Position numbers and translations under genes: made by a program. A DNA stretch of 64,000 nt, taken from contig CACZBD010000001.1 in the NCBI GenBank assembly GCA_902779305.1, forward strand, positions 1 through 64,000, given 5' to 3'. The DNA is from an uncultured Lachnospiraceae bacterium (lineage in GTDB: Bacteria > Bacillota > Clostridia > Lachnospirales > Lachnospiraceae). The stretch's first letter is position 1. The number at the start of each line of letters is the position of its first letter. The notes under the pieces are model-generated. The model saw only the letters and a program-made list of their open reading frames with translations, did not search any database and had not been told where the DNA came from. Positions 1 to 64,000 of the stretch are shown here, piece by piece.

Positions 1-2538
1 TATGGAAGTACATACGGCGCTTCAGGTTCGCTTCCGGTACTATCCAGAACCGGGTATACCTTTGAGGGCTGGTATACGACAAGTGCGTCGACCGGCGGTG
101 CCAGGATTACTGACAGCACGAAAGTGACCATCACCTCCACGCAAATCCTGTATGCGCGTTGGACGATCGGAACTTATAAAGTAACATTTAATGCCAATGC
201 GAATGGCGACAGTGTCAGCGGACTGACCCCGACGAGCAAGACTGTAACTTACGGAAGTACCTATGGGACGCTGCCGACGCCGACCAGAACCGGCTATACC
301 TTTGGCGGCTGGTATACGACAAACGCATCATCAGGCGGCAGTAAGATCGAGAATGGAACAACGGTTACGATCACGCGGGAGCAGACCCTGTATGCACGGT
401 GGACGATTATGTCCTTTACGATCACGGTCGACGGAAACGGCGGAAACTGGAACGGTGAAGAACAACTGATATTCTCCAGAAACTGGAATGAGTTCTTCGC
501 AAATGAGGAGTTGCAAATGCCGAAGCGTGCCCACTATCGTTTTACCGGCTGGTATGATGATCCCGCATTAGAAACGGTACATGACTTTACCGCGCCTGTC
601 CTCGGGGAACAGACCATTTATGCCGGATGGCGTGAGGCAGAAGGATTCCGCGTTGAAGGCCTTGAGAAGGAATATGTATATACCGGGTCGCCGATCAAAC
701 CGCAGATCGAAGTATACGATGATGAAAACAGTACAGAGCCGCTTATACCGAACACGGATTATAGCCTGACCTTCAGAAATAATACGAATGTCGGGCCCGC
801 AACCGTGATCATAAAGGGAAAAGGAAATTACGGCAGGGAACTGCGGCTGACCTTTGAGATCAAACAAAGAAACCTCAGTGATAATATGGATAATCCTTAT
901 GCGGAGGAATTCAGCGCAGACGATATCGTTGTGGCCTACAATGCGAAAAAAGCACAGATTCCGAATCCTGTCGTATACAGAAATGGTAAGAAGCTGGTGA
1001 AGAACAAGGATTACAGAGTCCACTGGTTCAATGAGCGCAATGAAGCTGATCAAGGGATTACGGCCTCCGAAACTTATGTTGTTATGATCACGGGTGTCAA
1101 TAATTATACCGGGACCAGGAAGATCAAATTTACGATCGCAAAGCAGGAGCAGAAACTGATCAGCAAGACGAAGATCAAAGTCACATCCAGACAGTGGAGT
1201 GAAAATGCTGAAGCGCCGGCGGTAACCGTTACGGATGGCAAAAATCCTCTGTTTGAAGGTATTCATTATGAGATCATTTATCCGGGGAATGCGGATCCGA
1301 AGGAACCCTGGAAGGATGCCGGTACCGTCCCGATCATGATCAAGGGAATCGAGGAAAACGGATATGCCGGAAGCGTGCGGACAGCCTATCAGATCAAGGG
1401 AACGCCACTGGAAGCCTATTGTTTCGATATAGATGATTTTTACCTCTATAATGGAAAAGTTCAGGAGCCCTATACAAGTACAAGGCTTTACATATTCTTG
1501 AACAATGAATGGGTCGAGTTGAATAAGGGGAGAGATTTTGATATCAGTTACAGCAATAATGTGAATGCCGGAACGGCAACGATGACGGTCACCGGCAAAG
1601 GCCGATATACCGGAAAGGTTGTCAAAAAGTTCAGGATCCTGCCGGACAGCGGATACGAGTATTATGATTTCAAACGGATCGAACCTGAAGAACTACCGTA
1701 TGAAAAGGGAGGATGCAGACCAAAGATCGAGACCCTTGAATTGCGCTGGAATCGTGAAAGAGATCCGTTGAAACTGGGTAAGGATTATACACTGTCTTAC
1801 AAGAATAACCAAAAGGTAAGTGATCCGTATTCATATGATAAAAAACCGGCAATTGTCGTAAACGGGATAGGTAACTATAAGGGAATGTCTTTCACAATCC
1901 CGTTTGAGATCACGGGACAGAGCATTGCAGACTCTGATGCGGTCAGTGTCGATGTTCCGGATATGGTATTTACCGGAAAGGCCGGCGGCTATGCGGTCAC
2001 GCCGATCCTGACGGATCAGAGGAATCATAAACAGTTAGCCAACAATAAAGACTTTAAAGTCCTGGGGTACTATTATGCCGAAAGTATCAGCGCCGCGGAG
2101 GAAAAGGTTTACAGGATGGACAGAAAGCAGAAGGTTTATCTGGATAAGGCAGCTGATGAAGCGGTTGATAAGAAGGACATCATTCCCGCGGGAACAAAAC
2201 TGTATGTAAGGATTCAGGGCATCAACGGCTATACGGATGAGACCGCAAAAGAATTTACGGTTGCAAAAGGGAACCTGTCCAAAGCAAAAGTAAACGTCGA
2301 AGTGCAGGAATACACGGGTTCGGAGATTAAGATCACAAAGGAGGATATCCTCTCCATTACAGGTCCCGGAAACGCTGCGATCAGTGAAGATGATTATGAG
2401 ATCTTGAATAATTACAGCAACAATACGAAACCCGGAACGGCAAGTGTGACCCTGCGCGGAAAAGGAAACTACGCCGGTGTCAAGACCGTGACCTTCAAGA
2501 TCAGACAGCGGTGGCTTTTCTTCCCGGGGATCTTTTGA
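1..2538 (+). CDS. Secreted/surface repeat protein, 5'-truncated by window edge
   Basis: The frame is open from base 1, so the N-terminus and any signal peptide lie upstream; 845 residues are visible. The first ~210 residues carry InlB B-type (Listeria-Bacteroides, Flg_new) repeats with the GYTF-GWYTT-LYARW signature. The rest is built from Ig-like modules of roughly 80-110 residues with the pattern YTG, DY-L-Y-NN, GTA and I-GKGNY-G ending in TF-I. The protein stops shortly after the last module (RQRWLFFPGIF) with no LPXTG motif and no C-terminal membrane anchor. Such modules occur in Clostridia surface proteins and usually act as stalks or adhesion scaffolds. No enzymatic domain is visible. 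Function beyond a probable extracellular role is unknown. It is probably a separate unit from infC, which has its own promoter 35 bp downstream. Confidence 0.8.
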   Translation, partial: YGSTYGASGSLPVLSRTGYTFEGWYTTSASTGGARITDSTKVTITSTQILYARWTIGTYKVTFNANANGDSVSGLTPTSKTVTYGSTYGTLPTPTRTGYTFGGWYTTNASSGGSKIENGTTVTITREQTLYARWTIMSFTITVDGNGGNWNGEEQLIFSRNWNEFFANEELQMPKRAHYRFTGWYDDPALETVHDFTAPVLGEQTIYAGWREAEGFRVEGLEKEYVYTGSPIKPQIEVYDDENSTEPLIPNTDYSLTFRNNTNVGPATVIIKGKGNYGRELRLTFEIKQRNLSDNMDNPYAEEFSADDIVVAYNAKKAQIPNPVVYRNGKKLVKNKDYRVHWFNERNEADQGITASETYVVMITGVNNYTGTRKIKFTIAKQEQKLISKTKIKVTSRQWSENAEAPAVTVTDGKNPLFEGIHYEIIYPGNADPKEPWKDAGTVPIMIKGIEENGYAGSVRTAYQIKGTPLEAYCFDIDDFYLYNGKVQEPYTSTRLYIFLNNEWVELNKGRDFDISYSNNVNAGTATMTVTGKGRYTGKVVKKFRILPDSGYEYYDFKRIEPEELPYEKGGCRPKIETLELRWNRERDPLKLGKDYTLSYKNNQKVSDPYSYDKKPAIVVNGIGNYKGMSFTIPFEITGQSIADSDAVSVDVPDMVFTGKAGGYAVTPILTDQRNHKQLANNKDFKVLGYYYAESISAAEEKVYRMDRKQKVYLDKAADEAVDKKDIIPAGTKLYVRIQGINGYTDETAKEFTVAKGNLSKAKVNVEVQEYTGSEIKITKEDILSITGPGNAAISEDDYEILNNYSNNTKPGTASVTLRGKGNYAGVKTVTFKIRQRWLFFPGIF

Positions 2539-2572
2539 TCGCTTTATTTTGCATGAAAACGGCAAGTTTTTG

Positions 2573-2602
2573 TTGACAATGACCCGGATATTGTGATATT
2601 CT
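2573..2602 (+). promoter_or_regulatory. Promoter of the infC-rpmI-rplT operon
   Basis: A perfect TTGACA box (2573-2578) is followed after 18 bp by TATTCT (2597-2602), preceded by TGTGA. The predicted transcription start near 2609 leaves a leader of about 190 nt before infC. Confidence 0.7.
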
Positions 2603-2608
2603 CTTATC

Positions 2609-2799
2609 CGGCAAGCAGAGTATCCACTCTCACCCCGGTGTTTACCGCATTCCGGTAATACTCCCGGGCGTTCGGAAATCTAAGAATGATCCGATAAACG
2701 GCAATTGTGCCGTGATGTTGGTTTTATGAGATCTGATAGTGGATAGCGCCTTGCTATCCACTATTTTTTCATGACAAGTCATTATGGAGGTAAACGGCT
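2609..2799 (+). promoter_or_regulatory. infC leader with terminator/antiterminator, L20-leader-like
   Basis: The leader contains a 12-bp hairpin (arms 2736-2747 and 2753-2764, 5-nt loop) followed by TTTTT, a textbook intrinsic terminator placed before infC. Bases 2621-2628 (TATCCACT) are exactly complementary to 2738-2745 within the 5' arm, giving a possible mutually exclusive antiterminator. In Bacillus subtilis the infC-rpmI-rplT leader is regulated by ribosomal protein L20 favouring premature termination. Position, gene order and architecture match that system. Binding of L20 here is inference. Confidence 0.75.
2736..2770 (+). terminator. Attenuator hairpin upstream of infC
   Basis: Perfect 12-bp stem ATAGTGGATAGC / GCTATCCACTAT with loop GCCTT and an immediate T5 tract. 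It lies inside the leader, before the infC ribosome site, so it must be conditionally read through. Confidence 0.85.
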
Positions 2800-3309
2800 A
2801 TTAGTGAAATGTTGATCAACGAACAGATCCGTGATAAGGAAGTTCGTGTAGTAGGAGAGAACGGGGAACAGTTAGGGATCATGTCCGTGCAGGAAGCACA
2901 GGCACTTGCGGATGAAGCAGGGGTCGATCTGGTCAGGATCGCGCCGAATGCCAAGCCGCCGGTGTGCAGGATCGTGGACTACGGAAAGTTCAAATACGAA
3001 CAGACCCGCCGCGAGAAAGAAGCCAAGAAGAAACAGCGCGTGATCGAAGTCAAGGAAGTCAGGATGTCCCCGAACATTGACACCAATGATCTGAATACGA
3101 AAGTCAATGCGGCAAAGAAGTTTTTGGAAAAGGGCGACAGAGTCAAAGTGACGCTCCGTTTCCGCGGACGTGAGATGGCTCACATGAATCAGAGCAGATA
3201 CATTCTGGATGATTTTGCCGAAGCACTTTCCGAGATTGCAGTCGTGGAGAAAGCGCCGAAGGTGGAAGGAAGAAGCATGACCATGTTCCTTGCACAGAAG
3301 CGTCAGTAA
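2800..3309 (+). CDS. infC: Translation initiation factor IF-3
   Basis: IF-3 binds the 30S subunit, prevents premature 50S joining and proofreads start-codon selection. The protein (169 aa with the chosen start) shows the IF3 N-domain (NEQIRDKEVRVVGENGEQLG), the lysine-rich linker and the C-domain (KVTLRFRGREMAH). The start is ATT at 2800: GGAGG at 2786-2790 lies 9 nt upstream of it, while the first ATG (2809) would be 18 nt away. AUU is the well-known atypical infC start in other bacteria and makes translation self-limiting, because IF-3 discriminates against it. First gene of infC-rpmI-rplT. Confidence 0.95.
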   Translation: MSEMLINEQIRDKEVRVVGENGEQLGIMSVQEAQALADEAGVDLVRIAPNAKPPVCRIVDYGKFKYEQTRREKEAKKKQRVIEVKEVRMSPNIDTNDLNTKVNAAKKFLEKGDRVKVTLRFRGREMAHMNQSRYILDDFAEALSEIAVVEKAPKVEGRSMTMFLAQKRQ

Positions 3310-3401
3310 TGATTTGAATATCTGAATGCGTAAATTGTCCCACACCGTTTTGCGAAGCAAAAAAATCAATCGGTGCGGGAATCATAACAGGAGGAAACAT
3401 T

Positions 3402-3602
3402 ATGCCAAAAGTAAAAACAAACAGATCAGCAGCGAAGCGTTTCAGGGTTACCGGTACCGGTAAGATCATGAGAAATAAAGCCTACAAGCGCCACATTCTG
3501 ACCAAGAAAACAACAAAGAACAAGAGAAACTTAAGAAAAGCTACAGAGATCGATCCGACGAATGCAGCAAACATGAAGAAGATCACACCGTATCTTCACT
3601 GA
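3402..3602 (+). CDS. rpmI: 50S ribosomal protein L35
   Basis: The 66-residue, highly basic protein begins [20 protein letters not shown], the characteristic L35 N-terminus, and has the expected length. L35 is a late-assembly component of the large ribosomal subunit. It starts 92 bp after infC, with a good ribosome site (AGGAGG about 6 nt upstream), and precedes rplT in the conserved translation-factor operon, so it is presumably under the same leader control. Confidence 0.97.
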
Positions 3603-3718
3603 GGATCCTGCGTACAAAGTTACGCATAAGTTTCACATCAATCAGTAAAGTAACACGGCCGTTTTATGAAACATTGATCTGAGGCGGCCAAAGGTTCAAA
3701 ATATCGGAGGAATGAAAA

Positions 3719-4075
3719 ATGGCAAGAATCAAAGGTGGGCTGAACGCCAAAAAGAGACATAACAGAGTATTAAAACTTGCAAAAGGTTACAGAGGAGCAC
3801 GCTCCAAACAGTACAGGATCGCAAAGCAGTCTGTCATGAGAGCACTGACCAGCAGCTATGCGGGAAGAAAAGAAAGAAAGCGCCAGTTCAGACAGCTGTG
3901 GATCGCACGTATCAATGCGGCTGCTAGAATGAACGGACTTTCCTACAGCAAGATGATCTACGGATTAAAGCTTGCAAATGTTGACATCAACAGAAAGATG
4001 CTTGCGGAGATGGCTGTCAATGATGCTGACGGGTTCACAACGCTTGCTGAACTTGCAAAGAGCAAGATCGCATAA
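3719..4075 (+). CDS. rplT: 50S ribosomal protein L20
   Basis: The 118-residue basic protein starts [19 protein letters not shown] and contains [20 protein letters not shown], typical of L20. It binds 23S rRNA early in large-subunit assembly. In Bacillus it also represses its own operon through the infC leader, which fits the attenuator seen at 2609-2799. The gene has a GGAGG site about 7 nt before the ATG and is followed within 35 bp by a strong terminator that ends the operon. Confidence 0.97.
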
Positions 4076-4107
4076 AGCATTACTGTTTTTCGTGCATAAC
4101 GAAGCAA

Positions 4108-4138
4108 AAACTGCTACAATATCCGTAGCAGTTTTTTT
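4108..4138 (+). terminator. Rho-independent terminator after rplT
   Basis: Stem AAACTGCTAC / GTAGCAGTTT (10 bp, 7-nt loop) followed by a T-rich tract. It closes the ribosomal operon before the MoxR gene. Confidence 0.9.
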
Positions 4139-4219
4139 GTTGTAAAAATCAAACGATTATCGTCTGTGACCTTGTCGCAGAACAAGAAAAAAAGGGCACG
4201 AACAGGGAGGAAGGATACG

Positions 4220-5158
4220 ATGGCTGACCGTGAAAAACTCGACCGCCTGCAGGAAAATATCTTCAAGGTGATCGTAGGCAGAAATGAGACGGTAAAAATG
4301 CTTCTGAGCGCGCTGCTTGCCGGCGGACATGTGCTTTTGGAGGATGTGCCGGGAACCGGCAAGACAACGCTTGCAAAGGCACTTGCGGCGTCCCTTGGCT
4401 GTGATTTTAAAAGGATCCAGTTTACCCCGGACCTGCTTCCCGCAGATATCAGCGGGCTGAACCTCTACGATCAGAAGGCAGGGGAGTTCCGCTTCGTCAA
4501 GGGCCCCGTGATCACGAACATCCTTTTGGCGGATGAGATCAACCGCGCGACACCGAGGACGCAGTCGGCCCTTTTGGAAGCTATGCAGGAGGAACAGGTT
4601 ACGGTTGACGGGGTGACTTATCCTTTGCAGGAGCCGTTCATGGTGATCGCCACACAGAATCCTGTGGAAACGGCTGGAACCTACCCGCTTCCCGAAGCAC
4701 AGCTGGACAGATTTATGATGCAGTTGTCGATGGGTCTGCCCGATGAGAAGGAAGAGATCGAAATGTTAAAGCGTTTCGAAAACGACGAGCCGCTTGAAAC
4801 CCTGCAGCCCGTCATGATCCGGGAGGAGATCCTGCATCTCAGGGAAGAAGCCGGTCAGGTTTTTATCCATGAGGATCTGATGGCCTATCTGGTATCCATC
4901 GTCCAGAAGATCCGCGCAAGCGAGCGCATCCTGCAGCCCGTCAGTCCCAGGGCCACGCTGGCATTTCTTCGCGCGTTGAAAGCGTATGCATACCTTTCCG
5001 GAAGGGACTATGTGCTACCGGATGATATCAAGGAACTGGCTTATCCCGTGCTGGCGCACAGGATACAGGTTTACGGGGAAAAGAGCGAAAAGGCGGAAGT
5101 GATCCGCGCTGCATTAAGCAGTGTTGCCGTTCCCACTGAGGACTTTACACACAGATGA
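4220..5158 (+). CDS. MoxR-family AAA+ ATPase
   Basis: MoxR ATPases are chaperone-like AAA+ proteins, usually coded beside DUF58 proteins that may deliver clients or act on the cell envelope. The 312-residue protein has Walker A ([14 protein letters not shown], ~res 46), Walker B ([14 protein letters not shown], ~res 106) and the sensor-1 stretch ([10 protein letters not shown]), then the MoxR lid domain. The ATG at 4220 is chosen because GGGAGG ends 9 nt upstream; an in-frame GTG at 4166 has no such site and would start close to the rplT terminator. Its stop overlaps the next ATG (ATGA), so it is translationally coupled to the DUF58 gene. Confidence 0.92.
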
Positions 5159-6270
5159 AACTGATCATAGCGATCCTTATCAGCGTTGCCGTTTTCGCTT
5201 TGGTCCGCCTGATGTATCGCAGGCATTGGGAGGAAGGACTGAAGGTAGAGATCGGATTTGGCGACCGTGTTGTCAGGGAAGGAGACAGCAGCACGCTGCT
5301 TGAGGTCATCACCAATGACAAGTGGCTGCCGCTGCCGCTTCTGCAGGTCAAATTCGCGATCACGAAAACCTTCCGGTTTGCAAAAAGCGCGGACAGCGAC
5401 GTGACGGACCAGTATTACCGAAACGAATATTTTGCATTGCGCTCCTACGAGAAGATCAGCAGGACCTATTCCTTTACATGTCAAAAAAGAGGGCTTTTCG
5501 GCATGAAAGACATGGACATCGTCTGCAGGGATCTGTTCATGAGCGAAGGGATGTACGGCACGAGGGAGCATGAGGCAACGCTTCTTGTGCTGCCAAAGCG
5601 CGTAAAGATGCAGCAGATCCCGCTTGAGAGCCTGAAGTTTCTCGGAGAGATCGAATCGGATCTGAAACTGCAGGAGGATCCGTTCGCGTTTGCGATGATC
5701 CGGGAGTACCAGCCCTATGATTCCATGCACGCCATCAACTGGAAGGTTTCCGCAAGAATGGACAAACTGATGGTAAATACCTTCCGTACCACGATGCAGA
5801 AAGAACTGGTGATCTTTGTCAATCTCCACGCCCACGCGGTGCTTTACGAGGAAAAGATCCGCGAAGACCTGATCCGGATCGCGGCGACATTGTGCGCATA
5901 TTTTGTCGAAAAAAAGATCCCGGTCGCCTTGGTGACGAACGGTTGTGACTGCATTACAAAAGAGCCTGTCAGGGTTGCTTCCGGCGCGGACAGATCGCAT
6001 ATCCGGACACTGGAAAGCGCGCTTGCAAGGATCGATACGACGCTGCCGGTTCCCGATATCACAGACCTGATCCGTGAGCGGGAGGCGATGAACAGGCGGG
6101 AGGAATTCCTGCTTTTAAGCAATGACAGAAGAGAAGGTTTCTTGGAAAAAGTGGACAGGATGCGTTCTTCTTCCAAGCTGCCCTGGCATCTGCTGCTTGC
6201 CTATCTTCATAGGGAAGGCAGGCCGCAGGTAAACGGGAAGGTTACGATGTGGGAGATTTCAGATGTCTAA
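5155..6270 (+). CDS. DUF58 domain protein
   Basis: The 371-residue protein has one N-terminal membrane segment ([19 protein letters not shown]) followed by an extended beta-rich region and the DUF58 signature [19 protein letters not shown] around residue 183, then a von Willebrand A-like fold. DUF58 proteins are partners of MoxR ATPases; a precise biochemical role is not established. The start overlaps the MoxR stop by 4 nt, and the 3' end overlaps the next gene by 8 nt, indicating an operon. No anomaly in length. Confidence 0.88.
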
Positions 6271-7579
6271 GATCAAGCGTTTGGCCGATCTCATCAATCT
6301 GCTGATGTACACACAGATCCTTGCCGTGGCAGGGCTTTTTCTGCTGGATGCGCTTACCGTTTCAGACCGTCCGGTCCTGCTGCTGTTTGCGGGGGATTTT
6401 CTGATCCTTTCCGTGATCTGGTTTCTACGGGTCAAGATCAAAAAGATGCCGGTCTTTCTCCTCGGCCATCTTCTGCTGACCGCTTTTTGTATCGCGTTTT
6501 GTGTGCTCGTAAAAAAGGACAGCGTTCTTTTGACGACGGGCGGCCTGTTCGTGGCGCTGACGCTTGCTGCACTGCTCTTTGACATGCTGTTCTGGCTTGG
6601 CGCAGTAAGAGAGGAAAAGACGATGCCGGTATCAGAAACCGGAGAAGCGATCAAAGGATTCCGCCCCATTTACCGGGAGGGACTGCCGGATATCCATCTG
6701 GTCTTTGTCACGGTTTTTATCCTGGGACTGGCCTATTCCCTTTACGCATCGTACCCGTATTTCGGGAGAGTGTCTTATGTGTTCGGCGTGATCTTTACCG
6801 GGTTTTTCTATCTGAGACTCTACCTGCAGAAGATGCATGCACAGGTACAGAACATGCAAAGGGAGAGTGACGATCTGCCGCGCGGGCTGCTCATTGCCAA
6901 TGCAAAACTCGGGATCCCGCTGATCGTCCTGATCTTTCTTGCGATGTTTTTGTTCCAGTCGGATCTCCTGATCGGGCTGTTTGATACGATCCTGCTCTAT
7001 ATCGCAAGAGGCGCGCTCTGGATCTTCCTGAAGGGGATCGAGTTTTTTGCAAAACTCCCGTTTTCGGAAGAGATCGGAGTGTCGGTAAGTCCGGGGTCTC
7101 TCGGGATGCCTGAAGCCGGTGAATCTTCCGTGCTGTTTGTGATCTTAGAATACCTGCTCCGTTTTCTGCTGCTTGGCATTTTCCTGTTCCTGATCATCCG
7201 CGCCATCTTACGTTTTGTCAGGTTTTTCTCCGCGCGTTATATCAATACCGCAGGGCAGGAAGACTTTACGGAGATGACGGAAGTCAGGGAGAAGATCCAC
7301 GGCAGAAGGAAACGCATTCGGGAAGAGAAACCGGGATCAGATCCGGCACCCGCAGGAAAGATCCGCCGTCTGTACAGAAGATATCTGAACAGACAGCGAA
7401 AGAAGGGCTTTGTCATACAGCCTTCTCTGACGCCGCTTGAGCATGTACAACCTTTGCATGAAGCAAGCGGCAGGGATCCGGAAGAACTGACGATGGTCAC
7501 GTTGCTTTACGATCTTGCAAGATATGATCCGGATGCGGTCAGTGACCGGGATGCTAAGAAAATGGAGACGCTGGTATGA
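6263..7579 (+). CDS. Multi-pass membrane protein with DUF4129-like C-terminus
   Basis: This 438-residue protein has about six to eight hydrophobic segments: four in residues 10-120, more around 150-235, and a strong one near 295-320. A basic cytosolic tail follows (IRRLYRRYLNRQRKKG). The tail resembles DUF4129 domains, which are found with MoxR/DUF58 and transglutaminase-like genes; this assignment is by eye. The ATG overlaps the DUF58 stop and the last codon overlaps the following ATG, so it belongs to the MoxR operon. It probably forms the membrane part of a MoxR-DUF58 envelope complex, by context only. No transglutaminase gene is present next to it. Confidence 0.72.
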   Translation: MSKIKRLADLINLLMYTQILAVAGLFLLDALTVSDRPVLLLFAGDFLILSVIWFLRVKIKKMPVFLLGHLLLTAFCIAFCVLVKKDSVLLTTGGLFVALTLAALLFDMLFWLGAVREEKTMPVSETGEAIKGFRPIYREGLPDIHLVFVTVFILGLAYSLYASYPYFGRVSYVFGVIFTGFFYLRLYLQKMHAQVQNMQRESDDLPRGLLIANAKLGIPLIVLIFLAMFLFQSDLLIGLFDTILLYIARGALWIFLKGIEFFAKLPFSEEIGVSVSPGSLGMPEAGESSVLFVILEYLLRFLLLGIFLFLIIRAILRFVRFFSARYINTAGQEDFTEMTEVREKIHGRRKRIREEKPGSDPAPAGKIRRLYRRYLNRQRKKGFVIQPSLTPLEHVQPLHEASGRDPEELTMVTLLYDLARYDPDAVSDRDAKKMETLV

Positions 7580-8280
7580 TCTACCTGGCGGATATCAGCG
7601 GCTGCGGGGAAGAAGACCTGCAGTCCGTCTGCACGGCGCGAAAAGAATATGCCGCAAAGTATAAAACAGAGCGGGACAGGGTCCGCTCTTTAGGCGCTGC
7701 GTACCTGCTCGGGATCGCCCTGAAAACGGAGGGCTATACCGGCAGGGCTGACGTGGAGATCCTGCATGATGAGGCGCAGAAACCCTATCTGACGGATCCT
7801 GCCCTGCAGGATGTATGCTTCAGTTTAAGCCATGCAAAGGATTATGTTGCCGTCGCGCTAGCCAAAGTCCCTGTCGGGATCGACATCGAGAGGATCAGAC
7901 CGTATCAAAGACCGCTTACGGACCGCTTCTTTTGTGAACAGGAAAAAGCATATATCCTGAAGCGGGAAGAAGAGATGGACCTTGCATTTACAAGGATCTG
8001 GACGCTGAAAGAAAGCTTCTTAAAAGTCACGGGCAAGGGGCTTTCGGGCTTAAATACCTGCGCAGTCTTGCCGCATGAAGTCCTTACCGGAAATGAAGGG
8101 ACAAAAGACAGCGGAAATGCCCTGCAGATGTTTTCCTATCGGCAGACTTATGATGAACATACCTACTGCGGGATAATTCCTGCAGCACCTGAAGGCTATG
8201 CGCTTGCGATCTGCATCCGAACGGACGACGGAACGGATCCGGAAGATGTAAAAATAAATTATGTAAACCTTAAAGGCTGA
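7576..8280 (+). CDS. 4'-phosphopantetheinyl transferase, Sfp type
   Basis: Sfp-type enzymes move the phosphopantetheine arm of CoA onto a conserved serine of carrier proteins. The 234-residue length matches the family. Visible motifs are FSLSHAKDYV (~res 87), the metal-binding GIDIE (~res 98) and WTLKESFLKVTGKG (~res 143), with the catalytic W-KE-K pattern intact. It overlaps the preceding gene by ATGA. The only carrier domain seen in the window is in the STAS-adenylation-condensation protein at 51434-54901, 43 kb away, which makes that protein a plausible substrate; this pairing is inference. Sfp-type enzymes generally serve secondary-metabolite carriers rather than fatty-acid ACP. Confidence 0.93.
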   Translation: MIYLADISGCGEEDLQSVCTARKEYAAKYKTERDRVRSLGAAYLLGIALKTEGYTGRADVEILHDEAQKPYLTDPALQDVCFSLSHAKDYVAVALAKVPVGIDIERIRPYQRPLTDRFFCEQEKAYILKREEEMDLAFTRIWTLKESFLKVTGKGLSGLNTCAVLPHEVLTGNEGTKDSGNALQMFSYRQTYDEHTYCGIIPAAPEGYALAICIRTDDGTDPEDVKINYVNLKG

Positions 8281-8293
8281 AAGAGGAGAAAAG

Positions 8294-9427
8294 ATGAGAA
8301 CTGTATATCCGCACTACTACCATGATTTTTCCTGTATCGCAGACAAATGTCCGGACACCTGCTGTGCCGGCTGGCTGATCATGATCGATGACGAGAGCAT
8401 GGAACGCTACGAGCAGTATGTCGGGTCTTTTTCCGGCAGGCTCGAAAAGGGCATTGATTTTAATCAGGGGTGCTTTAAGCAGGATGAAAAGAAGCGCTGC
8501 AGCATGCTGAATCAGGATAATCTTTGCAACATGATCTTGAACATGGGGGAAAATCAGCTCTGTAAGACCTGCAAGCTTTATCCCAGGCATGTGGAGGAGT
8601 TTGAGGGGTTAAGGGAATGGTCCCTGTCGCTGTCATGCCCCGTTGCGGCGCATATCGTGCTGTCCTGTGAAGAACCGGTGCGTTTCCTCGAAGAGCGCAA
8701 CGAGGATGACGATCCGCTGATCGATGAGTTCGATGATTTTGACTTTCTCCTGTTTACGGAACTTGAAGACGCAAGAGACGTGATCTACCGGATCGTGCAG
8801 GACAGGTCGCAGCCTGTGGAACTGCGGATGCAGTGCATCCTTTCGCTCGGGAGCGCGCTGCAGACCTGCGTGGAGGAAAACCGCATCAGCGATATGCAGA
8901 GGATCGTTTCGGCATATAAAGAGGACTGGACATCTGCTTTTGATCCTGAGGAAAGCTGGGAACTTACGGACCCAGCAAGCCGCTATGATCTGCTGCAGGA
9001 GACGTTTTCCGTGTTTGATAAACTGGAGCTTCTTCGGGAGGACTGGAAGGAGATCCTTAACGGGGAGCGGGACATGCTCGCTAAAGGCGCGGACCACTAT
9101 GCGAAGCTTCGCAGGGATTTTGTCAAAGAAACGGAAACGAAGGATTTCTGGCCCGTCTTTTTGGAAAATTACCTGATGTCTTTCGTCTATACTTATTTTT
9201 GCGGCGCGGTCTATGACGACTGGATCGATTCGAAGGTCATGCTGGGCGTCTTTTCCCTGCTCTTTACGGAAGAATTCATCATGAACCGCTACCATGAAAC
9301 GGGGAAGATCACGCTGGAGGACTGTGAGAACATCGCTTACCGCTACGTGAGGGAAGTCGAACATTCCGACCTGAACCTGAATGCGCTGGAGGAATATCTG
9401 CATGCAGTTTTATTTAGCCCCGCTTGA
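8294..9427 (+). CDS. FliB-like (flagellin lysine-N-methylase family) cysteine-rich protein
   Basis: The 377-residue protein begins with a cysteine-rich segment (CIADKCPDTCCAGW, then CF, CSMLNQDNLC, CKTCKLYPR) typical of the FliB family, whose founding member methylates flagellin lysines. The cysteines may bind an iron-sulfur cluster. Clostridia carry many FliB-like proteins without flagellar context, so the substrate may not be flagellin; no flagellar gene lies in this window. It starts 13 bp after the phosphopantetheinyl transferase with AGAGGAG as ribosome site, and its 3' end overlaps the next gene by 26 nt. Confidence 0.85.
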   Translation: MRTVYPHYYHDFSCIADKCPDTCCAGWLIMIDDESMERYEQYVGSFSGRLEKGIDFNQGCFKQDEKKRCSMLNQDNLCNMILNMGENQLCKTCKLYPRHVEEFEGLREWSLSLSCPVAAHIVLSCEEPVRFLEERNEDDDPLIDEFDDFDFLLFTELEDARDVIYRIVQDRSQPVELRMQCILSLGSALQTCVEENRISDMQRIVSAYKEDWTSAFDPEESWELTDPASRYDLLQETFSVFDKLELLREDWKEILNGERDMLAKGADHYAKLRRDFVKETETKDFWPVFLENYLMSFVYTYFCGAVYDDWIDSKVMLGVFSLLFTEEFIMNRYHETGKITLEDCENIAYRYVREVEHSDLNLNALEEYLHAVLFSPA

Positions 9428-10421
9428 GGGTGTGACGGGGCATGTGTTCCGAAAGGTTTATGACCGGTATTTTCATGATATTGATAAGTATTTCACCCCG
9501 TTTTTATCGGCAAACGATCATCTGAATCCGAAGACGAAACGGGAACTGGATGATACCTTAAGCGCGCCCCTGATCCCGCAGATCCTGGGAAATCAGGCGG
9601 AGAGGATCCTGTCTCTTGCAGGGGAGATCGCTTCGGAGGGTGATTTTGATAAGATCAATTTAAACTTCGGCTGTCCCTCCGGAACCGTCTGTGCCAAGGG
9701 ACGCGGCGCCGGGATCTTTAAGAACTTGATCGCGCTTGATGACCTGCTGGACAAACTGTTTATGCAGAGCCGTTTTAAGATCTCGCTGAAGACGCGGACC
9801 GGCTATGCGGATGAGAGCGAATGGCCGAAGATCGTCAGGATCCTTTCGGATTATCCGTTTGAAGAGATCATCATCCACCCGAGGCTTCGAAGCGATCAGT
9901 ACAGGCTGCCCTGCCGGCTCGAAGCGTTTGCCTATGCGATGGAACATCTGCAGGCTCCGCTTTGCTACAACGGAGAGATCAACGGGACGGAAGATCTGGA
10001 TAAGTTATGTAAACTATTTCCGGATCTGAACGCCGTCATGATCGGAAGAGGGGTTGTCAGAAATCCGTTTCTGATCTCCGACCTTCGCGCGCATTTACGG
10101 GATGATAAGGCAGACCGCGGCCATTCTGTGACTGCGGCAGACAGCGAAAAAAACAGTATAAAAGACGGTGTAAAAAACAGCGCGAAGGACAGCGCAAAAG
10201 AGAGAACTGCGGAAGAGAGAGACAGGCTCCGGGAGTTTGTGACGGCGCTGGAACAGGCCTACCTTCAGGAAATGGCATGCGAGGAACATGCCGTGATGCG
10301 CATGAAGGAATTCTGGCTGTATTTCGGGGCTTCTTTTCCGGGGTGCGAAAAGGCGCTCAAACAGATCAAAAAGTCGAAGACATTACAGGAGTACCGCATG
10401 GCGGTTCTGCAGATCTTCTAA
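9402..10421 (+). CDS. tRNA-dihydrouridine synthase
   Basis: Dus enzymes use FMN and NADPH to reduce uridines in tRNA. The protein (339 aa) starts MQFYLAPLEGVTGHVFRK and shows INLNFGCPSG with the catalytic cysteine in the following segment (GTVCAKGRGAG, ~res 91), ISLKTRTGY and AVMIGRGVVRNP, the FMN phosphate-binding site. The ATG at 9402 is preferred to 9381 because GGAGGAA (9388-9394) lies just upstream and the family N-terminus starts there. A low-complexity, charged insert with repeated KNS/KDS units (about residues 244-273) is unusual and probably a surface loop. The start overlaps the FliB-like gene by 26 nt. Confidence 0.92.
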   Translation: MQFYLAPLEGVTGHVFRKVYDRYFHDIDKYFTPFLSANDHLNPKTKRELDDTLSAPLIPQILGNQAERILSLAGEIASEGDFDKINLNFGCPSGTVCAKGRGAGIFKNLIALDDLLDKLFMQSRFKISLKTRTGYADESEWPKIVRILSDYPFEEIIIHPRLRSDQYRLPCRLEAFAYAMEHLQAPLCYNGEINGTEDLDKLCKLFPDLNAVMIGRGVVRNPFLISDLRAHLRDDKADRGHSVTAADSEKNSIKDGVKNSAKDSAKERTAEERDRLREFVTALEQAYLQEMACEEHAVMRMKEFWLYFGASFPGCEKALKQIKKSKTLQEYRMAVLQIF

Positions 10422-10442
10422 GCAGAACGGAAAGGATCATTC

Positions 10443-12485
10443 ATGAACAGGATCAGAACGGACCGGTATGTGATCACCGTGGTATCGCTTTCTGCGATCG
10501 CGATCACGATCGTCAGCATTATGGAAAACTGGGAATTCTGGGTACCGCCGATCTTTCTGCTCGGCGCAGCTGCATTGTGGATCATGCATATCACACAGCC
10601 GCTGACTGCGACTGCCAGAGAGAATTTCTATTTACTTTACGGGATGCTGATCGCGTTTATCCACGGGGTGCATGAGACGAGTTTCTTTGATGTCTCGGTG
10701 GTGTTTGCGCTGATGCTGACGCTGTTTTCCCTGATGGACCGCATGTTCATGACGAACCTGATCCTGACGGAATATGTGCTGGTCCTCGGGGCGCAGATCA
10801 CGCTGGCCATTCTCCATCATACCAAAGTGTTTGATAAGTATCTGATCGCGAGTCTCTGCCTGCATGCCGCGTGCGTACTGATCATTTATCTTTTCTGCAG
10901 GGTTACGATCAGGAACCGGCTGGAGAGCTCCGCGCTTCTTGAAGACGGCAGCCGCCGGATGCGATCGTATCATGACAACATGGATGATTTTCTCACGAAC
11001 ATCTCACATGAGTTAAGGACACCCGTCAATGTCGTTTCCGGCATGAGTTCGCTGATCCTAAAAAAAGGGGAAAACGATGAAGTGGAGGCGATCCGTGATG
11101 CCGGGTTCCGCCTCTCCAAACAGATCGAGGATATTCAGGATTATACGGAGATCAGACGGGGAAGCGTCATTCTTGAAGAAGAGAACTATATGACCACTTC
11201 CCTGATCAATGATGTGGTCACGCTCTTCCGGTCTTACGGCGTGCAGGATTCTCTCGAACTGATCATCGATCTGGATCCGGACGTTCCCTCGATGATGCAC
11301 GGGGATATCAAGAAACTGCACAAGCTGTTCCGCCAGCTTCTGGACAATGCGGTAAAATTCACCGGGAAGGGCGGGATCTACTTAAGGATCAGCGCCCTGC
11401 AAAGAGAGTACGGGGTGAATTTAAAGATCGTGGTAACGGACACCGGGAGCGGCATTTCAAGGGAAGGGATCGCGATGCTTTCCAAGGGGGCTTATCAGGC
11501 GAACAGAGCGAGAAACCGCAGTACCGGCGGGATCGGTCTCGGCATTCCCATCGTCTACGGCTTTGTGCATGCCATGGGCGGTTTTGTGAAGATCGACAGC
11601 AACGGAAGAAGAGGAACCACCGTTTCCTTATCGATCCCGCAGACGGTCATTGACGATACGCCCTGCCTTATGCTTAAGGAAGCCGGCAAAGGAACCGTTG
11701 TTTTCCATGTCGATCCGGAAAAATACGAGGTGCCGGAGGTGCGTGAATTCTACAGGACAATGGCGGTCAATCTGGCAAACGGTCTGAAACTGTCACTGTA
11801 TTCCGCATCCACGGTCCGGGAACTGCAGGAACTGATGGACAAAAAGGATGTGACGCATATTTTCATGGGGCAGGAAGAGTATGAGAAAGCGCCGCGCTTT
11901 TTCGATAAACTGTCCGAAAACGGCATTGCCGTTGCGGTGTCTGCTTCAGAAAACTTCACGCATTCCTCCACTGTGAATGTTATGCCCAAGCCGCTGTACG
12001 GATTTCCGGTTGTAAGGGTGCTGAACAGGGATCTGAACGAAGGCGAACCGGCACTGGCGATCAGACGGCCGGTATTTGACGGGGTGCGGGCGCTGATCGT
12101 GGATGATGAGCCTATGAACCTGGTCGTTGCAACGGGGCTGTTCCGGGATTACCGGATGATCACGGACACAGCCGTAAGCGGATTTGAGGCACTTGAAAAA
12201 TACGCCGGAAACGATTATGACGTGATCTTTATGGACCACATGATGCCGAAGATGGACGGTGTGGAGGCCATGAAGAAACTCAGGGAAATGGAGAGAAAAC
12301 TGCACAGAAACACGGCGATTATTGCGCTTACCGCCAATGCGGTGAGTGGAGCCAAAGAGATGTTTCTTGCGGAGGGTTTTGACGGGTTTATCGCCAAACC
12401 CATCGACCTTGGCGAATTCGAACATGTGATGAGCAAGGCCTTGCAGAATTACGGAGTCAGTTACGGGGAGGGACAGGAAGGATGA
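10443..12485 (+). CDS. Membrane hybrid histidine kinase with pseudo-receiver and receiver
   Basis: The 680-residue protein has about six membrane helices in residues 8-155, then a HisKA domain with SHELRTPVN (His189) and an ATPase domain with N-box LLDNAVKF, DTGSGIS and GGIGLGIP. A region around residues 410-535 has the length of a receiver but lacks the acidic pocket, so it looks like a pseudo-receiver. A canonical C-terminal receiver follows (IVDDEP, phospho-acceptor Asp598 in FMDHMMP, then ALTAN and AKPID). There is no DNA-binding output; the phosphate probably goes to another protein. It sits 21 bp after the Dus gene and overlaps the next kinase by ATGA, suggesting the two work together. 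Confidence 0.92.
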   Translation: MNRIRTDRYVITVVSLSAIAITIVSIMENWEFWVPPIFLLGAAALWIMHITQPLTATARENFYLLYGMLIAFIHGVHETSFFDVSVVFALMLTLFSLMDRMFMTNLILTEYVLVLGAQITLAILHHTKVFDKYLIASLCLHAACVLIIYLFCRVTIRNRLESSALLEDGSRRMRSYHDNMDDFLTNISHELRTPVNVVSGMSSLILKKGENDEVEAIRDAGFRLSKQIEDIQDYTEIRRGSVILEEENYMTTSLINDVVTLFRSYGVQDSLELIIDLDPDVPSMMHGDIKKLHKLFRQLLDNAVKFTGKGGIYLRISALQREYGVNLKIVVTDTGSGISREGIAMLSKGAYQANRARNRSTGGIGLGIPIVYGFVHAMGGFVKIDSNGRRGTTVSLSIPQTVIDDTPCLMLKEAGKGTVVFHVDPEKYEVPEVREFYRTMAVNLANGLKLSLYSASTVRELQELMDKKDVTHIFMGQEEYEKAPRFFDKLSENGIAVAVSASENFTHSSTVNVMPKPLYGFPVVRVLNRDLNEGEPALAIRRPVFDGVRALIVDDEPMNLVVATGLFRDYRMITDTAVSGFEALEKYAGNDYDVIFMDHMMPKMDGVEAMKKLREMERKLHRNTAIIALTANAVSGAKEMFLAEGFDGFIAKPIDLGEFEHVMSKALQNYGVSYGEGQEG

Positions 12486-15400
12486 GAAAACTGTGGAACA
12501 GACTTTCCGGCATACTGACAGATTCTTCCAGAAGTTTTGAAGAGCGGATCTTTGTGCTTCTGACTATTATCGCATTGAGCGGTGTGACGGTGGCGCTGAT
12601 CGGCGATATCGTGACCGGTGAAAACATGGTCGAGATCATTTTGCTTGCCGTGACCGATATCGTAGTTCCGATCACGGTGTCGCTTTCCGTAAAGACGCAG
12701 AGAGTGAAGATCGGCGCACGCCTCATTATGATCGCGCTGGTCTTTATCATCATCCCTTCGGTCGTTTTCTTCGGCGGCGGGATCCGGGGCGGCGGGATCT
12801 TATGGATCATTTTCAGCTACCTCTACATCGGTCTTGTTCTGACGGGCACCTGGCGGACCGTCATGCTGATCCTGCTGACCGTTTTGACCGTTTTGGAATA
12901 TGCCGTCTGTTATTATTTTCCCAAACTGGTATATCAGCATTCCGAAGAGATGGCGCATATCGATTCGCTGGCTTCCGTGATCATGGTCGGACTGGTCTGC
13001 TTTGTCATGGTCATGTTCCAGAACCGGATGTTCAGAAATGAAAGCATACGCGCGCAGGAGGAGGCGCAGAGGGCGGAGGAACTGAACCGCAGCCAGAACC
13101 GTTTCTTCTCCAGCATGAGCCATGAGATCCGCACGCCGATCAATACGATCCTCGGTCTGAATGAGATCATTCTGCGTCAGGAAGATGCTTCCGAGGAGAT
13201 CATCAAAGATTCCAGGAACATACAGGGCGCAGGAAAGATGCTGTTGGCGCTGGTGAATGATATTCTGGATGTGAGCCGGATCGAAGCCGGCCGGATGGAG
13301 ATCGTTCCGGTGGAATACCGGGTCGGGGATCTGGTGTCGGAGATCGTCAACATGGTCTGGCTGCACGCGCAGGAAAAAGGGCTGGAATTCAATGTGGATA
13401 TCGATCCGTCCACGCCTTCCGTTCTGTTCGGTGATGAAATGCGGATCAAGCAGATGCTGGTTAACCTCCTGAACAACGCAGTCAAATATACCGAAAGAGG
13501 CTCCGTGAGTCTGCATATGGAATGCGAAGAGGTCACGGAAGGAAGCGTGCTTTTGAAAGTCACGGTCGCCGATACGGGCATAGGCATCAGAAAAGAAGCG
13601 CTGCCGTATCTGTTTGATGCATTCTTAAGAATGGATGAAGAGAAGAACCGGTTTATCGAGGGCACCGGTCTCGGCCTTTCCATCGTCAAACAGCTCTGCG
13701 ACCTGATGGGCGGAAAGATCTCTGTAAACAGTGTCTATACGCAGGGAAGCACCTTTGCTCTCGAGGTGCAGCAGGGGATCGTGGGGACCGAGAGGATCGG
13801 CGAACTCGATATTACCGGCAGCAGCGGACATTATACGGTCACACATTATGAGCACAGATTCCATGCGCCGGGTGCGCAGATCCTCATCGTGGATGACAAT
13901 GAACTGAACTTAGAGGTCGAGGCCAAACTGCTGCTTGGAACGGATCTTGGCGTTGACTGTGTAAAAAGCGGTAAAGAAGCACTCGTAAAAACGCTTCATT
14001 ACCAGTATGACCTGATCCTGATGGATCATCTGATGCCGGAAATGGACGGGATCGAATGTCTCACAAGGATCAGACGGCAGACAGGCGGGCTCAACCGGGA
14101 GGTTCCGGTGATCGTTCTTACCGCGAATGCGGGTTCGGAAAACAGGGAGCGCTATAACGCCGCCGGCTTTGACGGGTATCTTCTGAAACCGGTTTCCGGA
14201 GAGCAGCTTGAAGAGATGCTCTTAAGACATTTAAGCGATGAAAAAGTGCAGATGAGCGCCGGAGAAAAGATGAGTCATCAGAAGATGAACACAGGCAGCG
14301 GATACGCCAGGAAACAACCGGTCCTGATCACAACGAGCACCTTATGCGACCTTCCCGATGAGGTGATCAAGGAAATGCAGCTTGATATGATCCCGTTTGC
14401 GATCAAAACAAAGGAAGGTGTTTTCTTCGATGGTGTGGAGATGGTCGGAAGCGAGCTGATCCGTTATATCAACGAAACGGGAAATGCGGCTGTTTCCGAT
14501 CCGCTTACGGTCGATGATTACATGGCATTCTTCTCGGAGAAACTGAAGAAAGCGCATCATTTGATCCATATCGCCACGGCATCCTGCATGAGTGAGGAAT
14601 ACCGGATCGCATCCGAGGCGGCGGGAACCTTTGAGAACGTGACGGTTGTCGATTCTGCCGTGCTGTCCTCTTCGATGGGACTCCTGGTGATGCTTGCCTA
14701 CAGGATGGCATCGCAGAATGAATCGCCGGAGCGGATCGTTAAGGAACTCGAACGGATGAAAGAGAAGATCCATTGCAGTTTCGTGCTTGCCGATACCGGT
14801 TACATGACGGGAAGCGGGTATCTGAGTGAACGCACGAACATGATCCTGAAGACGCTCTGGCTGCGTCCCTGCATGAAGATCAAAAACAATGTCTTTTCGA
14901 CAGGCAGGATCTTAATGGGATCCAGAATCAACTGCTACAGGCAATACATCAGCTATGCGCTTCCGCGTAAGGCGCATCCCGATAAGGAACTGCTTTTTGT
15001 AACATATGTGGACGTTCCGGAACAGGAACTACTCTACATTGAAGAAGAGATCAGAAAACGCTTTGATTTTGACCGGATCATTTTCCAGAAAGCGGCGGCC
15101 GCGATCAGCGCAAAATGCGGGCCGGGGACGTTCGGACTGCTCTATATGGACAGGGACGAACACGCCTACCGCCTCGGGACGCTGTTTACGGATGCGGAGA
15201 ATGCGGAAGAACTGCCGCTTTCGGATAAAACGAAGGAGCCGCAGGAACAGAATAAGACGCCCTGGGAAAGCGCGGATCAAAACGATGCGCAGCGTCTCTA
15301 TGAGGCTGCGGGGATCGATCGCGGGGAAGGGATCAAAAACAGCGGTTCCGAAGAAGCTTACCGGTCCGTTCTGGAAATCTTCTACGAGTCCATTGCAGAG

Positions 15401-15892
15401 GGCGCGGAGGAGATCGAACAATACTATCGTAACGAAGACTGGAAGAACTATACGGTCAAAGTCCACGCCTTAAAGAGTTCCGCGAAACTGGTCGGCGCGC
15501 TTCACTTAAGCGAAGATGCGGCAAAACTGGAACAGGCCGGCAAGGACGGAGATATTTCCTTTATCAGGGAAAATCATGAGGCGCTGCTGAAGAATTACAG
15601 AAGCTTTTTGGGGACGCTTGCGCCGCTTTTTGAAAGCAGGGAGAGCGGCGGACAGAGTCCTGAAAAACCTGTTGCGGATGACCTGCTGATGAGCAGTTTT
15701 TATGAGATGCTTTATGACGGCGCTTCCTCCATGAGGGTTTCTGTACTGGAAGATGCTTTTCTGGAAATGGAGGATTACCGCATCCCCGACGAAGAAGCTG
15801 CATTGTACCGGGAACTGAAGCAGAAGGTTGAACTGTTTGACTATGAGGGGATCATGAAACTGTGCGCTGCAAGAAAGGGCGGCCGGTCTTGA
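12482..15892 (+). CDS. Hybrid histidine kinase - receiver - DegV - Hpt fusion
   Basis: This 1136-residue protein has a membrane sensor region (residues ~20-190, about six helices), HisKA with SHEIRTPIN (His214), an ATPase domain (NLLNNAVKY, DTGIGI, GTGLGLS) and a receiver (IVDDNE, Asp515 in LMDHLMP). Residues ~612-905 are a full DegV domain: ITTSTLCDLPDEVIKEM, FFDGVEM, ATASCMSEEYR and DSAVLSSSMG. DegV/FakB proteins bind fatty acids. The C-terminus holds an Hpt domain with [10 protein letters not shown] (His995). Internal phosphorelay His-Asp-His is therefore complete, with a lipid-binding module inserted between receiver and Hpt. It overlaps the upstream kinase by 4 nt and ends the long operon. 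Sensing of fatty acid is inference from the DegV fold. Confidence 0.9.
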   Translation: MRKLWNRLSGILTDSSRSFEERIFVLLTIIALSGVTVALIGDIVTGENMVEIILLAVTDIVVPITVSLSVKTQRVKIGARLIMIALVFIIIPSVVFFGGGIRGGGILWIIFSYLYIGLVLTGTWRTVMLILLTVLTVLEYAVCYYFPKLVYQHSEEMAHIDSLASVIMVGLVCFVMVMFQNRMFRNESIRAQEEAQRAEELNRSQNRFFSSMSHEIRTPINTILGLNEIILRQEDASEEIIKDSRNIQGAGKMLLALVNDILDVSRIEAGRMEIVPVEYRVGDLVSEIVNMVWLHAQEKGLEFNVDIDPSTPSVLFGDEMRIKQMLVNLLNNAVKYTERGSVSLHMECEEVTEGSVLLKVTVADTGIGIRKEALPYLFDAFLRMDEEKNRFIEGTGLGLSIVKQLCDLMGGKISVNSVYTQGSTFALEVQQGIVGTERIGELDITGSSGHYTVTHYEHRFHAPGAQILIVDDNELNLEVEAKLLLGTDLGVDCVKSGKEALVKTLHYQYDLILMDHLMPEMDGIECLTRIRRQTGGLNREVPVIVLTANAGSENRERYNAAGFDGYLLKPVSGEQLEEMLLRHLSDEKVQMSAGEKMSHQKMNTGSGYARKQPVLITTSTLCDLPDEVIKEMQLDMIPFAIKTKEGVFFDGVEMVGSELIRYINETGNAAVSDPLTVDDYMAFFSEKLKKAHHLIHIATASCMSEEYRIASEAAGTFENVTVVDSAVLSSSMGLLVMLAYRMASQNESPERIVKELERMKEKIHCSFVLADTGYMTGSGYLSERTNMILKTLWLRPCMKIKNNVFSTGRILMGSRINCYRQYISYALPRKAHPDKELLFVTYVDVPEQELLYIEEEIRKRFDFDRIIFQKAAAAISAKCGPGTFGLLYMDRDEHAYRLGTLFTDAENAEELPLSDKTKEPQEQNKTPWESADQNDAQRLYEAAGIDRGEGIKNSGSEEAYRSVLEIFYESIAEGAEEIEQYYRNEDWKNYTVKVHALKSSAKLVGALHLSEDAAKLEQAGKDGDISFIRENHEALLKNYRSFLGTLAPLFESRESGGQSPEKPVADDLLMSSFYEMLYDGASSMRVSVLEDAFLEMEDYRIPDEEAALYRELKQKVELFDYEGIMKLCAARKGGRS

Positions 15893-15932
15893 CTTTCATG
15901 CGTGTTATCGTGTAAAATATAGACAATTAAGA

Positions 15933-15978
15933 AGAGCTTCGAGCGGATCATATTGTATGTGCGCCGAAGCTCTTTTTT
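15933..15978 (+). terminator. Terminator or leader hairpin before the YitT gene
   Basis: Stem AGAGCTTCG (15933-15941) pairs with CGAAGCTCT (15965-15973), with a 23-nt apical region that can pair further (GCG/CGC), followed by T6. It can end the kinase operon. A promoter-like TTGACT-N18-TAAAAT (15889-15918) lies just upstream, so it could also act as an attenuator in a YitT leader. Confidence 0.75.
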
Positions 15979-16020
15979 CGTGTGTTGATTAGGAAAATAG
16001 ATGAAAAAGGAGAGTCTGTT

Positions 16021-16893
16021 ATGATTGCACGTCTTGTGGAAAAGATCAGTTTCAAGGAGCTTGTGATCGATATCGCCGTTGACATCATCGGCGGGATCCT
16101 GATCGCGATCGGTGTTTATAATTTTGCGGCGGTCCAGGGCTTTCCCATGGTCGGGTTCAACGGGGTGGCGCTGATCCTCTACCAGCTCTACAGACTGCCG
16201 ATGGGTCTTACGGTGGTCCTGCTGAACATTCCCGCCATGTTTCTTTGCTACAAACAGATGGGCAGGCGTTTCCTGATCAAATCCGTGAAATCCATTGCGA
16301 TCACCTCCGTCATCATTGACGTGGTCGCGCCGCTCTTTCCGGTGTATACGGGAGACAAACTGCTTGCGGCCGTCTGCTGTGCGGCGGTTTCCGGCATCGG
16401 CTATGCGCTGATCTATATGCGGGAATCCTCCACCGGCGGAACGGATTTTCTGATGATGGCGATCCGCAGTAAGATCCCGCATGTTTCCATCGGAAATATC
16501 GTGCTGGCGCTCGATGCGCTCGTTGTCGTCTGCGGCACGATCTTTGTCTATAAAGACATCGACAGCCTGATCTACGGCACCATGATCGCAGTGGTGATCG
16601 CCATTGTCGTGGACAAGCTGATGTACCGGACTTCCAGCGGAAAAGTCACCCTGATCGTGACGGATAAGGGAAGGGAGATGTGTGAGACGATCTCTGCTGT
16701 TACCGACAGGGGCTCCACGATCTTAAAAGGGATCGGAAGCTACACCGGAGACAACAAGGATGTCGTGTTCTGCGCCTGCAACAACAAGGAAATGTACGGG
16801 ATCCGCAAACTGGCCAAGAGAGTGGACAAGGACTGCTTTTTCGTGATCATGGAGTCCAACGAGGTCGTCGGAGAAGGCTTTAAAGTCAACTGA
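16021..16893 (+). CDS. YitT family membrane protein (DUF161 + DUF2179)
   Basis: The 290-residue protein has five to six transmembrane helices (residues ~13-200) including the family motif ESSTGGTDFLMMAI, then a soluble DUF2179 domain (GKVTLIVTDKGREMCETI, DRGSTILKGIGSYTGDNKD). YitT-family proteins are widespread in Firmicutes; transport has been suggested but the substrate is unknown. The ATG at 16021 is chosen because AAAGGAG precedes it at the right distance; an upstream in-frame TTG overlaps the hairpin region. It appears monocistronic: a hairpin lies before it and a separate promoter after it. Confidence 0.88.
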   Translation: MIARLVEKISFKELVIDIAVDIIGGILIAIGVYNFAAVQGFPMVGFNGVALILYQLYRLPMGLTVVLLNIPAMFLCYKQMGRRFLIKSVKSIAITSVIIDVVAPLFPVYTGDKLLAAVCCAAVSGIGYALIYMRESSTGGTDFLMMAIRSKIPHVSIGNIVLALDALVVVCGTIFVYKDIDSLIYGTMIAVVIAIVVDKLMYRTSSGKVTLIVTDKGREMCETISAVTDRGSTILKGIGSYTGDNKDVVFCACNNKEMYGIRKLAKRVDKDCFFVIMESNEVVGEGFKVN

Positions 16894-16933
16894 TAAGAAG
16901 TGTTTTCCGCGTGTTTCGTAATCCGTGTTTTCG

Positions 16934-16963
16934 TTGACAAAACGGTTCCCGCATCGGTACAAT
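16934..16963 (+). promoter_or_regulatory. Promoter of the small membrane protein gene
   Basis: TTGACA (16934-16939), 18-bp spacer, TACAAT (16958-16963). It lies 55 bp before the ATG at 17018. Confidence 0.75.
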
Positions 16964-17017
16964 ATGATTCGTAGCGGCCGATCATGCCGAATTTTATCAA
17001 AAGACAGGAGTAACCTT

Positions 17018-17419
17018 ATGAAACGTAATTCCCGCTATCCGACGCAGCTCATGCTTCTGATCCGCGTGGCTGTAAGCGGCTATGTGCTTTATCTGGCATA
17101 CACGCTTTTCAGGGACAGAGACAGTTCAACCTCGATGCCGGCATGGGCACTGGTATTGATCCTGATCCTTTTTGTGATCATCGGTGTCGGTGTGATCGTC
17201 CATTCCGTATACCTTTACCTGAACGGGATGTATGAGGGCGGCAAAGCGGACATTTCCGTGGAAGATGAAGACGGACAGGCCGGCGCATCAGACAAAGACA
17301 CGGGCGCTAAGGAGGATCCGGACACTGTAAATGAAACGGCGGCGATCGAAGATGCGATCCTGAATACGGATGGAGCCGAAGATGCCGAATTTACCGAGGT
17401 CGAGGAAAAAGAGCAGTGA
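17018..17419 (+). CDS. Small membrane protein with acidic tail, unknown function
   Basis: The 133-residue protein starts at the ATG preceded by AGGAG (17006-17010); upstream in-frame codons overlap the promoter and are not used. It has two membrane segments (LLIRVAVSGYVLYLAYTLF and ALVLILILFVIIGVGVIVHS) separated by a short polar loop, then a long acidic, probably disordered tail rich in D, E and A. No family is recognised. Similar two-helix proteins with acidic tails occur in Lachnospiraceae, but a function cannot be read from sequence. It has its own promoter and is followed by another promoter, so it is probably expressed alone. Confidence 0.7.
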   Translation: MKRNSRYPTQLMLLIRVAVSGYVLYLAYTLFRDRDSSTSMPAWALVLILILFVIIGVGVIVHSVYLYLNGMYEGGKADISVEDEDGQAGASDKDTGAKEDPDTVNETAAIEDAILNTDGAEDAEFTEVEEKEQ

Positions 17420-17425
17420 TTTTTG

Positions 17426-17455
17426 TTGAAATGTGACTGTTTATTCGGTTATAAT
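17426..17455 (+). promoter_or_regulatory. Promoter of the alanine/glycine symporter gene
   Basis: TTGAAA (17426-17431), 18-bp spacer, perfect TATAAT (17450-17455). Predicted start near 17462 gives a ~90-nt leader containing a short reading frame and a terminator-like hairpin. Confidence 0.75.
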
Positions 17456-17476
17456 ACAATTTGGAAACTGCAAAGG

Positions 17477-17513
17477 AGCAGTAGTGCCGGGCGCATTACT
17501 GCTTCTTTTATAA
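17477..17513 (+). promoter_or_regulatory. Leader hairpin with possible leader peptide MPGALLLLL
   Basis: An 11-bp stem with one G-T pair (17477-17487 with 17493-17503, loop CGGGC) is followed by TCTTTTAT. Overlapping it, AAGGAG (17473-17478) precedes GTG at 17484, opening a nine-codon frame that encodes MPGALLLLL and ends TAA at 17511-17513. The arrangement resembles ribosome-mediated attenuation. The leucine run may simply reflect the T-rich tract, so the peptide is tentative. Confidence 0.4.
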
Positions 17514-17550
17514 AAAAGATCAAACAGTTTTCGGTTTAACAGGAGGAGAT

Positions 17551-19083
17551 ATGAGCGATTTTATGAACAAGGTTGCTGCGGTGAACGACAGCATCAATTC
17601 GTTTGTCTGGGTCAAGATCGGACTGGTCCTTTTGATCGGTACGGGTGTTTTGACAACGATCCTGACAAGGTTTTTCCAGATCACGCATTTTAAACACTGG
17701 ATGAGCAAGACCATCGGCGGTGTTTTCAAAAAGGATGCGCATGTCAAGCATGAACAGGGCAGCGTGTCCCAGTTCCAGGCACTCTGCACGGCGCTTGCGG
17801 CAACGATCGGAACCGGCAATATTGCCGGTGTTGCGGCGGCGATCTGCGTGGGCGGACCCGGTGCGGTCTTCTGGATGTGGGTTGCGGCCTTTCTCGGTAT
17901 GATGACCAACTATTCGGAAAATGTTCTGGGGATCTATTACAGGCGAAAAAATAAAGAGGGCGAATGGTCCGGCGGCGCGATGTATTATCTGCACGACGGA
18001 CTCGGCAATATCGTCGGCTATGAGTGGCTCGGCAAATTCCTTGCCGTCTTATTCGCCGCGTTTGCGACGCTTGCATCCTTTGGGATCGGCAACATGGGGC
18101 AGATCAACAAGATCACGCTGAACTTAGAGTCCGCGTTCTTTGCAAATGTCAATGCGCCCACGGTCCTTGGCGGCGTGTCGCTCATCAACCTCATCATCGG
18201 CATCGTGCTGATGCTGATCGGCGGGTTCATCATCATCGGCGGCTTGAAGAGGATCGCGGCCGTGGCGGAAAAAGTCGTTCCGATCATGGCACTGGTCTAT
18301 GTGGTCGGTGCGCTCGTGATCATGTGCGTGCACATTTCTTCCATCGGCGCCATGTTCGCATCGATCTTTAGGTTTGCTTTCGGCATCAAAGCGGCAGCAG
18401 GCGGCGCGGTCGGCGTTGCGGTATCCACGGTCGTCCAGCAGGGGTGCAAGAGAGGCGTATTCTCCAATGAGGCCGGCCTCGGCAGCTCGGTCATGGTCCA
18501 TTCCAATTCCAATGTCAAAGAACCGGTCAAGCAGGGCCTCTGGGGCATCTTTGAAGTGTTTGCGGACACGTTCGTGGTCTGCACGATGACGGCCATCGTG
18601 GTCCTGTCTTCCGGTTATATCGATCTGAACACGGGTCTTGTGCAGGAGGGCGTATCGGATGCGACGTTGGTTGCGCAGGCATTCGGAAACGTATTCGGAA
18701 AACCCGGGCAGTGGTTTGTCGCGATCGCGGTCCTGCTCTTTGCCTTCACGACGGTTCTCGGCTGGTCTCATTACGGCAGCAAGTCGGTGGAATATTTATT
18801 CGGCACCACGGGTTCGAAGATCTACCGCGTTCTGTTCGTGCTGATGATGGTCTCGGGCGCCGTGATGACTTCCTCCCTTGCATGGGATATCTCGGATACC
18901 TTCAACGGCCTGATGATGGTGCCCAACCTCATCGGTGTCGTGGCCTTAACGCCCGTTGTCGTGAAGATCACCCGCAATTATGTGGCAAGGAAACTGAAGG
19001 GAGAGAAAGAAGAGCCAGTTCTGTCCTATTTTAAAGACATTCAGGAAGAGGCTGCAAAGGCCGTTGCAAACGGGGAAGAATAA
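17551..19083 (+). CDS. Alanine or glycine:cation symporter (AGCS family)
   Basis: AGCS transporters take up alanine or glycine with sodium or protons. The 510-residue length is typical. Family hallmarks include SQFQALCTALAATIGTGNIA (~res 70), GPGAVFWMWVAAFLGMMTNY, EWSGGAMYYL and the RGVFSNEAGLGSS motif (~res 303). About ten membrane helices are apparent. A strong GGAGGAG site precedes the ATG. The gene has its own promoter and a leader hairpin (17477-17513) that may control transcription. It is followed by a new promoter for the MATE fusion gene, and no clear terminator is seen between them. Confidence 0.95.
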   Translation: MSDFMNKVAAVNDSINSFVWVKIGLVLLIGTGVLTTILTRFFQITHFKHWMSKTIGGVFKKDAHVKHEQGSVSQFQALCTALAATIGTGNIAGVAAAICVGGPGAVFWMWVAAFLGMMTNYSENVLGIYYRRKNKEGEWSGGAMYYLHDGLGNIVGYEWLGKFLAVLFAAFATLASFGIGNMGQINKITLNLESAFFANVNAPTVLGGVSLINLIIGIVLMLIGGFIIIGGLKRIAAVAEKVVPIMALVYVVGALVIMCVHISSIGAMFASIFRFAFGIKAAAGGAVGVAVSTVVQQGCKRGVFSNEAGLGSSVMVHSNSNVKEPVKQGLWGIFEVFADTFVVCTMTAIVVLSSGYIDLNTGLVQEGVSDATLVAQAFGNVFGKPGQWFVAIAVLLFAFTTVLGWSHYGSKSVEYLFGTTGSKIYRVLFVLMMVSGAVMTSSLAWDISDTFNGLMMVPNLIGVVALTPVVVKITRNYVARKLKGEKEEPVLSYFKDIQEEAAKAVANGEE

Positions 19084-19118
19084 ACACAAAAAATTCACAG
19101 ACCGAGCGCTATCTGAAA

Positions 19119-19147
19119 TTGTAAATTACGGCGGGAAATGGTAGAAT
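19119..19147 (+). promoter_or_regulatory. Promoter of the MATE-fusion signalling operon
   Basis: TTGTAA (19119-19124), 17-bp spacer, TAGAAT (19142-19147), 38 bp before the chosen ATG. Confidence 0.55.
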
Positions 19148-19185
19148 GATAAAAGCATGTGATCATCTTCTTGGAGGGGGCATTG

Positions 19186-20970
19186 ATGAAACAGGAAAGT
19201 AACATGCAACTGACTTCCAGACTGTTATTCCGCCTGTTGCCGGTACAGTTTTTTCTGGCGCTCGTAAGTTCGGTCAACGGTATCGTTTCGGGGTTATTTG
19301 CGACGAACTGTATCGGTGTCGATGCCATGACTGCGATCGGTCTTTACAACCCGTTCAATATGTTCACCGGTGCCATCAGTCTGATGATGGTCGGCGGCGC
19401 AACGATCCTTTGCGGGAAATATATCGGCAGAAATGAAACAGATAAAGTACAGGATGTGCTGTCGCTGAGCAACACGCTTTGCGTGCTGATCGCGGGCATA
19501 TTCATTGTGCTTTATCTTTTTTTGGCGATCTTTGACCTGACGGGATTCATCGCAAGAGATCCCGCAATCCGCCCGCTGTTCAACCACTATCTGGTCGGAC
19601 AGTCTTTCGGTGTCATGCCGCTCTTTCTGGGCAACCAGCTTGCGTCCTTTCTGTCCCTTGAGAATCAGGCGAAACGGACCACGTTTGCAAGCCTTGTCTA
19701 TCTTGCGGTGAATGTTTTCTTAAACTATCTGTTCCTGATCGTACTGAATGTAGAAAAGAAAGAATTTGCACTGGCACTGGCCTCCTCCATCGGCCTCTGG
19801 GTATTCTTCCTGCTGCAGACGCCCTATTTCTTCAAGAAGGATGTCAGTCTCCGTCTGTTTAAGAGCGGCTTTTCCTGGAGGATGAGCAGGGATATCGTGA
19901 AGATCGGGATCCCGGGCGCGGCCAGCAACGGCTACCAGACCCTTCGTTCCCTGATCGTCAATAACCTTCTGACAACCGTTCTTGCATCAAGCGGTTCCGC
20001 CGCGCTTTCCGCGTTTACGGCATCGGATACGCTGCTGCGTTTCGCATGGGCGCTGCCGACCGGCATGCTTGCGGTATCGAGAATGCTGATCAGCATCAGC
20101 ATCGGAGAAGAGGACAGACAGACGCTGACCGATGTGATGCGCAATATGTTCCGGAGATTTCTTCCGCTGATGAGCGTCATCTGTCTTGCGATCATCCTGC
20201 TGGCGAAACCTCTGGCGGGACTCTTCTACAGGCCTTATGAACTTCCGGTTTACAACATGACGGTCTGGGGATTCCGGATCCTTCCGGTCTGCATGCCGCT
20301 CAGTATCATCTGCATGCATTTTGTCTGCTATGCGCAGGCTTCGAACAAGCAGGTTCTGGTCCACATCCTGTCCCTGCTTGACGGCGTTGTCTGTGTGGCG
20401 GGCTTTACGGCGCTTCTGATCAGGAGCGTTGGCATGAACAGTGTCTATATCGCAAATGTCTTAAACGGGGTTGTTACCACGATCGTGATCGTCATGTATG
20501 CGGCAATCAGAAATAAAAAGATGCCCGGCAGCATGGACGAACTGATGGTGGTGCCTGAAGATTTCGGCGTTTCGGAAGATGCGCGCATGGACTTAAGCGT
20601 CAGAAGCGTTCAGGATGTGGTGACAGTCTCGGAACGCGTACAGAAATTCTGTACGGAGCACGGCATTGACGGGAAACGCTCCTATTTTGCTGCACTGTTT
20701 CTTGAGGAAATGGCCGGAAATGTTGTGGAACACGGGTTTTCCAAAGATCATAAACCGCATTCCGTTGACATCCGCGTTGTGCATAAGGACGACAGCGTGA
20801 TCTTAAGGATCAAGGACGACTGCATCGGTTTTAATCCCAAAGACCGGAGCACAGTTTCCGATCCGGATGATCCTGCAAAGAACATCGGGATCCGCATGAT
20901 CTATCAAATGAGCGAGAAGATCGAATATCAGAACATTCTCGGATTGAACGTACTGACGGCGAGGATTTGA
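19186..20970 (+). CDS. MATE-family transporter fused to RsbW-like GHKL ATPase domain
   Basis: Residues ~1-455 form a MATE/MOP-type transporter with about twelve membrane helices (for example NCIGVDAMTAIGLYNPFN and VGGATILCGKYIGRNETD near the N-terminus). Residues ~465-594 form a cytosolic HATPase_c_2 domain of the anti-sigma factor kinase type: N-box FLEEMAGNVVEHGF, G1 box RIKDDCIGFNP and a NIGIRMIYQMSEKIEYQ segment. RsbW/SpoIIAB-type kinases phosphorylate STAS proteins and release them in partner switching. Fusion to an exporter would couple transport to such a switch. ATG 19186 follows GGAGGGGG; an upstream GTG lacks one. First gene of a five-gene run, 4 bp before the HD-GYP gene. Confidence 0.88.
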   Translation: MKQESNMQLTSRLLFRLLPVQFFLALVSSVNGIVSGLFATNCIGVDAMTAIGLYNPFNMFTGAISLMMVGGATILCGKYIGRNETDKVQDVLSLSNTLCVLIAGIFIVLYLFLAIFDLTGFIARDPAIRPLFNHYLVGQSFGVMPLFLGNQLASFLSLENQAKRTTFASLVYLAVNVFLNYLFLIVLNVEKKEFALALASSIGLWVFFLLQTPYFFKKDVSLRLFKSGFSWRMSRDIVKIGIPGAASNGYQTLRSLIVNNLLTTVLASSGSAALSAFTASDTLLRFAWALPTGMLAVSRMLISISIGEEDRQTLTDVMRNMFRRFLPLMSVICLAIILLAKPLAGLFYRPYELPVYNMTVWGFRILPVCMPLSIICMHFVCYAQASNKQVLVHILSLLDGVVCVAGFTALLIRSVGMNSVYIANVLNGVVTTIVIVMYAAIRNKKMPGSMDELMVVPEDFGVSEDARMDLSVRSVQDVVTVSERVQKFCTEHGIDGKRSYFAALFLEEMAGNVVEHGFSKDHKPHSVDIRVVHKDDSVILRIKDDCIGFNPKDRSTVSDPDDPAKNIGIRMIYQMSEKIEYQNILGLNVLTARI

Positions 20971-20974
20971 CTAT

Positions 20975-23125
20975 ATGAAAACAACCGATAAGACAAAACA
21001 ACTGAAATTGTCTGCAAACCGCGCGAACCTGTACTATATTCCGGTGATCTTATCCGGCGTGCTGATCAATGTCGGCATGTCCTATCTGGTCTATAAGCTG
21101 CATCTGCCGCTTTATCTGGATACCATCGGGACCATTTCCGTTTCCGCTGTGGCGGGATTTTTCCCGGGGATCGCGACCGCGATGCTCACCAACATGATCT
21201 GCGGAAGCTTTAACACATTTTCCGTGTACTTTGCGGTCTTAAACGTTCTGATCGCGATCGTTTCCGCGATCTTTTCGGCAAAGAACAGGTTCAGAGGGGT
21301 GAAGAACATCCTGTTGTTCATCCTTTTGATCGCGCTGATCGCAGGAGGACCCGGTGCCCTGATCCAATGGCTGCTGCTTGGGAAACCGCAGTATCAGGAG
21401 ATCTCGGAAGCGAGCAGGATCCTTTCGAATCTGACGGGGATCCCGTATCTTCCGGGATTCGTGATCGTCAACTTTATCCTGAACATTCTGGATAAAGGGA
21501 TCGCAGCCGGGATCGCGCTTCTGATCGTAAGATTTCTGCCGGCAAAGCTTTTGCAGGCGATCCGCTTAAGCGGCTGGAGACAGAAACCGCTTTCCAAAGA
21601 AGAGATCCGTTCCTTTACCAGACAGGAAACGGAATATGCGCATTCCCTGCAGAAAAGGATCTTCTGGGTGCTGCTCATCGCCACGGTGTCCCTGACGGTG
21701 ATCATGGGCTGGATCAGTGTGCAGGTCTATTTTGAACAGGCCAAAAAAGAGCAGACAAGTTCCGCGAGAAGCGCCGCGGTACTTGCGTCCCAGGTGCTCG
21801 ATCCCGACAAGATCGACCTTTTCCTGAAAGAAGGCGATACAGCCCCCGGCTATGAACTGACGGAGCGCATGCTGTACGGGATCAGAGACAATACGGACGG
21901 CGTCAAGTATTTATATGTCGTTAAGATCGAAGAGGACGGCTGCCATTTTGTCTTCGACCTGATGTCGGATGATTCTCCGGCGATCGATCCGGGAACCGTG
22001 ATCCCGTTTGAAAAAGCGTTTATGCCATATGTGCCGGCACTCCTTGCAGGAAAAGAGATCGAACCGATCGAATCGGATGACTTTTTCGGCTGGGTCCTGA
22101 CATACTATCAGCCGGTGTATAACGCTGCGGGAGAGTGTGTCTGCTATACGGGAGCCGATGTGCCGATGAGTTATCTGTCCACCTATGTCAGAAACTTTTT
22201 GCTGCGTACCGTGCTCGGTTTTTCGGGCTTCTTTATCCTGGTCCTGTCATTCGGCCTCTGGGCTTCCAGGATCTATCTGGTTTACCCTCTCAACAGCATG
22301 GCAGCCAGTGCCGGCAGCTTTGTCTATGACAATGAGGACGAAGAACAGTATCAGGAAAACGTCAAAAAGATCGCAAGCCTGAAGATCCGTACCGATGACG
22401 AACTCGAGCATCTGTACGCGGTATTCTGTAAGATGACTTCCGATATGGCCAACCAGATGAAAGACCTGCGTCATTACAACGACACCGTGACCCAGATGCA
22501 GAGGGGCCTGATCATCACGATGGCGGACATGGTGGAAAACCGTGACTCCGATACCGGCGCGCATGTCCAGAAAACGGCCGCCTATGTCAGGATCATTCTG
22601 GAAGGGCTTAAGAAGAAAGGCTATTATGCGAATAAACTGACGCCCAAATACATGTCGGATGTGGAAATGTCCGCACCGCTCCATGATGTCGGCAAGATCA
22701 ATATTTCCGATGCGATCTTGAATAAACCCGGAAAACTGACGGATGAAGAATATGAGATCATGAAGACGCATACGATCGCGGGAAGAAGGATCATGGAAAG
22801 AGCGATCAGTACCGTCAAAGGCGAGAACTACCTGAAGGAAGCCAGAAACATGGCAGCCTACCACCACGAACGCTGGGACGGAAAAGGATATCCGGACGGC
22901 TTGTACGGAGAAGTCATTCCGCTTTCTGCCAGAGTCATGGCCGTTGCGGATGTCTTTGATGCATTAAGTTCCAAACGTGTCTATAAACCGGCCATGCCGC
23001 TTGAAAAAGCGCTTGCGATCCTGGAGGAAGGCGCGGGCACGCAGTTTGATCCGAAGTGTATCGAAGTGTTCTTCGATTCCCTGGATGAAGTAAAACAGGT
23101 TTTGAATAAATATAAAGAGATCTGA
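20975..23125 (+). CDS. Membrane HD-GYP c-di-GMP phosphodiesterase with ECF-S-like N-terminus
   Basis: The 716-residue protein opens with a bundle of about six helices (residues ~18-185, [20 protein letters not shown]) resembling ECF-transporter substrate-binding (S) components. A further helix (~228-250), an extracytoplasmic Cache-like sensor (~250-405) and another helix ([17 protein letters not shown]) follow. After a HAMP-like linker comes an HD-GYP domain (~500-700) with [11 protein letters not shown], a second histidine cluster ([12 protein letters not shown]) and [16 protein letters not shown] enzymes hydrolyse c-di-GMP. All core metal and GYP residues are present. It starts 4 bp after the MATE fusion, so it is co-transcribed. 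The sensor ligand is unknown. Confidence 0.9.
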
Positions 23126-23165
23126 GCCTGCTCAGAGTCCCTGCAAGAGTTGGGAGAATAAAGAA

Positions 23166-26100
23166 ATGTATACGATCCGGAAAAGAATCATTCGGAGTTT
23201 TCTATGCGCCGGCGCAGCTTTTATACTGACGCTTTCGTTTACGGTTCCTCTTTTGGCACAGGAGAAAGAGGGTATCGAAGAAAAAAGCGATCCTGCGGAG
23301 CGGATGGGCGGCGGCTATGCGGTGAGCGGCCAGCTCGAGGGTGTCGGCTATGCCGCAAAACTGTATAATGCCACAAACGGACTGCCGACCTCAGATGCCA
23401 ACACGATCCTGGCAGCTTCCGACGGCTATATCTGGATCGGCGGATACAGCGGTCTGATCCGTTACGACGGCACGACTTTTGAACGCCAGGACTCTTCCAA
23501 AGGACTTGCCAATGCCAAAACGATCTTTGAAGACGATCAGGGGAGACTCTGGGTCGGCACGAACGACAACGGGATCGTGGTGCTTGATCACGGCGAGCAG
23601 AAGCAGTTCACCTACAAAGACGGACTGCCTTCTTCCACGATCCGCTCTTTTGCACAGGGCGCTGACGGACGGGTCTTTTTCGGGACCACGAACGGCGTGT
23701 CTTATGTGGATACTAACATGCAGCTCCACAATCTGGATGACTCCCAGCTGAACAATGAATATATCATCCGCCTCGTTTCCGACAGGGAAGGGACGGTTTA
23801 CGGAAACACCAGAAACGGTGATGCCTTCTGTATCGAAGGGACCAGAATGACCGCATTCTATCACGGGGAAGACCTCGGGATCGGAAAGATCACGACGATC
23901 TACGCGGACAGGGAGACGCCCGGCGCGGTCTATCTGGGAACAGATGACGGTCATGTCTGCTTCGGCAGTTTTCATGACGATCTGGCGAGATTGCGTCCGA
24001 TCAGCGTAGCCCCGCTGGCAAGCATCGCATGGATCGATGAGGCCTGCGGGAGGATCTGGGCGCTGTCCGACAGCGAGATCGGATACCTGGACAAGGCCGA
24101 GAAATTCCACGTGATCGGCAATATCCCCCTAAACAGCGGCATCGAGACCATGTGTGAAGATTATCAGGGGAATCTGTGGTTCACCTCTTCCAGACAGGGC
24201 ATCATGAAGATCGTAGCCAGCAACTTCCGGGACATCACCGAAGCTGCCGGCCTGGAACCCGAGGTTGTGAACACGACCTGCCTGCATCAGGGCAGGCTCT
24301 ACATCGGAACGGACAAGGGTCTGCAGATCGTTGATGAAAACAATACTCCGGTGACGGACAATATGACCGCCATGCTTGCGGACACCAGGATCCGGTGCAT
24401 GAAAGAGGATCATGACGGGAATCTCTGGATCGCGACCTACACAAACGGAATGGGTCTGATCTGCCTGAAAAAGGACGGATCGACCGTCAGCTTTAACGAA
24501 GAAAACGGGCTTGTCAACAACGGCTGCCGCTGTATCTGCATCGCGGATGACGGTTCTGTTTATGCCACGACAAACGGCGGTCTGGTCATCATTAAGGATG
24601 AGAGGATCGTCCGCACGATCGGCGAGGATACCGGGATCGCGAACACGGTCTTTCTGACGGCGGAAGAAGGAGAGGATGGGAAGATCTACATCGGAACGGA
24701 CGGCGACGGTATCTACATCATAAACGGGAACAAGATCTCCAAACTGTCCCGTGAGGACGGCCTTACAAGTGATGTGATCTTAAGGATCAAGAGGGATGAA
24801 GATCATGGCGTCTTCTGGATCGTCACTTCGAACTCGATCGAATTCCTGCAAGGCGACAAGATCATTGCCGTGCAGAATTTCCCGTATTCCAATAACTATG
24901 ATGTCTATTTTGATGAGGATGACCGCCTCTGGATCCTTTCTTCCTACGGGATCTACTGTGTGAAGGCAGGGGAACTTCTTGCGAACGGGGCGATCGACTA
25001 TCAGCTTTACAATACCGCAAACGGCCTTCCGAGCGTTCCGACCGGAAACGCTTTCAGCGAGATCGATGAAGACGGCAATCTCTACATTGCCGGAAGGTCC
25101 GGTGTCAGCAAAGTCAACATCAACCGGTTTTACGATCAGGATACACAGATCAAAACGGATATCCGCAGCGTCTACAGCAATGACGAAGAGATCAGACCGG
25201 ATCAGAACGGGAAATATACGATCCCCGCATCTTCTGACCGTATCCAGATCAACACGGCGATCTTAAACTACAGCCTGTCGAATCCCACGGCCAGGATCTT
25301 TCTGGAGGGGGCCAAAGACGAAGGGATCACGGTCAGCCAGAGCAATCTGGGCGCGCTCGAATATACGCATCTTCCTTACGGAGATTATAAGCTTCATATC
25401 CAGATCCTTGACCACGGCGGGGATGATGTCCTGCAGGACGATATCTTCCCGATCACCAAGCAGCCTAAGATCATGGAACTGAAGGTCGTGCGATTTTCAC
25501 TGATCGCGCTTGCCATGGCGCTGGTCGGTCTGTTTGTCTGGAGACTCTTAAGCGGAACCGTTATCCGCAGACAGTATGAGGAGATCCGGCTTGCGAAGGA
25601 AGAGGCGGAGAGAGCCAACAGCGCCAAATCCAGATTTCTTGCAAATATGTCCCATGAGATCCGTACTCCGATCAACACGATCATGGGTATGGACGAGATG
25701 ATCTTAAGAGAGGATGCCACGAATGTCCCGAAACCTTATTTCATGTCCATTGTCAACTATGCGCTGGATATCAGAACCGCTTCGGAATCTTTGCTTGGTC
25801 TGATCAATGACATCCTGGACTTAAGTAAGATCGAGTCCGGCAAAATGAATCTCGTGGAACAGGAATATGATGTTGAGGAGATGCTCCGTTCGATCGTGAC
25901 CATGATCCGCGTCAGATGCAACCAGAAAGATCTGGCCTTTGATGTCAAAGTGGGCGGATCGATCCCCAAAAGACTGTACGGCGACATGGGCAAGATCAAG
26001 CAGATCGTGCTGAACCTGCTGACGAATGCCGTGAAATATACGGATAAAGGCAGCGTGACGCTGCGCGCATCCCTTAAGGAAGCCGTAACGGGCGACGAAC

Positions 26101-27422
26101 CCGTGGAACTCTGCTTTATGGTCAAAGACACCGGGATCGGCATCAAGAGCGAAGATATGGACAAACTGTTCTCTCCGTTTGAGAGGCTGGATGAAAAGAG
26201 AAACAGCAGCATCCAGGGAACGGGTCTCGGACTGGATATTTCCAGACAGTTTGCATCCCTGCTCGGCGGGGAGATCAAATGCGAGAGCGTTTACGGAGAG
26301 GGTTCCGAGTTCACCTTTATCGTTCCGCAGAAGGCTGTCGGGGAGGAAGTGATCGGCACATTCAACGAATACGAGGACGACGAGATGGCAAAGGGACCGT
26401 ATGTGCCGCAGTTCTGCGCACCGGATGCGGAAGTCCTCGTGGTGGATGACAATCCGATGAACTTAACGGTCATCAAAGGCCTCTTAAGCGCGACGAAGAT
26501 GTTCGTTACGACCGCAACGAGCGGAGAGGAGTGTCTCGATAAGATCAAATACGGCAGCTTCAACGTGGTGCTTCTTGACCATATGATGCCCGGCATGGAC
26601 GGCCTCGAGACGATCAAACGGATCCGGGAAACGCATCCCGATCTTCCCGTGTTTGCCCTGACGGCCAATGCCTCCGTCGGAGAAGAATTCTACAAGTCGG
26701 AAGGCTTTAACGGCTATCTTTCCAAACCGATCGACAGCATGACCTTGGAAAAAGCGATCAAGGCCTACCTGCCGCCGGAAATGGTGATGGAACCGGAAAA
26801 AGATGCGGCAAAAGCAATGGATATGGAACTTCCCGAAGACCAGCAGTGGATCAGGGAAGTGGACGGCATCAATGCGGATGACGGGATCCGGTTCAGCGGC
26901 GGCGCAAAGAATTTCCTGTTCTCCTTAAAGATGTTTGCGGATACGATCGACGACAATGCGCTGGTGATCGAGAAAGCGTTCTGTGACGAGGATATCTCCC
27001 TCTATACGATCAAGGTTCACGCGCTGAAGAGCTCCGCAAGGATCATCGGCGCAAAAGAACTGTCGCAGATGGCTGCGGATCTTGAAGAGGCCGGCAAACA
27101 GAAGGACATGGAAAAAATCAAAAAGGATACCGGAAATCTTCTGACCCTCTATGCTTCCTACAAGGAGAAATTGGCGCGGATCGCAGGAGAGGAGGCGGCG
27201 GAACAGCAAGAAGAACGCCGCACGGTAACTGAAGTGGAACTGAAGGATGCTTATGAAGCATTGAAAGAAATGATCCCGCAGATGGACTACGACGGCGTGG
27301 AGATGGTACTGGAACAGATGTCATCCTGCAAGCTTCCCGAAGAAGACGAGAAGAAGTTTGACAGGATCAAAGAACTGCTGAAACAGTTTAACTGGGATGC
27401 AATGGAGGAGATCATTTCATGA
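23166..27422 (+). CDS. Two-component propeller hybrid histidine kinase with receiver and Hpt
   Basis: A signal peptide ([14 protein letters not shown]) is followed by extracytoplasmic Reg_prop beta-propeller blades (residues ~55-680; repeats like [17 protein letters not shown] and [15 protein letters not shown]) and a Y_Y_Y-like Ig module. One helix (~780) leads to HisKA (SHEIRTPIN, His830), the ATPase domain ([22 protein letters not shown]), a receiver (VVDDNP, Asp1138 in LLDHMMP) and an Hpt domain ([10 protein letters not shown], His1285). The architecture is like Bacteroidetes hybrid two-component sensors of glycans, but ends in REC-Hpt instead of AraC. The ligand is unknown. The stop overlaps the next gene by ATGA, making that receiver protein a likely phosphorelay partner. 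Confidence 0.92.
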
Positions 27423-28183
27423 CCCAAAAGATGATGGTGATCGCAGGCAGGGAAACGTTTCTGATCCGTTCGCTGCTCAAAAAGACAGAGGACTTAGGCA
27501 TTAAGGCCGTATTTGTATCCTGGGAGGAGAATGCGCTGAACAATATCCACGCAAACTGGGAAGACACCTCTCTGGTAACGTTTTATCTGGATACGGATGA
27601 GCGGGTGCCAAGCGAAGTGCTCTTTTTCCTGATCGATAAGATGACCGACGAAGGCGGCCAGATGATCGTTGTCGCAGATGATGCGGATGCGAAGGTACTC
27701 TCAGGCAGGATCCCGAAAGAACTGCTCTACAAAACCTTCAGGCGGCCGCTGGATAACGAGGCCTACATCAAAACGGTCAGGGAACTGTTCGATAAGATCG
27801 GCGCGGGTGATTTTAAAAAGAGTATTCTCATCGTGGATGATGATGCGACCTATCTGATGCTTGTCAGAGAATGGCTGAAGGAGGATTACAAAGTCGCCAT
27901 GGCCAATTCCGGCCTGCAGGCGATCAAATGGCTCGGCAAGAACAAGGCGGACCTGATCTTACTTGACTATGAGATGCCGATCACAAACGGTCCGCAGGTG
28001 CTGGAAATGTTAAGAGCCGATGAGGATACCAGATCGATCCCCGTGATCTTTCTGACGGGAAAAGGGGACAAGGAAAGCGTGATGGCGGTCGTCTCGCTGA
28101 AGCCGGAAGGGTATTTCTTAAAAACCATCGAGAAGCCGGAACTTCTTGAGAAACTGCAGACCTTCTTTTCTCTTCGTAAATAA
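27419..28183 (+). CDS. Receiver protein with N-terminal degenerate receiver-like domain
   Basis: The 254-residue protein has two halves. Residues ~1-130 have receiver-like alternation of strands and helices but no acidic pocket. Residues ~136-254 are a normal receiver: [10 protein letters not shown], the phospho-acceptor in [15 protein letters not shown] and a late lysine (LKTIEKP). No DNA-binding or enzymatic output is present. It overlaps the propeller kinase gene by 4 nt and precedes a REC-GGDEF gene by 36 bp, so it could carry phosphate from the Hpt of the kinase, or gate the cyclase, by protein contact. Function inferred from domains and context only. Confidence 0.85.
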
Positions 28184-28219
28184 GACCGGTTATAAAAATC
28201 ACACGGATTGGAGTACTTT

Positions 28220-29599
28220 ATGACGGAATGGATCGCCATAGTGGATGATGATCCCTTAAACTTAAGAACGGCAAGCCTGATCCTCGGAAAAAACGGGATG
28301 CGCGTTACGGCACTGCATGCGGGGCAGGCGCTTCTTGACTGGATTGGCAAAGACCATACGCCGGATCTGATCCTGCTTGACATCATGATGCCTCAGATGG
28401 ACGGCTTTGAGACCTTAAAGAGGCTGCGCAGGATCGAGGAGGAAAACGCCATGGAACCCACACCGGTCATTTTCCTGACCGGGGATTCGGATGCCGAGAT
28501 CGAGACCAAAGGGCTTTCCGCGGGCGCGCTTGACTTTATCCGGAAACCGTTTGAGGCAAATGCCCTTGTGCACAGGGTCCGCAACATTGTCAGCCAGTCC
28601 GAGCGTATGAAGAAACTGGCGATCGACTCAAGGATCGACAAAATGACGGGCTTTCTCAACAAGACCGTTGCAACGGAAACGGTCAGTGAACTCTGCAGAA
28701 CGCTGCAGGGCGTGCTGATCGTCTGCGATCTGGACTGTTTCAAACTGATCAACGATCTCTACGGACATGATGTGGGAGACAGGATCCTGATTGCTTTTGC
28801 GGATGCGGTCAGAAACGCGCAGACGGACGAGGATGTTCTCGGAAGGATCGGCGGCGACGAGTTTATGATCTTTACAAGAAGTCTGAAGGATGCGGACAGC
28901 GTGCGCGTATTTGTAGAGGAATTGAACAGAGCGCTTGTAAAGAAGGCGGAGGAACTGACGGGGGAGAACGTAAGAGTGGGGCTCGGCGTATCCGCCGGCT
29001 GCATCATGGTGCCGCATGGAAACAAGGAATATCATGAACTGTTCAAACTCGCGGATATGGCGCTCTATCATGTGAAACAGAACGGAAAACACGGCTGTGC
29101 CTTTGCGGAGGATCTGAACCTGCAGCCGGAAGATGACATCGTTGCGGATGACATGCAATCCATCAGCATGGCGCTTGCGGAACGTGAGGAACTCAGTCAT
29201 GCCATGTGGATCGGAGAAGATGCCTTCCGGGAGATCTACCGCTTTATGATGCGCTATATCCAAAGCTATAACGGTGTCGCTTACAAAGTGCTGTTTACCC
29301 TGATCCCGCGGGAAGACGGGAAAGCAGATGCGGACGAGATGTCCAATGCCTGTTTTGAGTTCGGAAAGATCCTGCAGAACACGCTCAGAAAGAGCGATAT
29401 CATGATGCAGATCGGCGCGAACCGGTTCTTCCTGCTGCTTCCGGAACTGGAAGAGCAGTATGCCGGTAACGTGATGGACAGGATCCGGCAGATCTGGCAG
29501 AATGCAAAATACGCGGACCGGGTGAATTTCACATACGAATTAAAGAGCGTCGGACCGGATCACGAATCCGGATTAAGACGCAGGGATGACGGACTGTAG
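28220..29599 (+). CDS. Response regulator diguanylate cyclase (REC-GGDEF) with second degenerate GGDEF
   Basis: Residues 1-125 are a receiver (IVDDDPLNL, LILLDIMMPQMDG). Residues ~140-300 are a GGDEF domain with intact GRIGGDEF; the inhibitory RxxD site is absent (TDED occupies that position). The last ~140 residues look like a second, inactive GGDEF domain in which the signature reads QIGANRFFLLLPE. Diguanylate cyclases make c-di-GMP from two GTP. ATG 28220 is chosen because GGAG lies 6 nt upstream; an upstream TTG is in frame but unsupported. It is the last gene of the run beginning at 19186, and its 3' end overlaps the convergent DHH gene by 40 bp. Confidence 0.9.
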   Translation: MTEWIAIVDDDPLNLRTASLILGKNGMRVTALHAGQALLDWIGKDHTPDLILLDIMMPQMDGFETLKRLRRIEEENAMEPTPVIFLTGDSDAEIETKGLSAGALDFIRKPFEANALVHRVRNIVSQSERMKKLAIDSRIDKMTGFLNKTVATETVSELCRTLQGVLIVCDLDCFKLINDLYGHDVGDRILIAFADAVRNAQTDEDVLGRIGGDEFMIFTRSLKDADSVRVFVEELNRALVKKAEELTGENVRVGLGVSAGCIMVPHGNKEYHELFKLADMALYHVKQNGKHGCAFAEDLNLQPEDDIVADDMQSISMALAEREELSHAMWIGEDAFREIYRFMMRYIQSYNGVAYKVLFTLIPREDGKADADEMSNACFEFGKILQNTLRKSDIMMQIGANRFFLLLPELEEQYAGNVMDRIRQIWQNAKYADRVNFTYELKSVGPDHESGLRRRDDGL

Positions 29600-31086
29600 A
29601 GCCTGTCAAACAGGTGATTTTTGATCACATAGATGTCGTGTGGATCATCCTCACGATAAGCGATATAGTCTCCGGGTTCTCCGGAATAGTATTTTTCCTC
29701 ATCCCAGGCCGTGAACAGTTTAACGTAACTTGTAAGCTGTTTTGCATAGATCGCGCTCTGCCCGGTCGAAATGACGGCGGAGGCGTATGGCAGGACCTGT
29801 TTTTTCTCATTGGTCTGGATATTCCGGATGCTCGGCGCATATTCAAAAGAGCCGCTGTAGGCATGCCCGAGTTTCCGGTAGCTTTTTTTGAAAGTTTCTT
29901 TTGTGATCGGATACACTTCTCCTTCGATCCCGATCATCATACAGGTATTCTTCTCGACGCGGACCTGCACATCCCCTTCGAGCGTACGGATCTCAACAAT
30001 ACTACCCTCCTCGAAAACATCCGTCAGTTTGACCATTCCCATTTCCTGCGGCAGTTTCTGATAGCGTTTCATGCCTGCAGGGTCCAAAACGGTCTTTTGC
30101 GCGTATATGATCTCATACTTGTCAAAATAAGCCGAGATCCGGTCCAAAAAGAGTTTTCTCACGCATCCGTTCAGATTGCCTGCAGAGTCTGATTCCAGCT
30201 TCTCCGGGCGGATCGTGCCGCCGGCTTTATACAGATGACCGCCGCCACCGCCGATGCCTTCCGCGATAAAGGATGCCAGTTCGTTGGCATGCACTTCCTT
30301 GATGCAGCTTCTGACGGAGAATTTGATCTCGTTGCCCGTCACATAATAGGCCACGCAGACATCCACGCCCTCGGTTTCCAAGGAAAAATCACTGATCACG
30401 CCGAGGATGTTCGGATCGCAGGGTTCTGCCTGCAGGATCAGATATTTGTCGGTCTCGTGGTAATCATATCCTAAGATCGCCTTGCCGGTGATCTTTAATT
30501 CGTTTAGGGAAATGTTGGAATTGTTCATTTTGGCGATCAGCGTCTTATAGACATCGAGGTCTTCAAGCATATCCCGGTCCAAAGGGTGGGAGAGTTCCGC
30601 AAGACGGTTGGTGTCCGTATATAAGCCGTAATAGAGCGCCGTTGAAAGCAGCGGGTCTTCGCGGAACGAATAACCTTCTTCCCGCATCATATCCCAGACG
30701 ATCGTGGAGGCGCTTCCCAAATTGCTCCTGATCTCGGATAAGGGAGACTGCGGAACAGTCAGCTGGTGATGATCGATCATGGCAACCTGCGAAGCCTTTG
30801 TCAGGGTGACGTTCTTCTGCCCGTACTGACAGTCCACGGTGATCAGGAGCCCCTGCACTTCGGCAAGGTCCGGTTCATAACTGACCGGGACCTTCAGTTC
30901 GTCGAGCATGATCATTAAATTGCTCTTGCGGATCGGGTTGAGACCGCGGTAGATGAAGCGCACCTTTTTGTGATTGCTTTCAAAATAGCGGTAAAGCCCG
31001 TATCCGGAAGCCAGCGCATCCGCATCCGGATTGTCGTGACACTGGATCACGATGTCGTCAAATTGCAGAAGATCTTTCAGTTGCAT
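29560..31086 (-). CDS. DHH family phosphoesterase with extended C-terminus
   Basis: The 508-residue protein has the DHH superfamily motifs CHDNPDADALASGYGL (~res 16), VDCQYGQ, the namesake IDHHQ (~res 128) and STIVWDMM, plus a DHHA1-like region ending in GGGGGHLYKAGG (~res 275). Family members include NrnA oligoribonucleases and cyclic-dinucleotide phosphodiesterases. No membrane, PAS or GGDEF part is present, so it is not a GdpP. A C-terminal extension of ~190 residues with GDYIAYREDDPHDIYVI is not part of the core fold. Given the c-di-GMP genes around it, degradation of pGpG or nanoRNA is plausible but not shown. It is transcribed toward the cyclase gene and overlaps its end by 40 bp. Confidence 0.85.
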   Translation of the reverse strand: MQLKDLLQFDDIVIQCHDNPDADALASGYGLYRYFESNHKKVRFIYRGLNPIRKSNLMIMLDELKVPVSYEPDLAEVQGLLITVDCQYGQKNVTLTKASQVAMIDHHQLTVPQSPLSEIRSNLGSASTIVWDMMREEGYSFREDPLLSTALYYGLYTDTNRLAELSHPLDRDMLEDLDVYKTLIAKMNNSNISLNELKITGKAILGYDYHETDKYLILQAEPCDPNILGVISDFSLETEGVDVCVAYYVTGNEIKFSVRSCIKEVHANELASFIAEGIGGGGGHLYKAGGTIRPEKLESDSAGNLNGCVRKLFLDRISAYFDKYEIIYAQKTVLDPAGMKRYQKLPQEMGMVKLTDVFEEGSIVEIRTLEGDVQVRVEKNTCMMIGIEGEVYPITKETFKKSYRKLGHAYSGSFEYAPSIRNIQTNEKKQVLPYASAVISTGQSAIYAKQLTSYVKLFTAWDEEKYYSGEPGDYIAYREDDPHDIYVIKNHLFDRLYSPSSLRLNPDS

Positions 31087-31225
31087 GATACAATAATTCC
31101 CTTAATTGTTTTGTGATTTGCTTTGTGATGAAGGACCGTTTCGGCGTCTTTCATGCCGTGATTTTTACCGAACTGTCCGTCAACGGTTACATTGTATCAA
31201 AAAAGCCGTGTCCGCTCAAGTGTCC

Positions 31226-31254
31226 TTGCCCGATAGGCCAAACTGTGCTATTTT
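31226..31254 (+). promoter_or_regulatory. Possible promoter of the patatin gene
   Basis: TTGCCC (31226-31231), 17-bp spacer, TATTTT (31249-31254), preceded by TGTGC. About 30 bp before the chosen ATG. Confidence 0.45.
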
Positions 31255-31283
31255 ACAAGAAAAAAATAAGTAAGGGGAAGATC

Positions 31284-32231
31284 ATGAGCAAAAAAGAAAT
31301 GAAAGTTTACAAAGATCTGGACAAACTCCCAAAGGGAAGAGCGGATGAGAGCATCACCGAAGGCTGTTTGGTTCTGGAAGGCGGCGCCTGGAGAGGTCTG
31401 TATACGTTAGGTGTTTTGGACAGGCTGATGGAAGAGAACATCAATTTCAGGAAGACCGTCGGGATCTCCGCGGGAGCGCTCTCGGGGATCGGCTATCTTT
31501 CGGGACAGATCGGCTGGGCGGCTGAGATCGATCTGACCTACCGCCATGACCCCAATTACTGCGGCATCAAGGCGTTAGGCAGCGACCACGGGATCACCGG
31601 ATTCAGTTACCTCTTCCATGATATTTTAAAAGAGCATCCGCTTGATAAGCAGCGTTTGAAGACGACACCGAGGATCCTCGCGGTCGGGGCGACAAATATG
31701 CTGACCGGGCAGATCGAATACTTCGAGAAAGTCAACTGCAACTTCTTCCGTGCGGTCAGAGCAAGCGCCACGGTTCCCTATATTTCCAGACCGGTCGTGA
31801 TCGGCGGGATCCCATATCTCGACGGCGGTTGCAGCGTGCATATTCCCTATGATTATGCCCTGAAGCAGGGTGATGAGAAAGTCATGGTGGTCAAGACCAG
31901 AGAGCGGGAATTCAGGATAGAAGGAAAGAAGATGCTTGCCGCAAGGCGTATGTATAAGGATTATCCGGAGTTTGTCGCAAGTATCGAAAAGGCGGAGACG
32001 GATTTCAATGATGTGACCGAAGAACTCCTTAGGAAAGAACAGGAGGGAAAGGTCTTCCTGATGGCACCGTCCAAAGAGGTCACGGTGTCCCGTTTTGAAG
32101 GCGACATGGACAAACTCGGCGATCTTTACTGGCTCGGATATCATGACATGGAGGAAGCCATGCCACGTTTGAAAAAATATTTGCAAATACCGACTTTCGT
32201 CGGTATGCAAGATGTGGATGCGCATTTATAA
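31284..32231 (+). CDS. Patatin-like phospholipase
   Basis: Patatin-fold enzymes are Ser-Asp acyl hydrolases acting on lipids. The 315-residue protein has the oxyanion loop VLEGGAWRG (~res 29), the nucleophile elbow GISAGA (GxSxG, ~res 58) and the DGG catalytic aspartate (YLDGGCSVHIP, ~res 177). It has no signal peptide and is presumably cytosolic, like RssA/YjjU-type patatins. The start at 31284 has AAGGGGAAG just upstream; a longer frame from 31113 would run through the promoter. The next gene starts 53 bp downstream with its own ribosome site. Confidence 0.9.
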   Translation: MSKKEMKVYKDLDKLPKGRADESITEGCLVLEGGAWRGLYTLGVLDRLMEENINFRKTVGISAGALSGIGYLSGQIGWAAEIDLTYRHDPNYCGIKALGSDHGITGFSYLFHDILKEHPLDKQRLKTTPRILAVGATNMLTGQIEYFEKVNCNFFRAVRASATVPYISRPVVIGGIPYLDGGCSVHIPYDYALKQGDEKVMVVKTREREFRIEGKKMLAARRMYKDYPEFVASIEKAETDFNDVTEELLRKEQEGKVFLMAPSKEVTVSRFEGDMDKLGDLYWLGYHDMEEAMPRLKKYLQIPTFVGMQDVDAHL

Positions 32232-32284
32232 TGATATCAGTTTTGTGGATTTGTCTGATTTTTATGGAGAAGGAGCGTGTGAAA

Positions 32285-35200
32285 ATGAAAAGATTGATCC
32301 CGTTACTGTTATCATTTGTGCTGATCGCCGGAAGCGTTTTCCAAACGCCGGTATTCGCGGCATCCATTGACCAGCCGGCAGAAGTACCGGCCGTACAGGA
32401 GATCGAAACTGCGGAAGTTTTGGAAGAACCTGAGGAAGTACCCGTGGAAGAACCGGACGGATCCGCAGAAGAAGTTGCGGAAGGATCCGGGGAAGAATTC
32501 GTTGAGGAATCCGTGGAAGAGGACGGGTTCGTGGAAGAACCGGAGTTTTCAGAACCGGAAATTTCACCGGATGACTTTGCGGATGCAACGTTTTGGAACT
32601 ATGTCCTTGATCAGTTTGATGTAAATAGCGACGGCTGTCTTTCCACAGCCGAAGCGGATGCGGTCACATCGATCGATGTTTCCGCAATGGGAGTAACGGA
32701 CATTGGCGGGATTTTTCACTTTACAAATCTTGAAACGCTGAACTGTGCGGATAATGCGCTGGAAAGTCTGGATGTCAGCGCCAATACAAACTTATTGTAT
32801 CTTGACTGCCGGAACAACCGGATCACTTCGCTGAACCTTATTAACAACTCACTTCTGGAGACATTGGAATGCGATGGAAATCCGCTCACAGAGCTTGTTC
32901 TTGCCGAGGACAGCGCGCTGAAAGAAATTCCTGAACTGAATGGTGAACAGGAGTCTTTGGAAGCGGAAGAGGAAGCTGCAGATCCTGATGTTGCGGAGGT
33001 AGCAGAAGAAGCTGAAACGGAAGAAACGGAGCTTTTGGGTAGTGATCCCGAGGGCCCTTTGGCACTTTACTTGGACGGCACGTTTGTCGGTGATTATCAA
33101 AGTTTTGAGGAAGCATTCAAGCATCTCAGCGCAAACGGCGCCAATGAGATCCGCCTTTGGACGGATATTGAGGCACAGAAGTTCGTGCTTCCGACAAGGA
33201 TTGCAAATCTTACGATTAAGAGTAAGGACGGCGCAAAAAAAACGCTCTCGCTTTCGAAGATCAGGTCGCTTTCGCCCGCCTTTGATCTGACGATCGAAAA
33301 CGTAAGCATCATTAGCAGCGGCGTGACAACGTTTGCGATAAGCGCTAAGAGGGACCTCACTCTGAAAAACGTGAACTTCTCCCCGAGGGCAAACCTTTCT
33401 GTCGCCGCAGATCATACACTTTCTCTTTCCGGTGACTTTACCGGTAATATCGGCAAGGTCAGCGGCACAAAGACGTCTGAGCTTCAGGTTCAGGATAAGA
33501 TTTCCGTGGATGAGGTCGCGACCTTCCAAAGTGTTCAGGTAGCTCCCTCGTCACTGCTCAGGGTATCCGGCAAGGTGTCTGGTATTGGACTGCTGAATGG
33601 TGATCTTCATCTGGTCTCAGACGGCGAGACAGATACGGCTGTGATCAATAAAATCGAAACTGCTAACCTGATCCTTGAGTATGATAAGACGAAAAAATCA
33701 TTGTTATCCAAGGTGACCGTAACGGATGTAACCGTCTTTCTTAATGTCAAAGTAGTTGACTCTGATGACGAGTTTCAGCCTTCTGCGCTTCCTTCCGGGA
33801 TTCCTATCCTGACGGCCGGCAGCGAAAAGGAATTTGAGGTATATATCGACCCTTCAAATAAAGATACCGATGGGAATGATCTCACAGCATTCCGTTACAA
33901 TAAAGAGATCCGCGCGGAATGGGAGTCCGCATTGACACTGGAAGCAGATGGCGAATCCTTCGACTGTCCGAATTTAGAAGTAGCGTTCAAGAAACTCAGT
34001 CCGACCGGTTATAATGAGATTGTGCTTCACAAAGATTTTGCACCGGCCAAATTTGTACTTCCGACAGGGATCGAGGAACTTTCAATCAAGAGTGATTCTT
34101 ACAGAAGAAGCCTCACACTTCCGAAGATCAAAACTCTTGCGCCCTCATTTATTTTGCATCTTAAGAATGTGGACATTAAAAGTAGCGACGTGACAACGTT
34201 ATCGGTAAATGCCAAGAAAGATATTTATATTGAAGATGTGACCTTCTTAACACCCACGAATATCTCCGTCGCAGCCGGTGCGGCAATTACCATTTACGGA
34301 CAGAGTAATGGGATTGAAAAACTCTCCGGCACGAAAACATCTACTCTTGCCATTTGGGAAGATCAGTCTGTAAGTGAGATCGCAACCTTCAAAAGCGTCT
34401 GGATATCCGATTATCCTGCAGCAGAATTACGGGTTTCAAAAAAGGTATCCGGCATTGAATCTCTTCAAGGAAAACTTCGGATGCTTTCCGCCGACAAAGC
34501 CAGCAGCGCGGTGATAAATAAGGCTGAAGGCACCATTTCACTCGCATATGATAACGGCGCGGTAACCAAAGCAACGATAACGGGAATTCCCGGCTTATTG
34601 AAAATCGCGGTGTATGATGTTGGAACGGATACACTTTCCAAGCTCCCGTCCGGTACGCCCATCCTCACTGCGGGCAGCACAGACACAGAGGATTTCATAA
34701 ACCGTATTTCGTTAGATAACAGGGATCCTGCCAATCACCAGCTCAATGTGTACGCTTATAACAAGGAGATCCGCGCGGAGTTTTCGGGTGCGCTGACACT
34801 CAACGGTACGGACTATCCGAACTTTGAGAAGGCGTTCGAGAATCTTGTGGAAAATTCCGAAAATACGATCACGCTTCACACGGATCTCGCTCTGGCGAAA
34901 TTTGCCCTTCCGACGAAGAAGATCAAAAAACTCTCCATCATCGGCGACGGCACGCATGAATATGATAAGAGAAACATAACACTTCCGAAGGTGACATCTC
35001 TTGCGCCTTCATATGAGCTGCTTCTTAAGAAAGTATCTTTCTACAGCAACGGCGCATCCTCGTTTGCGATAAAAGCTAAGGATGATCTTGACTTTGAAAA
35101 TGTAGATTTCTTCCCGACCGCGAATATTTCTGTCCCCGCAGGTCACAGCATCACGCTTGCCGGCAACTACTGCACCGGTATCGGTAAGGTGTCCGGAACA

Positions 35201-36565
35201 AACCGTTCCTCGCTTATTGTTCAGGACGATGTTTTTGTGAACGAAGCAGCGAACTTCCAAAAAGTAAGTATCACAAACGGGAAAACGTTCCGTGTATTCG
35301 GCAAAGTGTCGGGTATTGATACGCTGGTAAAAGGCACACTCCAACTGAGCACCTCCGGAACTCCGACTGCTTCTGTTATAAAAACAGTCAATACTGCGAC
35401 ACTGATCCTTGATTATATTCCGGCTCAGCAAGCCTTATTATCCAAGGTGACCGTAACGGATGTAACGGGTACGCTTACAGTCAGGGCAGTGGATCATGCC
35501 GATGGAACTACTCTCTGCGCACTTCCGTCCGGGCTCCCCATCCTTACGGCTGGCAGTGCCAAAGATTTCACGGATAAGATCACGATCGTTAATAAAGATG
35601 TGGTGGATACCCATGCTCTTAAAGCATACAGGTATGGGAAAGAAATCCGGGCGGAATATGCGGGTGCGCTGACACTGTCGATCGGCGGCGTAAATGTCGA
35701 TTATCCGAATTTTGAAAAGGCATTTGAGCATCTTAGTCCTAATCAAATCAACAGGATTGAACTTCATACAGACCTTGCACCCACAACCTTCAAGCTTCCG
35801 ACAAAGATCGATTATCTTCATATCGAGAGCGATACCTCCGGCACGAAAAGAAAACTTACGCTCCCGAAGATCAAATCGCTCACACCGACGTTTTCTATGA
35901 CACTGACAGATATTGACCTTGAAAGCAGCGGCGTGTCAGAATTTGCGATCAACGCAAAGATGGGTATTAAAATAAGTAATACCACTTTTAGCCCTTTTGT
36001 AAGCATTTCGGGAGGGCCGGGCGTTAACGTAGATATCGGTAATCTTAACAATGGCGTCTATGGCATTGAAAATCTTTCCGGAACAAAGACAACCAAACTA
36101 TTTGTGTGTGATGATCTCGTTGTATATGGGGATATCAAGACATTTAGCGAGTTATCCGTGTGGACCGGAAGGACCCTAAAAGTCATGGGTAAGGTATCCG
36201 GCATTGAAGAACTCAACAAAGGATCCAATAATAAAGGAACCCTGTACCTGTCTTCAGCCGGTGAGACGGATACGGCAGTGATCAAGAACGTCGTTAATGA
36301 TACGACACTGATCCTTGATTATGATCCGGCGCGGCAAGCCTTATTGTCCAAGGTGACCGTAACGGATGTGAAGGGTACGCTTACGATCAAGGCATTGGAT
36401 GTGAATGACAGCTCGAAAGTTTCCGCACTCCCGTTAGGGCTTCCCATCCTGACGGCAGGCAGTACAAATGATTTCACGGATAAGATCACGATCGTTAATA
36501 AAGATGCGGATGACCATACGCTTACGGCACGCCGGCACGGTAAGGTAATAAAGGCAGAATATTAG
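32285..36565 (+). CDS. Large secreted protein with leucine-rich start and four ~290-residue repeats
   Basis: The 1426-residue protein begins with a signal peptide (RLIPLLLSFVLIAGSVFQTP, cleavage near AFA/AS) and an acidic E/V/P-rich stretch. A dockerin/EF-hand-like loop (DVNSDGCLSTAEAD, ~res 116) and about three short leucine-rich units follow (LETLNCADNALESLDVS). Then come four tandem repeats of about 290 residues starting near 33055, 33929, 34790 and 35666. Each has ALTL, a PNFEKAF-like helix, LPTKI, LTLPKI-SL-P, SGTKTS, KVSGIE, LLSKVTVTDV and LPSGLPILTAGS. The parallel-beta look suggests a stalk or solenoid. It ends right after repeat 4 with no LPXTG, SLH or membrane anchor. ATG 32285 follows AGGAG. 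Role unknown, probably extracellular. Confidence 0.85.
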   Translation: MKRLIPLLLSFVLIAGSVFQTPVFAASIDQPAEVPAVQEIETAEVLEEPEEVPVEEPDGSAEEVAEGSGEEFVEESVEEDGFVEEPEFSEPEISPDDFADATFWNYVLDQFDVNSDGCLSTAEADAVTSIDVSAMGVTDIGGIFHFTNLETLNCADNALESLDVSANTNLLYLDCRNNRITSLNLINNSLLETLECDGNPLTELVLAEDSALKEIPELNGEQESLEAEEEAADPDVAEVAEEAETEETELLGSDPEGPLALYLDGTFVGDYQSFEEAFKHLSANGANEIRLWTDIEAQKFVLPTRIANLTIKSKDGAKKTLSLSKIRSLSPAFDLTIENVSIISSGVTTFAISAKRDLTLKNVNFSPRANLSVAADHTLSLSGDFTGNIGKVSGTKTSELQVQDKISVDEVATFQSVQVAPSSLLRVSGKVSGIGLLNGDLHLVSDGETDTAVINKIETANLILEYDKTKKSLLSKVTVTDVTVFLNVKVVDSDDEFQPSALPSGIPILTAGSEKEFEVYIDPSNKDTDGNDLTAFRYNKEIRAEWESALTLEADGESFDCPNLEVAFKKLSPTGYNEIVLHKDFAPAKFVLPTGIEELSIKSDSYRRSLTLPKIKTLAPSFILHLKNVDIKSSDVTTLSVNAKKDIYIEDVTFLTPTNISVAAGAAITIYGQSNGIEKLSGTKTSTLAIWEDQSVSEIATFKSVWISDYPAAELRVSKKVSGIESLQGKLRMLSADKASSAVINKAEGTISLAYDNGAVTKATITGIPGLLKIAVYDVGTDTLSKLPSGTPILTAGSTDTEDFINRISLDNRDPANHQLNVYAYNKEIRAEFSGALTLNGTDYPNFEKAFENLVENSENTITLHTDLALAKFALPTKKIKKLSIIGDGTHEYDKRNITLPKVTSLAPSYELLLKKVSFYSNGASSFAIKAKDDLDFENVDFFPTANISVPAGHSITLAGNYCTGIGKVSGTNRSSLIVQDDVFVNEAANFQKVSITNGKTFRVFGKVSGIDTLVKGTLQLSTSGTPTASVIKTVNTATLILDYIPAQQALLSKVTVTDVTGTLTVRAVDHADGTTLCALPSGLPILTAGSAKDFTDKITIVNKDVVDTHALKAYRYGKEIRAEYAGALTLSIGGVNVDYPNFEKAFEHLSPNQINRIELHTDLAPTTFKLPTKIDYLHIESDTSGTKRKLTLPKIKSLTPTFSMTLTDIDLESSGVSEFAINAKMGIKISNTTFSPFVSISGGPGVNVDIGNLNNGVYGIENLSGTKTTKLFVCDDLVVYGDIKTFSELSVWTGRTLKVMGKVSGIEELNKGSNNKGTLYLSSAGETDTAVIKNVVNDTTLILDYDPARQALLSKVTVTDVKGTLTIKALDVNDSSKVSALPLGLPILTAGSTNDFTDKITIVNKDADDHTLTARRHGKVIKAEY

Positions 36566-36641
36566 TAGGCAGTGTTTCTGGTAACAGTAATGGCCGGTTC
36601 GGACAAGATCCGGAAACCGCGCAGCGCATATCAGAAAAATC

Positions 36642-36708
36642 TTTGCATTAAGAATGATCTGTAATATAATACATAAGGGGGTTCCAAGGTATCGGAATCT
36701 CCTTATGT
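36642..36708 (+). promoter_or_regulatory. Promoter and stem-loop before the EAL operon
   Basis: TTTGCA (36642-36647), 17-bp spacer, TATAAT (36665-36670). A stem-loop follows: ACATAAGG (36671-36678) pairs with CCTTATGT (36701-36708), with an inner GTTCC/GGAAT pairing. There is no T-tract, so it looks like 5' mRNA structure rather than a terminator. The remaining gap back to 36566 shows nothing recognisable. Confidence 0.5.
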
Positions 36709-36777
36709 GTATTTAAGAGAAGAAATTGCTGTTGGTGATTTTCACAAAAAAACCTTTTGTTTGGAAAGGTGGGGCGC

Positions 36778-38508
36778 TTGAGCGATAAATATTTGGAACT
36801 GCCCGATGGCAGCAGGATCCCGACGGGATTGCCCGGAGGATTCTTCATCTACGAGGCCGAAGGAGACGAGAAGATCGTCTTTGCCGATGAGAATGTGGTA
36901 GCGCTTTACGGCTGCGAATCCTTTACGGATTTTATCGATCACGTGGGCGGCACATTTAAGGGCATGGTGCATCCGGAAGATCTGCACAAGATCGAGAATC
37001 AGATCCAGGCCCAGACACTTTTCGGAGAGAAGCGGCATGACTATGTGCGCTACCGCATCTTAACGAAGCAGGGAGAGATCCGCTACATCGAAGATTTCGG
37101 CCATCTTCTGCACTGGACGGACGGGAAAAGTTTCTTCTATGTCTTTATCGTTGATGTGGATCAGAATGAATTTTTGAACCATAACCGGAATTCCTTTGCG
37201 GAAGCGGAAGTGTTGTCCGTGAATCATGAAACGGACAGCCTGACGGGCCTGTTCAACATGTCCTTCTTCTACCAGAAGGTACAAAGGCTTTTGTCGACAC
37301 CCGGCGCAAGAAGACAGGATATTTCGTTTATTCATTTTGATATTCCGAATTTCAAACTCTATAACGAGCGGCACGGCTTCAAGCTCGGCGATGAGCTTTT
37401 GTGTGATTTTGCAAAAGTGATCCGTAATGCATTTCCCGGCGCAACGATCGCCAGATTTTCCGATGATCATTTCTTCGTCTGCGCATCGGGAAGCAAAGAA
37501 GAGATCATTGAAAAAGTGGAGACGGTCTACAGGCAGATGCTCTTGTCCGATGATGTGAACAAGAAGGTCCGCATCAAGGCCGGTATTTACTATTTAGACG
37601 ACAGAAGGGCGGAAGTGGGGCTTGCCTGCGATCATGCAAGGCTTGCCACAAACAGTATCAAAAACAGGCATGATATCCATTATTGTGTCTATGATGAAAT
37701 GCTGCGGGAAAAGCTCCGCAAACAGCAGTATGTCGTGGACCATGTGGACGAGGCGATCGAAAAAGGGTACATCAAGGTCTTTTACCAGCCGGTGATCAGG
37801 GTGAAGACCGGCGAGATCTGCGGCTATGAAGCGCTGGTCCGCTGGATCGATCCGAAGATGGGAATGCTTTCTCCGGGTGATTTTATCGATACCCTCGAGC
37901 AGTTCCATCTGATCCATCTTGTGGATACCTATGTGATCAAGATCGTCTGCGAGGATTACTGCAGGCTTCGCAGGGAAGGGCAGCCCGTGGTTCCGGTTTC
38001 GGTCAACATTTCCAGACTTGATTTTGAACTCTGCGATATTTTCAGGATCGTGGAGGAAACCAGAAAAGCATACGATATGCCAAGGAATCTTCTGGATCTT
38101 GAGATCACGGAGAGCGCCTTAAACGATAATGTCGGTTATATCAAAGCCGAGTGTGACAGGATGCGTGAACTGGGCTATCATGTATGGCTCGATGATTTCG
38201 GAAGCGGATATTCCTCGCTGAATTCCCTTGCGGATTACAGCTTCGATGTGCTGAAACTGGACCTGATCTTCTTACGGAATTCCGATCACAATCCGAAGAC
38301 CAGACAGCTGATGGCTTACATCATCAACGGCTCGAAAGGTATGGGGCTGGAACCGCTCTGTGAGGGCGTGGAAAGCGAAGAACATTACGAATTTCTCAAA
38401 CAGGTCGGTTGCGAGAGAGCGCAGGGCTATTATTTCGGCAAGCCGATGCAGATGGAAGAGAGCAGAAAATTTACCGGACAAAAAAACATGAAATGGGAGG
38501 CAGTATAG
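36778..38508 (+). CDS. PAS - degenerate GGDEF - EAL c-di-GMP phosphodiesterase
   Basis: EAL domains cleave c-di-GMP to pGpG. The protein (576 aa with the TTG start) begins with a PAS-like domain (residues ~15-135), then a GGDEF domain whose signature is FSDDHFF, so it should not make c-di-GMP and may instead be regulatory. The EAL domain (~325-560) has YEALVRW, DLEITESAL, WLDDFGSGYSSL and CEGVESEEHY, retaining the catalytic acidic residues. The start is uncertain: TTG 36778 sits after GGAAAGGTGGGG; a GTG at 36769 is too close to it and no ATG is available. First gene of a three-gene run, followed 1 bp later by an unknown gene. Confidence 0.88.
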   Translation: MSDKYLELPDGSRIPTGLPGGFFIYEAEGDEKIVFADENVVALYGCESFTDFIDHVGGTFKGMVHPEDLHKIENQIQAQTLFGEKRHDYVRYRILTKQGEIRYIEDFGHLLHWTDGKSFFYVFIVDVDQNEFLNHNRNSFAEAEVLSVNHETDSLTGLFNMSFFYQKVQRLLSTPGARRQDISFIHFDIPNFKLYNERHGFKLGDELLCDFAKVIRNAFPGATIARFSDDHFFVCASGSKEEIIEKVETVYRQMLLSDDVNKKVRIKAGIYYLDDRRAEVGLACDHARLATNSIKNRHDIHYCVYDEMLREKLRKQQYVVDHVDEAIEKGYIKVFYQPVIRVKTGEICGYEALVRWIDPKMGMLSPGDFIDTLEQFHLIHLVDTYVIKIVCEDYCRLRREGQPVVPVSVNISRLDFELCDIFRIVEETRKAYDMPRNLLDLEITESALNDNVGYIKAECDRMRELGYHVWLDDFGSGYSSLNSLADYSFDVLKLDLIFLRNSDHNPKTRQLMAYIINGSKGMGLEPLCEGVESEEHYEFLKQVGCERAQGYYFGKPMQMEESRKFTGQKNMKWEAV

Positions 38509-38509
38509 G

Positions 38510-39130
38510 ATGGAAACCAAAAAACTACTGATCAGCAGCACGAACGCTATGGACGCGGAAATGCTTAGGAAAGTGGACAGCTTCATGAAGGATGAGTGCT
38601 CTTTTGAAAAAAAAGACAACCTGCATGTGCGTCTTTTGATCGAGGAGACGCTTGGAATGCTGAAAGCGATGACCGGCAATTACAGCGCGATGCTCTGGAT
38701 CGAGGCAGGTAAGAGCAACTGCCGCCTGCATGTTCTGGCATCCTCTTTCATGGATATCAACAAGAAGAAGGAACTCTTATCCCTGTCGCAGGGCAAAAAC
38801 GCCTATGCAAAAGGGTTTATGGCAAAGCTTGGGGACATCATCGAAAACGGGATCTTAAACTACGAGAACGTGATGGCGCTGCAGCAAAAATACGGCTTGG
38901 GTTATGTGGATGTGGCATCCATGGGCGGCAATCCTTCCGAGATCATGTTTTCCTGGTCCTTAAACCAGTACAAGAAGTCTCTTTCCGAGGGGGAAGAAGG
39001 CGAAAAAGAGCAGACAGCCTGGGATGAGCTGGAAAAATCGATCGTCGCAAGCATCGCAAAGGATGTGCAGGTCGGCGTGAAGAAGGACCATGTGGAACTG
39101 CTGATCGACATGGAACTGACGGGAAAATAA
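38510..39130 (+). CDS. Unknown protein, possibly degenerate GHKL (RsbW-like) fold
   Basis: No family is recognised with confidence. The 206-residue protein is soluble. Its first half (DSFMKDECSFEKKDNLHV, then RLLIEETLGMLKAMTG and SAMLWIEAGKSNCRLHVLAS) has the same layout as the RsbW-like domain of the MATE fusion at 19186-20970: helix with LL-EE, then paired strands. The N-box asparagine and the G1 aspartate are missing, so ATP binding is unlikely if the relation is real. It begins 1 bp after the EAL stop and ends 3 bp before the shikimate kinase-like gene, so it is surely co-expressed with the EAL protein. Confidence 0.6.
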   Translation: METKKLLISSTNAMDAEMLRKVDSFMKDECSFEKKDNLHVRLLIEETLGMLKAMTGNYSAMLWIEAGKSNCRLHVLASSFMDINKKKELLSLSQGKNAYAKGFMAKLGDIIENGILNYENVMALQQKYGLGYVDVASMGGNPSEIMFSWSLNQYKKSLSEGEEGEKEQTAWDELEKSIVASIAKDVQVGVKKDHVELLIDMELTGK

Positions 39131-39133
39131 AAC

Positions 39134-39655
39134 ATGGAAGCACATGAAAATATCGTTCTGATCGGAATGCCGACATCGGGCAAAAGCACAGCCGGCGTGA
39201 TCCTTGCCAAGATCCTCGGCATGGGCTTTGTCGATACCGACCTTCTGATCCAGAAAAAAACAAAAAAGAAGCTCAGCGAACTGATCGAATCAGAGTCGCT
39301 GAGCGGTTTTCTTGCTATTGAAGAAGAGGTCTGCTCAGAACTTGGGATCACGGATCCGGATCTTCTCTCGGACGGCAGCGTGATCGCGACCGGCGGGAGC
39401 GTTGTCTACAGTGAAAAAGCCATGCGGCATCTGAAAGAGATCGGGAAAGTCGTCTATCTTAAGATCGATCTTCCCACCCTGCAGAAAAGGCTTCATAACG
39501 CAAAACAGCGCGGCGTCGTGTTAAGAAAAGGCCAGAGTCTTTCCGACCTTTATGAAGAACGGACACCGCTCTATGAAAAATATGCGGATCTGGTCGTTTC
39601 CGAAGCGGGTCTGAACATGGAAGAAACGGTCCATAGGATCATTCTTCAACTGTGA
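39134..39655 (+). CDS. Shikimate kinase-like P-loop kinase
   Basis: The 173-residue protein has Walker A (GMPTSGKST, ~res 11), the DTD metal/substrate motif (FVDTDLLIQ), IATGGSVVYSEKAM and a lid-like segment RGVVLRKGQSLSDLYEERTP. Overall it fits the shikimate kinase fold. However, the substrate-binding arginine of the usual GFR--E motif is replaced (SGFLAIEEE), ATGGG is ATGGS, and the RPLL lid motif is RGVV. No other aromatic-pathway gene is nearby. It may therefore phosphorylate a different small molecule; this is inference. It is third in the EAL operon, and its last 17 bp overlap the convergent BMP gene. Confidence 0.82.
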   Translation: MEAHENIVLIGMPTSGKSTAGVILAKILGMGFVDTDLLIQKKTKKKLSELIESESLSGFLAIEEEVCSELGITDPDLLSDGSVIATGGSVVYSEKAMRHLKEIGKVVYLKIDLPTLQKRLHNAKQRGVVLRKGQSLSDLYEERTPLYEKYADLVVSEAGLNMEETVHRIILQL

Positions 39656-40832
39656 TCACTTTATTCAAAATATAGTGGAACAGCGGATAGGACGTATCCT
39701 TGTTCTCGATGTAGGGCGTGTCCAGATCGATCGTATCGGAAGGATCATCAGGGTTCACGCCTTCGTAATGACCACGGAACACGAAATCGACATTTTCGCG
39801 TTTGAACTTCTCGATCACCTCATCCATGGCTTCCTGGGTCCCGGGGGCAGCGGCCTGCAGGTTCAGGTCGATCATTTCTACCCAGCCTTTCTCAAAGCCG
39901 GCAGACACATCCGTGCCGTGAATATGACCGGTCACGACAGATTCGATATCCTTATTGAGCATGACTGCATCCACAGCGGAAAGCACATAAGGCTCCCAGC
40001 AGATCCTTGAGGTTACAAGGGACGCGCCCGGGGCAACCTCCGACATACTCTGGTTATAACCGACAAAACATACATCGCGATTTTCCAAAGCTTCTTCGCA
40101 GGCGATGGCGGGACCGATCGTGTCCGTATGCTGTGAAACGACCACGCAGCCCTCGTCAAGCAGCTGCTCGGCAGCGCTTTTTTCCTGGGCATAACTGCTC
40201 CAGGTGTGGGTGTATTTTACGCGCATCACGGCCTGCGGGACCACATAGCGGACGCCCAGCAGAAAGGCCGTGTAGCCGGAAATGACTTCGGGTGTCGGGA
40301 AAGCAGCAACAAATCCGACAAGCGCTTCCTCCGGACTGATGACCCCGTCAAGGATCATCCGTTTGATCTTCATGCCGGCGGCGATACCGCTGACGAAACG
40401 TCCCTGATAGGCTTCCCCTTTAAATGTATGATAATTGGCAGGCACCGTCTGATCGCTCATATCCATGTAGGAAGTCTGGCAGAACTGGATTTCAGGATAC
40501 TCCGGCGCCAGTTCCCGCACCAGTTCACTGTAGCCGTTGAAAAAGATGATGTCGCAGCCATCTGCCGCAAGTTCTCTTAAGGGTTCTTCCATTTCCTCAT
40601 CGAGCACGTTGCTGCAGGTGTAGATCGTGACCCGGTCACCGTATTTCTTTTCCACCGCATCCTTGGCAAGAGAGAAGTTGTAGGTATACGGGGTGCTTTC
40701 GTCATTGTCATAGATAAAACCGACCGTCAGATGTTCCTTTGCGCCGTTCTTACTGACAAAGTGGAAGATGACGGCAAAGGCAGCCAGAACGACCAGACAG
40801 GTGATGGCTGTGGCAAGATAGATCCGTTTCAT
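39639..40832 (-). CDS. BMP-family (PnrA/Med-like) substrate-binding protein
   Basis: The 397-residue protein has an N-terminal hydrophobic anchor (LATAITCLVVLAAFAVIFHF) without a clear lipobox, then a periplasmic-binding-type fold with the BMP pattern: HLTVGFIYDNDES, DIIFFNGYSEL, GRFVSGIAAGMKI, VGFVAAFPTPEVISGYTAFLLGV and QHTDTIGPAIA. Family members bind nucleosides or related ligands, usually for an ABC transporter. No ABC permease or ATPase is present. Instead its ATG overlaps the stop of the propeller/HD-GYP gene, so it is coupled to a c-di-GMP phosphodiesterase and may serve as an extracellular sensor. That role is inference. Confidence 0.87.
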   Translation of the reverse strand: MKRIYLATAITCLVVLAAFAVIFHFVSKNGAKEHLTVGFIYDNDESTPYTYNFSLAKDAVEKKYGDRVTIYTCSNVLDEEMEEPLRELAADGCDIIFFNGYSELVRELAPEYPEIQFCQTSYMDMSDQTVPANYHTFKGEAYQGRFVSGIAAGMKIKRMILDGVISPEEALVGFVAAFPTPEVISGYTAFLLGVRYVVPQAVMRVKYTHTWSSYAQEKSAAEQLLDEGCVVVSQHTDTIGPAIACEEALENRDVCFVGYNQSMSEVAPGASLVTSRICWEPYVLSAVDAVMLNKDIESVVTGHIHGTDVSAGFEKGWVEMIDLNLQAAAPGTQEAMDEVIEKFKRENVDFVFRGHYEGVNPDDPSDTIDLDTPYIENKDTSYPLFHYILNKVITVEE

Positions 40833-43800
40833 TTTTGGCCTCCTTCCCCATCGGACGATGTATCGTTATTCTTTTTCTCATTTTCACTTTGCATCTCGTC
40901 TGCCTGGATTTTTTTATCCTCTTCGACACGTCTTGCGAGTTCATCCTGTGCTTCGTGATCCGCCTGCTGGATCTCCGCACTTCTTTGCGAGTACAGCGCA
41001 TCCACGTTGATCACGCCCTGATCGACCAGACGCAGGAAGGCATCAAGGACATTTGGATCAAACTGCGTGCCGCGTCCGCGTTTCATTTCGTTCATGACAT
41101 AGTCCGTATCCATATGATTACGGTAGACACGGTTGCTGGTCATGGCATCAAATGCATCGGCCACGCCGATGATCCTTGCAAAGAGCGGGATCTCTTCCCC
41201 TTTTAAGCCGAGCGGATAGCCTTTTCCGTCATAACGCTCGTGGTGATAGCGGGTTCCTTCTTCCACGTGATCGACCAGCGTGAAGTCTTTCAGGATCTCC
41301 GCACCTCTTGTTACATGGGATTTCATTTTGACATATTCATCATCCGTAAGCCTGCCGACTTTATTCAGCACGCTGTCCGGAATACCGATCTTACCGATAT
41401 CATGCATCTGGGCGGCGCCGCGCAGGTTGGAAAGGAATTTCCGCCGCTGCCACCATTTGAAGCATTTCATTTCCTCCGCGATCAGAACGGAATAGTCTGC
41501 CACACGCTGGGAATGCTCGTTGGTACGGACATCCTTGGCATCGACCGCATTTGCGATGGCCTTTACCGTTTCGTTGGCCATGTTGATCTTGATCTGCTGA
41601 CTGTTCAGCTGCCTCTGAACGACCAGCCAGGTGAACCAGATGATGATCAGAGAGAGGAGCAGCAGCATGTAGAACGTGAAACCGGGCTGCTCGTAGATCT
41701 CGCCTTCCTTGACGAGTTCGAATTTGCGCTCTTCCAGAACCCGTTCCGCGGAGCTGTCAAAGATCGCCAGATGGAAGATATACTTCCCTGCCGGCAGATT
41801 GACATAGATGATATTGTTCAGGCTGTTCTGGGGCACATTCGTCCACTGGGTGTCATAGCCTTCCAGATAATAGCCCACATTCGGTTCCTGAATGGTGTAG
41901 TTTAAGATCTCCGGGGCAAGTTCCACACGTTCCACGCCCTGTCCGACCGTGATCGCGCCGGCTCTCGGGAGCGGCTGCTGCACGCCGTCCATTTTGACGG
42001 AAGCCAGTTGCATCCGATAGGAACGGACATCGCTGTTATATTTGTCCACGTCGATGATATAAACACCGGTGTCGCAGGGGAGAAAGAGCTCGCCGTTGCC
42101 GTCGTAATAATTCCAGGAATTGGCGGTCAGGGAGGTTCCGAGACCTCTTCTGGCATCCAGAAGTTCCCAGGCGATCTCACCGCCCGCAACAAGATCGTCG
42201 CGCCCGACAACATAGATCCCGGCGCTGGACATAACGAACAGTGTGTCCTCATCTTTGACCCAGATATCGTAGTTATTGAAATACGGGAATTTGTCCAGAA
42301 CCTGAATGGACTTGTCAGGATTCATGTAGCAGAGGCTGTTACTGGTTACGATGAACACGCCCTCGGATTTCGGATCTTTGATCGTACGCAGGATGACGCC
42401 GCTGCTGAGCCCGTCCTCGCGGGTAAGCATGTCTTTTACTTCGCCGTCTTTTAATACGGCAATCCCGTCACCGTCCGTTCCGGCAAGGATCGTGCCGTCA
42501 ATTTGCTCTGTCAGGGTCAGGATCATGGAATTGATCAGCCCGTCTTCATTGCTGATCGTATTGCTGACCTGATGATCTCTGATATAACTGATGCCGGTAT
42601 CCCCTGCGGCAAGGATCGTGCCGTCTTTCAGCTGCGTTACGATCCTCGCGCGGTTACCGAAACTTCCATTTTCCGCGTTGTATGACCAGGATTCCCCGTC
42701 AGGAGAGTATTCCATCAGGCCGCTTCCGTAGGTGCATACCCACAGATGATCGTCACGGTCCGCATACATACAGCGGATGCGTTTGCCTTCCAGTTTTTTT
42801 GTTAATGCATTATCGATCCTGCTTCTGCAGGAGCGGTCGACAACATCCAGTCCGGTGTCGGTGCCGATATAATAGCAGTCCTGCCAGAAGACAATGGCAT
42901 TGACGACGCGGCGTTCCATGCCGATGGAGCCGTAGACATCCTTAAAGGGTGATTTTGCCAGACGCAAAAGCCCCAGCCTTGAGGATGTGAACCAGAGATT
43001 GCCCTGGTAGTCGCAGAGCATGTTGTCGATCGAATTGTTGAAATCGTTGGTATTTAAACGGTGATATCCGGTCCTGTCCATATAGGAGACGCCGCTGTCG
43101 GTGGAAATGAACAGGGTGCCGTCATGCAGATAATTCAGGTTGTTGATGCTTTTCACTTCCGGACAGGCGATGATATTTTTCTGCTCAAAATCGTCACCCG
43201 ATATGTCATAGCAGTAAATATGGTTGGTGGAAGTCCCCACCATCAGAAGTCCTTCCGGGGAAAAGGCGCAGCAGTTGAACTGCTCCTGCTCAGAGGACAG
43301 CTGCAGGGAAGACAGGATCTTGCCGCCTTTCATGAGGAAGAGGCGCCCGTCTGAAGAGATGGTGGCGATGTGGCCGTCCTCATCGGCCGTGATGCTGTCG
43401 GCGTAATTGATCTCGGAAAGCGTGCCTGCGGGCTTCAACCCGTTGTTCATCATCAGGATCTGCATGCTTCCGGTGGTTCCGATATAGTAATAGCCGTCTG
43501 TTGCGCGGACGATGCAGCGGACGGAATTGGACGGCAGCCCGCTTGTCTGGTCGAGCACATTGACGACCTCCTCGCGGATCACGATGGAGAGCCCGTTATC
43601 ATTGGTACCGACCCAGAGTCGACCTTCCTCATCCACATAGAGACAGTTTACATTTTTGATGGATTCATACTCATCCACCCAATGGAATTCCCGCCCGTTG
43701 TAGCGGTACAATCCGGCATAGGTTCCGATCCAGAGTACCCCGTCGTTGGTTTGCGCGATGTCATTGGCTTCGCCACACGGCAGACCGTTGTTGCTGCTGT

Positions 43801-44497
43801 AGACACTCTGTACATAATCGTTGTAATCCGGTGTCAAAACAGCATCAGCTTTGGTATTTACGGGAAAGAGCAGAGACAGGGCTAAGGCCCCTGTCACAAA
43901 GAGAACGCCAAGCGTCATGTGACTGTTTTCCGCTTCCAGTTTCCGGTTGATGTTTTCCCTGCGCCAGCGCCTGATCAGGATGACGATATAGACGGCTGCC
44001 ATGGTCAGGACCTTGTCGGCAAATTCGATCGAAAGCTGCCCCATGAACGTGCAGATCAGAGGCGGCCATTCTTTGTTCAGAAGATAATCAACGACACCGT
44101 TGCCCCATTTGTTGCCTGTGTAGCCACCATCGAGGATCACATCGATGGGAACGGAGACGAGAAGCGCGGTGAGCATGGCAAGGGAAGCGGCTTTCATGAA
44201 ACCGTAGAAGCGGTCAAACCATCTCCAGCGTGCGGACAGCCCGACAACGATGCCAAGCGCGATGCCGGTCAGGGAATAAGCGAAAGAAAGACTGTTGATC
44301 AGACCGTAGGCAAGGTTGGAAGTTAGTCCTACCATCGCCCCGCACAGCGGCCCGCCGATATAAGCGCACAGCGCCGTACCGAATGAATCGGCCCACAGCG
44401 GCAATTCCAGTTTCACAGCAAGCAGCTTTCCGCCCAGATTCATGACGATACAGATCAGAACAAACAGCACGATCTTCGGGGTTTTCCATTTCTTCAT
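40829..44497 (-). CDS. ECF-S-like membrane domain - beta-propeller - HD-GYP fusion
   Basis: This 1222-residue protein starts with ~6 helices (residues ~8-180, LELPLWADSFGTALCAYIGG) resembling an ECF-transporter S component and the N-terminus of the HD-GYP protein at 20975. A helix near 195-212 leads to an external Reg_prop propeller (~225-820; [32 protein letters not shown]), then a Y_Y_Y-like module. One helix (FTFYMLLLLSLIIIWFTWLV) is followed by an HD-GYP domain (~960-1160: AAQMHDIGKIGIP, YHHERYDGKGYP, AFDAMTSNRVY) and a charged tail. Metal and GYP residues are intact, so c-di-GMP hydrolysis is expected. ATG follows GGAGGAGG. It is transcribed ahead of the BMP gene and divergently from the MFS gene. 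Confidence 0.9.
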   Translation of the reverse strand: MKKWKTPKIVLFVLICIVMNLGGKLLAVKLELPLWADSFGTALCAYIGGPLCGAMVGLTSNLAYGLINSLSFAYSLTGIALGIVVGLSARWRWFDRFYGFMKAASLAMLTALLVSVPIDVILDGGYTGNKWGNGVVDYLLNKEWPPLICTFMGQLSIEFADKVLTMAAVYIVILIRRWRRENINRKLEAENSHMTLGVLFVTGALALSLLFPVNTKADAVLTPDYNDYVQSVYSSNNGLPCGEANDIAQTNDGVLWIGTYAGLYRYNGREFHWVDEYESIKNVNCLYVDEEGRLWVGTNDNGLSIVIREEVVNVLDQTSGLPSNSVRCIVRATDGYYYIGTTGSMQILMMNNGLKPAGTLSEINYADSITADEDGHIATISSDGRLFLMKGGKILSSLQLSSEQEQFNCCAFSPEGLLMVGTSTNHIYCYDISGDDFEQKNIIACPEVKSINNLNYLHDGTLFISTDSGVSYMDRTGYHRLNTNDFNNSIDNMLCDYQGNLWFTSSRLGLLRLAKSPFKDVYGSIGMERRVVNAIVFWQDCYYIGTDTGLDVVDRSCRSRIDNALTKKLEGKRIRCMYADRDDHLWVCTYGSGLMEYSPDGESWSYNAENGSFGNRARIVTQLKDGTILAAGDTGISYIRDHQVSNTISNEDGLINSMILTLTEQIDGTILAGTDGDGIAVLKDGEVKDMLTREDGLSSGVILRTIKDPKSEGVFIVTSNSLCYMNPDKSIQVLDKFPYFNNYDIWVKDEDTLFVMSSAGIYVVGRDDLVAGGEIAWELLDARRGLGTSLTANSWNYYDGNGELFLPCDTGVYIIDVDKYNSDVRSYRMQLASVKMDGVQQPLPRAGAITVGQGVERVELAPEILNYTIQEPNVGYYLEGYDTQWTNVPQNSLNNIIYVNLPAGKYIFHLAIFDSSAERVLEERKFELVKEGEIYEQPGFTFYMLLLLSLIIIWFTWLVVQRQLNSQQIKINMANETVKAIANAVDAKDVRTNEHSQRVADYSVLIAEEMKCFKWWQRRKFLSNLRGAAQMHDIGKIGIPDSVLNKVGRLTDDEYVKMKSHVTRGAEILKDFTLVDHVEEGTRYHHERYDGKGYPLGLKGEEIPLFARIIGVADAFDAMTSNRVYRNHMDTDYVMNEMKRGRGTQFDPNVLDAFLRLVDQGVINVDALYSQRSAEIQQADHEAQDELARRVEEDKKIQADEMQSENEKKNNDTSSDGEGGQK

Positions 44498-44568
44498 CCG
44501 ATTCGGCCTCCTCCCACTTCACACGGTTCTATTGTAACAAACCAAACGCATAATGTAAATGAACTTGG

Positions 44569-44648
44569 TGATCCCTTGGGGACGGGGTCAGTGGTTCATT
44601 GTAAACCTTCGAAGTCGACAATGGCCCCTTGACCCCGTCCCCAAGGGA
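44569..44648. repeat. GACCCCGTCCCC repeat, inverted pair (copies A and B)
   Basis: TCCCTTGGGGACGGGGTCA (44572-44590) and its exact reverse complement (44630-44648) form a 19-bp inverted repeat around a 39-nt loop with further pairing (CATTGT/ACAATG). Copies C and D of the same element lie at 46064-46127. Resembles REP-type intergenic repeats; no transposase is nearby. Confidence 0.85.
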
Positions 44649-44662
44649 CCATTTGCCGAAAC

Positions 44663-44691
44663 TTGACAGAACTGCCGTTTACAGATAGAAT
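44663..44691 (+). promoter_or_regulatory. Promoter of the MFS transporter gene
   Basis: Perfect TTGACA (44663-44668), 17-bp spacer, TAGAAT (44686-44691). Predicted start near 44698 gives a ~160-nt leader with a short peptide frame and a terminator. Confidence 0.8.
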
Positions 44692-44724
44692 GAGAGACAG
44701 AAAAAAGATTTCGGAAGTGTAAAA

Positions 44725-44781
44725 ATGTTCTGGAAAACAACAAATCTACAACTGATAAAAGGTTACATTGATCCCCGCTAA
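44725..44781 (+). CDS. Putative 18-residue leader peptide controlling the MFS gene
   Basis: The frame encodes MFWKTTNLQLIKGYIDPR. It has a ribosome site (GGAAG, 44713-44717) 7 nt before the ATG and lies 27 nt after the predicted transcription start. Its last codons (GGT to CCC) form the 5' arm of the terminator at 44761-44801 and its TAA lies in the loop. A ribosome on these codons would block the terminator. This is the layout of antibiotic-responsive leader peptides upstream of efflux and ribosome-protection genes. The peptide itself is probably without function apart from being translated. No recognised homologue. Confidence 0.6.
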   Translation: MFWKTTNLQLIKGYIDPR

Positions 44782-44801
44782 GGGGATAGTGCGCCTTTTT
44801 T
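44761..44801 (+). terminator. Attenuator hairpin before the MFS gene
   Basis: ATCCCC (44771-44776) pairs with GGGGAT (44782-44787) around loop GCTAA, extended imperfectly by GG/CC and CAT/GTG pairings, followed by T6. It lies between promoter and gene, overlaps the leader peptide end, and must be bypassed for expression. Confidence 0.75.
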
Positions 44802-44860
44802 CAGTCTTTTGCACGATCTCCTTATTTATTGTTGCATTTTAACGATAGGGAGGTTTTTTT

Positions 44861-46027
44861 ATGCTTAATTATAAGAAACAGATCAACAGACTTTATTTAT
44901 CTTCATTATTAAATGAATTGTCCATTACGGGCGCCTGGGTTGCGATCCTGGCGGCAAGAGGGTTCTCTTTAGTACAGATCGGTCTTGCGGAAACAATCTT
45001 TCATGCGACGAGCCTGCTCTTTGAGATCCCTTCCGGGGCACTGGCGGATGTTGTGGGACGCAAGAATTCCCTGATTCTGAGCTGCTTATCGTCGATCACG
45101 GGCTGTCTGATCATGGCACTGACAAACGGCTTTGGCGGGGTTTGTGTTTCCTTCATATTTCACGCGCTCGGCTATAATTTTGCGTCCGGCTCGGGCGATG
45201 CGCTGGCCTACGATTCCCTGAAACTGGTAAAAAAAGAAGAACTGTACGAACGTTATTCTTCGAACCAGCTGATCATCTACCGCATCACGAGCGGTCTTTC
45301 CACGCTTTTAGCCGGTGTGGCACTGCTGCTTGGCTACAGAACAGCTTATCTGATCAGCGTGGTCAATCATGTGCTTGCGCTGATCGTGATCTTCGGTCTC
45401 AAAGAGGTCAGCCATACGGATGCTCAGGCTTCGGATGAAGGGAAGATCGAAGCAACCGGGATCGGTGATATCCCTACAACGGCCCAGGAAACGGCAGTCG
45501 AAAAGAAAGATCACTGCACTCTCATAAAAATGGCAGGCACTTTCGCGGATAGCTTAAAGTTCTTATGGAAAAACAAAAAAGCGGCAGCCCTGATGTTTTC
45601 CAATTCCTTTGTCGGTGCGTTTGACATTTTACTGCTGTTCTTCCTGCAGTCCAAACTCAGGGACAGCGGGCTTAGCGACAACTGGCTCGGAATCGCGCTG
45701 TTTATCATGGAAATGGGCGGGATCCTCGGGTCCAAACTGATCCTGAAAATGCAAAAGTGCAGGTATGCCGTGATCTTTCTGCTCGGGACGCTTGGCGTCC
45801 TGACGGGGATCCTTCTGGAACATACGGGCATCGCGGTCGTGATGACGCTCGGCGGTTTTATCAGCGCCGTGGCGGATGATGCGCTGCAGGTCAGAACGGA
45901 TGTGAAGCTGCAGGACATGTTTTCCTCCTCGCAGCGTGCGACGCTGATCTCGATCAGCTCGTTCACGTTTTCCGTGATCATGATCGTGCTGTCACCGTTA
46001 GCAGGCTGGGTCTTCACCGTCTGGTGA
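44861..46027 (+). CDS. MFS transporter, probable drug efflux type
   Basis: The 388-residue protein has the size and twelve-helix pattern of the major facilitator superfamily, with the loop 2-3 motif GALADVVGRKNSLI (~res 58) and a long polar central loop (~res 185-220, HTDAQASDEG). The substrate cannot be read from sequence. The leader with a short peptide and terminator (44725-44801) favours a role in resistance, because such attenuators commonly sit before antibiotic-resistance genes; this is inference. Good GGGAGG ribosome site at 44848-44853. The gene is bracketed by copies of the GACCCCGTCCCC repeat, and its start is more AT-rich than its neighbours, hinting at acquisition as a unit. Confidence 0.85.
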   Translation: MLNYKKQINRLYLSSLLNELSITGAWVAILAARGFSLVQIGLAETIFHATSLLFEIPSGALADVVGRKNSLILSCLSSITGCLIMALTNGFGGVCVSFIFHALGYNFASGSGDALAYDSLKLVKKEELYERYSSNQLIIYRITSGLSTLLAGVALLLGYRTAYLISVVNHVLALIVIFGLKEVSHTDAQASDEGKIEATGIGDIPTTAQETAVEKKDHCTLIKMAGTFADSLKFLWKNKKAAALMFSNSFVGAFDILLLFFLQSKLRDSGLSDNWLGIALFIMEMGGILGSKLILKMQKCRYAVIFLLGTLGVLTGILLEHTGIAVVMTLGGFISAVADDALQVRTDVKLQDMFSSSQRATLISISSFTFSVIMIVLSPLAGWVFTVW

Positions 46028-46063
46028 GGACCCCCGGCTGAACGGGGAGGAGAAGCATGAAAA

Positions 46064-46127
46064 TGAACCACTGACCCCGTCCCCAAGGGCTCAAATGATT
46101 CACTGACCCCGTCCCCAAGGGCTCAAA
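46064..46127. repeat. Tandem 32-bp GACCCCGTCCCC repeats (copies C and D)
   Basis: Two direct 32-bp units (46064-46095 and 46096-46127) share CACTGACCCCGTCCCCAAGG and differ only at three positions. Copy C matches the reverse complement of copy A (44569-44598) at 29 of 30 positions. With copies A and B they flank the MFS gene. Confidence 0.88.
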
Positions 46128-46139
46128 ACCCCGAAGATT

Positions 46140-46168
46140 TTGACGCAAAAATCATTATGTGATAGCAT
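46140..46168 (+). promoter_or_regulatory. Promoter of the hybrid kinase gene
   Basis: TTGACG (46140-46145), 17-bp spacer, TAGCAT (46163-46168). The predicted start near 46175 lies downstream of the first in-frame ATG (46167), supporting the later ATG at 46221. Confidence 0.5.
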
Positions 46169-46220
46169 GGAAAATAAGAAAAAAGTCGCATGGCGATCTG
46201 AAAAGGGACAGGATCCGAAC

Positions 46221-49046
46221 ATGAAGCAACAGACCGGGCAGACAAGGGCAGTGACCATTCTGAAAGCAGTATTTCTGCTACTGTTTTTCACGTCGCTGTT
46301 TTTTTATGTTTCCTACAATCTCTATGATCATTCCTACGGGTTTGCAAGCGAAGAACCGCTGAGCCTGGAAGACTGGACCGTGGTCATGCCCGACGGCAGT
46401 TCATTTCAGGTTCAAGAACCCTATGAAAAAGACCCCGCGTACGGCATCCCCTACAGGCTCATGACCCGCCTGCCCGAAAAGATGTCGCAGGACTATGAGC
46501 TTTGCTTCCTCTATTTTAATGACCTTGTCGTCAAAGTGGATGATGAAGTGCGGACGGAGTTCGTCAGGCAGCGGGATGTTAATCTGGTGGGCGGCATCGT
46601 GAAGGCTACCTATCTGATGCTGACCATTCCGAAAGAAGACGCCGGGAAAATGCTGGAACTGACCAGAGAACGCAGCAACACGGAACGGCGGATCTATCCG
46701 AGAGTGCTGCTCGGACCGCCGGATACGATCTACCGGTTTATGATAGATGAGTATGGCGCGGTATTTGCGATGTACCTCGTGCTTTTGGCGATCTCCGCCC
46801 TGATCGTTATCGCGGGCATTGTTCTTTCGATCTGGCTGAAGACCCCGATCGACATGCTGTATGCCGGCTTTTCGGCACTGATCACAACGGCATGGATGAT
46901 CTCGGATTCTTTTCTCTATCCGCTTGTTTTCAGACACAACTTTATCGACGGCACCGTTTCCTATCTGCTGTGCATGCTGATCCCGTTGCCGTTTCTGATC
47001 TATATGAATGCGCTGCAGAGAAACCGTCATGAGAAATGGTACCTGCGGCTGCAGGTGTTTTCCGTCGCATCGTTTCTTATTTTTTCCACGCTGCATTTTT
47101 CGGGGATCTGCCCGTTTTATAATACGCTTCCGCTTGTGGATACCGTACTTGCGCTCGATATCTTAGCCTGCATCGTGATCCTGACCATAGACATCGTGCA
47201 CGGACATATTGCGGAGTTCAAGTATACGGCGATCGGATTTCTCGGATTTTTCATTCTGGCCCTGATGCAGATCATCGTGATCTTTACGATGGACCTGAAC
47301 AATGACGGGATCCTGCTGCTGTTAGGCCTTCTGTTCTGGCTGGCCTGCGTCGTGATCCAGCAACTGCAGGAGATCAGGGAGGCCGATCTCGAGAAGAAGA
47401 GAGCCATGGAACTGTCCGACGCCAAGACAAGGTTCTTAGCCGGCATGTCCCATGAGATCCGGACTCCGATCAACTCGATCTTAGGCATGAACGAGATGAT
47501 CCTTCGTGAAAATCACGACGATACGATCGGCGGCTACGCGAAAGAGGTACAGAATGCCGGGAAGATGCTGCTGGCGCTGATCAATGATGTGCTTGATTTT
47601 TCCAAGATCGAATCCGGAAAACTCGACATTACACCCGCGGATTATGATCTTGGATCGCTGCTTTTTCAGGTGGTCTCGCTTGTCAAGGAGCGGGCAGGGG
47701 CGAAGGGCTTAGATTTTGACCTGCAGATCGCAGAAGGCATTCCGCGTGTTCTTTACGGGGATGATGTCAGGATCAAACAGATCCTGCTGAATCTTCTGAC
47801 CAATGCCGTCAAGTATACGGACCGTGGGAAGGTGGTCCTTTGCGTGTCCGGTGAACCGGGGGATGAAAACACCTGCAGGCTCTGCTTTGAGGTCAGGGAC
47901 ACCGGAAAAGGGATCCGGGAAGAGGAACAGAAAACGCTGTTTGATGCTTTCTCGAGAGCGGATCTGTCCAGGAACAGAAGCGTAGAAGGTACCGGACTCG
48001 GACTTGCGATCGTAAAGCGGATCGTGGATTCGATGGACGGCAGCATCAGCGTGGAATCAAAGTACGGAGAAGGCTCTGTCTTTCGCGTGATCCTGCCGCA
48101 GCCGGTCCGAAGCAGCGAGCCGCTGTCGCTTGAACTGAAACCGGAAGAGACACCTTCGCATGCCTACCGTTCCGCATTTACGGCACCCGGCGCCAAGATC
48201 CTTGCGGTGGATGACAATGCTGCGAATTTAAGCATTGTCAGACAGTTTTTGAAACAGACACAGGTGACGATCGACTGCTGCATGAACGGCAATGAAGCGT
48301 TCGCAGCATGCTGCAAGGTAAAATATGATCTGATCCTGCTCGACCATATGATGCCGGATCCCGACGGGATCGCGACACTTGCCAAGATCAGGAACAGTGA
48401 ACTTTCACTGAACAAAGATACAAGCGCGATCGTTCTGACCGCAAACGCATTGGCAGGGAGCAGACAGCTGTATATTGATGCGGGATTTGCGGATTATCTG
48501 ACCAAACCGATCGCGTCTGCGGTGCTCGAGGAGACCGTTAAAACGTATCTTCCGAAGGAACTGGTGATCGAAACCGGTCCGGACATCGAAGCAGGTCAGG
48601 CAGCGGAAACCGAACCGGCGATAGAACAAAACGCTTCGAAAGAAGGGAGAGTAACTTCTATGGATGCAGGATTCAGCGGTGAGAAAAACAACAAATGGGC
48701 AGGGATCAAAGAGATCGACTTTGATGCCGCCGTAGAGTATTGCGGCGGAGAAGAAGTGCTGGAACTGGTCATCGATGAGATCATCAAGGATCACGGCCCG
48801 CGTCTTAAGCGCATGGAAAAAGCGCTGAACGAAAAAGACTATGATACCTACCGGATCGAAGCGCATGCGATCAAAAGCAACCTTGCAACGATCGGCGCCA
48901 ATGAGATGAGCGAGAGAGCAAGACAGCACGAATACGCCGTCAAAGACAACAATATTGATTTTGTCCTGCAGGATCATGAAGCGTTCATGAACGGATATGC
49001 GGATCTTTGCAAAAGAATGGAGCAGGTCCTGAAGGGAACCGTATAA
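46221..49046 (+). CDS. Membrane hybrid histidine kinase with receiver and Hpt
   Basis: Using ATG 46221 (AGGGACAGGA upstream; an ATG at 46167 would precede the predicted mRNA start), the protein has 941 residues. One helix (LKAVFLLLFFTSLFFYVSY) and an extracytoplasmic domain of ~150 residues are followed by seven helices (~180-370), a 7TMR-DISM-like layout. Then come HisKA (SHEIRTPIN, His411), the ATPase domain ([22 protein letters not shown]), a receiver (AVDDNA, Asp708 in LLDHMMPDPDG) and an Hpt domain (AHAIKSNLATIG, His882). No output domain is present, so the Hpt probably donates phosphate to another regulator. It converges on the GAF-GGDEF gene, whose N-terminal half is similarly built. 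Confidence 0.9.
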   Translation: MKQQTGQTRAVTILKAVFLLLFFTSLFFYVSYNLYDHSYGFASEEPLSLEDWTVVMPDGSSFQVQEPYEKDPAYGIPYRLMTRLPEKMSQDYELCFLYFNDLVVKVDDEVRTEFVRQRDVNLVGGIVKATYLMLTIPKEDAGKMLELTRERSNTERRIYPRVLLGPPDTIYRFMIDEYGAVFAMYLVLLAISALIVIAGIVLSIWLKTPIDMLYAGFSALITTAWMISDSFLYPLVFRHNFIDGTVSYLLCMLIPLPFLIYMNALQRNRHEKWYLRLQVFSVASFLIFSTLHFSGICPFYNTLPLVDTVLALDILACIVILTIDIVHGHIAEFKYTAIGFLGFFILALMQIIVIFTMDLNNDGILLLLGLLFWLACVVIQQLQEIREADLEKKRAMELSDAKTRFLAGMSHEIRTPINSILGMNEMILRENHDDTIGGYAKEVQNAGKMLLALINDVLDFSKIESGKLDITPADYDLGSLLFQVVSLVKERAGAKGLDFDLQIAEGIPRVLYGDDVRIKQILLNLLTNAVKYTDRGKVVLCVSGEPGDENTCRLCFEVRDTGKGIREEEQKTLFDAFSRADLSRNRSVEGTGLGLAIVKRIVDSMDGSISVESKYGEGSVFRVILPQPVRSSEPLSLELKPEETPSHAYRSAFTAPGAKILAVDDNAANLSIVRQFLKQTQVTIDCCMNGNEAFAACCKVKYDLILLDHMMPDPDGIATLAKIRNSELSLNKDTSAIVLTANALAGSRQLYIDAGFADYLTKPIASAVLEETVKTYLPKELVIETGPDIEAGQAAETEPAIEQNASKEGRVTSMDAGFSGEKNNKWAGIKEIDFDAAVEYCGGEEVLELVIDEIIKDHGPRLKRMEKALNEKDYDTYRIEAHAIKSNLATIGANEMSERARQHEYAVKDNNIDFVLQDHEAFMNGYADLCKRMEQVLKGTV

Positions 49047-49090
49047 AAAGTCCCGGAAACAAAACCGGAACCGGGAGAAGGAATATGAAA

Positions 49091-49128
49091 AGAAAAAACC
49101 GGAAGAAGATCAAGGTCTTCTTCCGGTT
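49091..49128 (-). terminator. Terminator of the minus-strand GGDEF gene, overlapping its stop codon
   Basis: A perfect 13-bp stem (49097-49109 with 49116-49128, 6-nt loop) is followed, on the minus strand, by TTTTTTCTTTTC. The 5' arm encodes the last residues of the GGDEF protein (GTGRRP), and the TGA is at the loop border. Confidence 0.85.
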
Positions 49129-51287
49129 CCTCTTCTGTCAAAGTGCCCTTCGTAGTAGGCACGTTTTTCTTTGTACATCTGTTGTTCCGCCATTTCTTTG
49201 ATAGGCTTGATATCGGTAACGCCGGCTTTGCAGTAAACACAGCCGATGGAAACGGAACGTCCTTTTTTGTCGATGTATTTGCGGACCTGCGCGACTTCAT
49301 CGTTAAAGACTGCTTCATTGTCGGCAAAATCATAAATGATGAACTCGTCGCCGCCCATGCGGTAGACGTTCTGATAACCGAATACGACGGCAAGGCTGGT
49401 CGCGATATCGATGATCATGGAATCGCCGGCATCGTGTCCCAAAGTGTCGTTGGTATGCTTCAGACCGTTGATATCGCACATGATATAGCCGAACGGCTTG
49501 CTCACGTCTCTTTCTCCGCCTTCAAATTCATCCAAAGCCCTGCGGTTCTTTACCCCGGTCATTTCATCATGATAACTGTTCTGCAACAGGATGTTCTGTT
49601 CATCCCGCTGGGAGACCATCTGGGCAAATACGAAGGAGAGCAGCCTTAAGATCTCCGAAGCTTCATTGATATAGGCAACGGGCGGATTGTCAACACCGAA
49701 GAACCCCACATATTTTCCTTCGATCTCCAGAGGCCCTGTGACAAGCGCATGAACGTCCTGGCTGATCAGGACTTCAGAGATCCGCTCGCTGACTTTGCGG
49801 TATTTATCCGCATCGTCGATGAGGATATGATGATTTTTCTTAAATTCGCTGTACCAGACCTCGATCACGTTATCGTAAGGGATATCCTGCCGGTTGGCGA
49901 TCTGCGGATGCACGCCCATCTTGCACCATTCGTAGGTGTTGGAAAAGGTGCCGTCCAGCTGGTCTTCGAAGATATAGGCGCGGTCCGCATGCAGCTGTGT
50001 GCATACATATTCGAGCACTTCGTTGATCCTGACATCCGCATCCTGCGCGCTTGCCGCATACTGCAGCACCTTGTTGATCACGCGGTCCCGTTCGATGGCG
50101 TTCTGGTCCCTGGTCCACCAACGGAGCACCTGAATGATGATCGCAAGCAGCAAAAGCAGCAGTCCGATCCGGAAGAAATTGCCGTGTCCGGAAAGCATAT
50201 GCGATCTGTTCTGGGTTTCGAACACAAAGGTGTCAAGAACTGCCGTGACTATAAAGGCTCCGATCCCGATATAGAAGAAGGTCAGATGGGTCGGCGTGTT
50301 CAGCTTCCGGCAGACGATCTCATTGTCTACTAAGATCACGATGATCAGTACCAGCATGGAAAGGTAGGACGTATAGATGATCGGCGTCAGAAGCGTCATA
50401 TCGATATTCAGGAAATAACGCAGGTAGAGCATGACGGAAAAACATGCCGCCGGGATCCAGAAGGCAAGCTGCGGATAGAGCGGGCGCTTCTTCAGCGTCA
50501 TGGAATTGACGAAACGTACCAGCGGATAGGCCGCCAGATGGATCAGCGTATAATCCATGACCCGGCAGGCAATCACACAGCCTTTGACATATTGGATCAG
50601 GCCCGTGTCGACAAAACACCACATGCCAAGGATCATCAAAGAAGCGCCGAGCGCGGCCAGATTATAGGTCAGCGCAGCCTGCTGTTTCGGGATAAAGAAA
50701 TAAATGATCAGCATCAGAAGCCCGAAGGAGATCACCAGAAGCGAAAAGATCACCGGAAGATAGCGGTTTCTGACGACGATGTGCGTAAACGCTTCCGGAG
50801 AGCAGAGGAAAATATTGCCGATCCGGCCGCTCGAGTGGTTGTCAAAAACGGAAGTAACATCCAGATCGACCTTCTTCCCGGCGTAATCGGGACACAGAAC
50901 GACCGTGTGGAAAGCGGTCCCGTATCCTTTTCCGGTCAGATTTTCTATCGTGTCATAATGATAGAGCTCTTTGCCGCCGAGCGTAAATCTGAACGCCGCA
51001 TTTCTGCTGATGAGACACAGCGCAGGATTGTCGGGAAGTTCATCCGGAAGTGTGCAGGAAAGATGCATTTCTCCGTTAAAATCAGCGGCGGAGGTCTCGA
51101 ACAGATCAAAAGTCCTGCCGTCATCCGTCTGCCAGCTTGCGGTAAGGTCCACAATGCGGTCTTCATCCTGCCCGATCACAAAGCCGTTGAAATCCGTAAA
51201 AAGAAACAGATAGAAGATCAGGCCTGCCGTGAGCAGACAGAAAAGGACCAGATATGGAATTGCATATTTTTCTTTTCTGTAATTCAT
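49110..51287 (-). CDS. 7TM - GAF - GGDEF diguanylate cyclase
   Basis: The 725-residue protein has an N-terminal helix (YLVLFCLLTAGLIFYLFLF), an extracytoplasmic domain (~res 30-175) and seven helices (~180-385), like 7TMR-DISM sensors. A GAF-like domain (~400-555; LHADRAYIFEDQLDG, GPLEIEGKYVGFFGVDNPP) and a GGDEF domain (~565-710) with intact YRMGGDEF follow; no RxxD inhibitory site is seen. It should synthesise c-di-GMP in response to an external and a cytosolic cue. A promoter TTGCAT-N17-TAAGAT (51322 down to 51294) would start transcription at or next to the ATG, and no ribosome site is evident, so the mRNA may be leaderless or the true start internal. Confidence 0.9.
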   Translation of the reverse strand: MNYRKEKYAIPYLVLFCLLTAGLIFYLFLFTDFNGFVIGQDEDRIVDLTASWQTDDGRTFDLFETSAADFNGEMHLSCTLPDELPDNPALCLISRNAAFRFTLGGKELYHYDTIENLTGKGYGTAFHTVVLCPDYAGKKVDLDVTSVFDNHSSGRIGNIFLCSPEAFTHIVVRNRYLPVIFSLLVISFGLLMLIIYFFIPKQQAALTYNLAALGASLMILGMWCFVDTGLIQYVKGCVIACRVMDYTLIHLAAYPLVRFVNSMTLKKRPLYPQLAFWIPAACFSVMLYLRYFLNIDMTLLTPIIYTSYLSMLVLIIVILVDNEIVCRKLNTPTHLTFFYIGIGAFIVTAVLDTFVFETQNRSHMLSGHGNFFRIGLLLLLLAIIIQVLRWWTRDQNAIERDRVINKVLQYAASAQDADVRINEVLEYVCTQLHADRAYIFEDQLDGTFSNTYEWCKMGVHPQIANRQDIPYDNVIEVWYSEFKKNHHILIDDADKYRKVSERISEVLISQDVHALVTGPLEIEGKYVGFFGVDNPPVAYINEASEILRLLSFVFAQMVSQRDEQNILLQNSYHDEMTGVKNRRALDEFEGGERDVSKPFGYIMCDINGLKHTNDTLGHDAGDSMIIDIATSLAVVFGYQNVYRMGGDEFIIYDFADNEAVFNDEVAQVRKYIDKKGRSVSIGCVYCKAGVTDIKPIKEMAEQQMYKEKRAYYEGHFDRRGTGRRP

Positions 51288-51293
51288 GCATTT

Positions 51294-51322
51294 ATCTTAC
51301 CATACGCAAGAAGAATATGCAA
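51294..51322 (-). promoter_or_regulatory. Promoter of the GAF-GGDEF gene
   Basis: Read on the minus strand: TTGCAT (51322-51317), 17-bp spacer, TAAGAT (51299-51294). Start of transcription is predicted at about 51287, the first base of the ATG. Confidence 0.5.
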
Positions 51323-51342
51323 AAAAGGTTCGGCCCAAAAAG

Positions 51343-51358
51343 GTACTAAATTCAGTAC
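51343..51358. promoter_or_regulatory. Palindromic operator-like site GTACTAAATTCAGTAC
   Basis: Arms GTACT and AGTAC separated by 6 bp lie between the divergent GGDEF and STAS-synthetase genes, upstream of both promoters. A plausible regulator site; no protein can be named. Confidence 0.35.
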
Positions 51359-51390
51359 AACAGAAAAAAATAGGAACATGGAGCAAAAGA

Positions 51391-51399
51391 TGATAAAAT
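51391..51399 (+). promoter_or_regulatory. Extended -10 promoter of the STAS-synthetase gene
   Basis: TGATAAAAT matches an extended -10 (TGn + TAAAAT); no good -35 box is present at 17 bp. It lies 35 bp before the chosen ATG. Confidence 0.45.
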
Positions 51400-51433
51400 A
51401 GAGAGCGGAATGATGAAAAGCGGAGGCTTTGCA

Positions 51434-54400
51434 ATGGAGAAAAGATTCGAAAACGGAACGGTTTACATAACGCTATGTCCGAAGCTGGACTATGACAGCG
51501 CGATGAAAGCGGACGAAGAAGTATTTACCTATATGAAAGAACTCGAAGAGGCACAGGAAGACGGCTGCATCAAAGCTATTGTCCTGAATGCGGAGGAGCT
51601 TCTCTATACTTCCTCTGCGGGGATCCGGCTGCTCCTGAAACTGAAAAAGAAGATCAGCGACATGCGGATCACGAATGTCAGCGATGAAGTCTACGAAACG
51701 ATCAGCATCACCGGCATGGAGGAACTGTTCGGCCTGGAGCCTGTCAACGAACAGAAAGTTGAAGATTCCTTCGACCCTGTCTTTACCGTGGCAAAAAGCT
51801 TCGGCGTCACATCCGGGGAAGAGAGAGGGCCTGACTATGTCTTTCATGTGAATGCGTCCGTCCCGCTCACCGGCATCAACGAGAGCGGCAGCGCGGCCAA
51901 ATTCGTGCCGGTCACGAAACTGTTCGAGCTGCAGGCAAAGGATCATGCGAAAGAGATCGCCGTGACTTCCTCCAAAGGATCCTATACCTATGAAGAACTG
52001 AACCGGGCGGCCAACAGGATCGCAAACACGCTCATTTATGCGGGGGCTAAGGCAGAGGATGTGGTCTGCATCATGCTCGAGCGCGGGATCGAGATCTATG
52101 CCGCAACACTCGGCATTCTGAAAGCCGGCGCCGCCTATACGATCGTCAATCCGAAATACCCCGACGACAGGATCGAATATATCTACCGGGATGCCGGCTG
52201 CAAATACATCATTTCTTCCAAAGATATGGTCTACGAGCGTCTGGAGCTTTTCGTCGACAGCCTGCAGAAGCGGCCGCTGTTTTTCGAGCATCTGATGACC
52301 TGGCCGGATGATAAGAACCCTGCAACAGAGATCTGTCCGCAGGACCTTTGCTACCTGATCTATACGTCCGGATCCACCGGAAAGCCCAAGGGCGTGATGA
52401 TCGAGCATAAGAACCTGAGCAACTTCCTTCTGCTCTGTCCTGAAAATCATGAGGTCTTAGGTCTTGCGCAGAAAGGGAACTGCTTCCTTGCCATGGCGCA
52501 GATGACCTTTGATTTTTCCATCATGGAAGAATATATTCCGCTTGTGATCGGCAAAAAGGTTGCGCTTGCGCTCTATGAGGAGATCGCGAATCCCGAGCGC
52601 ATGATCGAATTTATGAATGAAAATCAGGTGGATGCAGCCTGCTTTACGCCAAGCTACCTGTCCGGCCTCTTAAGGCTTCCGAATGCAAAAAGCGCCGTCT
52701 CGAGACTGAAAGTCATTGATTTTGGCGCGGAGGCGTTCCCGGGGACGCTTTATACCAGGATCCGGGAAGTCAATGATTCGGTCTATATCATGAACGGGTA
52801 CGGGCCGACGGAATCCACCATCAGCTGTACCATGAAAGTCGTGGATGATGCGGAACACATCACCATCGGAAAACCGAATGCAAATGTCTTTGTTTTTGTC
52901 GCGGATGAGCAGAACAGAGAAGTGAAGAAGGGCGAAAAAGGCGAGCTGCTGATCTGCGGGGAAGGTGTTGGAAGAGGTTATGTAAACCTACCGGAAAAGA
53001 CGGCCGCATCCTTTATCGAATTTGCAGGCATGCGCTGCTATAAGAGCGGTGATCTGGTCAGGATCAACGAAAACGATGAGATCGAGTACACCGGGCGAAA
53101 AGACAATCAGGTTAAGATCCGCGGCTTAAGGATCGAACTCGGTGAGGTCGAATCCGTCATTTCCGAAATGCCCGGGATCAATCTGTGTGTCGCAAGTTCC
53201 TATAAAGACCGCTATCTCTGCCTGTATTACACATCCTCTTCAGGGCTTAAGGAAGAGGAAGTCCGTGCATATGCCAAAGAACATCTGGCCCATTATATGG
53301 TGCCGGACTTCTACATGCTGCTATCCAGAATGCCGATGACGCCGAACCAGAAGATCGACAGAAAAGCGCTGCCGGAGCCTTCCATAAAGGAAGAAGTCTT
53401 AACACCTCCCGAAACCGAAGAGCAGAAGAAACTGCTTGAGATCCTGCGTACGGTGATGACGGATCAGGAATACGGGATCGATACGAACCTGATCGACAGC
53501 GGCATGTCCTCTCTGGACATCATGCTGTTTTTGTCGTTGCTCGGTGAAAACTATGCGGTGGGCATGGGGATCGCCGATCTGAACGCGCATCCGACGATCC
53601 GGGAACTGGAGCAGTTCTTAAAGAGCGCGCCGAAGATCAAAAAGCACGAAAGGAAAGACAGATATCCCGCGCTGATCCTGCAGACCGTCGACTACTTTGC
53701 GACGGCTTCCGGCGAGGGCAATCTGAACATGCCGACGATATACGAGCTGGATCCGCAGGTTGATGATGAACGGCTCAAAGAAGCGATCTATACGGCCATG
53801 GAAGCGCATCCGGGCCTGACGATGCGCTTTGAAGTACAGGACAATGCGCTCTATCAGATCCCGCAGAGTGATTTCAGAAACTATGAGATCGAAACCGTGA
53901 CCATGACGGATACGGAGTTCAGCATGAAGAAACGCAGCTTAAGCCGGCGCATCGCTCCGGATGCGAAATGGCAGTTCTGCTTCCGGATCATCCGTACGGA
54001 AACGAGGAAATTCCTGTTTGCGGATTACAGCCACCTGAATTCCGACGGAACATCGATCGGGATCGTGATCGAAGACATCATAGCGGCTTATGAAGGCAAA
54101 AAATGCGAGGCGGAGACCATGACGCTGTTTGATTTTGCCGATTACATGTCTGATTTCTGGGAAACGAAAGCAGGAAAACGCTGCATCGAATTCTATATGC
54201 TGGGACTGAAAGACGTAGGCGGCCCGGTCACGCTGCCTGCGGACTTAAACGGTACAACCTGGGAACCGAAGCGCTTCAGCAAAAAGGCGGATGTGGATGC
54301 AAAACTTTTCAGTGAATTCTGCAGGAAAAATCACCTGACGGAAAGCACGCTGCTTGCGGGCGCGTTAGGGATCGCGCTCTGTCAGGCCTCGGGCAGGGAA

Positions 54401-54901
54401 GCGGTGGCCTTTTCCTACGGGTTCAGCGGAAGGAACGATTCGAGACTGACAAATACGGTCGGTTATATCGCAACGCTTCTGGAAGTGTTCTGCCATATCA
54501 AAGGGCAGACTTCGCTGCTTGCCTATCTGCAGAGATTCCAGAAAGATCTGCTCAATCTGATGATGTTCCCGTCGATGCCGATCCCGGAAGTGACGAAAGC
54601 ATATCCGAACGCGATCGACGTTACGTTCCTCTATCAGCCTTACGAGAGCCCGGTCTATGACATGGACGGGACGAAGGTGCGCGCGGAGTTTTTGCAGGAG
54701 ATCATGCCGAACGAGAGCGTCAAGACGATCTTTCAGGTTTCGCAGGATCAGGACGGCGGCTTCACCTGGGATATCGACTATCACGGGAATCTGTATTCGG
54801 AAGACTGCATCCGCAACGTTTATGAGCGGATCGAGCATGCCCTGCAGGCGATCTTAACGGATGATGATCTGCAAAAGGCAATGGAGTTCCAAACTTCGTA
54901 G
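51434..54901 (+). CDS. STAS - adenylation - carrier - condensation fusion (NRPS-like)
   Basis: Residues 1-105 are a STAS domain with LYTSSAGIRLLL, matching the SSAG phospho-site of anti-sigma antagonists. An NRPS adenylation domain follows (~160-645): LIYTSGSTGKPKGVM (A3), FDFSIMEEY (A4, with the Asp that binds amino groups), NGYGPTEST (A5), YKSGDLVRI (A7), GRKDNQVKIRGLRIELGEVE (A8) and NQKIDRKAL (A10 lysine). A carrier domain (DSGMSSLDIM, Ser ~690) and a C-terminal condensation domain with HLNSDG (HxxxDG, His867) complete 1155 residues. It should activate an amino acid, load it on the carrier and condense it with an acceptor; product unknown. ATG 51434 follows GGAGG by 7 nt. It stands alone, next to the divergent cyclase gene. 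Confidence 0.9.
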   Translation: MEKRFENGTVYITLCPKLDYDSAMKADEEVFTYMKELEEAQEDGCIKAIVLNAEELLYTSSAGIRLLLKLKKKISDMRITNVSDEVYETISITGMEELFGLEPVNEQKVEDSFDPVFTVAKSFGVTSGEERGPDYVFHVNASVPLTGINESGSAAKFVPVTKLFELQAKDHAKEIAVTSSKGSYTYEELNRAANRIANTLIYAGAKAEDVVCIMLERGIEIYAATLGILKAGAAYTIVNPKYPDDRIEYIYRDAGCKYIISSKDMVYERLELFVDSLQKRPLFFEHLMTWPDDKNPATEICPQDLCYLIYTSGSTGKPKGVMIEHKNLSNFLLLCPENHEVLGLAQKGNCFLAMAQMTFDFSIMEEYIPLVIGKKVALALYEEIANPERMIEFMNENQVDAACFTPSYLSGLLRLPNAKSAVSRLKVIDFGAEAFPGTLYTRIREVNDSVYIMNGYGPTESTISCTMKVVDDAEHITIGKPNANVFVFVADEQNREVKKGEKGELLICGEGVGRGYVNLPEKTAASFIEFAGMRCYKSGDLVRINENDEIEYTGRKDNQVKIRGLRIELGEVESVISEMPGINLCVASSYKDRYLCLYYTSSSGLKEEEVRAYAKEHLAHYMVPDFYMLLSRMPMTPNQKIDRKALPEPSIKEEVLTPPETEEQKKLLEILRTVMTDQEYGIDTNLIDSGMSSLDIMLFLSLLGENYAVGMGIADLNAHPTIRELEQFLKSAPKIKKHERKDRYPALILQTVDYFATASGEGNLNMPTIYELDPQVDDERLKEAIYTAMEAHPGLTMRFEVQDNALYQIPQSDFRNYEIETVTMTDTEFSMKKRSLSRRIAPDAKWQFCFRIIRTETRKFLFADYSHLNSDGTSIGIVIEDIIAAYEGKKCEAETMTLFDFADYMSDFWETKAGKRCIEFYMLGLKDVGGPVTLPADLNGTTWEPKRFSKKADVDAKLFSEFCRKNHLTESTLLAGALGIALCQASGREAVAFSYGFSGRNDSRLTNTVGYIATLLEVFCHIKGQTSLLAYLQRFQKDLLNLMMFPSMPIPEVTKAYPNAIDVTFLYQPYESPVYDMDGTKVRAEFLQEIMPNESVKTIFQVSQDQDGGFTWDIDYHGNLYSEDCIRNVYERIEHALQAILTDDDLQKAMEFQTS

Positions 54902-54945
54902 CACATCGTTAACTTCTTGTACTCTGTACGAAAACCTAAGAAATG

Positions 54946-55081
54946 TGCTATAATGATCTTTGGCAGACCGCTTACGGGCAAAGTGAATGTTCGTAGCATA
55001 AGAATGAATTATAAGACACGCATATATCATAAGCGATATTTATCTTATAAGATGTACAGCCATTCTTTTCCGCGGTCCGCC
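54946..55081 (+). ncRNA. Structured RNA or long leader upstream of yhaO-like gene, unassigned
   Basis: An extended -10 (TGCTATAAT, 54946-54954) predicts a transcript starting near 54961. From exactly there the sequence can fold into one nested rod: GGCAGACCGC (54962-54971) with GCGGTCCGCC (55072-55081, one mismatch), AAGAATG (55000-55006) with CATTCTT (55061-55067), TTATAAG (55009-55015) with CTTATAA (55044-55050), and ATATC with GATAT at the tip. The left side bulge can form a small hairpin (TTACG/CGTAG). No T-tract follows, so it may be a leader of the exonuclease operon. It matches no RNA family I recognise. Confidence 0.5.
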
Positions 55082-55150
55082 GGTTTAGCTATGAGGGGAA
55101 ATTTCCCGGAAATCCCGGGGAGTATGATCGATTAAAAAGGGGAAAATCAG

Positions 55151-56257
55151 ATGAAGATCATTCATTGTGCGGATCTGCACCTGGATTCGCCCATGCGGGC
55201 CAATCTGGATGCAGCCAAAAGCAAGGAACGGAAGCTGGAGCTGCTGGATACTTTCCAGAATATGGTAAAGTATGCGGCGGACGAATCCGTGGAAGCGATC
55301 CTGATCGCAGGAGACTTATTCGACAGGAAGGTCGTTTCCAAAACAGCGATCAATGCATTCTTAAGACAGGTCGAAACCCATCCCGAGATCACATTCTATT
55401 ATCTTCGCGGCAACCATGATGCCATGAGTCTGCCTATCGCAGCGGGGCTTCCGGACAATCTGAAACTGTTCTCGGATTCCTGGACCCGTTATGTGATGAA
55501 TCCCGAAGGAAAAGGAAATATCGTGCTCCACGGCGTGGAATATAACGGTGTGAACGAGAACTCGATCTATGACAGTCTGTCACTGAATCCCCGTGATTTT
55601 AACATCCTGATGCTACACGGGCAGACGACCGAGCACAATATGGGGGATCGCACCGAATATATCCATGTCAAAAAGCTTGCGGGACGCGGGATCGATTATC
55701 TGGCGCTCGGCCATGTGCACGCTTTTGCAAAAGAAAAGATCGATGAGCGGGGCACGTACTGTTTTCCGGGCTGTCTTGAAGGCAGGGGATTTGATGAGTG
55801 CGGATCCCATGGCTTTGTGCTGCTTGAGATCAGCGAGGAGCAAGGCACTTACAGCATGACTTTTGTTCCTTTTGCAAAGCGGACTCTTTATACGGTAGAA
55901 GTTGACGTGAGCAACTGCATGCGTTCGGAAGAGATGAGAGAACGCGTGGAACAGGTTGTTACGGAATGCGGCTTTGGCGAAAGCAGTCTTCTGAAGATCA
56001 TCCTGACGGGGACCGTGGATGTCAACTGTGAGAAGGACCTTGATTATATCCTCCATCCCGTTAAGAGCAGATTCTATTTTGCCAAGCTGTATGATGAGAC
56101 CAGAATGGAGGTTGATTTCAGGATGTATGCGTTTGATGAGTCTCTGAAGGGAGAGTTCATCCGCAATGTGCTTGCATCCGATCTGACGGATGACGAAAAA
56201 GGGGAAGTCATCCATTACGGCCTGATGGCGCTTCGCGGGGAGGAGATCGAAAAATGA
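55151..56257 (+). CDS. Mre11/SbcD-like metallophosphoesterase, YhaO type
   Basis: The 368-residue protein is a calcineurin-type nuclease subunit: HCADLHLDSP (metal motif DxH, ~res 5), AGDLFDRK (GDxxD, ~res 56), YYLRGNHDA (GNHD, ~res 84), LMLHGQT and ALGHVHAF (GHxH, ~res 186). All phosphoesterase motifs are intact. With the overlapping ATPase gene it forms a YhaO-YhaN pair, the Firmicutes relative of SbcD-SbcC that acts on DNA ends. ATG follows AAAAAGGGGAAAA. The stop overlaps the next gene by 4 nt. A long leader with strong potential structure lies upstream. Confidence 0.93.
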   Translation: MKIIHCADLHLDSPMRANLDAAKSKERKLELLDTFQNMVKYAADESVEAILIAGDLFDRKVVSKTAINAFLRQVETHPEITFYYLRGNHDAMSLPIAAGLPDNLKLFSDSWTRYVMNPEGKGNIVLHGVEYNGVNENSIYDSLSLNPRDFNILMLHGQTTEHNMGDRTEYIHVKKLAGRGIDYLALGHVHAFAKEKIDERGTYCFPGCLEGRGFDECGSHGFVLLEISEEQGTYSMTFVPFAKRTLYTVEVDVSNCMRSEEMRERVEQVVTECGFGESSLLKIILTGTVDVNCEKDLDYILHPVKSRFYFAKLYDETRMEVDFRMYAFDESLKGEFIRNVLASDLTDDEKGEVIHYGLMALRGEEIEK

Positions 56258-58410
56258 GGTTGATCGCTCTTCATATTGAAAATTTCGGAAATTTAAGTGA
56301 TTTTGACCTGAAGTTCGATGAGAATCCGACGGTCATCCTGAAGGATAACGGCTGGGGCAAAAGCACGCTGGCCGCATTTATCAAGGTGATGTTCTACGGC
56401 TTTTCCGGAGAGAACAAACGGACAAACGAATTAAAAGAGAGAGAAAAATACCGTCCCTGGAAGGGCGGCGTCTACGGCGGGAGACTCAGCTATGAGGCGG
56501 GCGGTGTGCCGTATGAGATCACCAAAGTGTTCGGCAACAAGGAAAAGGAAGACAGTTGTGAACTGATCAACCTGACGACCGGACTGAAGGTGGAAGATCT
56601 GGATGCATCTCATGCCGGGCTTGACCTGTTTGCGCTCGACGAACGTTCCTTTATGCGTTCGGTCTTTATCGCGCAGAATGATGTGCGCGTGCATGAAGAT
56701 GGCCGGGAAGGGATCGCGGACGGGATCAGCGCCAAGATCGGCAAACTCAGTGATGCGACGGATGACGTGAACCGTTACGAGGCCGTGATGGACAGGCTGA
56801 ATGACCTGCTCAACCGGATGTCTCCGAAACGTGCGACCGGCAGCATCAAGCAGATGAGCGCGCATATTTCGTCCCTGCAGAATACGCTCCGTCAGGAAGA
56901 GTCCATCAAGGATTCCGCGCAGCGTCTGGAACTGCAGTTAAGATCGGAACAGGAAAAAGCGCATCAGATCGAAAACGAGCGGATCGCCATGGACGAGCGG
57001 TTCCGGCAGGACGCGCAGCGGGGGGAACTGCTTGCCAGAAAAGAAGCGCACGAGCAGCTCTGGAACCGGTATGAGGAAGCCAAGAACAGTCTCGAAGAGC
57101 TGGAGAACAGTTACGAAAACGGGCTGCCGTCGGAAGAGGATGTCCGGGAGAAATTAAAGATCTGGGATGAGAGAAATGTGCTCTGCACAGGTCTTGACAA
57201 TAAAGAACTGCAGCTGAACTACCTGATCAAGGACGCCGCGGAGGCAAAGGTCCGGGCGGAGGAAAAACACCAGCTCTACCTTGACGAAAAGAGATGGCGG
57301 GAAGAAAGAACGGAGAAGATCAAACGATCCGCGATGATCCTGCTGGCCATTGCCATTGTGCTCTGTGTGGGCGGCGCGATGACCGTTTTCGTGCTTTCGC
57401 GGATCACCATCGGCGCCGGTGTCATCGGCGGCGGTATCGTCAGTCTTTTTGCGGCGCTGATCCTGATGATCTGGGCGCACTTTTCCGGAAGGAAAAATGA
57501 TGAGATCGACGATGAGTCGGTAATCGATGAAGCGGCCCAGCGGGGCGATGAACAGGATATCGAAGAGATGAAAGTGCGGATCGGACAGGACAGGGACAGG
57601 GTTGCGATCATCGAGACCAATGTGCAGGAATTCTTACGGCATTACCGCTTCCCTTATGAGCCAGAAGACGTGAGTGCAACGCTCTATGAGATCCGTAAGC
57701 AGATCGAACAGCTGCATGTAAAAGAAGACGACCTGACGCAGAAACGGGAAGAACTCAAAGCATTCGAAAAAGCAAACGACATGACGGCGATCATGAATAT
57801 CCCCGAAGCATCGGATGGCGGAGAGCCTTTCGATATGCAGAAGGAGCGCGCGGAGAACATGAGGCGGTTTAAAGTCACGCAGGATGCGATCCGCCTCTAT
57901 GTCAGACAGCTGGATGAATACCAGGACCAGCTGCAAAATATGGAAGAGATGCGCTCGGAACTGACCGGCCTTACAAAGGAACGGGACGACAAGCTTCACC
58001 AATACGAGATGCTGACGCTGACCAGGGATTATTTAAAAGGCGCCAAGCAGAACTTTTCGGCCAAATACCGCCGTCCGCTCCTGGACGGGTTCAAGAAATA
58101 CTACAGCAGGCTGAGCGGAGAGGAAGTGTCCGAATTCCAGCTGGATGCCAACATCCACATGACCAAGCGTGCCTTCGGCGAAGCAAGAGACGTGGAAGCC
58201 TACAGCAACGGAAGCCGCGATCTGGTCGATATCTGTCTGCGCATGGCTCTTGTGGACGCCATGTATCATGATGAGAAGCCGTTTGTGATCTTAGACGATC
58301 CCTTCGTCAATCTCGATGAGAACAGAACGAAACGGGCGCTGACCTTCTTAAAGGAAGTGGCTTCCGATTATCAGGTGATCTACTTTACCTGCCATACTTC
58401 GAGGGCGTAA
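56254..58410 (+). CDS. SMC-like AAA ATPase, YhaN/SbcC type
   Basis: The 718-residue protein has Walker A (DNGWGKSTLAAFIKVMFYG, ~res 32) and AFIENF-type N-terminal ABC-ATPase features, long coiled coils (~180-350 and 450-600), then an ABC-like signature (YSNGSRDLVDICLRMA, ~res 650) and Walker B (FVILDDPFVNLDE, ~res 680). Two hydrophobic segments interrupt the coils (~355-410; AMILLAIAIVLCVGGAMTVF), as in YhaN-type proteins, suggesting membrane attachment. It works with the overlapping phosphoesterase on DNA ends. Shorter than classical SbcC (~1000 aa) but typical for YhaN. Confidence 0.9.
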   Translation: MRLIALHIENFGNLSDFDLKFDENPTVILKDNGWGKSTLAAFIKVMFYGFSGENKRTNELKEREKYRPWKGGVYGGRLSYEAGGVPYEITKVFGNKEKEDSCELINLTTGLKVEDLDASHAGLDLFALDERSFMRSVFIAQNDVRVHEDGREGIADGISAKIGKLSDATDDVNRYEAVMDRLNDLLNRMSPKRATGSIKQMSAHISSLQNTLRQEESIKDSAQRLELQLRSEQEKAHQIENERIAMDERFRQDAQRGELLARKEAHEQLWNRYEEAKNSLEELENSYENGLPSEEDVREKLKIWDERNVLCTGLDNKELQLNYLIKDAAEAKVRAEEKHQLYLDEKRWREERTEKIKRSAMILLAIAIVLCVGGAMTVFVLSRITIGAGVIGGGIVSLFAALILMIWAHFSGRKNDEIDDESVIDEAAQRGDEQDIEEMKVRIGQDRDRVAIIETNVQEFLRHYRFPYEPEDVSATLYEIRKQIEQLHVKEDDLTQKREELKAFEKANDMTAIMNIPEASDGGEPFDMQKERAENMRRFKVTQDAIRLYVRQLDEYQDQLQNMEEMRSELTGLTKERDDKLHQYEMLTLTRDYLKGAKQNFSAKYRRPLLDGFKKYYSRLSGEEVSEFQLDANIHMTKRAFGEARDVEAYSNGSRDLVDICLRMALVDAMYHDEKPFVILDDPFVNLDENRTKRALTFLKEVASDYQVIYFTCHTSRA

Positions 58411-58414
58411 GAAC

Positions 58415-59026
58415 ATGATCAAAAATATCATCTTTGACATCGGGGAGATTCTGTTAAGTTACCGCTGGACCTATGCGCTCGAAATGAGCGGCCTTTCCGA
58501 AGCGGAAGGAAACCGTGTCGGCAACCTTATTTTTTCGGACAGACTCTGGTATGAACTCGATGCCGGAAATATCATGCTGGAAGAAGCAAAGCGGCTGTAC
58601 CGGGAAAAGTATCCGGAAGATGCAAGATCGATCTCCTTTTTCCTCGATCATCCGGAAATGATGCCGCTTGATCGGAAAGAGGTCTGGGCTTATCTTCCGA
58701 AACTGAGGGATGCAGGCTACAAGCTTTATGTCCTTTCCAATTACGGGAAGGAGCTCTTTGACATGCATGTGTTAAAAGCGCCGTTCTGGAAGGATATCGA
58801 CGGCGGCGTCATTTCCTATACGGTGCATGTCTGCAAGCCGGATGAGAAGATCTACAGGATCCTTCTTGATAAATATGATCTGAAGGCGGAAGAGTGCCTG
58901 TTTTTTGACGACAGACCGGAAAACGTCGAGGGCGCATTAAACTGCGGATTCAACAGCCGCTGCATCCAAACGGAAGCGGAACTGACCGGGGAACTCGACA
59001 GGCTTCTCGCCGAGGCGAACAGTTGA
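58415..59026 (+). CDS. HAD-superfamily hydrolase
   Basis: The 203-residue protein has HAD motif I as FDIGEIL (nucleophile Asp8), motif II LYVLSNYG, the lysine in CKPDEKIY and motif IV FFDDRPENVEGA. Position +2 after the nucleophile is Gly instead of Asp, as in YihX-like and epoxide-hydrolase-N-like members, so it belongs to that group. The substrate is unknown, possibly a sugar phosphate or other small phosphate ester. It starts 4 bp after the YhaN-like stop and is probably in that operon. Its end overlaps the first of three 19-bp repeats in front of the foldase gene. Confidence 0.88.
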   Translation: MIKNIIFDIGEILLSYRWTYALEMSGLSEAEGNRVGNLIFSDRLWYELDAGNIMLEEAKRLYREKYPEDARSISFFLDHPEMMPLDRKEVWAYLPKLRDAGYKLYVLSNYGKELFDMHVLKAPFWKDIDGGVISYTVHVCKPDEKIYRILLDKYDLKAEECLFFDDRPENVEGALNCGFNSRCIQTEAELTGELDRLLAEANS

Positions 59027-59078
59027 CATAACACTATTTAGTTAACATAACACGGGATGGTTAACATAAATCAACCAT
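59022..59078 (+). repeat. Three 19-bp direct repeats GTTRACATAA before the foldase gene
   Basis: GTTGACATAACAC (59022), GTTAACATAACAC (59041) and GTTAACATAAATC (59060) recur at exactly 19-bp spacing. The TTRACA of each unit and the CATAA of the next are 17 bp apart, so the array reads as overlapping promoter-like boxes: TTGACA-N17-CATAAC and TTAACA-N17-CATAAA. Could be a regulator array, a promoter, or both. Confidence 0.65.
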
Positions 59079-59104
59079 AAACATCGGGATCACAAGGTAG
59101 GAAC

Positions 59105-60187
59105 ATGCTTCATCAACGACAACATGCCGGGATAAAATCAAATAAACCGAAGCCTGCATGGCTTTTGACGGCTGTTCTTATGCTGATCGTCTGCATGTTC
59201 AGCGCATGCGGGAACAGGAACAAGACGGAAGTGATCCTGACCACGAATTTTAAGGACGGCGAAGTGTTCCGGATCGAAAAGAGTTCCTGTTATCTGCCGG
59301 AAGTCATGGTCTATCTGGTCAATTCCGAGAACTCTTATGATGAGATCTTCGGAGAACAGATCTGGAGTGTGCCGCTTTCCGATTCGACCGTGGGCGAGGC
59401 CTATAAGGAAACGATCTTAGCCAGGATCGCGCAGATCAAGGTCATGAACCTTCTGGCAAAAGACTACGAACTGACTTTGGATGAGAAAGAGCTGCAGCTT
59501 GCAGGGGAAGCCGCAAACACCTATTTTCAGTCCCTGAACGCGGATGAGATCAAGGCGATGCATGTCAGCGCCGACACGATCCGGCAGCTCTACGAAGAGT
59601 TTGCGCTTGCAAACAAACTGTACAAAAACATTACCGAGCAGATCCAGCCGGAGATCAGCGATGATGAGGCCAGAGCGGTCAGCGTGAAAAGCATCCTGAT
59701 CAAGACCTACTCGATGACCAATACCGGGACCAGGATCGAATTTACCAGACAGCAGAAGGACGAAGCCTATGGGCGGGCGCAGGATGCGCTTGCAAAGATC
59801 CGGGCCGGATCGGATTTCGATGTCGTTGCGGCGGATTATAATGAAGATTCGGAAAGCTCCTACAGCTTTGCCCGCGGGGTGATGCCGCAGGCATTCGAAG
59901 AGGCTGCCTTCAACCTGGACAATGGTGAAGTCAGTGAGATCATAGAAACGGAATACGGATATCATATCCTGATGTGCACGAGTTCCTTTGACCGCGATGA
60001 GACGGACGCCAACAAGGCCGGGATCGTCAAAAAGCGGCAGCAGGAGGAGTTCAACCGGATCTATGACGAATATGTGCAGGGACTGACCACCAACCTGAAC
60101 GCGGAGCTTTGGGAAAGTGTGGAATACAAAAAGAGTCCGTCGGTCAATACGACGAGTTTTTTCGAGGTTTACGACAGCTATTTCTAA
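59105..60187 (+). CDS. PrsA-like peptidyl-prolyl isomerase lipoprotein (PpiC type)
   Basis: The 360-residue protein carries a lipoprotein signal peptide (LLTAVLMLIVCMFSAC, lipidation at Cys36), a SurA/PrsA-like helical N-domain and a parvulin domain (~res 195-305: SVKSILIKTYSM, GSDFDVVAADYNED, FNLDNGEVSEIIETEYGYHI). Such foldases sit on the outer face of the membrane and help secreted proteins fold, fitting the many secreted proteins here. The N-domain is longer than in short PrsA proteins. The weak GG-rich site (AAGGTAGG) precedes the ATG. Three 19-bp repeats lie upstream, and a CIRCE palindrome that can double as its terminator lies 26 bp downstream. Confidence 0.88.
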   Translation: MLHQRQHAGIKSNKPKPAWLLTAVLMLIVCMFSACGNRNKTEVILTTNFKDGEVFRIEKSSCYLPEVMVYLVNSENSYDEIFGEQIWSVPLSDSTVGEAYKETILARIAQIKVMNLLAKDYELTLDEKELQLAGEAANTYFQSLNADEIKAMHVSADTIRQLYEEFALANKLYKNITEQIQPEISDDEARAVSVKSILIKTYSMTNTGTRIEFTRQQKDEAYGRAQDALAKIRAGSDFDVVAADYNEDSESSYSFARGVMPQAFEEAAFNLDNGEVSEIIETEYGYHILMCTSSFDRDETDANKAGIVKKRQQEEFNRIYDEYVQGLTTNLNAELWESVEYKKSPSVNTTSFFEVYDSYF

Positions 60188-60213
60188 ACAAAATCTAAAC
60201 AAATTCTGAATTA

Positions 60214-60240
60214 TTAGCACTCAGGCACATTGAGTGCTAA
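60214..60240. promoter_or_regulatory. CIRCE operator (HrcA binding site)
   Basis: TTAGCACTC-N9-GAGTGCTAA is a perfect match to the CIRCE consensus. HrcA represses heat-shock genes through it in many bacteria. It is followed by T6, so on the plus strand it can also act as the terminator of the foldase gene. The htpG promoter lies 7 bp downstream. Confidence 0.95.
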
Positions 60241-60247
60241 TTTTTTA

Positions 60248-60276
60248 TTGACTTTTCATTTTGGCAAGGGTAAACT
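60248..60276 (+). promoter_or_regulatory. htpG promoter next to CIRCE
   Basis: TTGACT (60248-60253), 17-bp spacer, TAAACT (60271-60276), about 100 bp before the htpG ATG. Confidence 0.7.
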
Positions 60277-60375
60277 GAATTTCGGATACGGATCCGGATA
60301 CATGAAGATCCATCGAAAAAGGGTTGCAAAAACAGGATCCGCTGAAGGAAATGACAAAGAAAGAAGGACGAAAAC

Positions 60376-62505
60376 ATGGCGAAAAAAACAGGTAATCTTT
60401 CGATCAACAGTGACAACTTACTGCCGATCATTAAAAAATGGCTTTACAGCGATCATGACATTTTTGTCAGAGAGATGATCTCCAACGGGTGCGATGCGAT
60501 CACCAAGCTGAAAAAGCTCGATATGATGGGAGAATACAACTACCCGGATGATTTTGAAAACAAGATCAGAGTGATCGTAAGCCCCGAAAACAAAACGATC
60601 AAATTCATCGATACCGGTCTTGGCATGGATGCGGATGAGGTCGAAGAATACATCACGCAGATCGCCTTTTCCGGCGCGACGGCATTCATCGAGAAGTATA
60701 AGGACAAAGCAAATGAGGACCAGATCATCGGTCACTTCGGCTTGGGCTTCTACTCGGCCTTCATGGTCGCCGATGAGGTACATATCGATACGCTTTCTTA
60801 TAAAGAGGGCGCGAAGGCCGTGCACTGGGAATGCGACGGCAATGTGGAATACACGCTTGAAGACGGGGACAAGACCGATGTCGGCACCGAGATCACGCTG
60901 TTCTTAAATGATGAAAGCACGGAATTCTGCAACGAGTACCGTGCAAGAGAGATCATCAAAAAGTACTGCTCCTTTATGCCGGTTCCGATCTATCTGGAAA
61001 AAGAAGGCGCAGAGCCCGAGTACGAGACGATCGACAAAGCCGATCTGACCGATAAGGACACCGTCATCGAAGAGATCCATGAGGATGCAAAATACGAGGA
61101 AAAAGAGAACGAAGACGGCAAGAAGGAAAAGGTCGAGGTCTCTCCCGCAAAAGACAGGGTCAAGATCGTTAAGCGTCCGGTGGCTTTGAATGACACGAAG
61201 CCGCTCTGGACCAAGCACCCCAATGAGTGCACGAAAGAGGAATATCTTGATTTTTACAGAAAAGTATTTCTTGACTACAAGGAGCCGCTGTTCTGGATCC
61301 ATCTCAATATGGATTATCCGTTCAATCTGAAGGGCATCCTGTACTTCCCGAAGATCAACATGGAATACGAGTCGATCGAGGGCACGATCAAACTCTATAA
61401 CAATCAGGTATTCATCGCGGATAACATCAAAGAGGTGATCCCGGAGTTCCTGATGCTTTTAAAGGGTGTGATCGACTGTCCGGACCTGCCGCTGAACGTA
61501 TCCAGATCCGCGCTGCAGAATGACGGATTTGTCAAGAAGATCTCCGACTATATCAGCAAGAAAGTCGCTGACAAGCTTTCCGGTATGTGCAAAACAGAGA
61601 AAGAGGAATACGAAAAATACTGGGATGATATCAGCCCGTTCATTAAATACGGGTGCCTTCGTGACGACAAATTCTGCGAGAAGATGACGGACTACATCCT
61701 CTTTAAGAACCTGGACGGCAAGTATGTGACTCTGCCCGACTGCCTGGAAGTTAAAAAGAGCGATCCGGACGAAACTTCAGAAAACGCCACGGATGAAAAC
61801 GGCGAAAAAGTCGATGCGGAAGTGGTCGACGATAAGACGGATGATGCTGCCCGGGAAGATGCCGGGGACGATGCCGAAAAAGAGCCGCGCAAGATCATCT
61901 ACTATGTTACGGATGAAGTGCAGCAGTCACAGTACATCCGCATGTTTAAAGAGCAGGGCAAGGAAGCCGTGATCTTAACGCACAATATCGACCAGCCGTT
62001 CATCACGCAGTTAGAGTCGAAGAATGAGGACGTAAAATTCTTAAGGATCGATGCGGATCTTACGGATGACTTCAAGGACAGCGTCAACAAGACTGAACAG
62101 AAGAAGATCGCCAAGCAGGAAAAGACGCTTTCCGAGCTCTTCAAGAAGGTGCTGAACAAGGAAAAACTGACGGTCAAAGTCGAAAAACTGAAGGACGAGA
62201 ATGTCTCCTCCGTGCTGACGGTATCCGAAGAGAGCCGCAGGATGATGGATATGATGAAGATGTATTCCGCAAACGGGCTGGATATGGGGATGTTTGGCGA
62301 CGAGGACCAGACGCTGACTCTGAACGCGGCCAATCCGCTCGTGCAGTTTATTCTTGAGAACAAAGATGATGAAGCGAAAGTGCCGCTCTTTGTCGAACAG
62401 CTCTATGATCTCGCGCTTCTTGCCAACAAGCCGCTGCCGGCGGAAGCCATGACGAAATTCGTAAACCGGAGCAACGAGATCATGAAGATGCTGACGCAGG
62501 CATGA
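60376..62505 (+). CDS. htpG: Chaperone HtpG (Hsp90 family)
   Basis: HtpG is the bacterial Hsp90, an ATP-driven chaperone dimer. The 709-residue protein has the GHKL ATP-binding domain (FVREMISNGCDAITKLK, DTGLGMDADEV, GHFGLGFYSAF), middle domain (LFWIHLNMDYPFNLKGILYF, NVSRSALQND) and C-terminal dimerisation part. It has acidic inserts near residues 220-255 and 460-510 (EEIHEDAKYEEKEN; DENGEKVDAEVVDD), which explain why it exceeds the ~625 residues of E. coli HtpG. The ATG follows AAGGA. The upstream CIRCE predicts HrcA control, so heat or misfolding should induce it. Confidence 0.97.
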   Translation: MAKKTGNLSINSDNLLPIIKKWLYSDHDIFVREMISNGCDAITKLKKLDMMGEYNYPDDFENKIRVIVSPENKTIKFIDTGLGMDADEVEEYITQIAFSGATAFIEKYKDKANEDQIIGHFGLGFYSAFMVADEVHIDTLSYKEGAKAVHWECDGNVEYTLEDGDKTDVGTEITLFLNDESTEFCNEYRAREIIKKYCSFMPVPIYLEKEGAEPEYETIDKADLTDKDTVIEEIHEDAKYEEKENEDGKKEKVEVSPAKDRVKIVKRPVALNDTKPLWTKHPNECTKEEYLDFYRKVFLDYKEPLFWIHLNMDYPFNLKGILYFPKINMEYESIEGTIKLYNNQVFIADNIKEVIPEFLMLLKGVIDCPDLPLNVSRSALQNDGFVKKISDYISKKVADKLSGMCKTEKEEYEKYWDDISPFIKYGCLRDDKFCEKMTDYILFKNLDGKYVTLPDCLEVKKSDPDETSENATDENGEKVDAEVVDDKTDDAAREDAGDDAEKEPRKIIYYVTDEVQQSQYIRMFKEQGKEAVILTHNIDQPFITQLESKNEDVKFLRIDADLTDDFKDSVNKTEQKKIAKQEKTLSELFKKVLNKEKLTVKVEKLKDENVSSVLTVSEESRRMMDMMKMYSANGLDMGMFGDEDQTLTLNAANPLVQFILENKDDEAKVPLFVEQLYDLALLANKPLPAEAMTKFVNRSNEIMKMLTQA

Positions 62506-62541
62506 TCTGCAGCAATTTTATAAAAATCAAGTCATTTAGAG

Positions 62542-62578
62542 CATGCCGGAAAATGTGATCGTTTTCCGGCATGTTTTC
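62542..62578 (+). terminator. Terminator after htpG
   Basis: Perfect 12-bp stem CATGCCGGAAAA / TTTTCCGGCATG with an 8-nt loop and a short T tract. The remaining ~100 bp before the next promoter contains nothing recognisable. Confidence 0.88.
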
Positions 62579-62682
62579 TGTAAAAGACAGGCCGGCGGGT
62601 TACAAGAAAAAAGCGCTGTCCCAGTCATAAAGTACTTCGTATCAATATCATGTCACATGTTGCTCGTTTTGTGAGAATTTCC

Positions 62683-62712
62683 TTGATAGACCATGCCGGG
62701 CAATGGTATAAT
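62683..62712 (+). promoter_or_regulatory. Promoter of the last secreted-protein gene
   Basis: TTGATA (62683-62688), 18-bp spacer, perfect TATAAT (62707-62712) preceded by TGG, an extended -10. The leader of ~100 nt shows no terminator. Confidence 0.75.
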
Positions 62713-62819
62713 GAATTACTTAAATCTTTTGAAAAAAACGGCTCCGGCAGAACCCGGAGAATGTCTGTAAACAACGATAAAACGTGAATGGAACCCGACA
62801 ACAAGAAAGGAGACAGTGT

Positions 62820-64000
62820 ATGCGTTATTCTGAACACCCAAGGTATCGAAAGAAAGGCCTGAAGAGGCTGCTTGCGGGAATGCTTTGCATGATCCTGATC
62901 CTGACCTCTTCTGCCGTAACGGTATTTGCCGAAGAATCGGCGGATCTTATGAACGATCCTGTCATGGAAGAGCAGACATATGTTGAGACTGTTCCTGAAG
63001 AGGCAGCGGAAGAAAGCGAACCGCAGGAACTTGTCAATGAGGCGGAAGAACCCGTAGAGTCGGAGGAGGAACTTGAAGACCGTCTTTGCGGGGAAACCAA
63101 TTCCATCCTGAAGTGGACTTATAACCGGGATTATAACGGAGAATACTGCTTCGTGGATCGCGATCAATGTGAGATCTTTCTGCTGGATGAAAACCTGCAT
63201 CCGGTTGCTTACAGGGATGATGTGGCAGAAACAGAGGGAGATGAGGCTGAAGTCATCAGATATATTCTGGAAGTCGGGCAGACCTACTTTCTTCAGATCA
63301 AACCCCAAAACGGATATAAAGTGCGTAATCTTCGTTTTGACGATTACATCCTGACACCTACGGAATTTTATGGTGTGTATTCCTTCACAATGGAACAAAG
63401 CAAATTCCGTATCTGGGATGATATAGTGGAAGAATTAGTTGATGATCCCTGGCAACCTAATGATTATAGAGCACATCTGGAAAACCGGGCTTCTTTTCTT
63501 TACGATTTTCATCTCCGAGAAGATGGCAACAAGCTGACAGATGCGGCGGATGTGATCGCTGACGGCGGTGTTGTTGGTCTTTTGGCGGAAGATGATACGA
63601 TCCCGGCCGGGATCGCAAATGCAGCGAATATCGAAGATGGTTATGTACCTGTCGGTTCCGTTGCTGTTTCTGCCCGTGGAGTTTTGTACACCGGAAGACG
63701 TGATGATCAGGACAATCCGGAATTCTGGATCACTGAAAGTGACGAGATAAGTGACGGGATCACCGGATCATTGGATGACGGAAATTATGCAGTTGGATTC
63801 TATCTCAATGATGGGGATGATCAGAACGATCGCCGCTACGATTATAAGCTCGTCAGAACACCGTATGAGGGGGACGAAATTGAAGAAATCGAATTGGGAG
63901 AACCGTATTGCATTGAAAACCATCGCGAGCTGAGCTTTACCGTATCAAATCCGGTCGGTATCTATACATTCTTCAGAAAAGAAAATGAAGAAACAGAATC
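62820..64000 (+). CDS. Secreted protein, 3'-truncated by window edge
   Basis: The reading frame opens at ATG 62820 after AAAGGAGACAG and is still open at the window end (393 codons visible). A basic start (RYRKKGLKR) and hydrophobic core (LLAGMLCMILILTSSAVTVF, cleavage near FAEE) form a signal peptide. An acidic E/V/P-rich stretch follows, as in the secreted protein at 32285-36565, then a domain with strand-like character. No known domain is recognised in the visible part; the central part mentions no catalytic motif. By leader and composition it belongs to the same class of secreted surface proteins as the two other repeat proteins of the window. Confidence 0.8.
   Translation, partial: MRYSEHPRYRKKGLKRLLAGMLCMILILTSSAVTVFAEESADLMNDPVMEEQTYVETVPEEAAEESEPQELVNEAEEPVESEEELEDRLCGETNSILKWTYNRDYNGEYCFVDRDQCEIFLLDENLHPVAYRDDVAETEGDEAEVIRYILEVGQTYFLQIKPQNGYKVRNLRFDDYILTPTEFYGVYSFTMEQSKFRIWDDIVEELVDDPWQPNDYRAHLENRASFLYDFHLREDGNKLTDAADVIADGGVVGLLAEDDTIPAGIANAANIEDGYVPVGSVAVSARGVLYTGRRDDQDNPEFWITESDEISDGITGSLDDGNYAVGFYLNDGDDQNDRRYDYKLVRTPYEGDEIEEIELGEPYCIENHRELSFTVSNPVGIYTFFRKENEETE

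Follow-up and report, generated by a model that had tools for sequence, protein, structure and literature searches.

A STAS domain fused to a peptide synthetase in a Lachnospiraceae bacterium, and partner-switch genes beside related synthetases

Introduction

Partner-switch genes have been known beside nonribosomal peptide synthetases (NRPSs) since 2010, and were then read as regulators of expression. According to the excerpted text of Leahy et al. 2010 (PMC2812497), the rumen methanogen Methanobrevibacter ruminantium M1 carries the NRPS clusters mru0066-0071 and mru0512-0516; an NRPS is accompanied by two serine phosphatases, an anti-sigma factor antagonist and a MatE efflux protein, while a separate cluster holds a PPTase, a phosphatase, an antagonist and a serine/threonine kinase. 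A role in sensing and in the control of NRPS expression was proposed in the same text. In this archaeon the antagonist is a separate gene, whereas in the locus described here the STAS domain is part of the enzyme.

The Bacillus switches SpoIIAA-SpoIIAB-SpoIIE and RsbV-RsbW-RsbU resemble the present locus in the STAS fold, in the position of the phosphoacceptor serine and in the candidate kinase and phosphatase families (HATPase_c_2 and SpoIIE PP2C). However, they control sigma factors, whereas STAS is here fused to an enzyme. Indigoidine is a peptide synthetase product. As excerpted in PMC12826045, the TciR protein of Vogesella indigofera brings an RsbW-like domain into the control of indigoidine; it is a receiver-RsbW fusion in a two-component system, unlike the STAS-synthetase fusion here, and V. 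indigofera has no RsbV homolog according to the authors. The SypA-SypE pair of Vibrio fischeri is a further case of a STAS protein that acts, through its phosphorylation, on something other than a known sigma factor. Its mode of control is termed post-transcriptional in the excerpts of PMC12826045, and the extract of PMC8256260 refers to biofilm gene transcription; the STAS protein is free-standing there and fused here.

On the side of the enzyme, OaaA, OaaACP and OaaC of the gut bacterium Coprococcus likewise provide adenylation, carrier and condensation functions, and their fatty acid amide pathway releases onto a free small amine (excerpted text of PMC13142362). However, these are three separate proteins with a fatty acyl substrate, whereas the domains lie here in one chain, which sets the locus apart from Oaa-type pathways; STAS is nowhere mentioned for the Oaa pathway in that text. 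Finally, Lachnospiraceae hold STAS-APH fusions, such as L006 in the window genome (by Pfam), in which an N-terminal STAS domain with an SSAG motif is likewise attached to an enzyme. By eye, the STAS-APH proteins at L010, L011, L019 and L026 have an RsbW-like tail and several of the loci have a SpoIIE-like gene upstream; the enzyme is a kinase-fold phosphotransferase rather than a synthetase.

Domain organisation of the fused synthetase

The window analysed is a stretch of 64,000 nucleotides from an uncultured Lachnospiraceae bacterium of gut type. A single open frame of 1155 amino acids runs from 51434 to 54901 on its forward strand (Table 1), and its ATG start fits the MEKR starts of the relatives in genomes G313 and G309. 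An earlier note, made from the sequence alone, had read the order STAS, adenylation (A), carrier (PCP) and condensation (C), and had named a STAS profile match in residues 1-105 as the test; the order holds, with each domain above its Pfam cut-off in the one frame and the STAS match in place. Of the motifs that it listed, SSAG lies at residues 60-63, and the A10 lysine (K640), the carrier serine and the condensation motif are intact. S693 is invariant in six aligned family members, and HxxxDG is retained in all seven family members compared. A single chain thus combines the A, carrier and C domains of NRPSs in general, and their catalytic motifs are intact; unlike NRPSs in general, it begins with a STAS domain and consists of a single module ending in C. 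The nearest solved synthetases are LgrA by sequence and DhbF by fold.

The residues of the adenylation pocket, presumably D F M C I F G I S K in GrsA numbering, differ between the fused proteins in the aligned columns, so that one common substrate is unlikely. No Pfam thioesterase or reductase model matches the protein at E 0.1, in line with the missing thioesterase of the earlier note. By analogy with the fatty-acid-amide condensation domains described in the excerpts of PMC13142362, the acyl group may plausibly pass to a free amine or to another acceptor. The whole-protein structure model (mean pLDDT 65.7, pTM 0.48) is too weak to show contacts of STAS with the catalytic domains. Its block-mean pLDDT is 25-54 over residues 101-160, around the linker, whose aligned part is 13-32% identical to those of six fused relatives.

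Table 1. Features of the window with their positions, and gene order at four loci with related synthetases in other genera
Feature	Position	Strand	Basis
GGAGG, ribosome-binding-site-like	51422..51426	+	7 nt ahead of the ATG at 51434; direct sequence reading
STAS domain, residues 1-104	51434..51745	+	Pfam STAS PF01740, residues 19-102, 30.0 bits (cut-off 22.6); fold match to SpoIIAA and RsbV
Predicted phosphoacceptor S61 codon	51614-51616	+	Invariant in 25 aligned STAS
Linker, residues 105-157	51746..51904	+	Low-confidence, poorly conserved
Adenylation domain, residues 158-650	51905..53383	+	AMP-binding PF00501, 164-516, 262.5 bits (cut-off 29.9); AMP-binding_C PF13193, 571-640, 29.1 bits (cut-off 24.5)
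Carrier (PCP) domain, residues 660-732	53411..53629	+	PP-binding PF00550, 666-729, 33.6 bits (cut-off 20.8); Ser693 within GMSSLD
Condensation domain, residues 742-1147	53657..54874	+	Condensation PF00668, 763-1147, 122.7 bits (cut-off 30.6); HLNSDG at 867-872
MATE transporter with C-terminal RsbW-like HATPase_c_2	19159..20970	+	PF01554 68.9 bits, PF13581 44.1 bits
PPTase candidate, 234 aa, unlinked	7576..8280	+	PF01648 65.1 bits at 7870-8214
L202: MATE-HATPase > synthetase > PPTase > STAS > SpoIIE			Pfam for each
L213: MATE-HATPase > synthetase > 228-aa gene (PPTase position) > STAS, then SpoIIE and free HATPase			SpoIIE and HATPase by Pfam; 228-aa gene by position, without a profile; others by HMMs built here
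L206: STAS > synthetase-type frame > SpoIIE > HATPase			SpoIIE and HATPase by Pfam; others by HMMs built here
L215: SpoIIE-HATPase > STAS > synthetase > MATE-HATPase			HMMs built here

A STAS domain of the anti-sigma-factor-antagonist fold

Modelled alone with AlphaFold2 from a 25-row alignment, the STAS part reaches a mean pLDDT of 89.9. Anti-sigma-factor antagonists make up the ten best PDB matches of this model, among them SpoIIAA in complex with SpoIIAB and RsbV in complex with RsbW, and the STAS domains of SulP transporters start only at rank 11. In the alignment with SpoIIAA, S61 falls on the first Ser of the DSSG motif, at position 57 of a 116-residue chain, presumably S58 if that chain lacks its first Met. 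S58 is the phosphosite of SpoIIAA (PMC11418112). The serine at this position is invariant in the 25 STAS domains, the fused ones included, while residue 60 varies between S, A and C. Fold and serine position thus agree with a partner-switch STAS domain. At the same time, the N-terminus scores below cut-off with both NCBIfam antagonist models (TIGR00377, 41.2 against 53.45 bits; TIGR02886, 19.7 against 114.75 bits), and we therefore do not file the domain as an anti-sigma factor antagonist. Its nearest relatives outside the synthetases are the STAS-phosphotransferase fusions, which means that an N-terminal STAS domain is used on unrelated enzymes as well.

STAS domains can have other roles; in the transporter YchM, the STAS domain is a binding partner of acyl carrier protein. 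The domain might accordingly be a non-phosphorylated docking or dimerisation module that holds the carrier, a second carrier protein or another subunit, and a protein that ends in a C domain without an acceptor carrier of its own would profit from a site at which a partner carrier can dock. The model does match the YchM STAS-ACP structure 3ny7, weakly (rank 48, E 0.046). However, the order of the fold matches, the invariance of the serine and the occurrence of STAS genes with phosphatases and kinases of the cognate types beside related synthetases (see below) all speak against such a role, which we consider improbable.

Conservation of the fusion in the genus

The fusion is real and is conserved in close relatives. 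The earlier note had named a missed stop or frameshift between two genes as a possible artefact, and this explanation fails, as does a chimera, because the fusion recurs in 8 of the 37 genomes of the genus, in diverged relatives; five of the eight carriers are separate MAG records, one copy is truncated by a contig end and one has an in-frame TAG. At E 0.001, the STAS, AMP-binding, PP-binding and Condensation models each hit all six of the fused members that were scanned. With the three nearest relatives, STAS identities of 54, 48 and 46% track those of the C domain (55, 44 and 36%). In trees built without G313 and G309, the six fused adenylation domains group together in a single clade with support of 100/100 (0 of 500 shuffles as low), and the sister group of this clade (100/99) is module 1 of four three-module synthetases. 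An evolutionary leftover, or an artefact of assembly or gene calling, might be suspected from the unconserved linker, the in-frame TAG in one relative and the further STAS-enzyme fusions of these bacteria. With the recurrence just described, the parallel divergence of STAS and C domain and the unvarying S61, this appears highly improbable.

A profile search for the fusion outside the genus covered 397 family and 392 order genomes, in overlapping samples with at most three candidates scored per genome. Among the matches listed, no further STAS-adenylation match started in the STAS part, and those outside the genus begin at model position 41 or later. Further, the best 8 of 2657 matching plasmid records all start at query residue 106 or later, leaving STAS uncovered. 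In another genus, locus L255 encodes a different kind of fusion, a STAS-condensation protein of 532 aa that adjoins a 1023-aa adenylation-condensation gene.

Switch genes beside related synthetases

The main new result is the genomic context: switch genes lie near related synthetases in other genera. There, related synthetases have a free STAS gene beside them, and often also a gene for a SpoIIE-type phosphatase, an RsbW-like kinase or a MATE exporter with an RsbW-like domain at its C-terminal end; Table 1 gives four operon-like examples. For the three-module synthetases sister to the fused clade, three of the four loci lie in such clusters with a free STAS gene adjacent. In a proximity test, 7 of 54 STAS matches lay within 10 kb of a synthetase against 0.53 expected (0 of 200,000 simulations), with both STAS and synthetase inputs ranked by likeness to the window protein. 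Its input was 141 STAS rows outside the own genus and synthetase frames of about 900 aa or longer. Genome sizes were entered for 20 genomes and taken as 2.8 Mb for the others, and genomes G345, G349, G354, G358, G369, G374, G375, G380, G408 and G414 were left out for want of STAS sampling.

In a survey of the family, 12 of 57 synthetase loci had a STAS domain within 10 kb (11 free, one a STAS-condensation fusion), although nine of the loci had been picked for a STAS already seen nearby, which makes this a non-random sample. L211, with a STAS about 14.5 kb off, is outside the 12 and inside the 18 loci with any switch gene. The remaining 39 had no STAS, SpoIIE or RsbW-like HATPase within the stretch read, many stretches ending at contig ends and HATPase matches under 15 bits being dropped, so that the link between synthetase and switch marks a subset. 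The 57 loci count L209 and L210 as one, exclude L213 and L214, and omit at least five listed loci (G089:C108, G127:C8, G147:C52, G171:C4 and G354:C1).

In a rival view the synthetase is not the target, and the fused STAS, as an anti-anti-sigma-like protein, titrates an RsbW-like kinase and thereby controls transcription or another pathway; STAS would then perhaps report the abundance or loading of the synthetase. The methanogen genes beside synthetases were read in this sense, as regulators of NRPS expression (excerpts of PMC2812497), and the HATPase-only protein SspH of Streptomyces alters PKS and NRPS transcript levels (excerpts of PMC9137472). The window genome also has free STAS, RsbW-like and SpoIIE-type proteins, in keeping with this view. 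However, no sigma-factor-like gene was noticed on inspection of the ORFs listed for the clusters, and fusion to an enzyme would be an odd route to a titrating factor. Archaea are without bacterial sigma factors, and the methanogen is an archaeon. We hold titration to be unlikely.

Candidate partners in the window genome

Three proteins of the window genome (G000) match STAS PF01740, and a free STAS gene is paired with an RsbW gene. The genome thus has a standalone RsbW-like kinase (C11, region 86889-87263) as well as a membrane phosphatase of the SpoIIE type (C11:198598). Neither is linked to the fusion gene, which has no kinase or phosphatase gene as a direct neighbour here. The MATE-HATPase of the window, 30 kb from the fusion, is a possible partner. 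Across the fusion carriers, PF13581 exceeds its curated cut-off in seven of eight genomes, G315 being the one without such a match. The PPTase candidate of Table 1 is the only PF01648 match reported for the window genome and could load the carrier.

Two other proteins were considered and set aside. A 206-aa protein at 38510-39130, considered as a divergent kinase, has no Pfam match and scores -0.7 bits with the RsbW profile built here, and a neighbour of the fusion in the relative G312 (L048, 6031-8196), considered as a phosphatase, is a chemotaxis-type receptor by Pfam. Regulation through RNA or promoter was also discarded: 49000-56000 has no Rfam match at gathering score, and within 51200-55250 both promoter-like sites (3 against 3.9 in shuffles) and terminator-like sites (5 against 4.1) are at chance level.

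A proposed switch on the enzyme

We propose that an RsbW-like kinase and a SpoIIE phosphatase switch the synthetase post-translationally through its fused STAS domain, and put the probability of this reading at about one half. The enzyme would be a stand-alone synthetase module: an amino (or other carboxylic) acid would be activated by the A domain, kept on the carrier as a thioester and handed by the terminal C domain to an amine acceptor. The STAS domain would be an RsbV/SpoIIAA-like protein that was once free in a partner-switch cluster and has become part of the enzyme chain. An RsbW-like ATPase, either free or at the C-terminus of a MATE exporter, would bind unphosphorylated STAS and phosphorylate S61, a SpoIIE-type phosphatase would reverse this upon a sensed signal, and the activity of the synthetase, or its association with a partner, would thereby be switched after translation. 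S61 phosphorylation, its kinase, the active state and the product are what we infer from the locus and its relatives. The earlier note had suggested such control by a partner switch, and the suggestion stands in part: the switch genes beside synthetases elsewhere, the sister-clade clusters and the invariant serine lend it indirect support, while no candidate partner adjoins the gene here.

A more specific and rather doubtful version is a split partner switch that couples peptide synthesis to export, in which the synthetase carries the STAS half and the MATE exporter the RsbW-like one. Docking and phosphorylation of the synthetase at the exporter would then decide whether product is made; alternatively, the RsbW-like half could sit on another transporter, such as a HATPase-dicarboxylate symporter fusion. 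If this version is true, a partner switch would act directly on a metabolic assembly line and not on a sigma factor.

Because STAS is fused to the synthetase, the enzyme itself is pointed to as the target. With STAS borne by the synthetase, the switch may have the enzyme as its point of action, and a single serine mutation in one protein offers a way to test this. If the proposed switch is true, signals would directly control the making of a class of anaerobe peptides at the post-translational level, with consequences for how such synthetases can be turned on.

A STAS domain within a peptide synthetase

The earlier note had read STAS, adenylation, carrier and condensation domains in a single chain, and this order holds: the frame is unbroken over 1155 aa, every domain exceeds its Pfam cut-off, and a GGAGG resembling a ribosome-binding site lies 7 nt 5' of the ATG. 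The coordinates are collected in the table below.

Features and gene orders at the fused gene and related loci
Locus	Position	Feature	Basis or remark
Window	51434-54901 (+)	Fused gene	
Fused protein	residues 19-102	STAS	Pfam, above curated cut-off
Fused protein	residues 164-516	AMP-binding	Pfam, above curated cut-off
Fused protein	residues 571-640	AMP-binding_C	Pfam, above curated cut-off
Fused protein	residues 666-729	PP-binding	Pfam, above curated cut-off
Fused protein	residues 763-1147	Condensation	Pfam, above curated cut-off
Window	19159-20970	MATE with C-terminal HATPase_c_2	
Window genome, contig C1	170688-172442	MATE with C-terminal HATPase_c_2	
Window genome, contig C26	23099-24844	MATE with C-terminal HATPase_c_2	
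Window	38510-39130	Protein of ~206-210 aa	No Pfam match
L099 (G315)	712-1344	Relative of window 38510-39130 protein, also ~206-210 aa	
L006 (window genome, contig C5)	610-1794	STAS-phosphotransferase fusion	Pfam
L255	7588-9186	STAS-condensation fusion, 532 aa	
L171 (G317)	6566-8596	SpoIIE-HATPase_c_2 fusion	
L165	10168-11811	Sodium:dicarboxylate symporter	
L163	9733-11346	Sodium:dicarboxylate symporter	
L121	5915-9436	STAS-containing protein, 1173 aa	By eye
G056		MATE-HATPase, synthetase, PPTase, STAS, SpoIIE phosphatase	Pfam for each gene
G655		MATE-HATPase, synthetase, 228-aa gene (PPTase position), STAS, another gene, SpoIIE, free HATPase_c_2	Last two by Pfam
G701		Order as in G655	As far as contig end
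G157		MATE-HATPase alone beside synthetase	
G114		STAS, synthetase-type frame, SpoIIE, HATPase	Only adenylation domain of the frame scored (HMMs built for this analysis)
G258		STAS, synthetase-type frame, SpoIIE-HATPase	Only adenylation domain of the frame scored (HMMs built for this analysis)
G374		SpoIIE-HATPase, STAS, synthetase, MATE-HATPase	

Against two NCBIfam models of anti-sigma factor antagonists the N-terminus scored below the cut-off (41.2 against 53.45 bits and 19.7 against 114.75 bits). Modelled alone from a 25-row alignment, the STAS part folded confidently (pLDDT 89.9), and its ten best matches among solved structures were all anti-sigma-factor antagonists, including those of the SpoIIAA-SpoIIAB and RsbV-RsbW complexes; STAS domains of SulP transporters appeared from rank 11 down. 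The model of the full-length protein was weak (pLDDT 65.7, pTM 0.48). The predicted phosphoacceptor S61 aligns with the first serine of the SpoIIAA DSSG motif, which we take to be S58, and is invariant in all 25 STAS domains compared, whether fused to the synthetase, fused to a phosphotransferase or free. Residue 60 varies among S, A and C in the same set, in which the only other invariant columns are Y58, G63, R65 and G94.

Conservation and origin of the fusion

The fusion is real and conserved. Counting the window genome, it was found in 8 of the 37 genomes of the genus searched, which bears out the fusion read in the earlier note. From STAS through condensation domain, identity to the window protein is 62% in G313 (whose gene has one in-frame TAG), 55% in G312, 49% in G315 and 43% in G304; G325 and G328 show 42%, with STAS seen there on translation, and the G309 relative ends with its contig just past the start of the adenylation domain. 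All five Pfam domains were recovered in 6/6 family members scanned (E 0.001), and none of 21 other synthetase loci annotated in the genus showed a STAS.

When 39 adenylation domains from the genus were placed in a tree, the six STAS-fused domains formed one clade (100/100 support; none of 500 shuffles was as clustered), and the STAS-adenylation fusion is, by this phylogeny, one event. With other genera added (52 domains), the clade is sister to the module-1 domains of four synthetases with three modules each (G056, G157, G655, G701; 100/99), so the fused protein resembles the start of such an assembly line, that is, the first adenylation and carrier domains and the next condensation domain with a STAS placed in front. 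Both trees were built without G313 and G309. Identity between the window protein and these sisters is 50-51% for the adenylation and 25-29% for the condensation domain. The G056 synthetase, the sole sister scanned for it by Pfam, ends in a reductase-type NAD_binding_4 domain.

Switch genes beside related synthetases

A free STAS gene accompanies the synthetase at three of the four sister loci (G056, G655 and G701). By HMMs built for this analysis, a STAS lies within 10 kb of the synthetase at 12 of 57 family loci (11 free and the L255 fusion); in the stretch read, 18 of the 57 showed STAS, SpoIIE or RsbW-like HATPase, singly or together, and the other 39 showed none of the three. Nine loci had been chosen for a STAS already seen nearby. 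For the 22 loci of the order search the corresponding counts, from the same HMMs, are three with STAS and seven with any switch gene, one of the seven (L270) counted on a putative HATPase assignment. In genomes with listed synthetases, 7 of 54 STAS matches fell within 10 kb of a synthetase where 0.53 were expected, a number reached in none of 200,000 simulations; the inputs were ranked by likeness to the fused protein.

L255, from another genus, is a second kind of STAS-synthetase fusion, with STAS joined directly to a condensation domain; the next genes encode a 1023-aa adenylation-condensation protein and a MATE transporter. In G317, some 0.4 kb separates a synthetase from the L171 fusion downstream of it. 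Of two symporters near synthetases, that of L165 carries a HATPase_c_2-like stretch at its N-terminus (18.1 bits, sub-cut-off) and that of L163 gave no HATPase match.

Candidate partners in fusion-bearing genomes

The window genome encodes three PF01740 STAS proteins: the fused protein, a STAS-phosphotransferase and a free 98-aa STAS adjoining a 133-aa RsbW-like kinase. Its one membrane SpoIIE phosphatase carries 5TM-LYT and matches HAMP at a score slightly under the cut-off; a second PF07228 match is weak (26.4 bits). Its sole PPTase sits in the window, as does one of its three MATE-HATPase proteins, which has a match in 28 of the 37 genomes of the genus (E 1e-20); matches of this kind beside synthetases include L161, L162 and L164. 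No partner-switch, PPTase or MATE-HATPase gene of the window genome adjoins the fused gene; its neighbours, judged by eye from sequence, read as a divergent GGDEF-type gene and as SbcCD-type genes. In G304 a MATE gene begins at the base right after the fused-gene stop; some 5 kb upstream there is a STAS-phosphotransferase.

One genome counts against the switch model: G315 carries the fusion and has no PF13581 match over cut-off. The G315 gene L099 712-1344 directly follows a STAS gene, with SpoIIE a few kb on, and scores 3.1 bits against an RsbW profile built for this analysis; it may encode a very divergent kinase-like partner.

Known systems and other STAS-enzyme fusions

Archaea have, to our knowledge, no bacterial sigma factors, so the methanogen case already hints at a target other than a sigma factor. 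For that methanogen, Methanobrevibacter ruminantium, Leahy et al. 2010 (PMC2812497) described a kinase, serine phosphatases, a MatE protein and an anti-sigma factor antagonist alongside the synthetases, and suggested that they act in sensing, in regulating the NRPSs and in export. The STAS output SypA of Vibrio fischeri is termed post-transcriptional in PMC12826045, while PMC8256260 refers to biofilm-gene transcription. The HATPase-only regulator SspH of Streptomyces is described as changing PKS and NRPS transcripts, an expression-side case (PMC9137472).

An Anabaena glycosyltransferase with an N-terminal STAS is mentioned in PMC8256260, so STAS-enzyme fusion as such is already known. Among the open-access papers listed for STAS or partner switches combined with synthetases, none mentions a STAS-synthetase fusion in its title or abstract. 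The STAS-synthetase is a new combination of two known kinds.

STAS-phosphotransferase fusions recur in the family (L006 and L009-L026, identified by Pfam for L006 only). By eye, some end in an RsbW-like tail and are preceded by a SpoIIE-like gene. Also by eye, in Selenomonas (L120, L122, L129, L133, L136) a STAS is C-terminal to, or in frame with, a methyltransferase-like protein, and L121, from a Lachnospiraceae MAG, combines an N-terminal STAS with a phosphotransferase-like part and further regions.

Proposed control of the synthetase

With its terminal condensation domain and no thioesterase, the fused protein could, by analogy, release its product onto a free amine, as is described for OaaC (PMC13142362). 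On the most economical reading, a regulator once encoded next to a synthetase would have become part of it, so that the switch would control the synthetase itself or its docking to a partner. Control of the synthetase by a partner switch, with a candidate kinase and phosphatase, is a proposal with good contextual support.
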